The position numbers and the translations under genes were made by a program. The notes beneath the pieces were generated by a model that was not told the DNA's origin, ran no database searches, and worked only from the letters and a program-made list of their open reading frames with translations. From Hygrocybe punicea (taxonomy: Eukaryota > Basidiomycota > Agaricomycetes > Agaricales > Hygrophoraceae), in contig OY744465.1 in the NCBI GenBank assembly GCA_963556145.1, forward strand, positions 1,798,001-1,862,000: DNA of 64,000 nt. Direction: 5' to 3'. Positions 1-64,000 of the stretch are shown here, piece after piece; the stretch's first letter is position 1; every line of letters begins with the position of its first letter.

Positions 1-217
1 CTATCAGTGTGATGGTGCCAGCTTCCTTGAGGTCTCGAAGCATGTGCATAACCTCTTCATACATGTAGCAGTACTTATCTACATTAATTCCTTCGTTGAG
101 AGATAAGAACAGGCATATGAGCAGGATCATGTCCTGCCTCAGATTTTTGGATGTCCAATCAAGAATGCGGCACATATAATTGAGCCTGACAAGGAGAGCA
201 TTAGTTTGTTTAATCAT
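1..217 (-). CDS. Open frame running off the left edge, unidentified
   Basis: The minus strand reads open from an ATG at 217 through 72 codons to the window edge, and is also open upstream of that ATG for about 17 codons. The composition (mixed charged and aliphatic residues, NKYCYMYEE-like helical character) looks like a real protein. I do not recognise the family. It could be the 3' part of a transposon gene like its neighbour at 884-2142, or an exon of something else. No splice site or domain was identified. Confidence 0.3.
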   Translation of the reverse strand, partial: MIKQTNALLVRLNYMCRILDWTSKNLRQDMILLICLFLSLNEGINVDKYCYMYEEVMHMLRDLKEAGTITLI

Positions 218-225
218 GTGGGCAA

Positions 226-883
226 CCAGTACAGGTACCACCCCCTCCCCAAAATTGTTATATGTCACATCATGCTCAGGGTAAGTTGTTATCAAAATAC
301 CAAATTGTTAAGGTCATGCCGTCACACCTAATTGTTACAATTAGGGAACCTTCAGTAATCCTTGACGATATGGTGATGCTAGAACTGATAAGTTGTAACC
401 AGTTACATAATGTAGCCCCAGGTGCACCTAGTCGAAACGACATTCTCTGTTGATGCAGGATTGCAAGTACCAGTGCCATCAGGAAAATGTGGAGGGAGTG
501 CAGGCTCCTACCAAGCCATAGTTGAAGAGGGTGAGAGGCTTCATCATCAGCAAAAGGTCACAACCAATGGAAGCTCAGATGACATCAGCCTGGCTGCTAG
601 GTGCTGGTATGGTCAGCTATGACAGCACAAGACTGGGAGGACATTTACAACATGATGCCCAAAAGGTCAGACATAACAAGACAGCATCAGGATGGCGGGG
701 GGTGATGGAAGGCCAGGTAAGGAGCTGCCTGGCCCATAGAAGGACTGCAAGGGTACACCTGATGTTGGATACCAATTATCATACTCATGTCAGGCTGGCG
801 TCACATTGTATGTTGAGGGAATGCAATACAATTTTCATGTCCAACACAATAGTACACGACACAATGGAATAGAAGAAATATAG
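226..883. other. No gene recognised; contains a stray transposon-end motif
   Basis: The overlapping short frames here show no recognisable protein. Positions 503-536 carry GGCTCCTACCAAGCC followed by a GAGGGTGAG stretch. This closely resembles the outer terminal repeat of the element at 39154-47349 and the motif at 58808-58842 on the other strand, so this interval probably holds a degraded transposon end. Confidence 0.35.
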
Positions 884-2142
884 TCACAATGGAGCATATC
901 CCTCGGCGTCATACATATCCTCCATGTCAAGATCTTCCCCATCCTCCAGGCCCAAATCTTGAACACCATCAGATTTATCTTTCTTGTCCTCCTCATCACT
1001 CCCATCTTCCTCTTCAGCAGACACATAACCATAATCAACCTCTTTGTTCTTGTCACCTTCTTCCGCTGGCACATCCAGGTCATCTTCATTCTCGGATAGA
1101 TGAACATTCTCTTCATTTGCTTGTGGTTTGCATGCTCGGGCTACTTGATGACCAATTCCTCCCCCACAATAATGCATGAACATATCGCGATCCACAAACC
1201 TAGTCCCCATAATTAGTATAGCTTCAGTATAGAATAGAATAGGGTGACTTACATGCCAATGTAGTAATACACCCAATCTTCATCATTCTGATTTGCATAA
1301 TGTCCAATTGATTTTCCTAACAAGTCCTCTGTCCTGCCAAATGTGAATGCCAGAATAAGATGGACACCTCATAGTACCTCCTTTGGATCTAGGAATCCAA
1401 ATGTGTTGGGGTCTGCTGAATCCAGGAATCCAATCCTATGTAATTGTCATGTTGCAAAACCACCCAGGGCACTTAGATTGTGACCAAACCAATGGACCCA
1501 TAAAAATTCCATGTGTTGGGTTTCTTTTGAGTTTGATTTAGGACCGGTGTGACAGACATTGATGTAGAAAATGCCAATGACACATGCATACCAATAAGGA
1601 TGAGGGTAATTTTCATCTTCATCTTCATGTGCAACAACCATCACATCAGGGTGCATTTGAGGGTTGATAGAGTCCTGGGTGCAGTGCATGTCATATGTAG
1701 TATAGTTGATACAGAGCACTTTATGATGATACATTCGGTTGCTGATGAAGCAGATCTGGTCACGGTCATTTTCTGTGAATGTATGTTCGTCTCCATCATA
1801 TGGAATGCCTGTAAGACAGGCTAGAAGATGATCCTTCAATAGTGGCATGAAGTTCTGTAGTGGAATTCATGTTAGAACAACATTAGATTACAGTCCATGC
1901 ATCCACCTTGAGAGCTGGATCATTTTGATTCTTTGTGAGAAATCGAGTGATGTCATCATGGTAGCGTTGTGAATCTGAAATATGGTGATGGACTCTGGTG
2001 ATGTATAGGGAAGGTGTTTGTTGTCAGTAAATTGAAGTGATATGTTTGCCTGTTTATTTTCTGATCGCTTCAGCACAGACTTTTCAGCACTGGCTGCAGC
2101 AATCTTGGCATCTTCTCCTTTCTTCATTGCATGCAACAGCAC
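884..2142 (-). pseudogene. C-terminal part of a basidiomycete transposon-type protein, decayed
   Basis: The minus strand keeps the C-terminal signature of a large repeated mushroom protein family that I remember as transposon-associated: YDGDEHTF, then NYTTYDMHCTQDSINP, then HPYWYACVIGIF, then FLWVHWFG, then GFLDPKEV. A clean intron (donor GTAAGT, acceptor CTAG, near 1190-1235) joins this to FVDRDMFMHYCGGGIGH and a long acidic tail ending EGYAPL at 884. In-frame TGA codons near 1448 and 1370 stand where the family has arginine, so CGA to TGA is likely. Related minus-strand coding seems to continue upstream to about 3810 but is interrupted by the hAT element at 2312-3678. The family is uncertain (Plavaka-like is my best guess). 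It is a relic and not a working gene. Confidence 0.6.
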
Positions 2143-2311
2143 TTCACATCAGGTATGCTTTGCGATTTGAAGGCCAAACTTGGCATTCTTGTTTGTTCAA
2201 GGATAGAATCATTTGACCCACCGGTGTTCCAATTTGCTCTGAGGAATCATTCAGTGCAGTGAATCAAGGTTAAAACAAAAATGCGTACCACTTGGGTATT
2301 GTAGTTGTCCA

Positions 2312-3678
2312 TAGTGCTGCCAAAGTTCGGTTCAGAACCAATCTGAACCTGGTTCGAACTCCGAACCGAACTGGAAGTTCGGTTCAGTCCAGCACCTTGG
2401 GCTGAACTGAACCCCAGGTCCAGTTCAGGGTTCAGGTAACCCCTGGGGTTGTCTAAACAGTTCACAAGTGGTTCAGAACCACTGAACTGATGTCCACAGG
2501 TATGTATTTTTCGCTCCAAGTGAAAGTTTTACTCATATGCTGATTCGGCAAATTTCCATTTTAGTCAGTGAACTTTATTCTCAGCCACCAACAACCACCA
2601 TTCTGAAAATCAAGCGTTCGAGGCAAATAGGTAAGTTTTATCTTCCTTATCATTTGTTTCTCATTTACTAATACTTTTTTAGGCACTTCTACCAACCACC
2701 AAGTCAGCAGCCACCAACACAATGATGACAACGACGCACAATGCAAACACCAGCAGTGGCAGTGGCGGCGGCACCACCACCATAGCGGCATGTTGCCATC
2801 AACAAACCACCCCCAAACGAGAGAAAGGGAGCAGCAGGGTTGGTGCACCCAACCCCACTGCCAACCATAAGTGTTTATTTACTAATAAGTAACAACTAAC
2901 ACTACCAACCCCACCAGCCCAATGACACCCACACCCACACCCACACCCATGCTAACACCAACACCAATGCCCACACCCACGCCAACGCCAATCCAACACC
3001 ACACCAATCCAATGCAAATGCCAATCCAACACCATGCCAATCCAATGCCAATGCCAACACCAATGCCAACTTCCATGGCAACAGCAATGGCAATGGCAAT
3101 GGCAATGGCAACGGCAATGCAATGACAACAACTCGGATAATAGATCATGATGGAAGCCAGGGGAGCAGTGGCAGCCACCCTCACTGCACTAGGTAAGCTC
3201 CAATTTAATTTGATTTATGCTCTAGTTCTAACTACTCAGAAAACAATGACCAGTGAAGTTGCGGGATCACCACCAGGGTCTAGGTCCCCACCCCCAGCGA
3301 ACACCTCACGAACACGCAGCCTGGCATCAATTGACATTGGGGCTATGTTCACGAGGTTACAGGGAGGTGGGTGCCTCGCCAGTGCCAAGTGATACCCATT
3401 AGTAAACCCACAAAAACCCATACCAGCATGTTTATAATAATATATTGAGTTTCTGGGATAGTTGGAATATATAGAATAATAAATTGTGAATGTGTGATAA
3501 TACTAAAATTGAATGTCTGAACCATTCATGAACTCGGTTCGGGCCCTGAAAAAAAAACTGAATGGTTCAGGGCGGTTCAGGTTCAGTTCACATGAAATCC
3601 TGAACTGAACCCAGAGTTCAGTTCAGGGTTCAGCCAAAATGGGTCTGAACTGGATTGAACTGAACTTTGGTAGCACTA
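2312..3678. mobile_element. Non-autonomous hAT-type element with 8-bp target duplication
   Basis: The left end starts TAGTGCTGCCAAAGTTCGG and the right end is its reverse complement with small changes (TAGTGCTACCAAAGTTCAG). The element is flanked by a perfect 8-bp direct repeat GTTGTCCA at 2304-2311 and 3679-3686. TAGTG-type termini and 8-bp duplications are hallmarks of hAT elements. Both subterminal regions are filled with GGTTCAG/CTGAACC motifs, as expected for transposase binding. No transposase is present. The middle (about 2690-3400) is simple-sequence DNA rich in CAACAC, CACCCA and CAATGG repeats, so the frames there are not credible genes. The element sits inside the minus-strand relic described at 884-2142. 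Confidence 0.8.
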
Positions 3679-3814
3679 GTTGTCCATTGTGCCACACCAA
3701 CAAATGGCTTTTGCATAGTCTCCAAGCGATGTTTTCCTCGAGGTGTCTGTCACATGACCACTAATCTTTGGGGAGGAAGTTTGCATGGTCGATAACATAG
3801 TTTAATCACTCATC

Positions 3815-4453
3815 ATGACAATGCCCCAGTTTTTTCCCCCAAAAGCAAATCCTCCTCACACTCTAACAGGCCCTAATGCCTCAAAGGCATGTGAACCATT
3901 GCTGAAAGTGGGAGCAGGCCATTCTCAACCCAGTAAGCCAACACCAAGAATTTGCATTGATTCCAATTCTGAAAATTCACAGAGTGACAAGGAGAATATG
4001 TATGTGAATTATATATAGATTTTTCTGGCTGACCAAGCACTGTATTACCTTGGGTTATGAGAACAGGTCTGAGGAGGAAGACAGTGGGATGGATGATGAC
4101 GACGAGATGAGTGATAAAGGTAAAAAACTTGGCCATGACAACAGGAATGAAGGACGAGCCCTCCAACCTGAGAGTTGTAAATGAAAACGTTGCAACAAGG
4201 AAATGTGCTATGCCCTGTCAAATTTGAGGACAAAGAAGAGACCGAAGTAAGTGAGCACTTGGCCAGTGGACTGACAGCTAACATTTCATGTTTCAGCTTT
4301 AGAATTGTCAGTTTTTTACACCCATATAAGGATTCAGCATGGTTTATTCTGTGTGCTGTCGGCCCCTTCTCCAACATCATGCAAGCCTTTCAAAATTTGG
4401 TTAAGGCTGGACAAGAATACTGAAACTGAGCCAGACGAAGAGCTCAATGACAT
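3815..4453 (+). pseudogene. DUF6698-like gene, 5' half (exons 1-4)
   Basis: Four exons splice in phase: 3815-3999, 4067-4119, 4145-4246 and 4297-4453. They give a low-complexity, acidic N-terminus (EPDEELND at its end) that leads into the DUF6698-like core found 21.8 kb away at 26325. The exon 4 donor is GTATGT at 4454. The matching acceptor lies beyond the large insertion at 4500-26314, and exon 5 continues in the correct phase. One in-frame TGA in exon 3 (about 4227) stands where CGA would restore arginine. The family call rests on the 3' half. It is a repeated mushroom gene family of unknown function, here doubly disabled by nonsense and insertion. Confidence 0.6.
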
Positions 4454-4515
4454 GTATGTAACTATCTGTCTTATTTTTACTGCATATATGCATCACGATT
4501 AGTGTTGCCGTGACT

Positions 4516-5150
4516 ACAACTAGCAGTCGACTTGAAGTTGTAGTCATAGCCGATATTAGCCGAGTCGACCTCCAACTCGACTACAACTATCCGATCAACT
4601 TGACTTTGACTATGCCAATCTGGCAAGCCGTAGTCGAGCTGACTTAGCCGACTGTAGTCGGTATTACGAGTCCCTATAAGGGAATCGTTCTATATGGTGG
4701 ATTTTTCAACTCAGGGTCAGACTCTAATTTGCCAAGCCGTGGGAACAATTGTTGCAAACTGTGGGAACAATTTTGAAGCCCTGTGAATAAATTTGAAACC
4801 GTGTAACTGCTGACTTTGTAACTGTGAGAATTTGTTGTCTCAAATGAGCAAGAACAATAAGGTCACCAGATCAAAGGTGCCAAGTTGGGAAAGTGTAGTC
4901 CACTGCTAAGTCGACTTCATGACAATAATCGTATTCTTTGTTGGTGTAATGTGCATTATGACATATGGATGAGTTGAAAACCTGTCTGAACAGTACTGAG
5001 AGTTCTGTATTGTCCAACTAGTATCCCTGCTGTATTCTGAGGAATTGCCAGTGCAATATAGACTGAATGAACCAGATATGATATCTTTGTTTACAGATAC
5101 ATATAACAGCTATGTACATTGGAATCACAAGGAACAGGTTTAACACTGGT
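4516..5150. other. Subterminal GACTA-rich DNA and unassigned sequence
   Basis: Positions 4516-4680 are dense in GACTACAAC, GTCGACT and TAGTCG motifs in both orientations, matching the other end of the same block at 26160-26300. From 4690 to 5150 I see no coding frame or repeat that I can support. Confidence 0.5.
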
Positions 5151-5588
5151 TTAACCGGCGGGTTCATCATTTTTCGGCACAAAGTGTTTTGCAGATGTCC
5201 CTACCTGAATCCGGGGCATTGCAATTGCACAAATAATAGCAGAAATAAAAGTCTGGACAGTTGTTGGATGTGCATTATGTGCCATATTTGACATCCCATA
5301 TTGAAGCAGAGAAAGTGCAAGCAGAGCTATCAACATTGAGAAACTATGGAGTTCACACATTGGTACCCCAGATGCTGTTTCAATGTATTCATTGAATGGG
5401 CTCATAAGGGTGAGGTGTATAATTTGTTGATGTTTCATCAAAGGACACGAAAATAGTACAATAAATGCAGTCAACTGCATAATGATTCGAGATCCAGACA
5501 CAAGGACAAGGAACATAATTAGTTCAAGAGAAGCTCCAATCATGCCAGAACAAAATAATATGATTGGAAAGCAATTATTAAATAGCAA
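5151..5588 (-). CDS. Hydrophobic open frame, unidentified
   Basis: This is a 145-codon minus-strand frame with at least three hydrophobic stretches that could span membranes. A plausible splice donor follows AIAMPRIQ near 5203, so the last 15 or so codons may be intronic. I do not recognise it. It could be an exon of a membrane protein fragment or an accidental frame in AT-rich DNA. There is no upstream promoter or companion exon that I can support. Confidence 0.2.
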   Translation of the reverse strand: MLFNNCFPIILFCSGMIGASLELIMFLVLVSGSRIIMQLTAFIVLFSCPLMKHQQIIHLTLMSPFNEYIETASGVPMCELHSFSMLIALLALSLLQYGMSNMAHNAHPTTVQTFISAIICAIAMPRIQVGTSAKHFVPKNDEPAG

Positions 5589-6081
5589 AGCATCATATTT
5601 ATGGCAGGATGGGAAGAAGTGAAGGTTGGGCCAAGATACAATCCAATGGTATCAATGCAGGAACATAGCAACATAGGCTTCTCAGTACAGCAGTGAATTT
5701 CGTCATCAATTTAGATATAAAGGAGTAAATATGCTTGTTGTACCTGCAGATTTCGTCCAGTTAATATGACATGTCTTTGAACAAAAGGTTATGCATCACA
5801 TATGCGAAGTAAAGGTAGTTTGATTGAATTTGTACAATGAATTGTAATTCAGTTTCATGGACCACAAACCGAACATATTGGACATGTTCGGTGTGTTCGG
5901 TCAATGTGTTCGGTCAATATGTTCAGGTTACTATTGTCATATGTGATCAGTACACATTGAACATTGGATATAGTTAGCTATCCAGTGGTGATACAAAGAG
6001 AATATGCAAACATTAAATCTGGATTATAGGTAGATAATGGATTTTCAATAGCTCATTCTCATCTTTTCAGCAAAAAGGCAC

Positions 6082-6556
6082 ATTGAGAAATTTGGACTTG
6101 GTAGAATTTTGGGTGCTGTGTTTTGTATCTCATGAAATACTGCTTGGATCAAGATGGTTATACAGTTTATGATTCTGGTTGTATTTCGAGCCTAGTGACA
6201 GACAAACATAGTACAGATGCAATGACGGCTCAAAGGACAAAAATAGAGAAGAATATGGTATATGTACTTCTAGGCCTTGAAAAGATGAACAACCTTCTCC
6301 CTCCAGTCTTCTTCATATGAGCTCTTTCGATGTCATAATTTGACAGTATCATTTTGGGCGTCAAAAAGTACTGGTCTACCTTTTATTTCATCAACAACTC
6401 ACTATATCCTAAATATTGTTCAAATGTAATTACAGGCGTAGATAGTCCTCAAGACATAGTACAACTTTCCCTGTATAACCATCTTAATCCAAATAGTATT
6501 TCATGAGATACAAAACACAGCACCCAAAATTCTACCAAGTCCAAATTTCTCAATTG
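6082..6556. repeat. Foldback (MITE-like) element
   Basis: Positions 6083-6165 and 6472-6555 are near-perfect inverted repeats of about 83 nt, separated by about 300 nt. The arm contains GACTTGGTAGAATTTTGGGT and TATCTCATGAAATACTG. A diverged version of the same arm (GACTTGACAGAATTTTATGT) lies just inside both ends of the 27099-36620 palindrome, so the two belong to one repeat family. The short frame at 6123-6320 lies within it and is not credible as a gene. No clear target duplication was found. Confidence 0.65.
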
Positions 6557-6659
6557 ATTCAAAAAGGTGCAGTTGCTGCCATCAGATAGCAAAACATCTG
6601 TAACATATCAACGGGTTGAGTACACATACAATATTATACATTAGCATCGGTCTATATTC

Positions 6660-8116
6660 ATATTATAGAAGCGTCGCCTTGTTTCCACAACACCCTCTGC
6701 ATCATTACCCTCTTCCACATACCCAACATGCCGTTTGATGGCTATTCTGGGCTGTGTAGTTGGTGTAGGCAAAGCTGTCTTGTTGCGAATCATAGTTGCT
6801 TCCTGAGAATATACATCAGTATTCGTTTAATTCTTGATGTATTAAAGTGTTACCTCTGTGAAGTCACTGTCTACCAGTGCCAATGACCGTAGATTCAGAA
6901 TCATCTTGAATTTATCCTTCTTTACTGGAACTGCCAATATTGTAAACTGAACCTCCACTATATCACCGATTCTAAAGCAAGTTGGGTTTGTTGGAATGAA
7001 GCTAATAAATATTTCCATCAGTAGGGATGTGATCCCAATTCATCGTCACTCACCAATGTCGATTTCTATCAGACTTCAACTTGTAATAAAGTACGCAATT
7101 GTCCTGGCCATGAAAGTAGTGGGAATTCGCAAGTGAGGTTAATATGCCTTTTGGATCAATGACATACTCGAATGGAATGTGAGAGGAAGTGTTGTCATGT
7201 CGGCGATCAGTGAAATATCGGGTTCCTATTGCGAGTGCCATGTAATCCATGTATGTAGAAGGCGTAAAAGCTTGCATTGCTTTGTCAGGAAATTGACAAG
7301 CCAGTTTCTGGTGCAGAATCCGAAGGTTATCGATATAGGATTAAAAGCCCGTTGTATCAAGGCCAGTTACGACTATGCTTTGACGTATGAAGGGCGTTCG
7401 GCGTTCTGGTTGACTATTGCAGTGATTCATCAGAATGGTATTCAAGGAATTGATACGAATTTAGCACATACCTGGTTGTTATGGGTGGAAGATCTTTCGC
7501 CACCAAAATCGCTTGCAAACTTAATACCAATTCTTGATGTTCGGATTCATCATTGGTTGGAAGTGTAAACTTCCAGCAATTTGGAGAGTCAACATGCACA
7601 ATATTGACATTTGCAATCTGGCAATGCGGTCAATATGATATACCTTTTCAAATCCAATGACTTACGTTTGTGGCCTTCGCAAGCTGACTTTCATCATCGT
7701 CTAAGCGTGCAGATATGATTTCCTGCAGATGTTCAGCTGTCAATTTGGTGTCAAATACTAGCCAGTATATATATGGTGGATATTGCTAACATGCACCCTT
7801 GAAGTTGTAATAGTTGTCCATCACATACAAAGCAGTGGTGAGATGTATATTGCGTGGCACAATTTCGTCCACTTCATGGATTATATCTTCCGCCATCACC
7901 GATCATATCCATATTGGCTTTTGATGTCCATGTGATGATAGCTTTCAGGATCCGTTTTGCTTTTGTTTTTGTATTGCATTCTTCAATATTGAAGTTTGCG
8001 TCATTTTGCATAATACGGATCCTTTCCATGTCTTTCAAATGCACCACATAATGTTGGTTGTCAGCTGTCTGGTTTGGATATGGTATAGTCAAGCATGTAC
8101 TCCAGCTTTTCCGCAT
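6660..8116 (-). pseudogene. C-terminal exons of a repeated basidiomycete protein, decayed
   Basis: Minus-strand segments in order resemble one repeated mushroom protein that I have seen but cannot name: ADNQHYVVHLKDMERIRIMQ (about 8050), then a CWKFTLPTNDESEHQELV segment (about 7580), then FTPSTYMDYMALAIGTRYF and HIPFEYVIDPKGIL (7265-7130), then FRIGDIVEVQFTILAVPV and a final exon after a GTAACA donor and CAG acceptor near 6860-6810. An in-frame TAA stands just before SYIDNLRILHQKL near 7345. Spacing and splice sites suggest at least five exons. The function is unknown. It is probably a transposon-borne or dispersed family relic within the 21.8-kb block. Confidence 0.5.
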
Positions 8117-8558
8117 TAATTCTGCATCACAGTATATGTGTGCACAGCATTAAAATTAGCCCCTATCCATTATGCATCAATATCTGTTAGTATACCCCAT
8201 GTTTCTTAATTTGGCATTATGCATTTTTGTTTTATGAATACCCCTTTTTGTTTAGTCTCCATTCCTAACTTTAATTGAATTTGTCAACAATTCATGAAAT
8301 CTACCAGTATAAACTTGTGGCGAATATCATGTGGACAGTCATCCATTTTTCATGCATACCTTTGTGCTTTGCATGGAGTACATGGCCCAAGAAGCCTCGT
8401 TTGGTATATGAGCATGTGCCAATGGTGGATCCTCTGATGTTATTGTTGAAGTTTTGGATTCACCGATTCATCTTAAATTCATAGCTTATTGTTTTTGAGT
8501 GATTTAAAGCGTGAGTGGAGATGATATCCACTATTCCATCAACTTTTACCGCTCTCCA
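8117..8558. other. Intergenic, nothing recognised
   Basis: AT-rich spacer that should contain the promoter of the gene starting at 8559 and possibly upstream exons of the minus-strand relic that ends at 6660. The frame at 8275-8484 shows no recognisable protein. Confidence 0.3.
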
Positions 8559-10606
8559 ATGCCTCCCAAGAAGTCCACCGCCACGAAATCAAACTCGAAA
8601 GCAAAATCCAAGGCCACCATGTATGCATCCCTATTTTACTCGGTATAACTGAAGTTTCTATTGCATGCACTAAAGACGGCCTTCTGCAACAATCGAGAAG
8701 CGGAAGAAGGTCATCAAGACTTGGGCTGATGATGATATGTATGTGTCATCGTTTTAATCGTTATCTATTTTTGACCAATGGACTGTGTGGCTTTGTCCGA
8801 TGCTAATGATGATGCCGTCAGTATTCAAAGCACTGGCAGTGTAATGGCACCGTCAATGCTCACAAGGTATCTATAATCACATATCATTGTTATCCAATAT
8901 GAGTTAACAAATATCAATATCCTCCTAGGCATTCCGTCAAGTTTCGCAACGTTAAAGACGTGTTAGTGTTTCAATATCAAATATATCCACCATGATATCA
9001 ATCTGTTACAGTGGAAAGAAACGTCAAATGTCATCTCCCAATGTCACCGACAATGACGACAATGTGTAAATATTTTTCATAGGTATTGTCTCATCATTGA
9101 CAGGTTATCTATAGTAAAACGCCTTCCCCCGCCAAAAAATTGAAAGCTGCATCTAATCAATCACGAGACAGTGAGGAAGAGGAGGAAGAGGAAGAGGAAG
9201 AGGATTACGGTTCTAAGTGAGTTGTTCGGTTATCATAGACATATCCATTTGTTCAAACAAATCGTTTGACTGTTTAGGCATCGTCGCAAAGTAGCCTTGA
9301 TGAAGAACCCCGATAAGCCAATTTCGTGTGTATTTTACGTGCCGATATGAATATTCTCATTCATTAATTGTAACAGCGTTTCTAATACTCCATCCAAGAA
9401 GTCGAAGTCCACGAAGGCCATCATGCTCGATGATACCGACGATGATAAAGGCTCCAGTGGCGATGAAGGAGATCTGACCTATGCACTGACGCAGATCACC
9501 AGGTGTGTTGGATCTTATTACACTGTGGTGTTTGATGTAGATGTCGTGAATCTAGCTTACCATCTCCGAACGTTGATGAGTCCGATATTGGCACGAGGGA
9601 TCCTCAACTTGTTGACACCTACCAAGACTGTGTCAATATCAAGTATGCAATTGCATTTATACCCTTGTCATTTACTCATAACCATTCAGGGCAGCAGCAA
9701 TGGTATCCTGGTCCAGTGCAATTGGGAATGGCAACCCACAGTTCAGTGATATCATCACTGACATCTACAAGATCAACAGAAAGTACGTTATTTGAACAGC
9801 AATTTGAGGTCAATTTGGTCGATTCATTGGATATAATATAGGTTATTGGTTTCCGCCATTACATTTGATAGATCTGGGAGGTACTCTAATCTCTCTCGTG
9901 ATAACCCTGCCCATATCTCCACTGGTGCATTTGGTCGCAACTTCTTTCATGCAGTCGGAGGTGGAATGCCGACGATCTTTACATCGGTCATCATAGTGGA
10001 GTCCTGCTTTCTCGATGAGCCCAAGATTGGTGGCAATACAAAGCCAGTCAAGGTTATACAGGGTGCACTACTTCAAGGGGAATGGGAGCGATATGTCGGT
10101 GCTATTGGAATGGTGATTTGCGAGTCCGAATTTCGGGCCCAACTGTATAAGGACTATGTGTCCTTCTCAACGACCACAGCAAGTGGAATGGATACATCTC
10201 CCAGTTTGTGCATTAATCATTTTTAGTTGTAATTCCTAATCGATTTTCATAGAGGCATCGACATCCAAAAATGTACAACTTAGTCCATTCACTCGTCGAC
10301 CCACTCCATCTTATCATAAGGCCGCTCTATCATTTTACGATATTGGTAAGCATCCGGTCGTCTAATATAAATTGATATCTTAAGTATGTGTTGTCAGTGC
10401 CCATCTATGATGCACGCAAAGTCAAAGCGGACTTCACGTCCACTCTCATATCGCTCCAGCAACTACCCATCTTCCCGCACAATATCCCTGCAGGATCCTG
10501 TGTCGTTGTTGGACACACCATCAATACATTCAAGCGTGTAGATGACATGATGAAGAGCATTTCACTCAATGTGCAATGGGTCATGGTCTTGGGAGTGCCG
10601 AAATGA
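8559..10606 (+). CDS. Intact 13-exon gene, 458 aa, unknown function
   Basis: I could splice one unbroken frame: 8559-8620, 8676-8738, 8822-8866, 8929-8961, 9012-9065, 9115-9216, 9278-9325, 9377-9502, 9556-9642, 9690-9782, 9842-10203, 10253-10345 and 10398-10606. All donors are GT, and acceptors are AG (one AAAG). The start MPPKKSTATKSNSKAK is lysine-rich and likely nuclear. An acidic run follows (residues about 100-115), then a compact C-terminal half containing RNFFHAVGGGMPTIF and ending SLNVQWVMVLGVPK. I recall similar C-termini in uncharacterised mushroom proteins but cannot give a function. It converges on the next gene with an 87-nt gap. The intact frame is notable because it lies inside decayed transposon DNA. 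Confidence 0.8.
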
Positions 10607-10693
10607 TTGCTCCACTTAGCATCATTTATATTTGTATCTTATGTCTGTTTTGTGAAATAAACGCGAACCGATCCATTGACTGTACAGATAATA

Positions 10694-12516
10694 TTACAAA
10701 TATGAGTATGGACCTTTGATGTCAATCAACCATTTATAGAAAACCCCTGCAAAAGTGTCTGCTAATGAGCCAATGGGTGCTCGAACGGATTTCGGACCTG
10801 ACTTCATGTTCGACCAGAGGCTGCATGTGTGATAACGTTCCACCTCATTCACGAAATAGGACACAGTATCCGTTTTGGAATCCACAATGAGCGATATGTC
10901 CATACGGCAAAAAACACTCATTGATGGTTTTCCACCAACCATATTGGACTCTATCGCATAAAGCCCTTCGTAGGTCTTTTGGACAAAGTCGAAGAACTCG
11001 TTTCTGCCTTGCTCTCGAATAGAAATGGCGCCCCTGTCCGGATTGCACGCCACCGTCTTCAATAGAGTCCCCTGCGTTTGAAATATTCTGACAAAGTTAA
11101 GACAATCATGCATATGATATGACAAGTGAAAATGAAGGGCACTCACCTTAACTCATCCAAGGTATAGAAACTTGAGACGATATCCCACTTCCAGGACTTG
11201 CTTTCCTTGTTGTACAGGGTGTGCACCGTATACACGACCTTTCCACCAACTAGAAACACACGCCATTCGCCCATCTTACTCAGTGGTTCGATGTACGTTT
11301 GCCCAAACCAACGTGAACCTGGAACCTCACAGTTATTGCACATGTATTCCCAATTTCGCTTGGCGTCGCCAGGTAATAGGACGTGATGACCGGTGTCGCT
11401 GTGTGTCCGTTTCAAGACAATATTCGGTGGGAATTGGTCGCCATTGTTTAATAATTTTGCTTGAGGGCGTATCGTATGCGTTACATTCAAAGTGACATGA
11501 AGCAAGTTTTGATTTTGTATCCATTTTGAATGGACCATGTTCATCTGCTTCGGAGGCGGCCAGATGTGTGCCGTTCGACAGAGTTCGTCCATGCCAGTCA
11601 TGAAAATCGACACATTTTCCAGTGTCAATCCGTATTGGTTACCGCTGTCAAGACATCAGTATAATGCAGCGAAAACGGAGCAGAATTAATTAAAGCGATG
11701 TCAATCTTACATGTATGACATTCCCATATCCACACCACCAAATACACAATCTGCCGATGCGAACTTTTGCCACGTATCGCCTTTGTCTTGATGGCGAAGT
11801 ATTGCATGAAGGAACTCGGGCCAAAATATGTATTTGACATTGAAGCGCCGGGCTCCATCCTCATGATGTAGTCGCATTCCGATATAAACCTGTTTGTTGT
11901 GAAATACGTTTCAGTATCAACAATCCACAAATTAAACAATAGACATTACCCATTCTTGAATACATGCTGAATAGCGACTCTTGTATGACTTGATGATATG
12001 GACGTAACCATCAAGATGGGCAATGGTATCGAGTTCGATGTCAGATATGGTCGTGGTGACGAATGCAAGATCGTTAATGGCTGCGGCTTTGCTCGTGATA
12101 CGAGTTGTTGGGTCAAGGATAAAAAGGATTTTGAAAACACGGCTGTCATTGTTGCTTAATGTGGTTATACGGCGTTCATTGTTGCTTATGGTGGTTGGCG
12201 GTTCCGTTTCACAGTCAGATGATGTTTCCATCTCAGAGTCGGATGATAGCCTTTTGCGTGGAAGGAGATCGAGTTCCACGGCCGTCGCATTGCGGACACC
12301 CTGCGAATTTTCACGTATGTTGCGACCAAGACATACCGACTGCGGACAAATTCCAGATGAAACGCATTTGGGATGTTGGTGTGCGGATCCGACATGTCTT
12401 TGGCAGGAGTTGCCTTCCTTCTTCCACAAAAGACATTTCGTTTTTGGAGAGTCGCATTTTCGACCAGGGCAGATGTGCATGCAAAGTTCATAACCAAGTT
12501 CCTTCTTATATGGCAT
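10694..12516 (-). CDS. Intact 4-exon gene, 545 aa, ATP-grasp-like C-terminal half
   Basis: Exons 12516-11950, 11889-11711, 11644-11147 and 11087-10694 join in phase into one unbroken frame. The N-terminal 85 residues are rich in Cys and His (CPGRKCDSPKTKC, HPKCVSSGICPQSVC) and could bind zinc. A Ser/Glu-rich linker follows. The C-terminal half shows VLKRTHSDTGHHV, then GEWRVFLVGGKVVYTVHT, then RMDISLIVDSK and YFVNEVERYHTCSLW. This order of motifs is what I associate with ATP-grasp ligase folds (glycine-containing loop, basic strand, then acidic metal-binding residues near the end). The substrate is unknown. Similar multi-copy mushroom proteins exist in memory only. The promoter side faces the foldback at 12770-13300 and the divergent gene at 13687. 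Confidence 0.75.
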
Positions 12517-12769
12517 GTTTGTGGACCTAGGCAGGATTTCGGATGGGTGGGATGAGGAACAGACACAGATATCATTAATACATCAATACCTTAATGATTG
12601 ATTACTTTCAGGGTGGTTGATAGCGGGTGGTGACGATTCCACAAACCTTCTAATTATAAGACGTCGGAATTATGTCACCTGACAAGAGTGGCAATGATAA
12701 AACAACGAACACGTGCCAAACACGTTGATCAGCAATGGAATCATTTAAATGTCTTGAAAGAGCAATATC

Positions 12770-13300
12770 CACCGAACAGATCGGACGTGTTCGGTGTGTT
12801 CGGTGGAGATGTTCGGTGGATGTCAACCAACGGTTGTGACCGGATATACCACACCGAACACATCGAACATGTTCGGTGTGTTCGGTGGACATGTTCGGTC
12901 AACGTTGCTGAACCAATATTACTAGATATACCACACCGAACACATCGAACATGTTTGATTTGTTCGGCATCATATATCTGGTAATATTGGTTCAGCAACG
13001 TTGACCGAACATGTCCACCGAACACACCGAACATGTTCGATGTGTTCGGTGTGATATATCTAGTCACAACCGTTGGTTGACATCCACCGAACATCTCCAC
13101 CGAACACACCGAACATGTTCGATGTGTTCGGTGTGGTATATCCGGTCACAACCGTTGGTTGACATCCACCGAACATCTCCACCGAACACACCGAACATGT
13201 TCGATGTGTTCGGTGTAGTATATCTAGTCGTACATTGACATCCACCAAACATGTCCGGTGACCAAACACACCAAACAACATGTTTGTTGTAGTATATCTA
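12770..13300. repeat. GTTCGG-rich foldback between divergent genes
   Basis: The left arm (about 12775-12950) and right arm (about 12951-13135) are long inverted repeats centred near 12950. A further direct duplication of about 79 bp follows to 13225. The building block is TGTTCGGTGTGTTCGG and its complement, occurring more than a dozen times. The same block recurs once near 5873-5925. The frames predicted across this stretch are by-products of the repeat. It occupies most of the space between the start of the ATP-grasp-like gene (12516) and the start of the gene at 13687, so it is in the promoter region of both. Confidence 0.8.
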
Positions 13301-13686
13301 GTCCTTCTACATCCATCCAACAAGTCAGACTTGTTGTGCTTTTCCGTCAACGGACCAGTCCGTGAATATTCATCGAACGAATTAACTCGATTTATCGCCT
13401 TACCAACTGGAAAATATTCCATACGCTGCACATGTCGGTTTTCTGCGTGCAATTACTAGCTTTGGACAACTTCTAAGCTCAAGCCACATCAAAAACATAA
13501 ATAAATGGATCTGTTGTTTATGCATGCAAAGAAGCTGAACATGAGGTCGAACATGTGGCGATTGATCTGGTCACGTGGTCGTGACATCCGTATTCATAGT
13601 CTGGAGCGTTGAGTAATAAATCCGCCCTTTTCTTTTGCGCTCAAATCGCCTCACACGTCGACCAAAAAACTTTTATTTCATCTACC

Positions 13687-15612
13687 ATGTCCTTGCCAGT
13701 CGTCAAAACCTCGACTCCCGCTGTCAATCCCGCCACCTTCAAGTACTGGCCTGATGCGCCGCCCAAAAAGCTGCAGGAGCTACATCGCATCTTCCAAATC
13801 CAGTACATGGTCCCGCCCAAGATTCCGGCACCCAACAAGGAATCCGGCACCATTCCCGTATTTTCTCGTAATCTCTATGTACTGAAGACACACCCCCACA
13901 ATGCCACCGCCCGAGGTGAGTTATGGCGTGAAATCCCCGAACGATACGAGGAACCGCTCCGTCGCTTGATTTATCAAATGGATATGTACATCTACGCGAC
14001 AGCAGCCATCGCATACAACAAGGCACCCAACTACTCGCCGGACTACGTCAAAAATGATAAGGAAGGGACCGATTCACTTCGGGATTACCTCAAGTATACC
14101 GACACTGTCATGGACGAAATTTGGGCAGAAGTCTTGGTGGCGAAACGGGCAAACGAGGTTACCTGTGACTGGCGAAGCAAGATCTTCGATGATTGGCTCC
14201 TGAAAGAATTTTATGTTGGGAAACATTCTCCATCGGCTTTGATTCAACATGGCGCTGTGAACACCGAGATCAAGCCCGAGGATCTAGGTAAGTATATATA
14301 TGTATTTATGGCCAAATGAATTCTCACGTCTGGCATCATAGATTGGGCAAAATACGACGAATCCGTGCCAGCATGGCACAGCGGAACCTTGGCAAATTGG
14401 TCATTCGGTGGGCTTCCGGACGCCACAAAGCTCGAGATCATCGGTCATGTTATTGCTTGGTGTAAAGGACATAGTGTCCTCGTCGATTCTGATGTGGCGG
14501 ATGATGATGAAGGTGTGATCTAGAATTACATGTGTGATTGTGCTAATGATATAATACATTTGCAGAGGAGCCAGTTGCCCAGGGCAAGGGCAAGGGCAAA
14601 GCCAAGTCAAAATCGGTCAAAAAACAGAAGGCATCTTCTGCTGGTTTGTACAAATTTTCAACCATAGTGGTGTATAGATCTATTGAATATTCAGGTGGCG
14701 CAGACAATTCGTCCGAGAAGGACAAAAAGAAGCCCAAGCCCAAGCCCAAGTCCAGTAAGTACTTTCATTGTCTGTGATTGTCATACATGCAAACCCTTCA
14801 TCATGACAGAGCGCACAATCAAGTCCAAAGCCGAGGACGATGATGAGGGTGAGTTATTGAATTCCGAATATCAAAACGATGATCCAACACATTTATTCAT
14901 GTATAGACGACATAAAGATGGAGGAGGACGTAGCCCCGGTAAAGAAGAAGCGGTCTAAGGCCCAAATGCGTACGTTGCTCACCTTGTTATGATTAATGCA
15001 CTGACATCTCGCAGTCGCTGTTGAAATTGGGTCGTCGCACACAACCCGGCAATCGGCATCGGAGAAATTGACAATGGAGATTAAGCCACCCATCGCCCCC
15101 GAGCCGGATGTTGTGGCACCGGAATCCGCGAAGTTGGACATTTTAGGACCAGAGTGGGCGGGGTTGTTGGATGTTGATAATGATATAACCATGGACAACG
15201 ATGACGGATCTCCCGAACCTGAAAAGATGTCTCCCAGCGATGGTCACGAGGATGGCGAGATGGCAAAGAGGAGGAAATTGGATGTTGCTTCGGAGCAAGC
15301 GGGCATTATCATAGAGAAGCTCAACCTGGTGAAGCCACCGAAGAAGTCTCCGACTCCGGGTATGTATTTCAACATTACATCATAGGCTGTATATATTCCA
15401 ATTCTGATCTTCTCCATGTCCTAGGATTCCGTCCCAATACGTGTGCATCGTCACGCCACCAGTCATCGACCCCTGCAGAGCCCAGCACTTCATCAATGGA
15501 TGTGGATTGGAGCAACATCGTTCCACCCGAAATCCTACTCTCCATTACTCCAAGCCAAACGAGGCCTTCATCTCCCAAGCCATCGACATCCAAACTTGAT
15601 CCCAGGCCTTAA
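13687..15612 (+). CDS. Intact 8-exon gene, 514 aa, unknown (basic/acidic C-terminus)
   Basis: Exons 13687-14287, 14342-14512, 14566-14643, 14695-14754, 14810-14848, 14907-14969, 15015-15359 and 15425-15612 join in phase without any stop, every intron being 50-65 nt with GT-AG ends and usually a CTAAT/CTGAC-like branch site. Residues 1-250 form a probably folded domain (SGTIPVFSRNLYVLKTHPHN; then DWAKYDESVPAWHSGTLANW after intron 1). The rest is disordered, with KGKGKAKSKSVKKQK and KPKPKPKSK lysine tracts that could be nuclear localisation signals, followed by acidic and Pro/Ser-rich segments. I do not recognise the family. Its position next to two other intact unknown genes suggests a travelling group. 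Confidence 0.8.
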
Positions 15613-16700
15613 TTTCGGAGGAGTAAGTCCTTCTTTTGTGGAGTATTCATTATATTTGACTAAAAAGACTGTATCCCAGTCGTTGATTTCTGGAAACTTG
15701 GTGACAATCTGTGCCCTCAAATGTCCTCCTCATACATCGCTACTATTAACATTTGTACAGTTTCTATATATGTATTTCTTTTTGCTCCATTAAAAATGGT
15801 TTGTGTTACTGTCCTATGACCATAAGAATTGAGCATGATAGTGAGCATAGATACAGCATAAGGCATCAATCTTGTTGACTGAAAATCTGTTTGTCTAAAA
15901 TATATCCTGGTGAATGCATTACTTTCAGTTCAGTTGTACAACCACCTACACACTCAACTTGAGAAGGACAACCTGAGATGACTCTCATTCGGGCTAATGA
16001 AAATTCAAATTGAATATATGTAAGAAACCAGAATCACGAACTTTATGGACCTATTAAATGAGGATACAATGATACAAGAGTAACAAAACCCCCTCTTGTA
16101 GTGGAAGATATAACTGTCACTCCAAGGGGAGCTATGACTCTTTGGTACCAGAATAATACAGTATACTTGTGTGGGAATGATATGTACAGCTCCATAAAAA
16201 TGACAATGTATTTCTGACAAGGATGAAGAACAATGATAATTTCCATGAATTACCAAGCAATTGTCAAATATGCACAGTTGTCAAACAGCCTGGTTGTTCA
16301 ACTTCAATACCTGTTTTGTCTGTTGAGCAAGCTAGAAATAAATATCACTGAGACTCTGAAGATTAAATCCACAAAATATCTTAAAAGGGGGTACCATTGT
16401 TCTTCTCAGTCGGTTTGATCAATGTCTTGTCAGCCAGACCCCTAATAAGATCGTAAGGCAGCTATTCATGATACAGATGCATTTTTGGCCTGTATCAAGG
16501 CATGTCACAGGAACATAGAATGGAATAAAAAAAGTAAACACAGATTTCTAAAGATTCAGGCACGCCTTATGGTGTTTTGGGAAAAGCTTACAAATAATAT
16601 AATGTCATATGATCAATCCCATTGTGTTAATTGTTATTCATGATCCGAACCACTTGACTAGTTAAATGGGTGGTGTTTCCTCTTACTGTCACAAATCCTC
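15613..16700. other. AT-rich spacer, no gene recognised
   Basis: Short frames here have no recognisable protein content. The right part must hold the 5' end of the Helitron that codes from 16701. I could not fix its 5' terminus by eye. Confidence 0.35.
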
Positions 16701-19655
16701 ATGAATCCCCACAACATCATCCGTGTCTGCATTGCATGTTTGACTTATCTATATTTCCTTGCAAATGCAACATTATTTCCACAACTATGCCAAGACAAAC
16801 TTATGTATATCTCTCCTGAACCAATTTCCTGTCCTGTGATATCGACCTTGACCCAAGAATTGGATGTTTTTCAAAGAAAACTCATAGAACATGAGTTGGC
16901 CCCAGATCAGGGCGATGCAACAATATTGATGCAAATAAATGCAACACTATATGTGAAGATCATTGGAATAACAAAAGAAACAAAAGATAACTTGACAGTC
17001 GATCCATTATTCGTTTGGACTACATTTAAAAATAGCGCCTTCAAAATGCGAATACGTTCTATTCAATATGCCAGAACATATTTCTTACCTCCTAAATATC
17101 TCTTTGCTTTGTATTGTCTTCTCAAACCTATCACTGTCCAATGTCGTTGTAAAATGATCAAAGCATTGCTCATGCGATCGCTATTGAGACGACATGATTT
17201 CAAAGCATATTTATTTCATTGTATTACTAGTTCTCTATCACATGCAACGTTGCTGTGGACCACACTATGTTTCATAATACGGCATAGCCGTTCAAACATA
17301 ATTGTGTTCAATTTGAATTTATTCAGACACTTGTTTAAATCTTTATATATAAATTTCGTTCATAGATATGACTACATTGGTGGTGGTAAACGAATACCAA
17401 CATTCAAGTTTAGCTTTCTTCAATCTTTTATGCTACCGTCTAATAATATCAACCATGATTCTGACATATTATTCGAATATGTGGGGCATATTGATGAACA
17501 AACAGCCAACACTTTATATGAAGATAGAAAAACATATGCATGTGTTAAAATGCCTTTACATGAACTTCTGCCAAATTTGACAGTGAAGGATATTGGTGAA
17601 ATAACAACAATACATGGTATATATTTGTCAAAGACATTACGAAGATTACATGGACAAGATCTATCTGTGGCATTAATGAGGCATAATTGTTCAGCTTGTG
17701 ATACTCATGTTTCTATTTTTCATGTGCATGATATTAAATCACATAAAGACCTGTGTAAACAGTGGTACAGAAGACAAAAAATGACAGAAACATATGAGTG
17801 CGGCAAAGAAGAAACTCAGGCTCAAATGAAAGAAGAATTGGACAAGTCAGATGAGCAATTATTTCCTCCTCCTCCTCCATCTATTGAATTGAAGGAAACC
17901 ATAATCAGCAACTGGTGCAGAGATACATCACCTGAATGTTTCCAAGAAAGTGGGTGTGCTGTATGTGGTCAATTGGTTGCATTGAAAAACATGTCTTTAT
18001 TGTCAAAGACGAAGGTTAATCTGAAAATATTAACTAGAGACAATATGGGAATCACAAGATGTGAACGATATCATTGTTCTGATCCAATAGAGGATATCAA
18101 AGGTCCAGTGCTAGATGACACATGTAAATGGATATGCAAACCATGTGTGCTCAGTCTGAATAAAGGCCAAACTCCCAAATATGCTTTGGCGAATGGACTT
18201 TGGATGGGAAGAATTCCTGCACAACTTCAAAATCTAATATTTGCTGAACAACTTTTGATTGCCCGTGTTCGTCACAACAAATGTATTGTTCGTGTCTCCT
18301 CTGGGATGCATAAAATGAAAGCAAATGCCATCATGTTTCAAAATCCAACACCAAAGATATATCAACGGTTGCCTCCAACAATTAAAGAACTTGATGAAGT
18401 GCTAGCGTTTATTTTCACTGGTCCTGCCAGACCAACTCCAGAAGACATGGAGCGAACGCCTTTATTGGTTCGCCGAAGGCGAGTTTCTGCAGCTTTAGAA
18501 TGGCTGAAATTGAATCACATGGATTACTATGATTTAGATATCTCCTATGAAAATCTAGCACAATATCCAGATCATGGAATTCCTGTTGTGGTTGCATATC
18601 GACCAGCAGACACAAATAAGGAACCAGAAGCCACTAGTGCATTTGACAATGAAGTGGAAGATGGTGTGGAAGATGGGCCTTGTCCCTTTGTTGTTAGTGG
18701 AGTAACTGGCGAAAATCTAGATATTACAAGTCCAAAGGCATTAATAGCTAGAGCGACCAAGCACTTGATAGATGACCATGGTGGTGTTCTTGCCATAAGC
18801 CATGCTAGAAATCCAGAATCGTTCTTTAATAATCCTCAGTTATATCCTATGATGTTTCCCTGCCTATTTCCATATGGCTTGGGTGGTATTAGCAGCATAG
18901 ACAATGATGTTTTAAGCATCAGTGATATGATGCACAAAAGACATCTCCTGATGTACCATGACAAAAGATTTCAAACCGATCCCTATTTTCCATTGATTGC
19001 ATTCAATCAAGAACAAATCAAGGACAGTACAACCGGAGGATATTTGTTGACTAATAAACATAATTTCAACGATATTGCAGATCACCTGATGAATATCAAT
19101 ACAGCTGTTTTGGATGACCTCTCTAAGAGATTATCTAGAGGTGATAGAGTCAAACCAGATACATCGGAAGAGAAAGCATGCTATAAACTCATTTCTGATC
19201 TGGATCACGTAGCTGGTCAGGTCAAAGGTTCAATTACTAACAAGAAATACATGCGAAATGAGATTTGGTCTCTGATATCCTATATTGGTGCTCCGACTTG
19301 GTTTATCACTTTTGCACCTGCAGACATCAATCACCCACTATGCTTATATTATGCTGACAACAAAGAAAAGTTTTATCCTAAACTACGTCTACCCCAGGAT
19401 TGTTACAAACTAATTGCAAACAATCCAGTTGCTGGAGCCCGCTTTTTTCACTTTACTACTGAAATGTTCATCAAACATATATTAGGAATAAATGAATCTC
19501 ATCCTGGCCTGTATAGAAACACATCAGGTTATTATGCAACGGTAGAGGAACAAGGACGTCTTACCTTGCATCTTCATATGCTGTTGTGGATAAAGGGATG
19601 CCTTACACCTCAGGAAATACGTGACAAAATTATGGGTGAAAATTCTGACTTTTAG
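16701..19655 (+). pseudogene. Helitron protein segment 1: N-terminus and Rep HUH motif
   Basis: 984 codons from an ATG at 16701 to a TAG. The N-terminus is hydrophobic. Around residues 285-345 there is a SAP-like helical pair plus a Cys pair (RHNCSACDTHVSIF). At about 410-490 the zinc-type segment ESGCAVCGQL occurs, then SLNKGQTPKYALANGLWMG typical of Helitron N-domains, then RVRHNKCIVRVSSGMHKMKA. The Rep core follows: GAPTWFITFAPADINHP, NPVAGARFFHF, and the two-histidine motif in GRLTLHLHMLLW at about residue 957. The frame stops at NSDF. The minus-strand copy reads NSDFQQAF, so the TAG is a mutated CAG and translation would otherwise continue into segment 2. Confidence 0.85.
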
Positions 19656-19664
19656 AAAAGATTA

Positions 19665-22600
19665 GTGGAATATTTGGAAAGTTTGTGTGTAGGACAATTC
19701 ATGACAGGTTCTAAAGATGAGGTATCACAGAAAATGGAACAGACAATGTCGAAACCTGAATATCAACCACCAACATGTGTCATGCCAGATCCACCATCAT
19801 ATAATTGTTCCATGAATTGTCAATATCACAACAAAAGATCAACATGGTGGCAAAGGTTTCAAGATGTTGTAGATGATCTTTTATTGCGATTAAATGTACA
19901 TAACAGGCATGATGGCAAAAAAAAGCCATACTGTCTTAATTCGAAAGGTGAATGTAAACGACGATTTCCCCGTGATATCTTTCAACAAACTTTTGTAGAA
20001 CCTAACACTGGTGCTCTCAACCTCAAGCATGGTGAACCTTGGATGAACACGGTGACACCTGAAGTTACATATATGCTACGATGCAATTCTGATGTGACCA
20101 GCTTATTATCAGGTACTGCTATAAAGGCCATAGTTGCATACATAACAGATTATATTACAAAATTCTCCTTGAAGACCTATAGCATTTTTGAAGTGATAAA
20201 AAGTATTTTTGATAAGAATTCCGAAATGATTGGTGGCGACCTGAAAAGAAAAGACAAAGTCAGAAAGCTGTTTACACAAATAGTCAATTCACTCACCTCC
20301 AAAATGGAAATTGGTGCTCCAATGGCTTCATTATATGTCCTTGGAAATCCTGATCACTACACCAGTCATAAATTCGTGCCATTCTATTGGAGATCTTATG
20401 TTAAAGAGGTTATCAGTGCATGGTCTGATGAAGAAACTCCTAATATATGTGAAGACCAAAATAATGCACAAAAGGTTGTTATTGGTAAGAATAATGGCGC
20501 ATACATTGGACTTTCCAAAGTAAATAATTATATGTTCAGACCCGCCTTGTATGATAATGTATTACTGTATGACTGGATACGTCTTGCCACTATGGAACCA
20601 AAGAAAAGACGCACCAAAACAAAGACCAAAAGGGCCAGAAAAGAACCAGTGCAAAACCAAATTTTTGACAATCTAGGCTGTGATGATTTGTCTGACTCTT
20701 GCACTGAACCTACTAATGTTGACTATTCCAGTGATGACAACTTGTCTGATGTCGTTGATAATGATATACTCATGGAGATAGATGAAATTCCAAAACCTGA
20801 TAGTTTGAATAGACATGCAGGCACAGAAATAGCTGATAAAACAAATGAAGTTGATCTTAATAAATTGACAAAATTTGAAAATGATTATACTTTACATTCC
20901 AATCATCCACAATATCTTACCCACCATGCCAAAATGAAAGGGAATGATCCTTTCATAGTTCCTAATTTTATTCCGAACACTTTGCCAAGGGCTGACCGTG
21001 GTGATCGAGAATATTATTGTTGTACAATGTTAACGTTTTTCAAGCCATGGAGAAGTGGCAAAGAACTCAAAAGTAAATTACAAACATGGGATAATGCTTT
21101 TATAGACCACGAGTTTTCTAAAAAAGAACTAGAGATCATGAAATACTTTGGTCTGCGGTATGAATGTTTGGATGCAAGAGATGATTTCTCTGCTAAACGT
21201 CAGAAGAATAATACTGCAAATATAAGGTATTCATGGGCGACCTCAAACGGTCTTGATGAACTGGATGACATGCACAATGCTGAATTTGCATTTAATGGCG
21301 ACGACTTCAACAACAATATTGATGAAGACAATAATGACACGGAAATACTCCTGAAACTTGGTCAAAAAGGACAAAAAAGGAAAGATCAAATGCTGATAGC
21401 TGAAAGAACTTTGAAAAGGTCAGGGTGGCTCGATGATTGTATTGATGGTACCCCAGATATAGGACCGTTGATACCTATAGAACCACCTGTAGTACAATCA
21501 GCAAAATTGTGGAGAACTGCAGTCCTTGCAAAGAAAAAGGAAATCATCGATGACAGAAATAAAAATTTACCAACAAACACAGCAACCATAAATAAATTGG
21601 GAAATTTTCAATATAATGATGTCAAGATAGTGGATGCAGCATACATCAACCATATGTTTATTCCTGCAAACAGAGCTGATCGTCATCTTATTGATGTAAC
21701 TATCAATGATTACAAGTTGAACACTGACCAAAAGAGAGCATTTCATATCATTGCGAATCACTCTACCTTGATTAACGGTTCTGATAAGCTACGCATGTAT
21801 CTTGGTGGGATGGCAGGCACAGGGAAATCACAAGTCATCAAAGCATTGACTAGTTTTTTTGGTAAACACAACGAAAATCATCGATTTGTGGTTCTTGCAC
21901 CAACCGGTGGTGCTGCTGCCCTTGTAAATGGATCCACATATCACTCCATTCTTGGAATTAATCAGGGAGGATCATCTCGTTCCCTTGCACAAGTACGTGC
22001 CAATCTTGATGGTGTGGATTACATTTTCATTGATGAGGTGTCAATGTTATCTTGCAGAGATATGTATAAAATCAGTGCTCAGTGTGCAAAAGCACGTGGT
22101 GTTTATGATGAACCCTTTGGTGGCATTAATATGATATTTGCAGGAGATTTTGGCCAACTTCCACCAGCTATGAGTGGTGCTCCTTTATACTCTGGAACCG
22201 TTGGTGTCCAAATCAATTCCAGTCAAACTATAGCAAATCAGGAAGCGGCTATAGGCAAAGCTCTTTGGCATCAAATAACAACAGTTGTTATATTACGTGA
22301 AAATATGAGACAAACCAATCAGTCAGAAGAAGATGTCCAACTGAGGCTTGCTTTGGAAAACATGAGATACAAAGCATGTACTCCCAAAGATATTGCATTT
22401 CTTCGTACTCGTGTTGCAGGAAAAGGTCTAAATGATCCAAAATTAGCCCAAAAGAAATTCAGGAATGTGTCAGTTATAACTGCATTGAATGCACAAAAAG
22501 ACAAAATCAATGAACTTGGTATTCAACGTTTTGCTGCTGAAAATAGGAGACCATTAACATCATTCTATTCCATAGACAGATGGAATGATCCTACTAGTTC

Positions 22601-23618
22601 CAATAGCAAAAGAAAATCTCATCACATGTCAACAATTTTGGATCCTATTCGACACACAAAGATATTGGAACCTTCACTCCAAAAGCTACTTTGGAGCCAA
22701 CCACATGCATCATCCTCTGATCATATACCAGGAAGATTGGAATTATGTGTAGGCATGCCAGTGATGCTGAGGAACAATGATGCAACAGAGTGCTGCATTA
22801 CCAAAGGAGCAGAGGGCATAGTTGTGGGTTGGCAGAGTGCAATAGGTCTTGAGCAACAAACTGTACTGGACACTTTATTTGTCAGATTATTGAATCCTCC
22901 AAAAAAAATTAACATAGAAGGACTTCCTGAAAATGTTGTGCCAATTACAAAACATGTCACTTCCACCATGTGCTCATTACCCAATGATGATGTGATATCT
23001 TTGTCAAGAGAACAAGTGTTGGTACTACCTAATTTTGCAATGACTGATTATGCATGTCAAGGACATACTCGTCCTAACAATGTAGTTGACCTCAGTAGTT
23101 GTAGAAACCACCAATCCTATTATACTTGCTTATCAAGAAGTGCTTCTGCAGCAGGAACTATCATCATGCAAGGCTTTGATCCTAAAGTAATTACTGGGGG
23201 TGCTTCTGGATATCTCAGGCAGGAATTCAGAGAATTAGAACTGCTTGATGAGATTACCAAACTGAAATATCAAGGACTCTTACCAGACCATGTCAAGGGA
23301 GATCAGCGAAATTCTATCATTGATCAATTTAGAAAATGGAAAGGAAAGTCATATATTCCAAAAAACATTCATCATGCTATCGCATGGAAAGCCACGGAGC
23401 AACTAAATCAATACACAACACAGCCCTCTCCATGGCAATTAATTAAACATATGAACAAAAATCAAAAGGCAGATTTCAGAAACCTCAACTTTGTTCCTGC
23501 AAAAGGAACTGTTCCAATCACTGTCACTCATAAAAATTCGACGGCCAATGTATTGCAAAATAAAAAACGAAAATTACAACAAGTTGTAAGTTCATCTTCC
23601 ATAGTGAAAAAAAGATGA
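19665..23618 (+). pseudogene. Helitron protein segment 2: Rep tyrosines and PIF1-like helicase
   Basis: 1317 codons in the same frame as segment 1. Near residue 160 the double-tyrosine motif AYITDYITK supplies the catalytic tyrosines of the rolling-circle nuclease. The SF1B helicase follows: DQKRAFHIIANHS, Walker A GGMAGTGKS (about residue 714), APTGGAAALVNGSTYHS, Walker B IFIDEVSML (about 786), GGINMIFAGDFGQLPP, RENMRQTNQ, LCVGMPVMLRNNDATE and SYYTCLSRSASAAGT. All core helicase motifs look intact. The stop at 23616-23618 is TGA within a lysine/arginine run, where CGA would restore reading into segment 3. Alternative reading as a separate helicase gene is unlikely, because the frame is continuous on both sides. 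Confidence 0.88.
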
Positions 23619-24446
23619 AAAACAAGTACTATTGAATTAAATGAACCAAAAGGGTTTATATGGGATGCAGAAGATTGGAGCTGTGCTTATGATTCACTCT
23701 TTACAATATTACTAGCAATATGGAATGAAGATCCATCAAGTTGGAAAAAAAGATTCAATAGCATCAATGAAATATTAAAGATTTTGAGCTTAGGATTCAA
23801 ACGATCCAAGAATCACACAACAGATTTAGAAACAGTTAGAAATACAATCAGACATTTATTGCATCAAGATAAACCCGAAATATTTCCTTATGGTCAAGTT
23901 GGCATTGCCATAAGTGATTTGGCCCATTATATAATGAAAGCAAATGAACCAATGACTTCAACTTGTCTTAAATGTATCAATTGTGAAAACATAACCATTC
24001 TGGAAAATGATAGATGTGACGCCATCTTTCATTGTTCATATTCATTTTCTGGAACAATCTCAACATGTCTTGCTCAAATCATAGTTAATAGACAACGGCA
24101 CAAATGTCAATTGTGTTGGGGAGAGATTACTAAATTTATTGCATTTAACAAAATTCCACCTCTAATCATGTTTACAGTTGACTCTATTGAGAATTTAATA
24201 ATTAGTCAAGTTATAAACTTGTCAATTGATGACATATCCACTGCTTACACATTGAGAGGAATTGTGTACTTTGGTGATGCACATTTTACTGCCCGCATAT
24301 TCATCAACAGTATGGTATGGTTTCATGATGGTATATCAACCAGATCAATTTGTATTAATGAAGGTGATATAGATGACTTTTCAAATATTAATTTATTGTC
24401 ATGTAATGGTAATAATGCTGTACTGTTTATATATGCTCAATCTTAA
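23619..24446 (+). pseudogene. Helitron protein segment 3: cysteine-protease-like C-terminus
   Basis: The frame continues from segment 2 after TGA. It opens with GFIWDAEDWSCAYDSLFTIL, in which the SCAYDSL cysteine sits like the nucleophile of ubiquitin-specific proteases. A zinc-type set follows (CLKCINC and, further on, CQLC) in the position of a USP finger, and then VYFGDAHFTARI with WFHDG, the usual arrangement of a catalytic His. The minus-strand Helitron has the same arrangement (DYSCAYDSL, YHGQYHFTSRI, WYHDG). The role is inferred: Helitrons of other lineages carry OTU proteases. It ends at a TAA just before the Helitron 3' hairpin. Confidence 0.7.
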
Positions 24447-24739
24447 TATGTGTTCTCTTGCTAAAAGAAGGGACGAGTAACATGCCATGCAAAGCAATGG
24501 CCCACACCCCACTAGTTGTAATAATTATATAATTTTATTTATTTATTTATGGCCTGTAAATTTAAATGGCTCGAGAGCAGATTTGAAAGAGTTTGGGGGC
24601 GGCTTATATACCCTTCTCGCCACGCACAGACCATGTGACCTTGTTTGGTCAGCTGGAACAAACTCAATCACGCAACGATTACGCGTAGCACCCAAGGTAA
24701 GTGTAATTCGGTTTATTCTACTAACTACTTAAACATCTT

Positions 24740-25690
24740 TAGGTTTTTTTCCCGCACCCTCGCGCCAAATGAATGTGAGCATGGCAACAGCAACAAGCAG
24801 ATGGGACGCAGCCGAGAATGGGGACAACCCAGGCCGACCATGACAGCAAGAATGAGGACGACGGGAATGAGGACGATGGACTAAATGAAGACAAAAACGA
24901 CGACAAACACAATGACGGCGAGAATGGGAAGACGACGACAAAGCAGGAACGGCAACTACGACAACGGGAAGATGATAATGAGGGAATAGGACAACGAGGA
25001 CAACAGAGACCGGGACAAGAAGGACAATGGCCACGGGGACGACGATGGCAATGGGGATGACGACAATGGCGACGACGAGGACAGTGAGCACGGGAACGGG
25101 GACAGGCAACAGATGACAGAAACGAGGCGGACGCCCATGGGACGTCCCCAGTGCCATCCAACCTCACAAAAACACGGAGCGCGTCAATTGACGCGCCCCC
25201 ATTGTTCGCGAGGTACTTAGGATGGAATGTGGTGGGTACCCGCTGTCGTCTTATCCCCTCACCCTCACCCTCACCTCATCCCCACAGCAACAACGACAAC
25301 ATGGGTGGCAACAACGACAGCAGGGACCAGAACGAAGACAATGTGGACTGGAACGATGAGAACAGGAATGGGGACTGGAAGGATGACCGCAACGACAAGA
25401 ACAGGGACGACAATGGGGATGGGAATGGGGATGGTGACGATGACCGGAATGACGACAGCAGGGATGGCAATGACAACAACAACGGACACCAGGACAATGA
25501 GGATGACAATGAGCGACCGTGCCGGACGTGGACGAGAAGGATGCAGAAACGGGGGTGGCCAGGTCGAACGAGGAAGATGAAGGTGACGGGGACCCGGAAG
25601 ACGGGAATGACAGCAACCAGAGGCAATGGACCACGAGGACAGGGATGAGGATGGACCACAAGGATGATGGCGAGGTCAGGGGCGACCCCT
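24740..25690. repeat. Simple-sequence island rich in GACGA, GGCAATGG
   Basis: Long frames exist on both strands only because the sequence is purine-biased and nearly stop-free (Asp/Asn/Gly-rich on plus, Ser/Val-rich on minus). An intron-like donor and a TTTAGG acceptor precede it. The core at 25177-25212 (GCGTCAATTGACGC then GTTCGCGAGGTA) resembles cores in the islands at 3326 and 47531, so this is one member of a dispersed repeat family. I do not annotate a protein here. Confidence 0.5.
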
Positions 25691-25692
25691 CC

Positions 25693-26085
25693 TCTCCGTT
25701 TCCCCTCCCTCCCTCCTCTCCGTTTCCCCTCCCTCCCTCCTCTCCGTTTCCCCTCCCTCCCTCCTCTCCGTTTCCCCTCCCTCCCTCCTCTCCGTTTCCC
25801 CTCCCTCCCTCCTCTCCGTTTCCCCTCCCTCCCTCCTCTCCGTTTCCCCTCCCTCCCTCCTCTCCGTTTCCCCTCCCTCCCTCCTCTCCGTTTCCCCTCC
25901 CTCCCTCCTCTCCGTTTCCCCTCCCTCCCTCCTCTCCGTTTCCCCTCCCTCCCTCCTCTCCGTTTCCCCTCCCTCCCTCCTCTCCGTTTCCCCTCCCTCC
26001 CTCCTCTCCGTTTCCCCTCCCTCCCTCCTCTCCGTTTCCCCTCCCTCCCTCCTCTCCGTTTCCCCTCCCTCCCTCCTCTCCGTTT
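25693..26085. repeat. 24-bp polypyrimidine tandem array, 16 units
   Basis: A 24-bp unit (TCTCCG, TTTCCCC, then three TCCC/CTCC blocks) is repeated 16 times without visible change, plus a partial unit. The plus strand is all pyrimidine except one G per unit. The complement contains GGAGGGAGGGAGGGG in each unit, so each copy can form a G-quadruplex and the array could form triplex DNA. The reading frames that it creates (SPFPLPPS on plus, GGRGNGEE on minus) are artefacts of the repeat. Confidence 0.9.
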
Positions 26086-26324
26086 CCCTTCCCCCTCCGC
26101 CTACTCTTATTTATTTTTATAATATTTAAATTTATTTTAATATATATTCTTTTTACTAATGGACTGACCATAGTCGATATATTAGTCAAAGTCGCGGCTT
26201 GACTAGTCGAAGCCGTGACTTCAACTTCGACTACATCAATTTATGTGTATATAGTCTAGCTGTAGTCATGACTACATAGTTGCGACTACAACTAGTCAAG
26301 TCGCGGCAACACTAATCACAATAG

Positions 26325-27098
26325 TGATGAAGAAGATTGTTTGGAGGCCGAGTTTGTATACAATGCTGTGATGGAGCTAATACCTGGGTTACAAGAACAA
26401 CAGGAATATTATGTCATGGAGGGCGAATTCAAAACACTTCAAGGGATGGCCGTCTTTGTAAGAGTTTTCTGATTCTTTGTCTCAAACCTAATCTTTGTTG
26501 ACAGCTGGATACCCATGCATGATGTGCTCACACTGATGATGTTGGGACATTATGCTACACAGCAATGTCATATATCCCCAACATCCCTGGCATTCTGATG
26601 ATTAGCCCAATCGATTGGAATAAAGGTGACTGTGGATTTGCGCACATCACCTCTGGGCATTTACTTTGTCCACACAACATGCGAGATGAATATGACCAAC
26701 TCAGACCAAGATTGCAATAAGTAAGCAATCACACCAAGTAAATCAATGTTGTTACTGAATCACTATTGAGGTTTTGCCGTGACGTTCACAATGGAAATAT
26801 CATCATTTCTGTGCAGGATTGGCCATTGTTCTTATATACTGAGGATGAATATGATTCTGAGGCCACAGACAAGGGTTTATTAAAAGGGCCATTCCTGCTT
26901 TCGGTGAGATGATCACATTGAATCATCCAGTCACTAATGGATTTTGATCAGTGCTTCTGACACATCTTCACCAGACCTCGCACTGCAATGAAAGCAACTC
27001 TGGGACAGTCTGCCAGCAAGAAAACCATTGCAGATATTTACAACATGATGAACATCACAGGTCACAACATCACTTATGCCGCTGCTTGGTATGTACTC
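26325..27098 (+). pseudogene. DUF6698-like gene, 3' half (exons 5 onward)
   Basis: Exon 5 (26325-26457) continues in phase from the exon that ends at 4453: DEEDCLEAEFVYNAVMEL then PGLQEQ. Exon 6 begins after an acceptor near 26504 and has an in-frame TGA after LDTHA, then AHTDDVGTL, GDCGFAHITSGHLLCP. The next exon gives SVQDWPLFLYTEDEYD, KGLLKGPFLLS, and the last HIFTRPRTAMKATLGQ and ITYAAAWYV. This order (acidic start, IPGL, GF-H-TG-LLCP, W-P-FLY, H-IFT) matches what I remember of DUF6698. The gene is cut off at 27098 by the start of the giant palindrome, so the C-terminus is missing. Confidence 0.6.
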
Positions 27099-27787
27099 AT
27101 TTACAGCTGTTTTCAAAAACATGCGGAAACAGAGAAAAAAGTCAAGTGTGGCACAGGCCTGATGCCACATGGCATTTGACTCTGAGTTTCAAATCTTTGC
27201 AGCGTGGATTTTTGACGTATTAAGAAAATATAAGGACTTGACAGAATTTTATGTGTTATCTCATGACATACTGAATAGATTTGGGTGGTTGTAGAAGGAA
27301 AACCTATCTATTCAATCAGAGCTAGCTGCTCCTGTAATTATATCCTAAAAATAATTAGTGCTAAGACAGTTACTGATGAAATACCAATATTTAATCAGCC
27401 AAACCCATATGGTGAATAATGACACAACAAGAGCTCAGATTAACTGAACATGATTGTGGGAAGTAAATTGGTCTGATTTTAAGAATTCAAAATACTTGGG
27501 ATTGTTCTTGTTAATTTTTTGATAGTATTTACTTCAACTAGACACAAACCTAATACACACCTAAGAATTCCACAAAAAGTTAACATGACACACCTTACAG
27601 CATATCTTTTCCACAAGACATGGCTCAGCCGAGATGGACAATTCCCACTCTGAGTGGGCCAGCCAATCTTGGCCGACCAATATCTTTCTCCAGGGGAGAT
27701 GGCTTGGCCGAGGGGTCTATGTTCTGAGGGACATGAGTTGGCCGAAGCAGGGGGATATATTGGCCAACCGGTCTGGGTATTTCGGCT

Positions 27788-28430
27788 GGCCATGGAACAT
27801 GGATTGGCCGACTGCCCTGGGTATTTCAGGTGGCCATGGAATGTGGATTGGCCGACCAGTCTGGGTATTTTGGTTGGCCATGGAACATGGATTGGCCGAT
27901 GGGTCTGGGTATTTCAGCTGGCCATGGGAGGTGGATTGGCCGACCGGTCTGGGTATTTCGGCTGGTCATGGAGCATGGATGCGCCGACTGCACTGGGTAT
28001 TTCAGCTGGCCATGGGAGATGGATTGGCCAACCGGTCTGGGTATTTTGGTTGGCCATGGAACATGGGTTGGCCGATGGGTCTGGGTATTTTGGCTGGCCA
28101 TGGAACATGGATTGGCCGACTGCACTGGGTATGTCAGCTGGCCATGCACCATGGGTTGGCTGACTAGTCTGGGCATTTCTGCTGGCCATGGAACATGGAT
28201 TGGTCGACCACACTGGGTATTTCCACTGGCCATGGAACATGGATTGGCCAACCAGTCTGGGTATTTTGGCTGGCCATGAAAGGTAGATTGAACAATGGAA
28301 CTGGGTATTTTGGCTGGCCATGGAAAATGAATTGGCCGACCGCAATAGGTATTTTCGCTGGCCATGGGAGGTGGATTGGCCAATCTGTATTGGTATATTG
28401 GCTGGCTATGGTGCATGAGTTGGCCATATA
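27788..28430. repeat. 44-bp tandem repeat, about 14 imperfect units
   Basis: The unit begins GGCCATGGAACATGGATTGG and ends with a TCTGGGTATTTCGGCT-like part. Spacing between successive GGCCATGG starts is 44 bp (27788, 27832 and so on). Three plus-strand frames stay open because 44 is not a multiple of three and the unit lacks stops, so the Trp/Gly-rich frames are not evidence of a protein. The complementary array is at 35420-36060 on the other palindrome arm. Confidence 0.85.
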
Positions 28431-29426
28431 TTAGCTGGCTATAGAACTTTAGTTAGCTGAAGCGGGTGGGTACGCAGGCTGGCCCTAGGAAGGACATGGG
28501 CTAATGTTAGGGATATTCCAGTTGTACATGGAACACAAATTGACAACAGTTTGTGGTGTATTGGGCTCGCCATAGGACATAGTCATCATAGGTTGGCCAA
28601 TCCTCGTTAGTATATTGGCCAATCACACATGGGTCACTTGCTCCTTTGAGTCTTTTGGCTGCTCATGCAACATGGGTTGGCCAATGTTATGGATACATCA
28701 GCTGCCCATGGGGTTAGCCTACACTAGGAATACATTGGCTGGTCATGGGACATGATTTAGCTGATCCTATCAAGTCTTTTGTTGGCTGTGGGCCATGGAG
28801 TGGCCGGCCTGAGATATATTGGCCAGCCATGATATGGTTGGCTGACAATCTGACTTAAGGTTTGGTTGAGGCCGATAACATTCAATACATTCATTCTAAG
28901 CCAGTCACAGCTTAACAATACAACAAGTACTGCTACTGTGAATTCACAAACACATCTGAAAGGACCAAAAGCAAGACCCCAAAGCCATTCAGTCTTGATC
29001 TCAAAGGAGGCTCTTCTCCTTCTTGATCAAGACTGACTGACAAAGAAAACACTACCAAAATCTTTGCAAACACATAACCAAAAATATGTTGACATAAACA
29101 CTCATATCAACCACACTAAGAACATTACCTGGTTTCAATGTCACTAATGGGAGGCTTACAAATAATGATGAGGTTTACCTGGTCAAATTTCAATGATGCC
29201 ACCAGGCCCACTACCAGTAGCTTGCCTGGCAAGGGAATCAGGGGAGTTCACCTGCTCTTGCATTCTTGGAGGCCTGTACAGTGGCAAGCAGTACTTTCTG
29301 GGGGCCAGACACCAACAGTTGGCACGCAAAGATGCCACAATATTCATTCAAGTTGAATAGCTCAGTTCAAAAAAAGACACTGTCAGTAATGGGATAATAC
29401 ACATTAATCTCTCATCTGCATGCAAA
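28431..29426. other. Decayed 44-bp repeats, then unassigned palindrome arm
   Basis: Degenerate TTGGCC/GGCCATGG motifs continue to about 28860. From 28870 to 29426 the sequence pairs with the right arm (34600-35100) and has no credible gene. Confidence 0.4.
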
Positions 29427-29801
29427 CACAGGAGACAGATGAGGATTTTTTGCCATCAAAGAATATTGCGATCTCCACTCAAATATTGAAATTATTTTTG
29501 TTGTTATTATAAGTCTGAAAAATATTGTAAAAAGTAAGGTTAGTATTCACACCAAAGATAGTGCAGCAAAATTTTAGATTATTTACTCTCCAGATGTTCG
29601 GGCACAAAGCCACATGCTTGAATGTCTGGAGACCAAATAGTTTAAAATTTTGCCTGCACTGTCTTCAGTGTGAATACCACTTTTAGATAACCTTATTGTT
29701 TACAACCTTTTCAGACTTATGATAACAACACAAATAATTTCAATATTTAAGTGGATATCGCAATATTCTTTGATGGCAAAAATCCTCATCTGTCTCCTGT
29801 G
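29427..29801. repeat. 375-bp foldback element inside the left palindrome arm
   Basis: The ends are CACAGGAGACAGATGAGG and its reverse complement, and complementarity continues almost to the centre (CCATCAAAGAATATTGCGAT near both ends). The right palindrome arm lacks it at the equivalent place (near 34570), so it inserted after the palindrome formed, or was lost from one arm. No clear target duplication was found. Confidence 0.7.
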
Positions 29802-30279
29802 AAACATAACAACGAACATATCACAATAATAAAGTAGTCGGTGAAGTGATGAATATGAGGGAGGAAATCACATACCAGTTAAGACAATAACACTCCAGAA
29901 TCTCTGGTTATTGCCTGGTACAATAACCAAGGATCCTGTAGTGTCACCAAAGGTAGTAGTAGTAGTTGTGAGGTAAGAAGAAAATAACCATGTTTGATGG
30001 TCTTGTACTTATTTGTTCATGTGACTTAACGTGTTTGTTGATCACATGTCACAAAGTGTGATGTCACGTTGGGCCGTCCAAACGTTACATCACACTTGTG
30101 ACATGTCGCGTCTCATCAATCATGTGACCTGTCGCGTCGCATTAATCATGTGACACGTGAGTGGTAATAATCATCATATTCCAAGGGCAGGAATCCTGCC
30201 CTCGTCTCACTATGTATAATAGGTACAAAATACAATAATAATGATATAACGAGGGCAGGGAATCACCCTGCCCTCGTCT

Positions 30280-30377
30280 CATTGCTGAGCCACCCCGACG
30301 GTCAGGTTCATTACCACTGCTGCTGCTGCTGCTGCGGTTCACGCTGCTGGTGCTGCTGGTGCTGCCATTGCCGTTGC

Positions 30378-30470
<93 letters not shown>

Positions 30471-31480
30471 CGCTGCTGCTGCTGCTGCTGCTGTCATTGC
30501 TGCTGCTGCTGCTGTTGCTGCTGTTGCCGTTGCTGCTGTTGCTGCCATCGTCGTCGCTGCTGCTGCTGCTGCTACTGTTGCCATTGTCGTTGTCGTGTCT
30601 GCTGTTGCTGGTGCTGCAGTTCGTGCTGCTGCCGTTGCCGTTGCCACCATTGCCATTGCCATCGCGGCTGCTGTTCACGCTGCTGGTGCTGCTGCCGTGG
30701 CCGGTGCGGCTGCTGTTGCCGTTCCCGGTCCCGGTCCCACTGCTGCTGCCATTCCCGCTCCTGGTCCTGGTCCTGGTCCTGCTGCTGCCTCGCCGTCTTT
30801 GTTGCTGTCCTCATTGTTGTCATTGCCGTCCACGCTGTCGTCGTTGCCGTCCACACTGTCGTCGTTCCTGTGCTTGCTGTCATCGTTGCCGTCCCCGTGG
30901 TTGTTGTTCCGGTACCCGTGGTTGTTGTTCCGGTCCCCTGCTGCTGCTGCTCTTGCCATTGCCGTTGCCATTGCAGGCTTCGCCTCAGCGCAGTAACGAC
31001 TGCAAGGCATTAGTAGTACATAAAATAAGCAAAAAATCACTGATGACTTACCGTTGTCATCCTTTTCTTCCTCACCATCGTCCACGTCTGGGTCTTCGTT
31101 GTCTGGGTCTTCGTCATCGTTGACCGCGTCCGCATCTGCGTCAACCCCGTCTTTGTCTCCGCCAACCCGGTCTCCATCGTCCGCGCCATCCCCATACCGT
31201 TGTGGATCCCGTCTCCCATCGTCGTCCTTGTTCTCGTCGTTCCAGTCCCCGTGTCCGTCATTGCCGTCCCCATTCTCGTCGCTCCGGTCTGTCATTCCGG
31301 TCCCTATTCCGTTCTCATCGTTGCCATCCCCCCTCTCTTCGTTCCCGTCCTCGTTGTCGTCATTCCGGTCCTCGTTGTCGCCGTTCCGGGAACCATGGTT
31401 GTTGCCCTCTTATGGGCCTCGTGTCATTGGCTGTCGATGTTGATGTGGTAATGTTGGTGGTCATCTGACGTGACATTGCC
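30280..31480. repeat. CTG-rich and GTCGT-rich simple-sequence island
   Basis: Contains an uninterrupted run of 25 CTG units (30380-30454) within a longer imperfect CTG/GTTGCC tract, followed by GTCGTCGTT-type sequence. Poly-Cys, poly-Leu, poly-Ser and poly-Ala frames in all registers are repeat artefacts. A GTAAGT-like donor near 31052 (minus) and intron-like sequence recur in the counterpart at 32790-33890. Confidence 0.7.
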
Positions 31481-31986
31481 GGAAAAGACCTAAAAAGTAC
31501 GTGGAATTAGTTAATAAAAATAAATCAAACAAACTTAAAATGAAACTTAGCCTGGTGCTCTTCCGCACCCTTGTGTCTGTGATCGTGGTTGCAAAGAAAG
31601 AGTGACGTGGCTTGAACTTGCGCAAGAATTTCAACCGGCGTTTGCCGATTTCCTAAACGGGGCCGAATTGCCATATTGGTACAGGTGGCTGGATTTTCTT
31701 ATTGCTATTACATGCTGTATAACACCTCAATGGCCAGGGCAAGACCCTGAAGGGATGTAGGTATCCCAGACCCACAAGTATGGTAAATTTTGTATTTTAT
31801 TTGAGCCTACAGAGAGAGCTATTCACAATGTATTTGAGCCCTCTGCCAAAATTGGACCCTTAAACACCGAACTTTGCGAGTATACATCTAGAAAATCTAA
31901 AATTAATTCTAGCAGTACTAGGTGAAGTGTGCTTCATTGTTACAATAAGTGCCTGGCAGTTAGTAGTCCAGGAAATGTGCTGTAGC

Positions 31987-32318
31987 CAACAAATGGTAAA
32001 GCTGTGAGTTGCATGACTTGAATCCAAATAACGGGACTTTGATTGAACAGCCAATAATTTATTAATGTGAAGTTCCACACACATTTGTCCTACAACACAT
32101 TTNNNNNNNNNNNNNNNNNNNNNNNNNNNNNNNNNNNNNNNNNNNNNNNNNNNNNNNNNNNNNNNNNNNNNNNNNNNNNNNNNNNNNNNNNNNNNNNNNN
32201 NNCAACAAATGGTAAAGCTGTGAGTTGCATGACTTGAATCCAAATAACGGGACTTTGATTGAACAGCCAATAATTTATTAATGTGAAGTTCCACACACAT
32301 TTGTCCTACAACACATTT
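31987..32318. other. 100-N assembly gap flanked by an identical 116-bp direct repeat
   Basis: Positions 32103-32202 are N. The 116 bp before the gap (31987-32102) and the 116 bp after it (32203-32318) are identical and in the same orientation. This is what an unmerged contig overlap looks like. If merged, a single loop of about 116 bp lies between the two palindrome arms. Confidence 0.85.
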
Positions 32319-32789
32319 CCTGGACTACTAACTGCCAGGCACTTATTGTAACAATGAAGCACACTTCACCTAGTACTGCTAGAATTAATTTTAGATTTTC
32401 TAGATGTATACTCGCAAAGTTCGGTGTTTAAGGGTCCAATTTTGGCAGAGGGCTCAAATACATTGTGAATAGCTCTCTCTGTAGGCTCAAATAAAATACA
32501 AAATTTACCATACTTGTGGGTCTGGGATACCTACATCCCTTCAGGGTCTTGCCCTGGCCATTGAGGTGTTATACAGCATGTAATAGCAATAAGAAAATCC
32601 AGCCACCTGTACCAATATGGCAATTCGGCCCCGTTTAGGAAATCGGCAAACGCCGGTTGAAATTCTCACGTGAGTTCAAGCCACGTCACTCTTCATCTCA
32701 ACTTTGATGAGCACGTAGCTTAAGTTTTCATTTTATGTTTCTTTTGTTTACTCTACTAACTCATTCCACATATTTTTTAGGTCTTTTCC

Positions 32790-33890
32790 GCCAACGTCGC
32801 GTCAGACGACCATGACAACTGTCACACCAACAGCAATGCCAGGACGGAAGCCAACGACGTGACGCCCATAACAGAAGGACACGGACGATGACCGTGAACG
32901 CGATGGGTCCGGGAAAGGCTACGTGGCGGGGTCGAACGAGGCCCAGAACGACGACGGGGGCGGCAAACTATGCAGGGGACCGGAATGACGAGAACGGAGA
33001 CCGGAGCAACGAGAACAGGGTCTGGAACGTCGACAACGGGGACCGGAAACACGGCAACGGGGATGGCAATGACAGCGGAGACCGGAACGACGAGAACAGG
33101 GATGGCAATGACGGACATGGGGACCGGAACGACGAGAACGAGGACGACGATGAGAGACGGGAACCACATTGGTATGGGGACGGCGCAGACGATAGAGCCC
33201 AGGTCGGTGGAGACACAGACAGGGACGACCCAGATGCGGACGTGGTCGACGACGACGAAGACCCAGACGCGGACGACGACGACGAAGAAATGGATGACAA
33301 CGGTAAGTCGTCTGTATTTTTTTCTTATTTTATGTACTAGTCAAATTATGCTTTTCAGTTGTTACTGCGCCAGCAGCAGCAACAGGACTGGCAGCACAGC
33401 GGCAACAGCACCCACGGCAGTGGCAGCAGCAATGGCAGCAACGGCAATGGCAGCCGAAGCAGCAGCGGGACCGGGACCGTGAACAGGAGCAGCAGTGTAA
33501 CCGGGTCCGGGAATGGCAGCAGCAGCAGGACCAGGACCAGGACCAGGAACGGCAGTGGCAGTGGGACCATGACCGTGAACGGCAGCAGCAATGTAACCGG
33601 GTCCGGGAACGACAGCAGCAGCAGGACCCGGACCGGGAATGGCAGCAGCAGTGGGACCAGGACCAGGAACGGCAACAGCAGCCGCACCGGCCACGGCAGC
33701 CGCAGCAGCAGCGGGAACAGCAGCAGCAGCCGCAACGGCAACAGCAACAGCAGCAGCCGCAACGGCAGCAGGGACGGCAATGGCAGCAGGGACGGCAACG
33801 GCAGCAGTAGCAGCAGTGGGAACGGCAGCAGCAGCGACGGCAACGGTGGTCATGAACCCAACCGTCGGGGTGGATCAGCGACGAGACGAG
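32790..33890. repeat. Simple-sequence island, right-arm counterpart of 30280-31480
   Basis: GACGAGAACGG and CAGCAGCGGCAACGG type sequence, partly complementary to the left-arm island but with different repeat numbers. The intron-like donor GGTAAGTCGTC near 33302 matches the one in the left arm. No protein is called. Confidence 0.6.
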
Positions 33891-35419
33891 GGCAGGGAAT
33901 CACCCTGCCCTCGTCATATCGTTATTATTATTTTCTTTTGTATTATACAATAATATACATAGTGAGATGAGGGCAAGGTGATTCCCTGCCCTCGTCGTAT
34001 CATTATTTTTTTTATTTTGTACCTATTATATATAGTGAGATGAGGTCAGGAATATGACTCGCGTGTCACATGATTATTGAGACACAACATGTCACAAATG
34101 TGACGTAACGTTTGGACGGCCCAACGTGACATCACACTTTGTGACATGTGATCAACAAACACGTTGGAGTGGGCAGGGGAGCCCACTCAGGGTGTCATGG
34201 GGTGAACATCATGGTATGATAAGCTGAGTCTCTACTACAGTGTGATCTCTACTAAGTAGTCCTACGAACCGTGGGATCCTATCACGTGACCTCCTACTAC
34301 AACGTTAAGTCACATCAACAAATAAGTACAAGCCCATAAAACACGGTTGAGATTTTCTCCTTACCTCACAACCACCACTACCACTTTTGATGACACTGCA
34401 GGATCCTTGGTTATTGTACCGGGCAACAACCAGAGATTCTGGAGTGTCATAGTCTTAACTGGTAGGTGATTTCCTCAGGCTTTGTTGCTCACATCTGTTC
34501 ACTTCACAGGACTACTTGATTATTGTGGTATGTTCTTCTTTTTCACCGTCAGGTATCTTCTTTGGTATGTTTGCATCCAGATGAGTGATTAATTTGTATT
34601 ACCCCATTACTGACAGTATCTCTTGTTGAAGTTATCTGTTCAACTTGAATGAACATTGTGGCATCTCTGCGTGCCAACTGTTGGTGTCTGGTCCTCAGAA
34701 ATGAGTGCTTGTCACTGTACAGGTCTTCAGGAATGAAAGGGCGGGTGAATCCCCCTGATTTCCTTGCCGGGCAACCTACTTGTAGTGGGCCTGGTGGCAT
34801 CATTGAAAGTTGACCAGGTAAGTCTCATTATTACTTTTAAGCCTCCCTTTAGTGACATTGAGACCAGGTAATATTGTTAGTTTCGTTGATTTCAGTATCC
34901 ATTTTTGGTTATTTGTTCGCAAAATTTTTGTTAGTATTTTCTTTGTCAGTTAGTCTTGATCAAGAAGGAGAAGAGCTCCTCCTTTGAGATCAAGACTGAA
35001 TGGCGTTGGTGTCTTGCTTATTATCCTTTCAGAGGCATTTGTGACACAGTAGCAGTACTTGTTGTAATGTTAAGCTGTCAATGTCTTAGAAGGAATTTAT
35101 TGCATTTTATCGATGTAAACCCTAACCCTATGTCACAAGGTCAGCGGTATCATGGCTGGCCATTATATCTCTGGCACTGGTCAATCCATGACCCACAACT
35201 AGCCAAAGACCCATTAGGAACAGCCAACCAATGTGCCATGACCAGCCAATGTATTCTGAGTGTTGGCCAATGCATATCATGTTGACAGCTGATGTAATTA
35301 GAGCTGTGGCCATCCCAATGGAGCTGGAGCTTTGGCCAACCCAGGTGCTATGGCCATGTCATATAACCAAAGCTTTGGCCAACCCATGTTCCATGGCTAC
35401 ACCCAGTACAGTCAGCCAA

Positions 35420-36060
35420 TCCATGTCTCATGGCCAGCCAATAAACACACAGAGGTCAGCCAATCCATGTTCCATGGCCAGCCGAAATACCCAGACCATC
35501 GGCCAATCCATAGCCTAAATACCCAGACCTGTTGGCCAATCCATCTCCCATGGCCAGCCAAAATACCCAGACCATTCGGCCAACCCATGTTCCATGGCCA
35601 AGTGAAATACCGAGACTGGTCGGCCAATCCATGTTCCATGGCCAGCTGAAATACCCAGACCCATCGGCCAACCAATGTTCCATGGCCAACCAAAATACCC
35701 AGACCAGTCAGCCAATCCACTTCCCATGGCCAGTGGAAATACCTAGCCCGGTCAGCCAATCCATGTTCCATGGCCAGCCAAAAGACCTAGCCCGGTTGGC
35801 CAATCCATGAAAATACCCAGGGCAGTCGGCCAATCCATGTTCCATGGCCAGCCAAGATACCCAGACTGGTCGGCCAATCCACATTCCATGGCCAGCCGAA
35901 ACACCCAGACAAGTTGGCCAATCCATGTTCCATGGCCAGCCAAGATACCTAGCCCGGTCGGCCAATCCATGTTCCATGACCAGCCAAGATACCCAGACCG
36001 GTCGGCCAATCCATCTCCCATGGCCAGCCAATATATCCTTCTGCTTCGGCCAACCCATGC
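35420..36060. repeat. 44-bp tandem repeat, inverted copy
   Basis: Reverse-complement version of the array at 27788-28430, with CCAATCCATGTTCCATGGCC as the recurring block. Unit order and sequence differ in detail between the arms, so the arrays have changed independently. Confidence 0.85.
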
Positions 36061-36620
36061 TTCTCCGAACATGGAACCCTCGGCCAAGCCATCTGCCCTG
36101 GAGAAAGATATTGGTCAGCCAAGATAAGCCAGCCCACTTGGAGTGGGAATTGTCCATCTCGGCTGATCCATGTATCATGGGAAAGATACGCTGAAAGGGC
36201 TCAACATGAACAAATCCCAAAGTATTTTGAACTCTTAAAAAATCCAACCAATTTACTTTCCACAATCATGTTCAGTTAATCTGAGCTCTTGTTGTGTCAT
36301 TATTCACCATATGGGTTTGGCTGATTAAATATTGGTATTTCATCTGTAACTGTCTTAGCACTAATTATTTTTAGGATATAATTACAGGAGCAGCTAGCTC
36401 TGATTGAATAGATAGGTTTTCCTTCTACAACCACCCAAATCTATTCAGTGTGTCATGAGATAACACATAAAATTCTGTCAAGTCCTTATATTTTCCTAAT
36501 ACGTCAAAAATCCGTGCTGCAAAGATTTGAAACTCAGAGTCAAATGCCGTGCGGCATCAGGCCTGCGCCACACTTGACTTTTTTCTCTGTTTCCACATAT
36601 TTATGAAAACAGCTGTAAAT

Positions 36621-36793
36621 CTCTGGGCATCTTGACTGATAATATTTAGGCCCACTTTATCCTCAATGGCCAGGAAGTATGGGCAACAGAAGATGGAAAC
36701 TTCAATGCCATTGAATTTTTTAAGAATGTTGTTGAGCTGTTCGACAATCCAGAATGGAGTAAATCCACTCTTGAGTGATGGGACAAGTAGCAC
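36621..36793 (-). CDS. Short open frame beside the palindrome, unidentified
   Basis: The minus-strand frame SGFTPFWIVEQLNNILKKFN then VSIFCCPYFLAIEDK looks protein-like and runs into the palindrome end (stop at 36557). It may be the truncated exon of a gene broken by the palindrome. I do not recognise it. Confidence 0.25.
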
Positions 36794-36822
36794 TACTGAC
36801 TCGTTGTGATGGCGAGTAGGGT

Positions 36823-37509
36823 TGTAGATCCGAATGGGAATCTACTGTGAAGGGTGATCAGCTAATAGAAGTGATCAAAGGAGTGGCAAGTAGAGAATCC
36901 GAGGTCACGCAAGTGGGAACCGGAGAGGATTGGACCTATCCAATCGGTCGGGTTGGTTTCCGATTGGTCGGGTTGGTTTCCGATTGGTCGGGTTGGTTTC
37001 TGGATTGATTTGGGTGTCGGATCTGGTTGGGTCGTGGAGTTGACGGAAAGTTTTTAGGTAGAGTAAAGGCGGGTTTGTTACGGGATAAAGGAAAGTGGTG
37101 AGAGACTTAGTATGAAAGGGTTTTGTGCGTTTTGGGGTGAAGAGTCAACTTGTATTATTGGTACATCTATCTCTACATTTTATAGTACTTAAACAAGGTG
37201 GTGCTCTGCACAGGCCAGTTAGGAGAAGAGGCAGTAAACGTCAAATCTACTGAAACATATCAACCCGATCAGTGTCTCTACGAAATGTGATAGGAACTGT
37301 AGTATAGGAGTGAACTGGTGTTGATGATCGTCGTGATGAGAACGTATACAATCGGGTTGAGTGTCGCACTGTGTTACGGATCAGATCCGGATCCGGGTTT
37401 GGTGGATTTTGGAACGTATTTCAATCGGGTTCATTATAGGTCTTTGTGCGGATTTGGGTTGTGTCGTATATGTCAGGTTTTCGTGTATAGAGGGACCCTA
37501 CCCTCTACA
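36823..37509 (+). repeat. Possible solo LTR
   Basis: The interval starts TGTAGATCCGAATGGG and ends CCCTACCCTCTACA, so it has TG...CA-type inverted ends. Inside are three copies of a 22-bp TTGGTCGGGTTGGTTTCC unit (36945-37010) and a TTTTATAG box near 37180 that could be a TATA element. I see no convincing 5-bp target duplication, so the call is tentative. Confidence 0.3.
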
Positions 37510-38364
37510 TCGTTGTATTTATCCTGACCAATTGTCATGATTCAGTCAAGTTCTCAGATTGAAATCACATCAAAGAGGCAGTCGCGCCATTTGTCAAGCT
37601 AATGCTAGGTCTGGTACTGCAATGTTGGCTGCTCAACATGCTGCCCATTGTGGTGCATGATAATTTTCTAGGTCACTTTTCCACTGTGTCTGCCATTCTC
37701 AGTATCAATACCCCACTCATTTCATGCATAAAAGCTTTCTTATCGACATCCTGCTCTGTCACTCTCTGAACTTTGTCACTTGCCAAACTTTGTTGCTCTC
37801 CTATACAATTTGCTCTCCAGAATGTCTCATTTGGCTCCCTTGTTGAGTCTGTCCTGTTGTGTGCTGTGTATGTACTCGGATTCATGTTTTACTGGCAATA
37901 AGAACAGTTATGTTATAATACTGTTGGAATACATGAGAATGGTCTATCCTCTGACATGAGCCAGCAGTGCTGAGCTGTGCTTCCATGCACTGCCAAGGTA
38001 ACCCTAGTCTGATGGCTCTCTTGCATGAGTGTGGCCGGTCTGGAGGCCCTCTTGGATGACACTGGCCATTATGCTGGCCTCCTTGGAATATTCTGCCTCT
38101 CTGACCAAGGTCTTGGATTCCCCTTGGAATATGCCGGACAATCTGATGGCCTCTTGGTTTAGACAGCCCTTATGGTCTGACTTGGCATAAAAGGCAGAGT
38201 CTTGCAAACCTAGACCTGTCCCTTGCCAGAGGTGGTCCCATTCTGGCAAGCTTTCCAAGCAAGGTAGACTTTGTATTTCTTCACATGTACTTATAAGAAT
38301 TTTTGACTTTCACTGATGGTGCTACATGTACATCAGTATCAGGACAATTCTGAATCCACATGTC
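37510..38364. other. No gene or repeat recognised
   Basis: Contains imperfect TGGCCTCTTGG-type short repeats at 38020-38180 but no frame that I can assign. Confidence 0.3.
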
Positions 38365-38532
38365 ATATTTAAAACTCCGTAATCTTATCCTCTTGACCCT
38401 CTTCAATACTGCTTGCACAAAATGTTTGTAAACAAAGTCAGCCACATTTTGTTAAGGATGTGTTTACTAACATTTTGTCCAAGCCATTGTAGAGAGGGTC
38501 GAGGGGAACAAGGTTAGCAGTCTTTGAAATTT
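38365..38532. repeat. Small foldback related to the ends of the 39154-47349 element
   Basis: Arms 38367-38435 and 38461-38532 are imperfect inverted repeats with a 25-nt loop. Each arm contains a GACCCTC block followed by GCTTG and ACAAAATGTT with TAAACA. These resemble, in order, the inner terminal repeat of the large element beginning 600 bp to the right (GACCTCC, GGCTTGAAG, AAACATTT, TAAACAAA). It looks like a miniature element of the same family. Confidence 0.5.
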
Positions 38533-39293
38533 TAGTCAAGTTTTGGAATCTTCTGCCCTGGTACTACACGCCTATTTGTGCTAAGCCCTGATCCAGGGAT
38601 TTTTTCCACAGCCCTGGTCTAGGGCTAGAAATTGGCTTTTTCCATGCCATGGATGTTATGTCTGTTCCGGGCTTCAAATTTATCCCTGTTTTCGCACTGA
38701 GTCAACCCCAGTCCAAGAGGGTCCTGGCCTGGGTTTAGCACTAGCTAATGCCCTTTTCAACATTTTGCAGTATAATAGCTTCTTCAATTAATCATAGCTT
38801 CCTCAATTCATCAAATACTTCATGAAACCATATATCATTGTGGAATAGCTACTCTATGACATGAAGAATGTAAAAAGTAAAGTACATGAAAGGGGGATCA
38901 CAATGGTGGAAGCCAATATAAACAGGGTGACACTCACAGACAGGGCAGGGGAGGACTAACAGCTCAGGGCTTCATGACTGCAGCCAAAGAGGGGAGAGGG
39001 TCAAAAGAGAGAGAAGTTACAAGTTGGTGTTGAGAGGAGAGCAGATGGTGGTTGAAGGGAAAGGAATGAACATTGACAAACAATGGCAAAGGATGGACTT
39101 AGAACATTTTCAAATTTGCTGTCTTACATAATCCAAGCCACCAGAAAGCCCAGGCTCCTGCCAAGCCTTGCTGAGGGGGTGAGGGCGGATTCCCAGTGTA
39201 TAGCTACTGTAGGCAAGTTCCAAGAATCTGGGTTGGCAACAAATTTAATTTTAAAGTCCGTACTCTTAATCCCTTGACCTCCTCAGCAGTGGC

Positions 39294-42034
39294 TTGAAGA
39301 AAACATTTATAAACAAACGCTCCATAGGCTTACATATACCGGGTGATACTTATCCTCCCCAATTTAGACATACCTGCTCTGGTTTCCCTATGCTCAATAA
39401 ACATGCTCTTCACACCATTATCAGCTGCTTCTCTCAGTGCAACACCACAATCACTGAATTTATAAGAGCCTTCATAGCAGACAGCACTCTACAACAACAC
39501 AGCCTCTTCCTTGACATCATTGACAACTTAAATGAGTTGATCACTACGCTCTCCAAACACCCCAGCTTGCACCAACAAATCAAACAGTGGGCCCACAATC
39601 TTGTCAACAGTTCCCATATCAAGTCCATACAGGAGTTGTCCCATGTATGCAATGGATGGCATTTCAATGCCCTGCATGCCTCTGTGCATCAAATCAATGA
39701 CTTCCAGATTGAGGACATGGCTCAGGACATCAAGGTTTCAGCACCAACTTTATAGACGGCCGTATACACACTCCTTTCCACAGAAACCATGCCACTTCAG
39801 CATCAGCACTCTTGAGACTCCATGGATGAGATACGCAGGGCAGAAGATGATGAATATGAGCCTGAATTCTAGAAGCCCTTCAGTGATGAGGACAGTCCTC
39901 AAAACACTCAAGATCCAAATCCAGAAGCACCACATCCCTGGCACAAATGGAACCAGGCAGAATGCCGGGAGGCTATATGGACTGTTGTGAGTGCACCTGA
40001 GGTTAATTGAAACAGCATCCCATGACACTACACACAGAAGGCAACTATGATAATCAGTATCATGTTGCAAGGCATGAATCAAAAAAGCAATCTCCTCCAG
40101 AGCGTCTTCGGGATCTTCCTACACTTGTGTAATATTCCACAGAAGGTTATCCAGTCCCTTGCTCATATGGGTGTGTCTATTTCCATAGATTCTATACACA
40201 AGAGTGTCCAATCCTTATCCAATGAAACATATGACACCGTACATCAAATGGGGTGGTCACTTCTCATTGGTCATGCTTATGACAACTTTGATATTGACCT
40301 CAAGAGTAATCTACCCACAATTGAAAAAGATGGCAGTGGCCTCGTTCATATGACATCCGGCACCCTCATTGCTTTGGACCATGGGGTGAAGACTGAGCAT
40401 CTGAAGTGCTCAGAGGAACTATGGTGCAGGTCACCTCTCAATCCTCTCATCGACATACACCGACTTGCCCCTGCACAATCCATCTTCGACTTCTTTTCCC
40501 TGCATCCTGAAACAGCTCATCCATCAGGTCTGTTGCAACATCAACGGTTCAACACATGGATGTTCTACCATGACCTATGGACCTATGGACCTCTTTACTT
40601 TCACAACATTCAGCCCGCTGTCAGCCTGCCTGAGATGATTGAGCCAATACCAGTTGTCAAAATGCACCATGTTCCTGCTCAAGCCATGGACATAAACCAG
40701 TCAAAAGTATCTGGAAACATTCAGGCCATCTAGGAGTTAATGCGGCAAGGAGGCATTGGAGATCCTACTGCAGATGGTGCCAATCCAGATATTGTTGACA
40801 TCCAAGAACATGTTGTCATATTCTATGGGGACCTGGGCACATCAGGGCAAGTTGATGCTCTCCTGAACTGCTGCTCTTTGGAGAAAACCTCTACAGCACA
40901 ATTCCAGTTTCTTATATTCATTTTCGGTCTTTTCCACTTCAAGATGGCCTGTACAGAGGCTCTCTCTGGCGAATTTTCATTGAAGAAAAACTCAGTCGAG
41001 ACGATCGCAACAGCTTGATGAGGTTTTTAGCACAACATCGGGGACACAAGACAGGTAAATTTGGGTCCAAGCCAGGTTTTCATCGCATGCACAAAGTAAT
41101 TTGCCAGGATGGTGTTGCACTTCGCTTGGATGCCCAGAGAACAGAGCTGCAGAAGTGTAACAAGGCTTGGGTCAGCCTGGAACAGTTTGCACAATCTCAG
41201 CCCACCAACGCATACCTTCAATCAGTCGCCAACTCACTTGCTCTGACATATGTTGCCAGTTCAGGGCCTGATGTCAACATCAATGAACTGCGCCAGCACC
41301 CTGGCCATTTGTGTGACGCACAGCACGAGAATGTCCTCCTCATGCATAAGTTTTTCCTTCTCTATGAGGCGACTTCACATGCAATGAATTATGGCGACAT
41401 CGGACACCTCGAGACATTATTTCCTCCATGGATTGCCATTTTCAAGGCCACAGGCAAGCATAAATATGCAGCTTACTTGACAAGGCTTGCTTCTCAATGA
41501 GATTCACTGGACATACCCTAAGGACCTCAGGTGAGTACATTGGTCTGGGCTTATGATGTCGTTGTGCTGATCACACACAGCTGTGCCATTCGGTACAATA
41601 TGCTTGTTAATCCTACCAGCAAGGAGGGCACTTTTTGGGCACCCGACTGGGTGCAAGAACACAACAATCTCAAAACCAAAGTCACTTTTGGAGGGAGTTA
41701 TGTGAACTACACAAAGCAGAGGGTCCTCAATGAGTCTGCATTGATTGATGTGTACTGTAGCTGTCATGTTAACATTGAGCATAATTTATTGCTCGGCGGG
41801 CTGACCACTCAGCACACCCCTCCAGATCTCACAAAAACCTACAGGGTTTTGGCCCAATACATGCTTATGCACAAGACAAATGGGACTGTCCCTGGGTGCA
41901 AGTCTGCTTACAAAATACTTGACACAATCTCAGATGGACTATCATTGCTTGCAAATAAGGATGGCAGTATAGAAGGCAGGGATGATACATTAGATGAAGT
42001 CATTGAGGATGGAGACATCATGGCCAAATTTTAG
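39294..42034 (+). pseudogene. DUF6589 protein gene, decayed
   Basis: Plus-strand segments in order: 39294-39755 (NELITTLSKHPSLHQQIKQW, the helical N-domain), 40047-40733 (GHAYDNFDIDLKSNL, HRLAPAQSIFDFFSLHP, then VSLPEMIEPIPV), 40740-41018 (VDIQEHVVIFYGDLGTSGQV, FGLFHFKMACTEA), 41015-41500 (KPGFHRMHKVICQDGVALRL, ENVLLMHKFFLLYEATSHAM, PPWIAIFKATGKHKYA) and 41575-42034 (RYNMLVNPTSKEGTFW). This is the order of conserved blocks that I remember for DUF6589. A TAG at 40731 splits the first two core segments, a one-base frame slip lies near 41490, and a GTGAGT...CACACAG intron near 41530-41580 is intact. The catalytic role is unknown; my inference is that it is the transposase-like protein of this element. 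Confidence 0.7.
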
Positions 42035-42914
42035 ATAATGACTACACGTAGAAATTTTCGGGAGGAACAACTGTAGGGCCCTTCAATAGAGGCACATTGA
42101 CAGACACGCGAATTGTTGTCGAGAGTTCGGTAGCTGCAAATCTGTGAGACTTAGTTGAATGTAAGTGTTGTGATACTCACCTTGAGTCTGGTGCGGCATG
42201 GCAATGAAAGGGTTGACATTTTCGTCATTCAGAAGCAGAGCGTTCTGGATGCGAGTCAGATGCAAAGGACATTTCTGACAATTGTTAGCTGTACCGCTGA
42301 AATGAGCAATACACTGGCCGCTGAGAAGGGAGGGTCTTACCGATGTGGCCCTCCATCTTACAAGTTCTGCACCGATTGTGACACCTCTGGTTTTCATCTT
42401 GGAGAGGCTGCATTCGAGACTGTAGTGGCGTGGAAATAGTCAGTGGAGCAGTGGGCAGTGAATGGGTTTTCATGAGGGCCAGTATCTCCTCCACAAACTC
42501 AGTTGCCCAAATCCACCGTGTCTCTTATGACAGAGTCTCCACTGTGTTGATTTTCCCACAGTGCGTGCAGTCAACCAGGCATTGAAGGACCTCATCCGAC
42601 ATAACCAGACTGGGTCCCATCATGTTGAGCACCACCAGTCCGAACTTTCTAACTGTTTTGTTGATGCGAAATCGATGAAGTGCCGTGGTCAGTGCTAGAT
42701 CGTGTTGATTGGCGTCATAGGGTGTCAGACAAGACCAGGGTAGAGGTTTGTTGGGATGAAGGCTTGGGTCAACAGGTGCAAAATCCATAAAGGCACTTGG
42801 CAGGCAGCCCTTGCAGCAGACGACTGGTTTGAGGTAGACACAATGCAGACAGCCAGTAGGCAAGTCAGGGCAACATGCCTTGTGGTCAGACTCTGTATTG
42901 GTGTATGTAAATGT

Positions 42915-43069
42915 TGTGGTAGGGAGATCTGGTAGATCACGTGACCTTCCCACGGTTGGATTCAGTAGATAGCTCTGTTTGGTAGTCAGTAGGATTAGGA
43001 TTGATCTTAGTGACTCGAGCTTAGCGATTGAGCTAGAGGACTCCCTGCTAGCCCATCGGCACCTCTCCA
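42915..43069 (+). repeat. Left LTR, 155 bp
   Basis: Identical to 45365-45519. Contains GATCACGTGACC and a TGTTTGGTAGTCAG block also seen in diverged form in the solo LTR at 53671-53815. Confidence 0.85.
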
Positions 43070-43332
43070 TCGTGGTGATGAGAGCGTGATTCGACCTTTA
43101 ACACGCCTGCTCCTGCTTTCTTGTTGCATCCCAAGTCTCTTTGGTGCTTTTGTCTCAGTATCTTAGTGTCTCAGCGTCCAACGTCTTAGCGTTTCAGTGA
43201 TTTTGCGTTCCCGCGTTTTGCGTCTTTGCCTCTCTGCGTCTCTAAGGTTTCGTGCCTGCGTCTCCGCGTTTTACACCCTGCGTCCTCGCGTTTCACATTT
43301 GCATCCCAGCTCTCTTACTTTTCGCAATCGAC

Positions 43333-45201
43333 ATGCCAGGCCCCAGCAACAAAAAAGCTGCTACAAAGAAAGCAAAAGCCGCACACCATGTCAAGCCAAC
43401 TCGAGCTACCACACTTAGCGAATCGACTACGATAGACAAATACACGGTCGAATATAAAGATAACATCCGCAAAGCTGCCGTCAACGAGTTCGATGCTTCA
43501 TTCGACAAGGCCAATGCCTTAAAAGAATTTTTCGAGATCGCATTTGCTCTTGGACAATTGACAACAGCCGAACAAGCATCCAAAAGAGCCGTGAAAGCAG
43601 ATGAAGACCAACGAAGAGCCTACGACAATGGCCGATTGGTAGGATACGAAGCAGGGTATGAGGATGGCAAGGACTTTGGCCAATACGACGGCTATACCGA
43701 AGGGTACAACGATGGCTGTTCGGATGCAGCCTGCCAATCGCCTGACACCGCGCAAACCAGCACACCGCTAGTGAAAATATCAGCAACAACACAAACGGAA
43801 CCGCCAACCCAACATAATCGGCCCATCTACGCATCCACGTCGACCCAAACAGCACTCGCCTACACTGCTACAAGCATACAGACAACGCTGTCCATCGGCT
43901 CAGCCGCAACCAGAACCCCAGCTCACCCGCTCACTCCGAAAACGACACACCACACGTCGACCCAGACAGAACCGTCCATCCACGCGTCTGCGTCAACGAC
44001 GCCGCAAGTCTACATATCACCGGCCCCCACCTGTGCCCCCACACCGAAAACTACGCGCCACGCGTCAAAGTCAGCCCAAACGACCCCACACACCTTCGTG
44101 TTCGCGTCAGTACAAACGGACGAGCCGCAAGCGCATCCACCGGCACCCAGTGCACATAAGAACGCTCACACGGCCCCACGCGCACGTGGAAACGCGTCTC
44201 AGCAAGCTCCAGCTTACCCACCCTCGCCAAAAACGACCCCCACTGCACCAGGACGTGCCACGTCATCAGAACCACCGCGTATCGAAGTACCAGCCCACAC
44301 ACACGCGACGAGAACGGCCCCACACGTCCCAGCACATTCCCCGTCGCCCAACACTGAACGCGACGCCTTCCATGTCCCAATGCCCACCCAAACGGCCCCG
44401 TTCACGCACAGAAACGCGTCCCAGCGTGTCCCAACAAGCCCACCCGCTCAAGAATCAACACCCCCGCTACAAAACGCGTCCATACGCGTCTCAGACCGTG
44501 AATCCACCATGCCGGCACCAGTGCCCAGTCAGTCCACGCCCACGCAAGCCCAAAGACACGACGTCGCCGTCCAGACGTCGCCAATGCGACCCCCAAAGCC
44601 AAGCGACGTCGAAACACGAACCGGCGTGTACGCGAACGAAAGGAATGAGAGGGAAGGAGACAGCACGAAGAAAGAGGAGACAACGACACCAAGAGGAGGC
44701 GAGACGAGCGAGGCCGCCCCAAAGACGAACGGGGGCATGCGCCGAGGCGACGACGAGACGGACCAAGAGGAGACCGTGGACGGCTCCGTTCGTGTGCCCA
44801 ACCCCGCCCCAACGTCTACGCCAGCACAACCTACGCGGTTCAACTGGGCTGAAGACGCCGCGACGATCCCACTTCGCCCCGTTTTCCCAGCCAAATACCC
44901 ACCTCGCGACCTTTCAGGACTCTTCTCCGACAACCGACGGCCCTTCGCCACCCTTCAACGTTGTATTCGACAACGCCACGCACGCCCTCGAGCTCGCTGC
45001 ATATACACAAGACCACCTGGTCCAGCATTCACACGATCCCACCCATCTGGCATCGCACCTGGCCGACCCATCTTCATGAAGCCTTTCCACACGACATACC
45101 CAACTGCCCCGAGATCTACCTGTCTCGACTGGGACCAGGACCCTCGTCTCTCAGACTTGAGTAGAGCTCTCCAGGCCCTAGGTTGGAAGAAGCCAAGATA
45201 G
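43333..45201 (+). CDS. Gag-like ORF of the LTR element, 622 aa
   Basis: The first in-frame ATG is at 43333 (MPGPSNKKAATKKAK), after a pyrimidine-rich GCGTTT/TCTCTGCGTCT leader. Residues 30-110 form a helical segment. A glycine/tyrosine repeat follows (GYEAGYEDGKDFGQYDGYTE). The middle 350 residues are disordered, with degenerate TPKTTxHxSTQTxP-type units. The C-terminus has FNWAEDAATIPL, YPPRDLSGLFS, and LDWDQDPRLSDLSRALQALG. I recall the last two blocks in many uncharacterised mushroom proteins, which suggests that they are products of this LTR family. No zinc knuckle, protease or polymerase motif is visible. An overlapping +1 frame (44033-45079) stays open because of base composition. A particle-forming role is inference. 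Confidence 0.65.
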   Translation: MPGPSNKKAATKKAKAAHHVKPTRATTLSESTTIDKYTVEYKDNIRKAAVNEFDASFDKANALKEFFEIAFALGQLTTAEQASKRAVKADEDQRRAYDNGRLVGYEAGYEDGKDFGQYDGYTEGYNDGCSDAACQSPDTAQTSTPLVKISATTQTEPPTQHNRPIYASTSTQTALAYTATSIQTTLSIGSAATRTPAHPLTPKTTHHTSTQTEPSIHASASTTPQVYISPAPTCAPTPKTTRHASKSAQTTPHTFVFASVQTDEPQAHPPAPSAHKNAHTAPRARGNASQQAPAYPPSPKTTPTAPGRATSSEPPRIEVPAHTHATRTAPHVPAHSPSPNTERDAFHVPMPTQTAPFTHRNASQRVPTSPPAQESTPPLQNASIRVSDRESTMPAPVPSQSTPTQAQRHDVAVQTSPMRPPKPSDVETRTGVYANERNEREGDSTKKEETTTPRGGETSEAAPKTNGGMRRGDDETDQEETVDGSVRVPNPAPTSTPAQPTRFNWAEDAATIPLRPVFPAKYPPRDLSGLFSDNRRPFATLQRCIRQRHARPRARCIYTRPPGPAFTRSHPSGIAPGRPIFMKPFHTTYPTAPRSTCLDWDQDPRLSDLSRALQALGWKKPR

Positions 45202-45364
45202 GCATTTTTAATATTCTTCTTTTTTCCCATTGCTTTCCCTATATGACTCTTGTCCATTTCTTTTCCATTTTTGTTATTCCTTTCCATCTCTCTTCTTGTC
45301 TTTCTGTCTCCCTCTTTTCTCTTTCGCTGGCAGCGGGGACGCTGCCATTTTTGAGGAGGGGACA

Positions 45365-45519
45365 TGTGGTAGGGAGATCTGGTAGATCACGTGACCTTCC
45401 CACGGTTGGATTCAGTAGATAGCTCTGTTTGGTAGTCAGTAGGATTAGGATTGATCTTAGTGACTCGAGCTTAGCGATTGAGCTAGAGGACTCCCTGCTA
45501 GCCCATCGGCACCTCTCCA
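45365..45519 (+). repeat. Right LTR, 155 bp
   Basis: Identical to 42915-43069 and preceded by a polypurine tract. A stem-loop GGCAGC-GGGGAC-GCTGCC lies just upstream (45330-45347). Confidence 0.85.
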
Positions 45520-47349
45520 ACGTTACGCAATACACCAAACATGGACCCATCCAAATGACTGTTGCTGAAGTATATCAGCAATTGCTTTCGAAAACACCAC
45601 AAGTGTGGTCTCATTTTCACATTGATAAGGTCATCCATTACAGGTTCTACCTCTGTCACTTTACTCTTCCGTGTTCACAACTGCGCAGGTGATTTATTGT
45701 ACACCATCTCCAGCCTGGTCTCATCATCAAGCCCATTTTCTGCGGAGTTGGCTGGGATAGAGGGAGTAGCCACAGCTGCAAGCACCTCTGGGGCAGGCCC
45801 AGTATGCCATTTCTTTTTGGTCACTCACAACATTTCAAGGTTCTCACTTGCCTTCTTTTTTTTCTGCTCAGCCAAGCCACCTTCTGCTTAATGTTTGCAT
45901 TGAAATACTTCGGCTCAGCAATGAGCATGGCAGTCCTGGTCAACACCCTGTTTCATCCAGCTCGACTGGAATGCTGCCACAAGGTGCAGATATCACAAGT
46001 CACTTTCCACTGGATCACCAATTCTATGTCCGGTAAGTCTAAGCCCTGAAAACAAGTCAGATAACACAAATTAGATGATGACCACAGTCAACTTACCATG
46101 TCGAAGGTGTCTGTAGCCAGACAACCCCATGTACACCCTTCCTTCAGGTCTTCACTGGATTCTTCATGAAATGTTGCTGACATCTCTGAATTGAACCACT
46201 TAATTAGACTGCACCTTGCAGGTGGCAAACAACTTCGCAAAAAATTTGATGCCCATACCGATTCAGCAATGTTGTTGAAGAAGATCAGAAACTTAGGAGG
46301 ACACCATTTGGGAGGGGGGTTTTCTGGAATAAGAAATGCAAGGTCCAGGAAGCTATTGGTGGGATGGACCATTTCGCGGACAGTGAGTTGAATATTTGGC
46401 CTGTCATTTGAGCGATGTACAGTGACTGAACTCTGTTTTCTGATTTGTAGTATGTCTGTGACATCCTGCAAGAGCCAGGTAGGGAGTGTGGCAGATGTGA
46501 CAAAAATCCAGACATGGCCCAGAAGAAAGTATCAGAGTCATTCCGCCTGTTTATACTCAGGGCTGAACACGCCCCAGTTAGCAATACAATGACCCTCGTC
46601 AAATGTGAGTGCAATCAGCTTGCTTGTAAATATACTGTTCTTCCATAAGCGTTCAAATCCACCACCAGGCTTTATTAAGCTCTCAATGTTCGTCAAAATG
46701 GCACAGTATTTGAGGTTGGCAATGTCCTGGTAATATGTGTATGCATAATCACAGCCATATTATAAGAGTGCTCACTCTGAAGTTTGCAGGTGTTGCAGTC
46801 TCAGCCATAATGCAGATGGCTGGAATGCCATGTTTAGCAAGACTGGCGACATTCAGTGTACCCAGAATATTGAGTGGTGTGCAGACAATCATGATGCCAT
46901 CCGCTGAAGCTAGCAAAGGCATCCAGAATGTGAGTGTTTTGCCGGATCCCATTGCTGCTTTAAGAATAATATCTTTGTCTTTCTTCAGAATGGCCTCCAC
47001 CACAGTGACCTGCCACTGGCAAGGGAGGTGGCCGAAATATTTCTTGGTTTTTGCCCCAAGATTGTTGGGTGGTACAGTGTCGGCTGGTGATGTTTGAGAC
47101 ATTCTGTAGAGAGACACAAAAATATATATTAAAAATTGCCAGATTAGGGCTTACTGAAATTTGTCGCACATTTGTTTACAAATGTTTTCTTCAAGCCGCT
47201 GCTGAGGAGGTCGAGGGATTAAGAGTACAGACTTTAAAATTATAATTGGTCGGAGACTGATATTACCTCATATTGGACATTAAATCTATGGTACTTTCCA
47301 TAAAACTAGGAATTTGTCCCTCACCCCCTCAGCAAGGCTTGGCAGGAGC

Positions 47350-48193
47350 TAATGAATGGCATGGGTCTACTGTGGGTTGTTTTCTGCAACCCATACCTGT
47401 ACCTGTCAATACCTGTACCTGTTGCCACGGGTACAGGTTTGCAGGGGTTAATCTGTGGGTCCTCAGCTGTGACTGGGTGGTGTTGGGCACACCACCATCC
47501 TCCCGGTTACCTTGCGGTTGCAGTGCTGACATCAATTGACGTGATGATGCACATCCGCAAGGTACGTTGGTGGTGGGATGGCTGTGGCCTTCGTCATGGT
47601 CATTGTTGCGGTCATGGTTGTGGTTGTGGTCATGCTAGTGGTTGTGCTAGTGGTCGTGGTCGTGGTCGCTGTGGTGGTTGTCGTGGTCATTGTTGTTGTT
47701 GCTGTTGTTGTCATTGTCCTATTTGGAGGGCTGTAGGTGGTGGTGGTGGCTGCCGTTGTCACCCTCATCCTTGCCACCTGTCATCCTCACCGGGTGTGTG
47801 GTGTTTGTGTTGTTGGTACTGCTGTTGTCATGGTCTGTGTAATTAGTAGCTAAGAAGAAGAAAAAAAAAAAACATACCTACTGCAACGGGGGGTGGGTGC
47901 ACCACCCTCCTGCTGCCCTTCTCCCCATGTCCCATTATTGTCCATCATTGTTGTTGCTGTTCTCGTTGTTGTTGTTGCCATTGCTGTTGCTGGTTGAGAG
48001 CAAACCGGATGTCACGCAGTCATGACACTACTCGCGATAAACCCGTGACCCATGCCATGGGTACAGGTTTGGGCTGGGTCCGGATTTGGCTACCATACCT
48101 GTACCCATGGCAACCCATGACTAAAAACCCATGGGGTCGCTGTACCCCTGCAGTTCACTAGCAGGAGCCTGCAAAAAGCCCCCAAAAACTTGT
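47350..48193. repeat. Simple-sequence island with ACCTGTACC/GGTACAGG flanks
   Basis: Both sides carry repeated CCATACCTGTACC and GGGTACAGGTTTG blocks in inverted orientation (47388-47450 and 48055-48125). The centre is GTGGTTGTTGTCGTGG-type sequence. It has the core GACATCAATTGACGTGATG and CGCAAGGTACG (47529-47565) shared with the islands at 3326 and 25177. The frames on either strand are low complexity. Confidence 0.5.
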
Positions 48194-48647
48194 TTAGTGG
48201 GCCAGTGCTGCGCATGGCATGAACGAGTTCTTTTTTCCCCCTCCTCATTTCTTTATTGAATTAAGAAATAAGATTCAATTGCATAAAGTATGTTACATAT
48301 GGCATCAGATACATAGCATGTGTTGCATATTGCATATTATTCTAATAAGCCCACCTCCCACCTCTGCAACATAGAAATTAGCATAAAATAAATCTACATA
48401 GAGTGTCTTGATTCTTCATCAACCTCCTCTCTACCTGCCATCTCCCCTGTGTTGCACCATCATGCAACACTCTCAGCCATAAAGCAATTGCTCAGGGAGC
48501 AACAGGTCAACTGCCAAACACAACTGCCCCCCAAACAGTGTGCTGACAATTAACTCACATTTGCTCAACCCTACTTCTCCACAACCTTGAATGTTGCACA
48601 ACAGATGAACACATGAAGACAGCCGTGCTTGACCTCAAGGAGGATGC

Positions 48648-49331
48648 TCAAAGACTCTGAGCATAAATAGCTAGTACAAGGTTTCTCTTTTTACAGTGTC
48701 TGATATCATGGTCTGAAAGTTGTGTAAGGTCAGTGTCTCTGGAACAAGAGTTGCCTGTAATCATTCCATCATGATACCATACTTGTTTCTGTGCAGTAAT
48801 AATACGTGAGGTGAAATGATATTGACCATGATATACAATGCCTCTAAGTTCTAATGTCTTTGTGCCAGTCTCTGAAACAAATTCTAATCTATGACTGGTT
48901 TCAATGTTTTTAAATGGATACTCCAGAATAAGAATGTGTGGTGCTTCATTATAAAATACAAGTTGAGTCATTCTGCTGTTGCAAACAGGACATCTTCTAT
49001 TGGTTTTCTGTGACAAGGTATCAACCCACTTCATGGTAGACTGTTTAATGGTGTCATCAGCATGTAACACATAGCCTAGTCTGTCATCAATGGGTTCTTC
49101 TGCAAAGTCACATTGAGAACATTCATGTTGAGAAGAGGCTACAATGTCATTGACTTTAAACAACTCCATAGCCAGATTTGCAACACTGATGCCCATTGTG
49201 CCTCTAGGAAAGTCTGTAGGATTCATATTATGCAGTGTAGTCCTAAGATGATCTCTTAGTTGTTCAAATGTTACATTTTTGTGCAACACCTTGGAAAAAC
49301 CATGAGACAATGTGGTGAAATGATCATTCAT
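48648..49331 (-). pseudogene. Helitron-2 C-terminal protease-like domain, His part
   Basis: Continues from the preceding segment after a TGA. Shows a zinc-type pair CSQCDFAEEP and CPVCNSRMTQLVFYNEAPHI, then RGIVYHGQYHFTSRI and VWYHDGMITG, which align with the plus-strand Helitron. The catalytic-type Cys is in the segment ending at 49335. It ends LAIYAQSL at 48648. Confidence 0.65.
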
Positions 49332-49334
49332 GCT

Positions 49335-52300
49335 TCAGAATACTGTAGACCACTTCACATGATTGTCTTTCCACAGATTGAACAGAATCACCAACAATGA
49401 GTCATATGCACAACTATAGTCATTTCTATCCCAGATCAGTCCAGCTGGAGAGTTAATGACCTGTTGCTTGTTTGTTGATCCTTTGTTGACATGGTCTTTG
49501 GTGATCTGAGGCCTTTTAGCTACTGGTTCAATGTTTGTGTCAAGTGAATGTTTGTAGGTTGAAGCAATAGCAACTGAGCCTTTTGCTGGAACAAATGAAG
49601 TTGCAATTACAGCTGCTTTCTGTTTTCCTTTGCCTTTTTCAACCAATTGCCATGGGCTATCAGGGATTGTACAAGCCAATATGAGTGGATCAGTTGGTGA
49701 CCATTTGATAGCAGTGTCAGTTTTGGCAGGAATGTAGTGAATTCCCTTCCACTGCTGAAAGTTTCGAAGCATAACAGAGCGTGTACCAGCATCAATGTGG
49801 TCAGGTAAAGCACCTTCATATCTGAGCCTGGTAATCTCATCAAGCAATTCTAGCTCTCTAAATTCTTGTCTAAGATATCCAGAACAACCTCTAGTGATCA
49901 CTTTAGTGTCAAAGCCTTGAATTATTACAGTTCCAGCAGCAGAAGCACTTCTAGACAATGAAGAATACTATGACATGTGGTTGAAGCAACTATTCAAATG
50001 CACAACATTGAATGGACGTGTTTTTCCTTGAGCAGCATGAGCAGTCATTGCAAAGTTAGGAAGCACCCAAACTTGTTGTCTCTCAATGGATTCCTTCAGG
50101 TCACTGGGAAATACACATTGAATTGTCTTGGTGTTTTTTACAATGGGCACTACATTGTCAGGCAGTCCTGGAATCTGCACCAGCTTTGGAGGTTTGTCCA
50201 GTTCAACAAACAAAGTGTCAAGTACTCTTTTGCCATGACTTGCTTTCATTGACTGCCAGCCAACAACAAATCCTTCTTGTCCTTTTGTAATGCAGAGCTC
50301 AGTGGCATCATTGTTGCGAAGCATCACAGGCATACCAAGACACAATGAGAGTTTCCCAGCAAAGTTATCAGTTGCAGCATGTCGCACTTTCCATATCTCT
50401 CTTTGTGTATCAAAGTCTATGTCACTGGATTGATGTACAGCTTTAGATTTGGACTTGTTTCTCACAGAATCCTTGTCTTTTCCTCACTTGTCAATGGAAT
50501 AGAAGTTAGTCAAGTTCTGGTTGGTGTCAACAGCAAATCTTTCACATCCAAGAACATTGATCTGATCCTTTTGTGAGTGAATACCACATATGATAGGAAT
50601 ATTTCTAAAATTCTTGGAGGCAATGTTGGGCTGGTCTGGACGTTTGCCTGCAATTCTGATTCTTAAAAATTGAATGTCCTGTGCAGTACATTTGCCATAG
50701 CGCATGTTGACAAGGGCAGTTCTGAATAATGCATCCTCAGCTATTTGGGTTTTCTGTCTCATGTTTTCTCTGAGAATCACAACTGTGGTCACTTGATGCC
50801 AGAGTGCTTTTCCAATTGCAGTTTCCTGAGAGTGTGTTGTCAGTGCTGATGTGATCTGAGTGCCAACTGTTCCACTGTACAATGATACACCTCCAACTGG
50901 TGGTAACTGAGCAAAGTCTCCAGCAAATATCATGTTGATTCCACCAAATGGGATGTCATGTATGTTCAAAGCTTTAGCCAGTCTGGCACTGATTTTATAG
51001 AGATCGTGACAAGACAGCATTGAGACTTCATCAATGAAAATATAGTCAACTCCTTCTAGTCTACCTTTGAGCTGAGCAATGCCCAGTGCTTCATTTCTAT
51101 TTGACATGTTTGGATTGATGCCCAGGAAGTAGTGATAAGTTGAGCCATTTTGCAGAGCTGCAGATGTACCAGTAGGACCAAGAATAACAAATCTGTGAGA
51201 CTCATGTGTAGTGTCAAAGAAATCAACAACTGCTTTGATGACTTGTGATTTTCCAGTGCCAGCCATTCCAGCAATATTCATTTTCAACTGCTCACTGCTG
51301 GGAGATGAAGCATGATTTGCAATAATCCTAAAGGCTCTTTTCTGCTCAATGTTCAAGCTGAATTTTCTAACTGTAGCATCAATTAGCTTTTGTCGCTGTG
51401 CATTTTCAGCTCTGAATGTTTGCATCAAGTATGATTGGTCCACAATCATCACATAATTTTCATTTGGATCAGTATATGTTTTGTGTGAAGTAGACTTTGA
51501 GTTTGCAGGAATGTGTTGATTTCTCTCATCCAATATATCTTGTCTTTGTTCTTGAACCAGTTGTTTCCATTGAGTACCAGGTTGATTCATTTCAACTTCA
51601 AGTGGAGCAGAAATTACTGTAATTGAACCATCTGGACATGGATCAAGCCAACCAATGTTTCTGACAATGTTTTCAGTGGCATCCATTTGAGCTTTGATCA
51701 GTCTACCATGTTGACCAAGCTCAGAATATTTGTTAGTGCCATAATCTGCATTGTTTTTGTCCTGCTCATAATTGTCATCTCCAAAGTCACCACCATTTTG
51801 AATGTTGTCATCATCCAAGTGTGAAATCATGTCTGAAGTCATAAATTGAGGACAAGTACCATCTAACACTGCTCCTTGTCTAAGCTGAGCAGAATAGTCA
51901 TCTCTAGCATTAAGGCATTCATATCTCAGATTAAAGTTGTCCATAATCTCTAATTCTCTATCAGTGAATTCATGATCAGTGAATGCTTCATCCCATGATT
52001 CCAGTTCACTTTTCAGGTCATGACCAGATCTCCATGGTTTGAACAGAGTGAGCATTGTGGTGCAATAATACTCTCTGTCTCCTCTGTCACATCTGGGCAA
52101 TGAACCACCAACAAAGTTTGGAACAACATGCTTCTTCTTTTTACTGAATTCTATGCAGTGTGTTTCATACAATGGGTGATCTTCTAGAAAAAGCTTGGTA
52201 TCTTCTTGAACCAGCTCAGTGCTATCAGAGTCATTGTCCTCTGAATCACATTCTATGAAGGTTTCATTATCTTTGATGTTCAGATCATCAAATTCTATGC

Positions 52301-52412
52301 TCAAGTCATTACTGGTAGATACATTAGATCTCGAAGTTTTTTTGTGAGTTGCAGTTTGTGGCTCAGATTCCAAGACATCTAACTCATCATCACTGTTTAT
52401 TTCATCATGAGC
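49335..52412 (-). pseudogene. Helitron-2 PIF1-like helicase and protease Cys region
   Basis: Three consecutive segments in one frame: 52412-50484, 50480-49968 and 49964-49335, separated by single stops. Motifs: DRGDREYYCTTMLTLFKPW, then Walker A AGMAGTGKSQVIKA, LGPTGTSAALQNGSTYH, Walker B YIFIDEVSMLSCHDL, GGINMIFAGDFAQLPP, RENMRQKTQ, LCLGMPVMLRNNDATELCIT, LSRSASAAGTVIIQGFD, and at the end LIWDRNDYSCAYDSLLVIL, the protease-like cysteine. The other copy has Tyr-Tyr where this one has stop-Tyr near 49966, so that stop is not a simple C-to-T change. Confidence 0.8.
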
Positions 52413-52415
52413 TTT

Positions 52416-55400
52416 TCAAATGTTTCTCTTGGCTCTTTTTGCACCCTGCACCCATTCATATAAATTTATGTCTTCATAATAAGCTGGTCTGTAAATATAG
52501 TCATGCACAGCAGATAGTCCTATGAATTTTCCCTTTTGATTGTGCAGTACAACCTTTTCAGATTCAACTTGCATGTCATCAATTTCATCTAAATTCCAAG
52601 CTTTCTGGACTTCTCTCACATAGTTTCTCCAGTAGACAGAAATGAATTTGTGACTGGTATAATGGTCTGGGTTGCCAAGAAGATACATTGAAGCCATTGG
52701 ACCACCAATTTCAAGTTTTGCAGTCAAAGCATTTATGATCTGGGTGATGAGTTTTCTAGCTTTGTCTTTTCTTTTCATGGATCCTCCAAGCATTTCTGAG
52801 TTTCTATCAAACACACTTCTGATGGTATCAAATATACTATAGGTTTTCAAACCAGCTTTTGTAATATAGTCAGAGATATATGCTACAATTGCTTTGATTG
52901 CAGTACCAGAAAGAAGACTTGTAACATCAGAATTGCAGCGAAGTAGAAATGTCACTAGTGGTGTCAATGTATTGATCCAAGCTTCACCCTTTTTCATATT
53001 CAATGCACCAGTTTTTGGATCTACTTGTGTTGATTCAAACAAAGGTCTGGGAAATCTAGCTTTGCATTTATCATGTTTGTTCATGCAACTGGGTCTGTCT
53101 TTTCTCTGGACTTTCTCATTGTTTGAACTATTTCTGCCACAATTATGAACATTGGAGCATAGGATCAAATGATCAACAGTGTTTTCAAATCTCTTCCACC
53201 ATGAATTAATTTGTTTGCAATCATTGCAATTGATGTCACTGTTCACATCATGCTTATTTGTACACATAGGTGGGGGTGCTTCAGGCAGAGTCTGAGTGGG
53301 ATCCTTACAGTCTGCCTGTTCAGATTGCTGGTTTACTTTAGCTTGAACTTCATCCATTGTTCCAGTCATGAATTCACCAATGTGCACACTTTCTAGGTAC
53401 TCAACGAAAGCTTGTTGGAAATCTGAATTTGAATCCATTATTCTATCTCTGATTTCCTGAGGTGACAGACATCCCTTGAGCCATAGTAGCATGTGCATGT
53501 GCAGAGTGAGACGTCCTTGTTGCTCCACTGTGCCATAGTATGCCTTGGTGTCACCATAAAAGCCAGAATGCTTTGAACCAACTCCCAGGACATGTTTGAT
53601 AAATAGTTCTACCATAAAGTGAAAGAATCTAGCACCAGCCACTGGGTTTTCTGCAATAAGTCTGTAGCGCTGTAGTAGATGTACCTGGACAGTCACGTGA
53701 CTAGGATTCCCATGGTTGTGTTTCCTTAGTAGTACAGATCTCGTGTTGTAGGGATCATCATCACCATCATCACTCGATTCCACCCCAGTTCCCTCAGCCG
53801 ACTCCGTCCCTCCACAGCGCTCATCATATCCTCTAAGTTCTGGTGTAAATGTTTCCTTGGTATCAGCAAAATATAAAGACAGTGGATGCATGTTATCTGC
53901 AGGTGAAAATGTGATGAACCAGGAAGGTGCACCCACAAAGGACATCAGAGACCATACTTCATTTCTCATATATTTCTTGCTTGTGAGTGATCCTTTGACA
54001 TGACTTCCTACATGATCAATATCTTTAATTAATTGGAAGCAAAGTTTCTCTTCATCAGTTTCTGGAATGACATGTTCACCATCTTCCATTTTTCTAGCAA
54101 TGTTATTCAAAACTCCAAGATCAACATCTATTAATCTTTGTGAAATGTGTTCAAATTTTGCTTTTTCAGCTAATAAATAGCCAGCTGTGGTAGACTCTTT
54201 GATCTGCTCATGGTTGAATGCAATCAAAGGAAAGTGTGGATCTTTTTGAAATCTCTTGTCATAATACATCAATAAATGTCTCTTATGTTTAATTTCAGAA
54301 ATTTTGCCTTGAATCAGAGAATTGCCAATTCCACCAAGTCCATAGGGAAACAGCCATGGCATCATTTGAGGGAATAGCTGAGGATTGTTATAGATGGACT
54401 GTGGATCACTCTCATGACCAATTGCCAGGATCTTTTTATTATCCATCAGATGTTTTAGTGCAATTGCTTTGATGGCTTTGATGCTTTTGGTTGAGTACTC
54501 TTCACCAGTCAGACCATGAACAACAAATGGACATATGCCAGTCTCAGTTCCTTCTTCTTCTTCCATGTCATTGACAGCAGTAGCTTCTGGGTTTTTGTTA
54601 ACAAATGATTGCCTGTACTCTACCACAACTGGTATATCATTCTCAGGGTATTGATTCAAGTTATCTTCTGAAATTTCCAAGTCAAAATAGTCACAGTGAT
54701 TGAGTTTCAACCAGTTTAATGCAATTGCAACTTTATTTCTTCTAACAAGCAATGGTGTACGCTCAAAATCAGATTTTGTAGGCTTACATGGTCCAGTATA
54801 AATAAATGCTAGCACTTCATCCAACTCATCAATAGGTGGAGGCAAGATGTCATAAATCTTTGGAGTTGGATTAGCAAATGTGATGGCATTGGCTCTCATT
54901 TTGTGCATTCCAGATGAAACTCGAACTATACATCTATTATGTCTCACTCTAGCAATTAACAGTTGCTCAGCATAAGACAAGTTGCTCAATTGTTCTGGAA
55001 CTTTACCAAGCCATAAGCCATTTGCAAGTGACATAGTTGGACATTTGCCTTTGGACAATGACTTGCAACACTTTTTGCAAATGTCAAGCAAGTCATCAAT
55101 GATTACAGGGCCATCTGTAGATTCTATGGGATCATTTACTGAGAAGCGCTCCTTTTGTGTTATACCAGCTTGTTTCAAACAACTCAAATTCAAGTCTGTG
55201 TAGCTTTGCAATTGAGAGACTGGAGTCAATCTTCCACAGACAGCACAACCAGATTCAATGAAATTGTTTGCAGAGGTATCACTACAAAACCCTGAAATAA
55301 TAGTGTGTTGCAATTTTGCTGAAGGTGGAACTGGAGGGAATTGTATATTGTCTCTGTATGTTTGAACAGCGATCTGATTTATTTGTGCATGCTGCTCAGG

Positions 55401-56891
55401 GTGATTTATGGTATGTCTTCTAACTGCATTTAGTGTGTGTTGTAGATGCATTTCATTATGATCAACTTTGAATTTGGTAACAGCTGCAAGGTTTTGTGTT
55501 GCATGCTTCTCAGGATGTTCTAGATGGAATTTCTGCACAGCTGCAAGGTTTTGCATAACATGCTTATCAGGATTTTCCAGATGAAATTTCTGTACAGCTG
55601 CTAGATTTTGTTTAGCATGCTTGTCAGGGTTTTCATTATGAAATTTTTGTACAGCAGTCAGATTTTGTTTTGCATGTTTGTCAGGATGTTGTGCTTTAAA
55701 CTTATTGACTGCTCTGATGTTCAAGGTTTTCTTGTGAATTGCAATTGCTTCTTTATCAACAAATTCAATGTATTCAAAGACAGATAAAAATTCAGGGCAG
55801 TTGCAGCACACATGAGTCTGAATTGCATTTTGAATTGATGCATGATTCATTTTTGAGTGAACATGAATGCTATGACTAGCTGCAATCACCTTCAAGTTTG
55901 CAATGGTCAACTTTGGAATCAACAGTTCAAATGGGTGATTTACAATTATGAATGACTTCTCAGATGATAATTCCAGAGAGTGTGCTTCATTTTTTGTCAT
56001 GTAAGAGTAGAATTTACACTTGGCTGTATCCATACTAGCATTGTCATTGATTGAAGCAGGCATTAGTTCTTGAAGTGAGAATACATGTGCTTTGCCTCTA
56101 CCAATACAGTCAATATGAATGTTAGCACTGAAAGATATATTGTCAGACTTGAAAATGTCAAATAATTTCGAAGTTTTATTACAAATATAGTATGCAGACA
56201 CTTGACAAGCTAGAAAATGATGCAGAACCAAGAAAAATAGTACAATTGCCCCATTGGCTAATAGAGGTTGTTTTGTAACATATTTCAAGTAAGCTCTGAA
56301 GTCATGTTTTCTGAACACATTCTGTTGAAGTTTCAACTTAATATACATGCATTTATTAGCCATGCTAGTTGTACAATGATACACAGTAAGCAAATCAAAC
56401 ATGTTTAAGATAACTCTGGCATATAGTTCAAATAGAAAAGAGGTATGAGTTAATTGAGAACTAGATAGAACAAATTCAGTACTGTTGTGGACACTTGTGA
56501 ATTTTTCAGGGATTTGTGATGTGAAAGAAGAGGTGGACTGGAGACCAATTTGATGAACAGAGACTAAACTTGGTAAATAAGTGGGATTTTCATGCTTTGG
56601 CAAATTGTCTTTGTAAAAATTCAAAGTAACTGGGCATAGAGTGACATTTGGTATGACAGAGACAGTTGGTGTGACATGGACGGTTTGTATGACACTTGCA
56701 GGAGGCACAAGGCCAATCCCAGTGACAGCACATTGTGCCCAAAACATTGCAATGATAAAAATCATAAGACATTGTGACAATGATGACATTTTTAACATTT
56801 TTGTGAACAGGTTTATAGTTTTTTTGAAAATAAAAGCTGGATGATAATATGGATATGTCAAATATATCTGGAGAAGATGAATAAACAACAT
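52416..56891 (-). pseudogene. Helitron-2 N-terminus and Rep domain
   Basis: The first in-frame ATG is at 56891. The N-terminal 90 residues are hydrophobic. Near residues 380-500 there is a tandem array of 19-residue units (AVQKFHNENPDKHAKQNLA and variants, about six copies) that the other Helitron lacks. Zinc-type ESGCAVCGRLTPV, then NLSYAEQLLIARVRHNRCIV, NPVAGARFFHF, the two-histidine motif GRLTLHMHMLLW and the tyrosine motif AYISDYITK follow in order. A 50-residue in-frame addition just before RYRLIAENPVAG is the translated solo LTR at 53671-53815. The frame ends with TGA after KRNI; the upstream and downstream sequence continue in frame, so the stop is secondary. Confidence 0.8.
53671..53815 (+). 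repeat. Solo LTR with 5-bp target duplication, inside Helitron-2
   Basis: 145 bp starting TGTAGTAGATGTACC and ending CCGTCCCTCCAC, flanked by a perfect 5-bp repeat AGCGC (53666-53670 and 53816-53820). It is related along its length to the LTR at 42915-43069: both contain TGTxGTAG, CTGG, TCACGTGAC, TTCCCAxGGTTG and AGTAG in the same order. The inserted 150 bp equal 50 codons and contain no stop in the Helitron frame. Confidence 0.85.
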
Positions 56892-57057
56892 ACCAATACA
56901 AATTCCAGCACAAAGAGCAGTAAAAATCGAAAAAATCCACAAAATTTTGCATTTTAGGCCTATAAATAAATATAATATGTAAACATTTGATCATAGATGG
57001 TAATAGATTCATACCTGAGCCAGAAAAGATCCACTGCAAACCTGTAGGTTAAGAAGT

Positions 57058-57720
57058 GAGCTTATACAATCTAAAAAGGTGAAAAAATGCGAAATTTCCA
57101 CATACTTTGAACATTGACAGTGAGATTGGCTATCAAATGATAGATTATGTCAACCAATGATAATTTACACCAATAAAAGACATTACAAATGCTCCAAGAT
57201 ACAAAACAGAGCCAGAAAAAAGAAAAAGCACAAAAAATTGAAGAAATTTCGACTTTTTTGTCTATAAAAGGAAATATTATGTCAGCATTGGACCCTGAAT
57301 GGTGCAGGTACATCACCTGATTCAAATCGCTTTTTTTCGGAGTCTGAATATGGAAAAATGAGCTTAAACAAGCCAAAAAGATGAAAAAATGCAAAATTGA
57401 CACATACTTTGAAAATTGAAAGGAAGATGGGCTGTAAAATGATAGATTATGTTAACAAACAACAGGATATACCAATTGAAGACATTACCAGTGGTCCAGG
57501 AAATAAAACAGAGCCACAGGAAATAAAAAGCACAAAAATCCGAAGAATTTTTGTGTTTTATGTCTAAAAAAGGAAAGCTTATGTCAGCATCGGACCCTGA
57601 ATGGTGCGGGGACATCACCTGATCCAGAAAACATTTTTCGGAGTCTAAATATGGAAAACTGAGCTTAAACGAGCCAAAAAGGTCAAAAAACGCGAACTTA
57701 ACGCACCAAATGGGAAAGGT
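57058..57720. repeat. About 300-bp tandem repeat upstream of Helitron-2
   Basis: Two full units start at 57058 and 57360, and a partial third at 57661. Each begins GAGCTTA-A-ACAA-CAAAAAG and ends near CATCACCTGATYCA with TTTTTCGGAGTCT. They are diverged by perhaps 15%. Hydrophobic minus-strand frames (57071-57618) repeat with the unit and are not credible genes. Confidence 0.75.
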
Positions 57721-59600
57721 GGTGGTTCAGGTTCAAGAGGCAAAAGTGCAATAAGGTTCAAAGTCTGGGTTCAAATGGTGATCTGACTAATGATTATATA
57801 ATCATGATTACATAAGAAAATTGCCCAAAACCAAAATTGAAATACAAAGTGATCTAACCACATTGGGTTTGTTTATTTGTATTTGTTTGTCATATGATCA
57901 AGTTGTAACATTGATCACATATGTCCAGTGATAATATTCACAGGAGAATGCTTTATTTGTCTTTGTTTATATCTATTTGTATTTGTTTACTAAAGCTCAA
58001 ATAACACTATATAAACTCAAACATCTGATGAAATATATATTATTACAATATATAATTTGATTTTTTAGATGCGATGAAGTTTATGATGATCAGTATGAAA
58101 TTTGGCATATATTATGAAAAATTGCCTTATATAGTTAGACTGGTCACATGTGACTGTCACCATTGTGATCGGCACAAAATTTGGTATATACTATGAGAAA
58201 TTACCTTATATGGTTAGAGCGGTCACATGTGACTGTCACACCTTACCTGAAATGGTTACATTAGTCAGCAGTTCAATTTTCAGCTGATTCTGATAAGAAT
58301 TGAGACCAGTACGAATATTTTGAATATAATTGGAAGGTAATGTGTCTTTTTTATGACAACCCATATTTGGATGCTTATGTAAGCTTGTCCACACATGGCC
58401 CCAACTGTATCCGATTTTCCAGTATCAGAAATAGAATCATATCTCTTGCCCAAAAAAAATTTCTCTATAGGCGATCATAGAACATTAATTAATTACGAAC
58501 CCTCACTGGTGCTGGTTTGATAAAGAACGAGTCTTTTAATAAATTAAAAGAACTCGTAATCTCTCAGCCAGGGATTTTCCAGTACTGTAGCAGTGCTCGG
58601 CATCTAACCCTAGCTCAGGGCTTGACCAAGGCACTTGTTCAGTAATTTTTATTTCACCTTAGTTCAGGGCCATGCCCAAAGCATGGGTTGTCATATCCTT
58701 GCCTAAGCCATAGATGGGCCCCAAAACAGGGCTACATAAGCATTGTCCACACATAATGTCCGTGACATGGGATAAGGGTATTTCCCGTTTGGGCGTGTAG
58801 GATGACGCCCCTCACCCTCTCGGAAATGGCTTGGTAGGAGCCTGGAGGGAGTGAAGAAATAATCATGCATCAGCAAAACAGCCGTCAACGATACAGGTCT
58901 GCCACGTGCTGTGCAGACGTCTATAGAGTCATAGTGTCATAGAGTACTTCTTTGTATGTCTAAATCTATATAGTGCCCCGCAACATCTATGCAAGTCTAT
59001 GCAGTCCGCTGTCTCACCTGTATAGACCTGTATAGACCTGTCACCTATCTGTATCGCACTACATAACTGCATCCAGAATGCAACAACACCACTTATTTTA
59101 TATTTTATATTCCAATATTTTCATCATCATATAAAAGAAAAGCAAAAACAATTATATTGATCTAGGATAAACACCTACATGATCACGACGGCATGGGTTA
59201 GTATATAATAATTAAAACTCTCCCGTCATCATTTCCATCTTGTCAATCTCCGTCGTCGTCGTCGTCATCGTTGTCCTTCGTCGTCGTCGTCATCTCCGTC
59301 TGTCGTCCTCACCATGGTTGTCCCATTCCATTCCTGTCCCCATCGTGTTCGCCGTCTTCGTCATTCCTGTCGTCTTCGTGATCTCTGTCTTCCTCATCCC
59401 CATTCCCGTCCTTGCGGTTACAGTTGCGGACCCATTGTTTGCCTCCTCGGTGCTGGCCGGCAAGGGCAGCAGGATGTGCCAGTAGTCAGTAGATGATATT
59501 ATATGAATGTAAAAAAACTCACAGTAGCATGGGTGGTTCACCCATGCCCGCTGCGACTCTCGTCGACTTGCGCCGTTGTCCTTCATCGTCGGGCCCGTCT
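57721..59600. other. No gene recognised; transposon debris
   Basis: AT-rich DNA to 58470; TIR-like motif GGCTCCTACCAAGCC on minus (58842-58808); CTATATAG/TCTATAC-rich stretch 58920-59050; a GTCGTCGTCGTC simple repeat at 59240-59310. The frame at 59240-59485 is the simple repeat and is not called. Confidence 0.4.
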
Positions 59601-59616
59601 TGGTCATTGCGCTGCA

Positions 59617-61445
59617 CTAGATTGAGCCAGCATGGGCTGGCGGGCATTTGGATGCGCGGCGTTGTTGGTTGGCAGGGCGCCGGCACTGTGAAACAACATG
59701 TGTAAGTAAAAACAGAAGTAAAAACTAAAAATCAAACCATCTTTGCAGCAGGTGGTGCACCAACCACCGAGTTCGATGCCAGCAGGCGAAATTGTTCGCG
59801 TTTTGCTGCTGATCTGTATGGAAACAGGGTGACCGCCCTCTCGGCCTACAATCAACAGCAAAATATCAGTGTGTCGTTGCAAGAGAATGAGGAGGCAGAC
59901 TTACCCATGAGATAAGTTGCTGCCTTTGCTCAGCCGTTCGAGTATCCCTTGAACGCTCCGTTGGGAGCGCATGGAGGACCTTGCCATTCTTGTCGGGGAT
60001 GCCGTGGCCAAGAAGGGCCTCACGGCGCCAAGTCGACTGCTTGCTTTGAGATTTTTAACACCAGGCCTTGGCCCTTTATGCGCCCGGCGTGCACTGGGAA
60101 TTAAACTACATGCAAGTGCGGGTGAGCTTGATGGAAAGCATAGATGTCACTCGATTGAGAAAAACGCACCTGTCCCATTCATTTCGGTCAGCGCTGAAGG
60201 CCTGCAGGCGCTGCTGCAGGGTGACTACATTTCCCGAGATCGGGAGCTTGAAGTCACTGCGTCCGGGTCCAGATCGTCAAAGTCCAGACTAGCCATGGCC
60301 TCCGCCAACTTGACTGTGCTCTCCAGTGCCATCATCCCCCGACTCATGGTATTGTCGTCGTCGTCGGGGTACTGCGACTTGTCGTCGTCATCATCGCGAT
60401 CGAACGAGTAGCCCATGTACGAGTTGCGTCCGAGCGGGTCGTCCTCGATGATAGCGGGGCCGCGGGGCTTCTCAGCCACCAGCCCCACATTTTGTTTCTG
60501 CCTCGCTTGGGCGCTAAAGTCCGAGAACCGATCCAGAATGTCCCGCATCTCTTTGTCATCATGCACACTCCCGCCATCGCCATCGCCATCCTCCTCGTGC
60601 AATCCACGGGACCTCCAAACATGGGGGCGGCCATTGTCACTCTGTGGCACACTCAAGGTATGTTCTCCAGCACTGTTGGTATGGTACAGGTCTTGATACC
60701 ACTTCATGTGCAGGCGCGCTTCGAGGTCTTCAGGGCTCACACCAACACTCTGCTGGTGTAGCGGAAAAGAAGACAACACCGCGGGGGCAAGGAGCGGACG
60801 TGTTGGGAAGGGTAATTCGCGGCCCCGTAAACTGGGGGCTCTAGACACGGTTGTAGTGGAGGGCGGCGAGGGATCATTTTTTTGAATTAGGGGTAGGGAC
60901 GGCTTCCTGGTAGGTGTGAGAGGGAATGGTGAGGCGATATTTAGCTGACGGGAGGGAAACGATGGCGGGCGTCTTTGTGATAGGGTGGTGGGCAAGTGCG
61001 TCCTCAGCGGGCTGGAACGTGACTGCGGCGATGCAGTTCTCAACGGTCTGGTAAACAATCCCAGTTCAAGATTTCTGGTCGGGCTGCTCTGGTTCGACAG
61101 CGGCGAGCGGCCTCGAGAAGGCTCCCTCGGTGTAAGTGGGGGCGGAAGGGGACCACTCGGGGGCAGACTGGGTGGAGGGAGATCATAGTACCCGAGAACA
61201 GACGGCCCGGGAGATGGGACTAGATAATCGGACGATGGGATGATCGTCCATGACGGCGATGGCGAGCGGTTCTGGGGAGCTGTGATGGCGGGTGCGATGG
61301 AAAGCGGATACGGGACGCGTCGCTGTGGAGATGGCGGCCGAGTCAGGGGGAGAGAGATTGTGGGCTTGGTGCCCACGCTCTCGGAGGTAGACGCCGTGTG
61401 GATTTCGCTGTGTCCGCTCAATGAGCCACTGGGGCAGGCACAGGC
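59617..61445 (-). CDS. Multi-exon Pro/Ser-rich protein, uncharacterised
   Basis: The main exon (about 61445 to 60260) is rich in PPS and RSPSP motifs, then HMKWYQDLYH, DDKEMRDILDRFSDFSAQAR and an acidic DRDDDDD run. An intron of 44 or 65 nt then switches frame to QRLQAFSADRNEWD (about 60213-60171). Further exons 60043-59905 (REALLGHGIPDKNGKVLHAL), 59845-59738 (AERAVTLFPYRSAAKREQF) and 59685-59617 join in phase. The C-terminal part looks like a helical folded domain. The start is not resolved; no convincing ATG precedes the first proline-rich residues, so an upstream exon is likely. I do not recognise the family. It is divergent from DPH3, with about 490 bp between them, and probably a host gene. 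Confidence 0.6.
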
Positions 61446-61934
61446 AGGGAAGCTTTGCTGCTGTCAATGCTGGTGACTGTCGTCGAGGGTGGCTGTCGAA
61501 TGGGGAGTCAGCGCTAGTCAGCCCTTGAAAGCGAGTAGGAAAATGAACTGTACCAAACACGGACAAATGCTGGACTTGAGAATAATTTCACCAACAAGAT
61601 TTACTTAGTTGCGGCTATATAGTACGAAATACCTAGTGACTGTGTAGGACTAGGTAGGACTGCAAAACCCCCAAAGTACCTGTGTAGAAGGAGAGGTTGT
61701 CTATCCTCTGCTACATAGAGTGACAGGCATTCTATCCAGATCTATACAACACTATACAAATCAGGGTTGTCTATAAGCGTCTATGGATTACTATAGTTTT
61801 GACAGGTATCTATATCACTCTATACCAAAACGACTGTTTTGCTGATGTGTTCATGTTTATAATATAAAATTCAGACTCAGCATCGGCACCGTCTGCCGAA
61901 TCCATCGTACGCGGTATCAACATCCAACTTGAAC
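61446..61934. other. Shared upstream region of two divergent genes
   Basis: Lies between the proline-rich gene (minus) and DPH3 (plus). Probably holds both promoters and an upstream exon of the minus gene. It contains a CTATA-rich stretch (61740-61830) resembling 58920-59050. No specific element can be assigned. Confidence 0.3.
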
Positions 61935-62293
61935 ATGGGGGCATATTACGACGAAATTGAGATCGAGGACATGTCCTGGGATAGCGAAAAGGGTGTCTAC
62001 CACTATCCTTGTCCCTGCGGGGACAGATTCGAGATATCTCGACAGCAACTTACCGTTTGCGAAGACATTGCGACATGTCCGAGCTGCAGCCTTATCATCC
62101 GAGTAATTTATGATCCTGTGCGTTTTAGTACTGTGATATATGTCATGATTATGCGCAGAAGAGAGGTTCTCTGACGGCTTTTATTCAGCTTGACTTTGAA
62201 GATGAGCCCCCAGATGACGACGAGGACAGCACCAGTGAGGAGGAAGAATATAATTTTGAGGATGCGATGGAGAAGCTGAATGTCGAAAATTAA
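61935..62293 (+). CDS. DPH3: Diphthamide biosynthesis protein 3 (CSL zinc finger)
   Basis: Two exons, 61935-62117 and 62189-62293, with a 71-nt intron (GTGCGT donor, CTGAC branch, TTCAG acceptor), give 95 residues. The CSL zinc finger is complete: YDEIEIEDM, then [11 protein letters not shown] with two cysteines, then CPSCSL with the other two. Yeast Kti11 and human DPH3 are 82 residues, so this is a normal length with a longer acidic tail ([18 protein letters not shown]). DPH3 donates electrons to the Dph1-Dph2 radical enzyme in the first step of diphthamide formation on elongation factor 2, and works with Elongator in tRNA wobble modification. ATG 61935 is chosen because the conserved residues start six codons later. 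A transposon lies 26 bp past the stop. Confidence 0.95.
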
Positions 62294-62459
62294 CCGTATG
62301 TCGGGAATGATATGAAGTACTACAGTGCTTTCACAATTTCATGTCTCACGTAGTCAAACGTAGTTGAAAATGCTGGAAAAGAAAAAAAATCATTAAAACT
62401 CTATTCTCGTATATTCAAAGCCCAGACGTGCTCAATCACCCTCTTTGTTACTTCTTAGA

Positions 62460-62932
62460 ATGTCCAACATATACCCAGAGGACGAGCTTTCCTTCCCTAG
62501 CTCTGACAGCAACTCAGAAGACGAATCGGCCAACTCCTGCTTGGATGACGAGAATGGCTGTCAAACTGTAAAAGAGAATATAATGCGCTTGGGGTGCTAG
62601 CGGAGGAATTGGATGAGTCCGAGAGCGAGACTGATGAGATCCTACAAAGTGAGATTAACCTTCCGTTTGATCTTCACAAAGAACAGGCTCTTACCCAAAA
62701 TTTAAAATCCGTCTACCAGCACTTGCTAAACAGAGGGAGCCTGATGAAGACAAGTTGCCTGCTACAAGCGGGAAAAAAAGGTTGGCTGATGAAGCTGCCT
62801 ATTCCTCGGATCACGAAGAAAGTTCTACCAAAAAGAAACGCCGCAAGAGTCACAAACATAACGGTGGAACTGCAGTTAGACCAAGGCACTGTGGTCGCTC
62901 AAAATATCTTGCTAGCAATGAGGAATCACACG
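62460..62932 (+). pseudogene. Host-like gene fragment inside the Tc1/mariner element
   Basis: ATG 62460 opens an acidic frame (MSNIYPEDELSFPSSSDSNS, then EDESANS). A shift of frame at 62580-62600 leads to LAEELDESESETDEIL, and a second shift near 62690 to FKIRLPALAKQREPDEDKL and a nuclear-localisation-like STKKKRRKSHKHN. The shifts could be introns that I cannot place or real damage. It is on the opposite strand to the transposase and unlike any transposase C-terminus, so it may be captured host sequence. Confidence 0.45.
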
Positions 62933-63530
62933 TCATGCCACTAAAGAAACGTGGAGGGGCCTCAACAGTTTTGGGAGGCTGTCACGAAAAACTTCACAGT
63001 CCCAGTTTTGTGGAAGTTGCGACCTGCTAGGCGCATGGCCATATTTTCGGGGAAGTGTGCAGCCATCCTTGCTTGTTTCATCTAGGAATACCATCTAATC
63101 CGCTGGGTAGTTGGCCCTAATGTCATAGAACCATGCAGCACGAGCAGCATCATCTCGTTCAGCGGCAATCTTTCGTGTGACCTTGCGAGTTAATCCAAGC
63201 ACATTTAAATGGTTGTGGAGAGCCGTAATTGATATAGGCTGGTTGAAATATATTGCTAGCCATTCCCTGATTTCGTCAAGGTAGAGGGATGGTGTTTCGC
63301 TTATGAGCTCCCGGAGATCCTCAATAATTTCAACGTTCAACAAGCATGGAGGACTGCGCAACACACTGGGTGGGTCTACACGTCCATACGCAGGATGTTT
63401 TTCGAGCCATCGTCCAATACTCTTCAGTGAGACTCCGAGTAGCATCAGCGATACGTTCTATCTCCCAACCTTGATCCAGGAGCTGCAGAGCTTGTTGTTT
63501 CATGTCCGGGCTAATGTTCCAATAACCCAT
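62933..63530 (-). pseudogene. Tc1/mariner (DDE_3) transposase, broken
   Basis: ATG 63530 gives MGYWNISPDMKQQALQLLDQ then the first helix-turn-helix. A one-base insertion at about 63437 shifts the frame to LGVSLKSIGRWLEKHPAYG. The second DNA-binding domain (YLDEIREWLAIYF, LHNHLNVLGLTRKV) and RDDAARAAWFYDIRANYPAD follow, then an in-frame TAG at about 63095, then MVFLDETSKDGCTLPRKYGH with the first catalytic aspartate. The frame ends at 62933. The two later catalytic acidic residues are missing, replaced by the unrelated plus-strand fragment. A mobilising enzyme would have to come from elsewhere. Confidence 0.85.
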
Positions 63531-63664
63531 GGTCGTTTAGGTATGATTATAAGTGGTCTGCGAGGCTGAGAGGGTGCAATAGAATTTCGACGATTAAATT
63601 TCTTTTCCAGGATTTTCAACACGTTTGAACACGTGAGACATGAAATTGTGAAAGCACTGTAGTA

Positions 63665-64000
63665 AGCTTTCCGAGTCTATACCAAACACTCAGCTCACAC
63701 TGCTCTCAGATAGTGTACGCACAATATTAATTGTAATGTGTCTGCGATTCTTTGGCTTTTCCCGTCACACCCCCGGGTCTTAGCCATGCCACTTGATATT
63801 TCTCAGCAGTGCAAATCCTCCCTTGATCCCCCTTCTCGATGATGGGGCAATGCGTCTTCCTCAGCAGTTGGGTTGGCAGGCTTGATATGCTACTACTGGC
63901 TGGTCTGGTGATAATCGGGTGATTGTGAATGCTGTTGTAAGTTATGTAGGCCCTGGGCTTAACAAGGTCATTACTGAAGGTATCTGGTGAGCTTGTTTAC
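63665..64000. other. No gene recognised at the right edge
   Basis: Mixed-composition sequence outside the transposon. Nothing that I can assign. Confidence 0.3.

Follow-up and report, generated by a model that had tools for sequence, protein, structure and literature searches.

A decayed DUF6589 and RecQ-like helicase transposon of Hygrocybe punicea, most likely of the AcademH lineage

Genes, termini and insertions at the locus

The window is the whole stretch of DNA analysed here, 64,000 nt from Hygrocybe punicea. An element carrying a DUF6589 gene and a RecQ-like helicase gene occupies positions 39151-48171 of it, with the following features.

39142-39150: left copy of the target-site duplication, CAGAAAGCC (8 of 9 bases match 48172-48180; the copies are perfect in other elements)
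39151-39317 (outer part 39151-39185, inner part 39240-39317): left terminal inverted repeat; homology with a sister element on contig C33 begins exactly here (L022:740 = window 39151)
39270-42034, plus strand: broken DUF6589 gene, probable transposase, in pieces 39270-39755, 40026-40733, 40856-41500 and 41522-42034 (PF20231 in the last three, own-genome match, ORFs)
40281-40283 (D), 40830-40832 (D) and 41411-41413 (E), plus strand: candidate triad codons of the DUF6589 gene (codons read directly, alignment conservation)
42290-47120, minus strand: broken RecQ-like helicase gene (DEAD match, reading frames, match to the L014 helicase; family assigned from relatives)
42915-45519, plus strand: nested LTR element, outside the transposon proper, with LTRs at about 42915-43069 and 45365-45519 and an ORF at 43246-45201 (651 aa)
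47171-47349: right terminal inverted repeat minus its last 3 bp (repeat alignment)
47350-48160: dispersed repeat of 811 bp, outside the transposon proper, which splits the right terminus and is flanked by GCAGGAGC at 47342-47349 and 48161-48168
48161-48171: remainder of the right terminus, the duplicated GCAGGAGC plus CTG (sister element L023 ends in GGAGCCTG)
48172-48180: right copy of the target-site duplication, CAAAAAGCC (comparison with the left copy)

The left end lies at 39151, starting CAGGCTCC, and the right end at 48171, with the last 3 bp (CTG) beyond the 811-bp insert; the first-pass annotation had placed the element at 39154-47349, with a right boundary 822 bp off. Inspection by eye revealed no duplication at 47349, where the 811-bp insert follows, and then the resumed terminus and the 9-bp duplication. 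This dispersed repeat has its own 8-bp duplication (GCAGGAGC) and is matched over bases 1 to 811 at C40:4669527-4670344, with 82% identity.

The terminal repeats are long, as had been described from the first reading: the outer one (39154-39185 and 47318-47349) is perfect over 32 bp, the inner one (39240-39317 and 47171-47248) is 92% identical over 78 bp, and both are pieces of a single inverted repeat of 179 columns (78%). Each end had also been proposed to fold on itself. Two left ends were folded as single strands, those of the window element and of the L025 element, and in both a stem of about 12 bp joins the outer to the inner repeat. With z values of -1.98 (8 of 200 shuffles equally good) and -2.24 (3 of 200), respectively, support for the hairpin is modest and concerns left ends only.

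Neither gene is intact, stops and frame changes interrupting each. PF20231 matches three of the DUF6589 ORF pieces on the plus strand, though for one the score of 26.3 bits is slightly below the 27-bit cut-off, while the piece at 39270-39755 represents the N-terminal part, its likeness to L014 being judged by eye only. The helicase gene has a C-terminal cysteine region at about 42530-42900 and a zinc-knuckle-like piece at about 42290-42330. For its RecQ core, a relative (P0080) gave 157.1 bits with TIGR00614, below the cut-off of 219.8, and the best solved relative is WRN (E 1.6e-29). Nuclease models found no match among the 9 window ORFs scanned. The helicase gene is interrupted by the nested LTR element, whose direct repeats span 159 bp at 99% identity (the alignment extends 4 bp beyond each LTR) and of which further copies were found. 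The two convergent genes seen at first between the repeats, DUF6589 (plus) and helicase (minus), are there, but not exactly two, given the 651-aa ORF of the LTR element. The window also holds two flanking elements, which from their ORF motifs we take to be Helitron-like.

Linkage, ends and empty sites at other copies

The 92-Mb genome contains at least 71 DUF6589 loci, many of them broken. A helicase match lies within 12 kb in 52 of the 71, always convergent and 3' of DUF6589 (52/52, other orientations 0), so that the linkage anticipated in the first-pass annotation recurs in this genome. Random placement, counted in any orientation and with the length of contig C8 set by eye, gave a mean of 1.6 and a maximum of 8 in 2000 trials, versus the 52 observed. 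Two of the 19 other loci were inspected and both showed helicase-like remnants, one merely a 49-residue match, which leaves 17/71 loci with no helicase seen; of the 77 helicase clusters, 25 lack a neighbouring DUF6589 match. The linkage count took 57 of the 95 rows of one search, the other 38 being dropped for overlapping loci already entered or, in one case, for adjoining an entered row. Genome searches had 81/204 and 94/134 of their candidates scored, and the DUF6589 own-genome match 102/162; since only part of the candidates were scored, the counts of loci, and of the empty sites below, are lower bounds.

One could argue that the two repeats in the window belong to separate insertions and that the genes are neighbours by chance, given that by eye no flank is shared between the ends 39154 and 47349. 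The flank is missing because the 811-bp repeat inserted in the right terminus. Besides, a sister element at C33:5614740-5631453 has both ends and the duplication ACTAAAATG. Together with the linkage in 52/71 loci, this excludes separate insertions, to which we give practically no probability.

Regarding other genomes, 29 of 158 listed DUF6589 proteins apparently share a contig with 28 of the 120 top-ranked helicase matches (1708 in all), as judged from equal contig size and species names read as agreeing; two contigs holding both measure only 5872 and 6440 bp. The two proteins also co-diverge. Across 12 elements of the H. punicea genome, which fall into three lineages, the correlation was 0.95, with none of 5000 permutations as high (12 of 17 regions had usable frames; L010, L015, L017, L022 and L024 were left out). 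In other genomes it was 0.81 over 28 pairs (29 before removal of a repeated helicase), a value to which shared species history may contribute.

Paired ends with perfect 9-bp duplications were found in 12 of 17 DUF6589 regions, and also in the non-autonomous L027; the choice of regions was non-random, 4 of the 17 having been picked for adjoining terminal-repeat matches. The 13 perfect duplications are all 9 bp long and varied in sequence, none being TTAA, and 28/28 ends have C or T as their first base and A as their second. No paired ends with duplication were seen in the remaining five regions (L009, L015, L016, L017 and L026). The motif search, allowing up to 2 mismatches in the terminal motif and a spacing of 200-9900 bp, gave 11 perfect 9-mers; 0.18 would be expected in 37912 same-locus pairs from the cross-locus control (18 loci, any distance), which yielded 3 per 635126 pairs. 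The duplications of L020 and L022/L023, missed by this search, were found by eye.

Paralogous empty sites were detected for at least 4 of 14 junctions (40 of 1343 candidates scored). Read base by base, one per junction, they span 112-120 bp at 98-100% identity and hold a single copy of the 9-mer, which at L012 differs by one base. The copies L009 and L010 match at 98.8%, and their homology breaks off exactly at one terminus. Recurrent inverted-repeat boundaries and empty sites defining the duplication, both named at the outset as checks on a mobile element, are thus present.

DUF6589 as the probable transposase

The ends, duplications, empty sites, regular gene pairing and co-divergence are observed. 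Because DUF6589 and the helicase recur within inverted-repeat boundaries, with duplications and empty sites, they belong to one transposon, and DUF6589 is very probably its transposase, which bears out the role first suggested for it in a transposon carrying its own helicase. Conservation within the family points to candidate acidic residues. In alignment A1 (P0009 numbering), D280 is kept in 51/52 rows, D466 in 50/50 and E658 in 46/47; in the wider alignment A3, leaving gaps out, the values are 12/12, 11/11 and 10/12. The third residue is uncertain, since E658 is replaced by Q in two A3 rows (L016 and L018) and the nearby D653 is equally well kept (45/47 in A1, 12/12 in A3). The candidate D-D-D/E set is D280, D466 and either E658 or D653.

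The DUF6589 profile found nothing relevant among solved structures (best E 0.49, unrelated), and in a Pfam scan of three DUF6589 proteins at E up to 1 the sole model matched besides DUF6589 was an ARM-repeat one (E 0.013). A wider protein search produced 255 DUF6589 matches; among the named matches listed (77/77 in one search and 120/255 in the wider one, some unnamed), none is an animal protein, which speaks against AcademH in so far as that lineage is described from animals too.

A MuDR/MULE-type element that has acquired a helicase would be compatible with the duplications, as the 4 to 10 bp given for IS256/MuDR (PMC10045372) include 9. Nevertheless, no MULE or other transposase model matched the three DUF6589 proteins in that Pfam scan, and no C/DxxH is found at a conserved histidine, H501 having G at -3 in 49/49 rows and H552 having R in 48/49. 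The C/DxxH string does occur somewhere in 27 of 52 rows, and its bearing on MULE depends on the triad being right. Nor is the helicase a recent capture, as it co-diverges with DUF6589 over three lineages. We regard this origin as improbable.

In the mechanism that we propose, DUF6589 would bind a motif present twice per end, once at the tip and once, inverted, further in. It would then cut by means of the acidic triad D280, D466 and E658 of P0009 and insert the ends into the target at breaks staggered by 9 bp. Opening the ends might be the task of the helicase, or it might aid in resolving and copying the joined intermediate.

The novelty lies in a likely function for the DUF6589 family, since the transposon itself most likely belongs to a kind already described. 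This so far uncharacterised family numbers at least 71 loci in the one genome and 255 matches in the wider search; reading it as a transposase, annotators could reassign such genes from the host to mobile DNA. Known ends and duplication length offer a means of finding elements and their non-autonomous offshoots, and the 14 mapped elements, four of them with empty sites, are material for studying the role of RecQ helicases in DNA transposition.

Comparison with known transposons

Helitrons also carry a helicase. They are not known to have terminal inverted repeats or target duplications, whereas the window element has both inverted-repeat ends and a target duplication.

KolobokH offers a closer likeness, being described as a fungal DNA transposon lineage with a RecQ helicase, and a red-algal Kolobok has RecQ on the complementary strand (PMC9587614). 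According to that source, Kolobok elements have TTAA duplications and RR..YY termini, in contrast with the varied 9-bp duplications and the 28/28 ends starting with C or T and then A found here. Moreover, the helicase of KolobokH is said to lie downstream of the transposase domain, whereas the present elements encode it in a gene of its own, convergent with DUF6589. A KolobokH element is thus very improbable.

AcademH was described in 2020 (Kojima, Mob DNA 11:15) and, according to later sources, is a lineage of helicase-bearing DNA transposons of animals and fungi (PMC10045372, PMC10799480), with 9 or 10 bp duplications (PMC10045372). AcademX, reported in the same superfamily, makes duplications of 3 or 4 bp and encodes a nuclease where AcademH has its helicase (PMC10045372), as opposed to the 9 bp and the helicase here. 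DUF6589 had no mention in the literature searched, and therefore no paper there links it with Academ. The same literature yielded no RecQ helicase together with a transposon bearing terminal inverted repeats in Agaricomycetes, and searches for the string PF20231 and for Academ with XPG returned unrelated papers only, as judged by title.

We read the window element as a dead DNA transposon with terminal inverted repeats, 9-bp duplications and convergent genes for DUF6589, a likely DDE transposase, and a RecQ helicase with a C-terminal zinc region, most likely an AcademH element; the probability of this reading as a whole is about 0.82. It is unlikely, on our estimate, that it forms instead a superfamily of its own outside Academ, with a likeness to AcademH restricted to the helicase and the duplication length. 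Such a superfamily would be a further independent DDE and RecQ pairing, with the helicase a lasting component in at least three deep lineages that coexist in one genome, palindromic double-site ends and 9-bp staggered, perhaps replicative, transposition. In its favour, no paper was found joining DUF6589 with Academ, and the comparison was made with published descriptions of AcademH. However, the helicase, the 9-bp duplications and the occurrence in Basidiomycota all fit what is described of AcademH.

Assignment to AcademH thus remains the most likely one, resting on duplication length, helicase and host group as described. An undescribed transposon class is not supported, as AcademH already covers a helicase, 9 or 10 bp duplications and fungal hosts. 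The window element shares with the described AcademH its 9-bp duplications, a helicase beside the probable transposase and a basidiomycete host. It departs from it in abundance, AcademH being reported as low-copy in fungi versus at least 71 DUF6589 loci here, and, within the descriptions at hand, no other tested feature differs outright.

The window element and its true ends

The first-pass annotation had seen a DUF6589 gene and a helicase gene enclosed by inverted repeats in the window (C7:1798001-1862000; genome of 92.2 Mb in 42 contigs), and this observation is real. A repeat search of the window recovered the outer and inner inverted repeats as described, both being parts of one interrupted inverted repeat. 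Searching for paired YAGnCTC-like ends with duplications, we placed the ends of the element at 39151 and 48171, with the duplication CAGAAAGCC / CAAAAAGCC. The right boundary, previously set at 47349, is displaced because an inserted repeat splits the terminus.

Features of the window element
+ strand: DUF6589 pieces, broken (ORFs, own-genome match, PF20231 match)
Minus strand: DEAD/RecQ-like helicase, broken (domain match, reading frames, match to a relative)
42915-45519: LTR element splitting the helicase (LTRs 99% identical, 651-aa ORF)
47350-48160: dispersed repeat of 811 bp, flanked by an 8-bp duplication of its own (GCAGGAGC) and inserted within the final bases of the right terminus

The 811-bp repeat, hAT-like in form, has the ends TAATGAA.../...TTCACTA and 54 genome matches (long ones at about 77-86%), and a copy elsewhere aligns from base 1 to 811 at 82%. 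A 16.7-kb sister element at C33:5614740-5631453, 92% like the window over 2995 columns, retains its two termini, flanked by a perfect duplication, ACTAAAATG. Regarding the LTR element, its ORF gave no Pfam match above cut-off and no exact flanking duplication was seen, only AATGTT / AACGTT; the genome holds 8 copies of its first 336 bp at 99-100%, counting that in the window.

Outside the element, the partly palindromic stretch 38367-38507 also matches the inner repeat, at 70%, and may be an older remnant of a related end. The window also carries two large elements that we take from ORF motifs to be Helitron-like (16662-24446, +; 48648-56990, -), each followed by a smaller 3' ORF, and long simple-repeat tracts at 25251-26240 and 30142-31409, which produce spurious ORFs that overlap one another on both strands.

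Linkage and co-divergence of DUF6589 and the helicase

DUF6589 matches fell into at least 71 loci in this genome. The neighbouring RecQ-like gene and the inverted-repeat boundary, whose recurrence had been put forward as a check, do recur: with two helicase queries, 52 of the 71 loci had a helicase match within 12 kb, and 12 of 17 sampled regions had paired ends with a duplication. In all 52 the helicase lies on the 3' side of DUF6589 in convergent orientation, at a median distance of 1261 bp, while random placement gave a mean of 1.6 and a maximum of 8 in 2000 trials. Two of the 19 other loci were fetched: one holds a clear helicase and the other a short remnant resembling one, each located where expected. 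Conversely, of 77 helicase clusters, 25 lacked a neighbouring DUF6589 match, and at least one of these (C1:7780640-7783357) sits inside L027, a non-autonomous element. At four places (C8:6274167, C20:31063, C21:8866 and C27:20698) a weak helicase match lies in an 849-aa frame, with the same score each time; these may be copies of a single subtelomeric RecQ gene.

Across 12 elements of this genome, the protein distances between DUF6589 copies correlated with those between the helicases at r 0.95 (0 of 5000 permutations as high), and both proteins recovered the groups L013/14/19/21/25, L009/11/12/16/18 and L020/26. In other genomes, 29 of the 158 listed DUF6589 proteins lie on contigs of the same size and species as 28 of the best 120 of 1708 helicase hits, equal size and matching species being our measure of a shared contig; examples are Leucogyrophana (5872-bp contig) and Gloeophyllum (6440-bp contig). 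The distances of 28 such pairs, from other Agaricomycetes, gave r 0.81, and in Phlebia brevispora the pair bears adjacent gene numbers (g3330 and g3331). Judging by these sequence comparisons, the two proteins move as a pair.

Duplications, empty sites and termini

The 17 sampled DUF6589 regions (L009-L022 and L024-L026; L023 continues L022) comprised 13 chosen by match score or open frame and four by proximity to terminal-repeat matches. Perfect 9-bp duplications at paired ends were present in 8 of the 13 (L010, L011, L012, L013, L014, L018, L019 and L020) and in all four others (L021, L022/23, L024 and L025). L009 had one clean end; among the 17 regions, paired ends with a duplication were not found in L015, L016, L017 and L026. 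In L009:1-2160, a Helitron-like ORF stops at 2080, right next to the position (2151) at which similarity to the L010 element is lost, and a Helitron may have truncated this element. Among 635126 pairings of left ends with right ends of other loci, 3 shared a perfect 9-mer, whereas same-locus pairs gave 11 by the same motif against 0.18 expected.

Empty sites, sought to define the target duplication, gave 9 bp. After scoring 40 of 1343 candidates, uninterrupted paralogous sites were present for at least four of 14 joined-flank queries: L010, L012, L013 and L027. Of the 120-bp joined flank, one copy each aligned gaplessly across the junction over 112, 120, 120 and 120 bp, with 1, 2, 0 and 1 mismatches, respectively. 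Each site holds a single 9-mer copy (one base different for L012), so insertion was precise, with a 9-bp duplication. L027 (998-4270, 3.3 kb) has inverted arms of 901 bp, 99.8% identical, which hold helicase sequence. Since it has a perfect 9-bp duplication and the own-genome search gave no DUF6589 match in it, it was probably mobilised in trans.

Across 28 ends of 14 elements, positions 2, 3, 5, 6 and 7 were A, G, C, T and C in at least 27. There are two main terminal forms, CAGGCTCCTACCAAGCC and TAGTCTCGTTCCAGACG, with L020 apart (TAGACC / TAGCCTC). Wherever ends and proteins were both compared, each form belonged to one protein lineage: CAGG ends in L013, L014, L019, L021 and L025, and TAGTCTC ends in L011, L012, L018 and L010, the last standing in for its near copy L009. 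The tip motif has an inverted copy further inside the element, and the predicted stem between them (z near -2 for both left ends that were folded) hints at two putative binding sites per end.

The proteins and comparison with known transposons

By its core, the helicase belongs to the RecQ family: TIGR00614 scored 157.1 bits on P0080, a helicase protein, below the model cut-off of 219.8, and the best solved relative was WRN (E 1.6e-29). Its C-terminal pattern, YFGN...H..C...C.RC...CC..C, resembles, as we read it, the RecQ zinc subdomain, and a zf-CCHC_6 knuckle matched in three of four helicases scanned, two above cut-off. For DUF6589, three scanned proteins showed no other Pfam families of note and the profile matched no solved structure. 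Its lineages differ by about 75-85%, with [HYW]DN, [GN]D[LQ].T and GD..R.E as standout motifs. In the larger alignment (up to 52 rows; numbering of DUF6589 protein P0009), D280, D466, D653 and E658 were conserved in 51/52, 50/50, 45/47 and 46/47 rows; in the wider 12-row alignment, in 12/12, 11/11, 12/12 and 10/12, with Q replacing E658 in L016 and L018. From this conservation, a candidate D-D-E (or D-D-D) set is plausible, and the roughly 190 residues between its last two members would be enough to accommodate an inserted domain.

The name DUF6589 was not found in the literature searched. KolobokH also bears a RecQ helicase, but Kolobok duplications are TTAA (PMC9587614) and those found here are 9 bp. 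AcademX is described with 3 or 4 bp duplications and a nuclease, and AcademH with 9 or 10 bp duplications and a helicase (PMC10045372); the latter is reported as low-copy in Basidiomycota, Ascomycota and Mucoromycota (PMC10799480). Compared by published description, all features tested and decided agree between AcademH and the DUF6589 elements. The earlier proposal of DUF6589 as transposase is very probably right; the class is most likely one already known. Our analysis adds where the element really ends, the length of its target duplication (9 bp), empty sites, three lineages and DUF6589 as the probable transposase.
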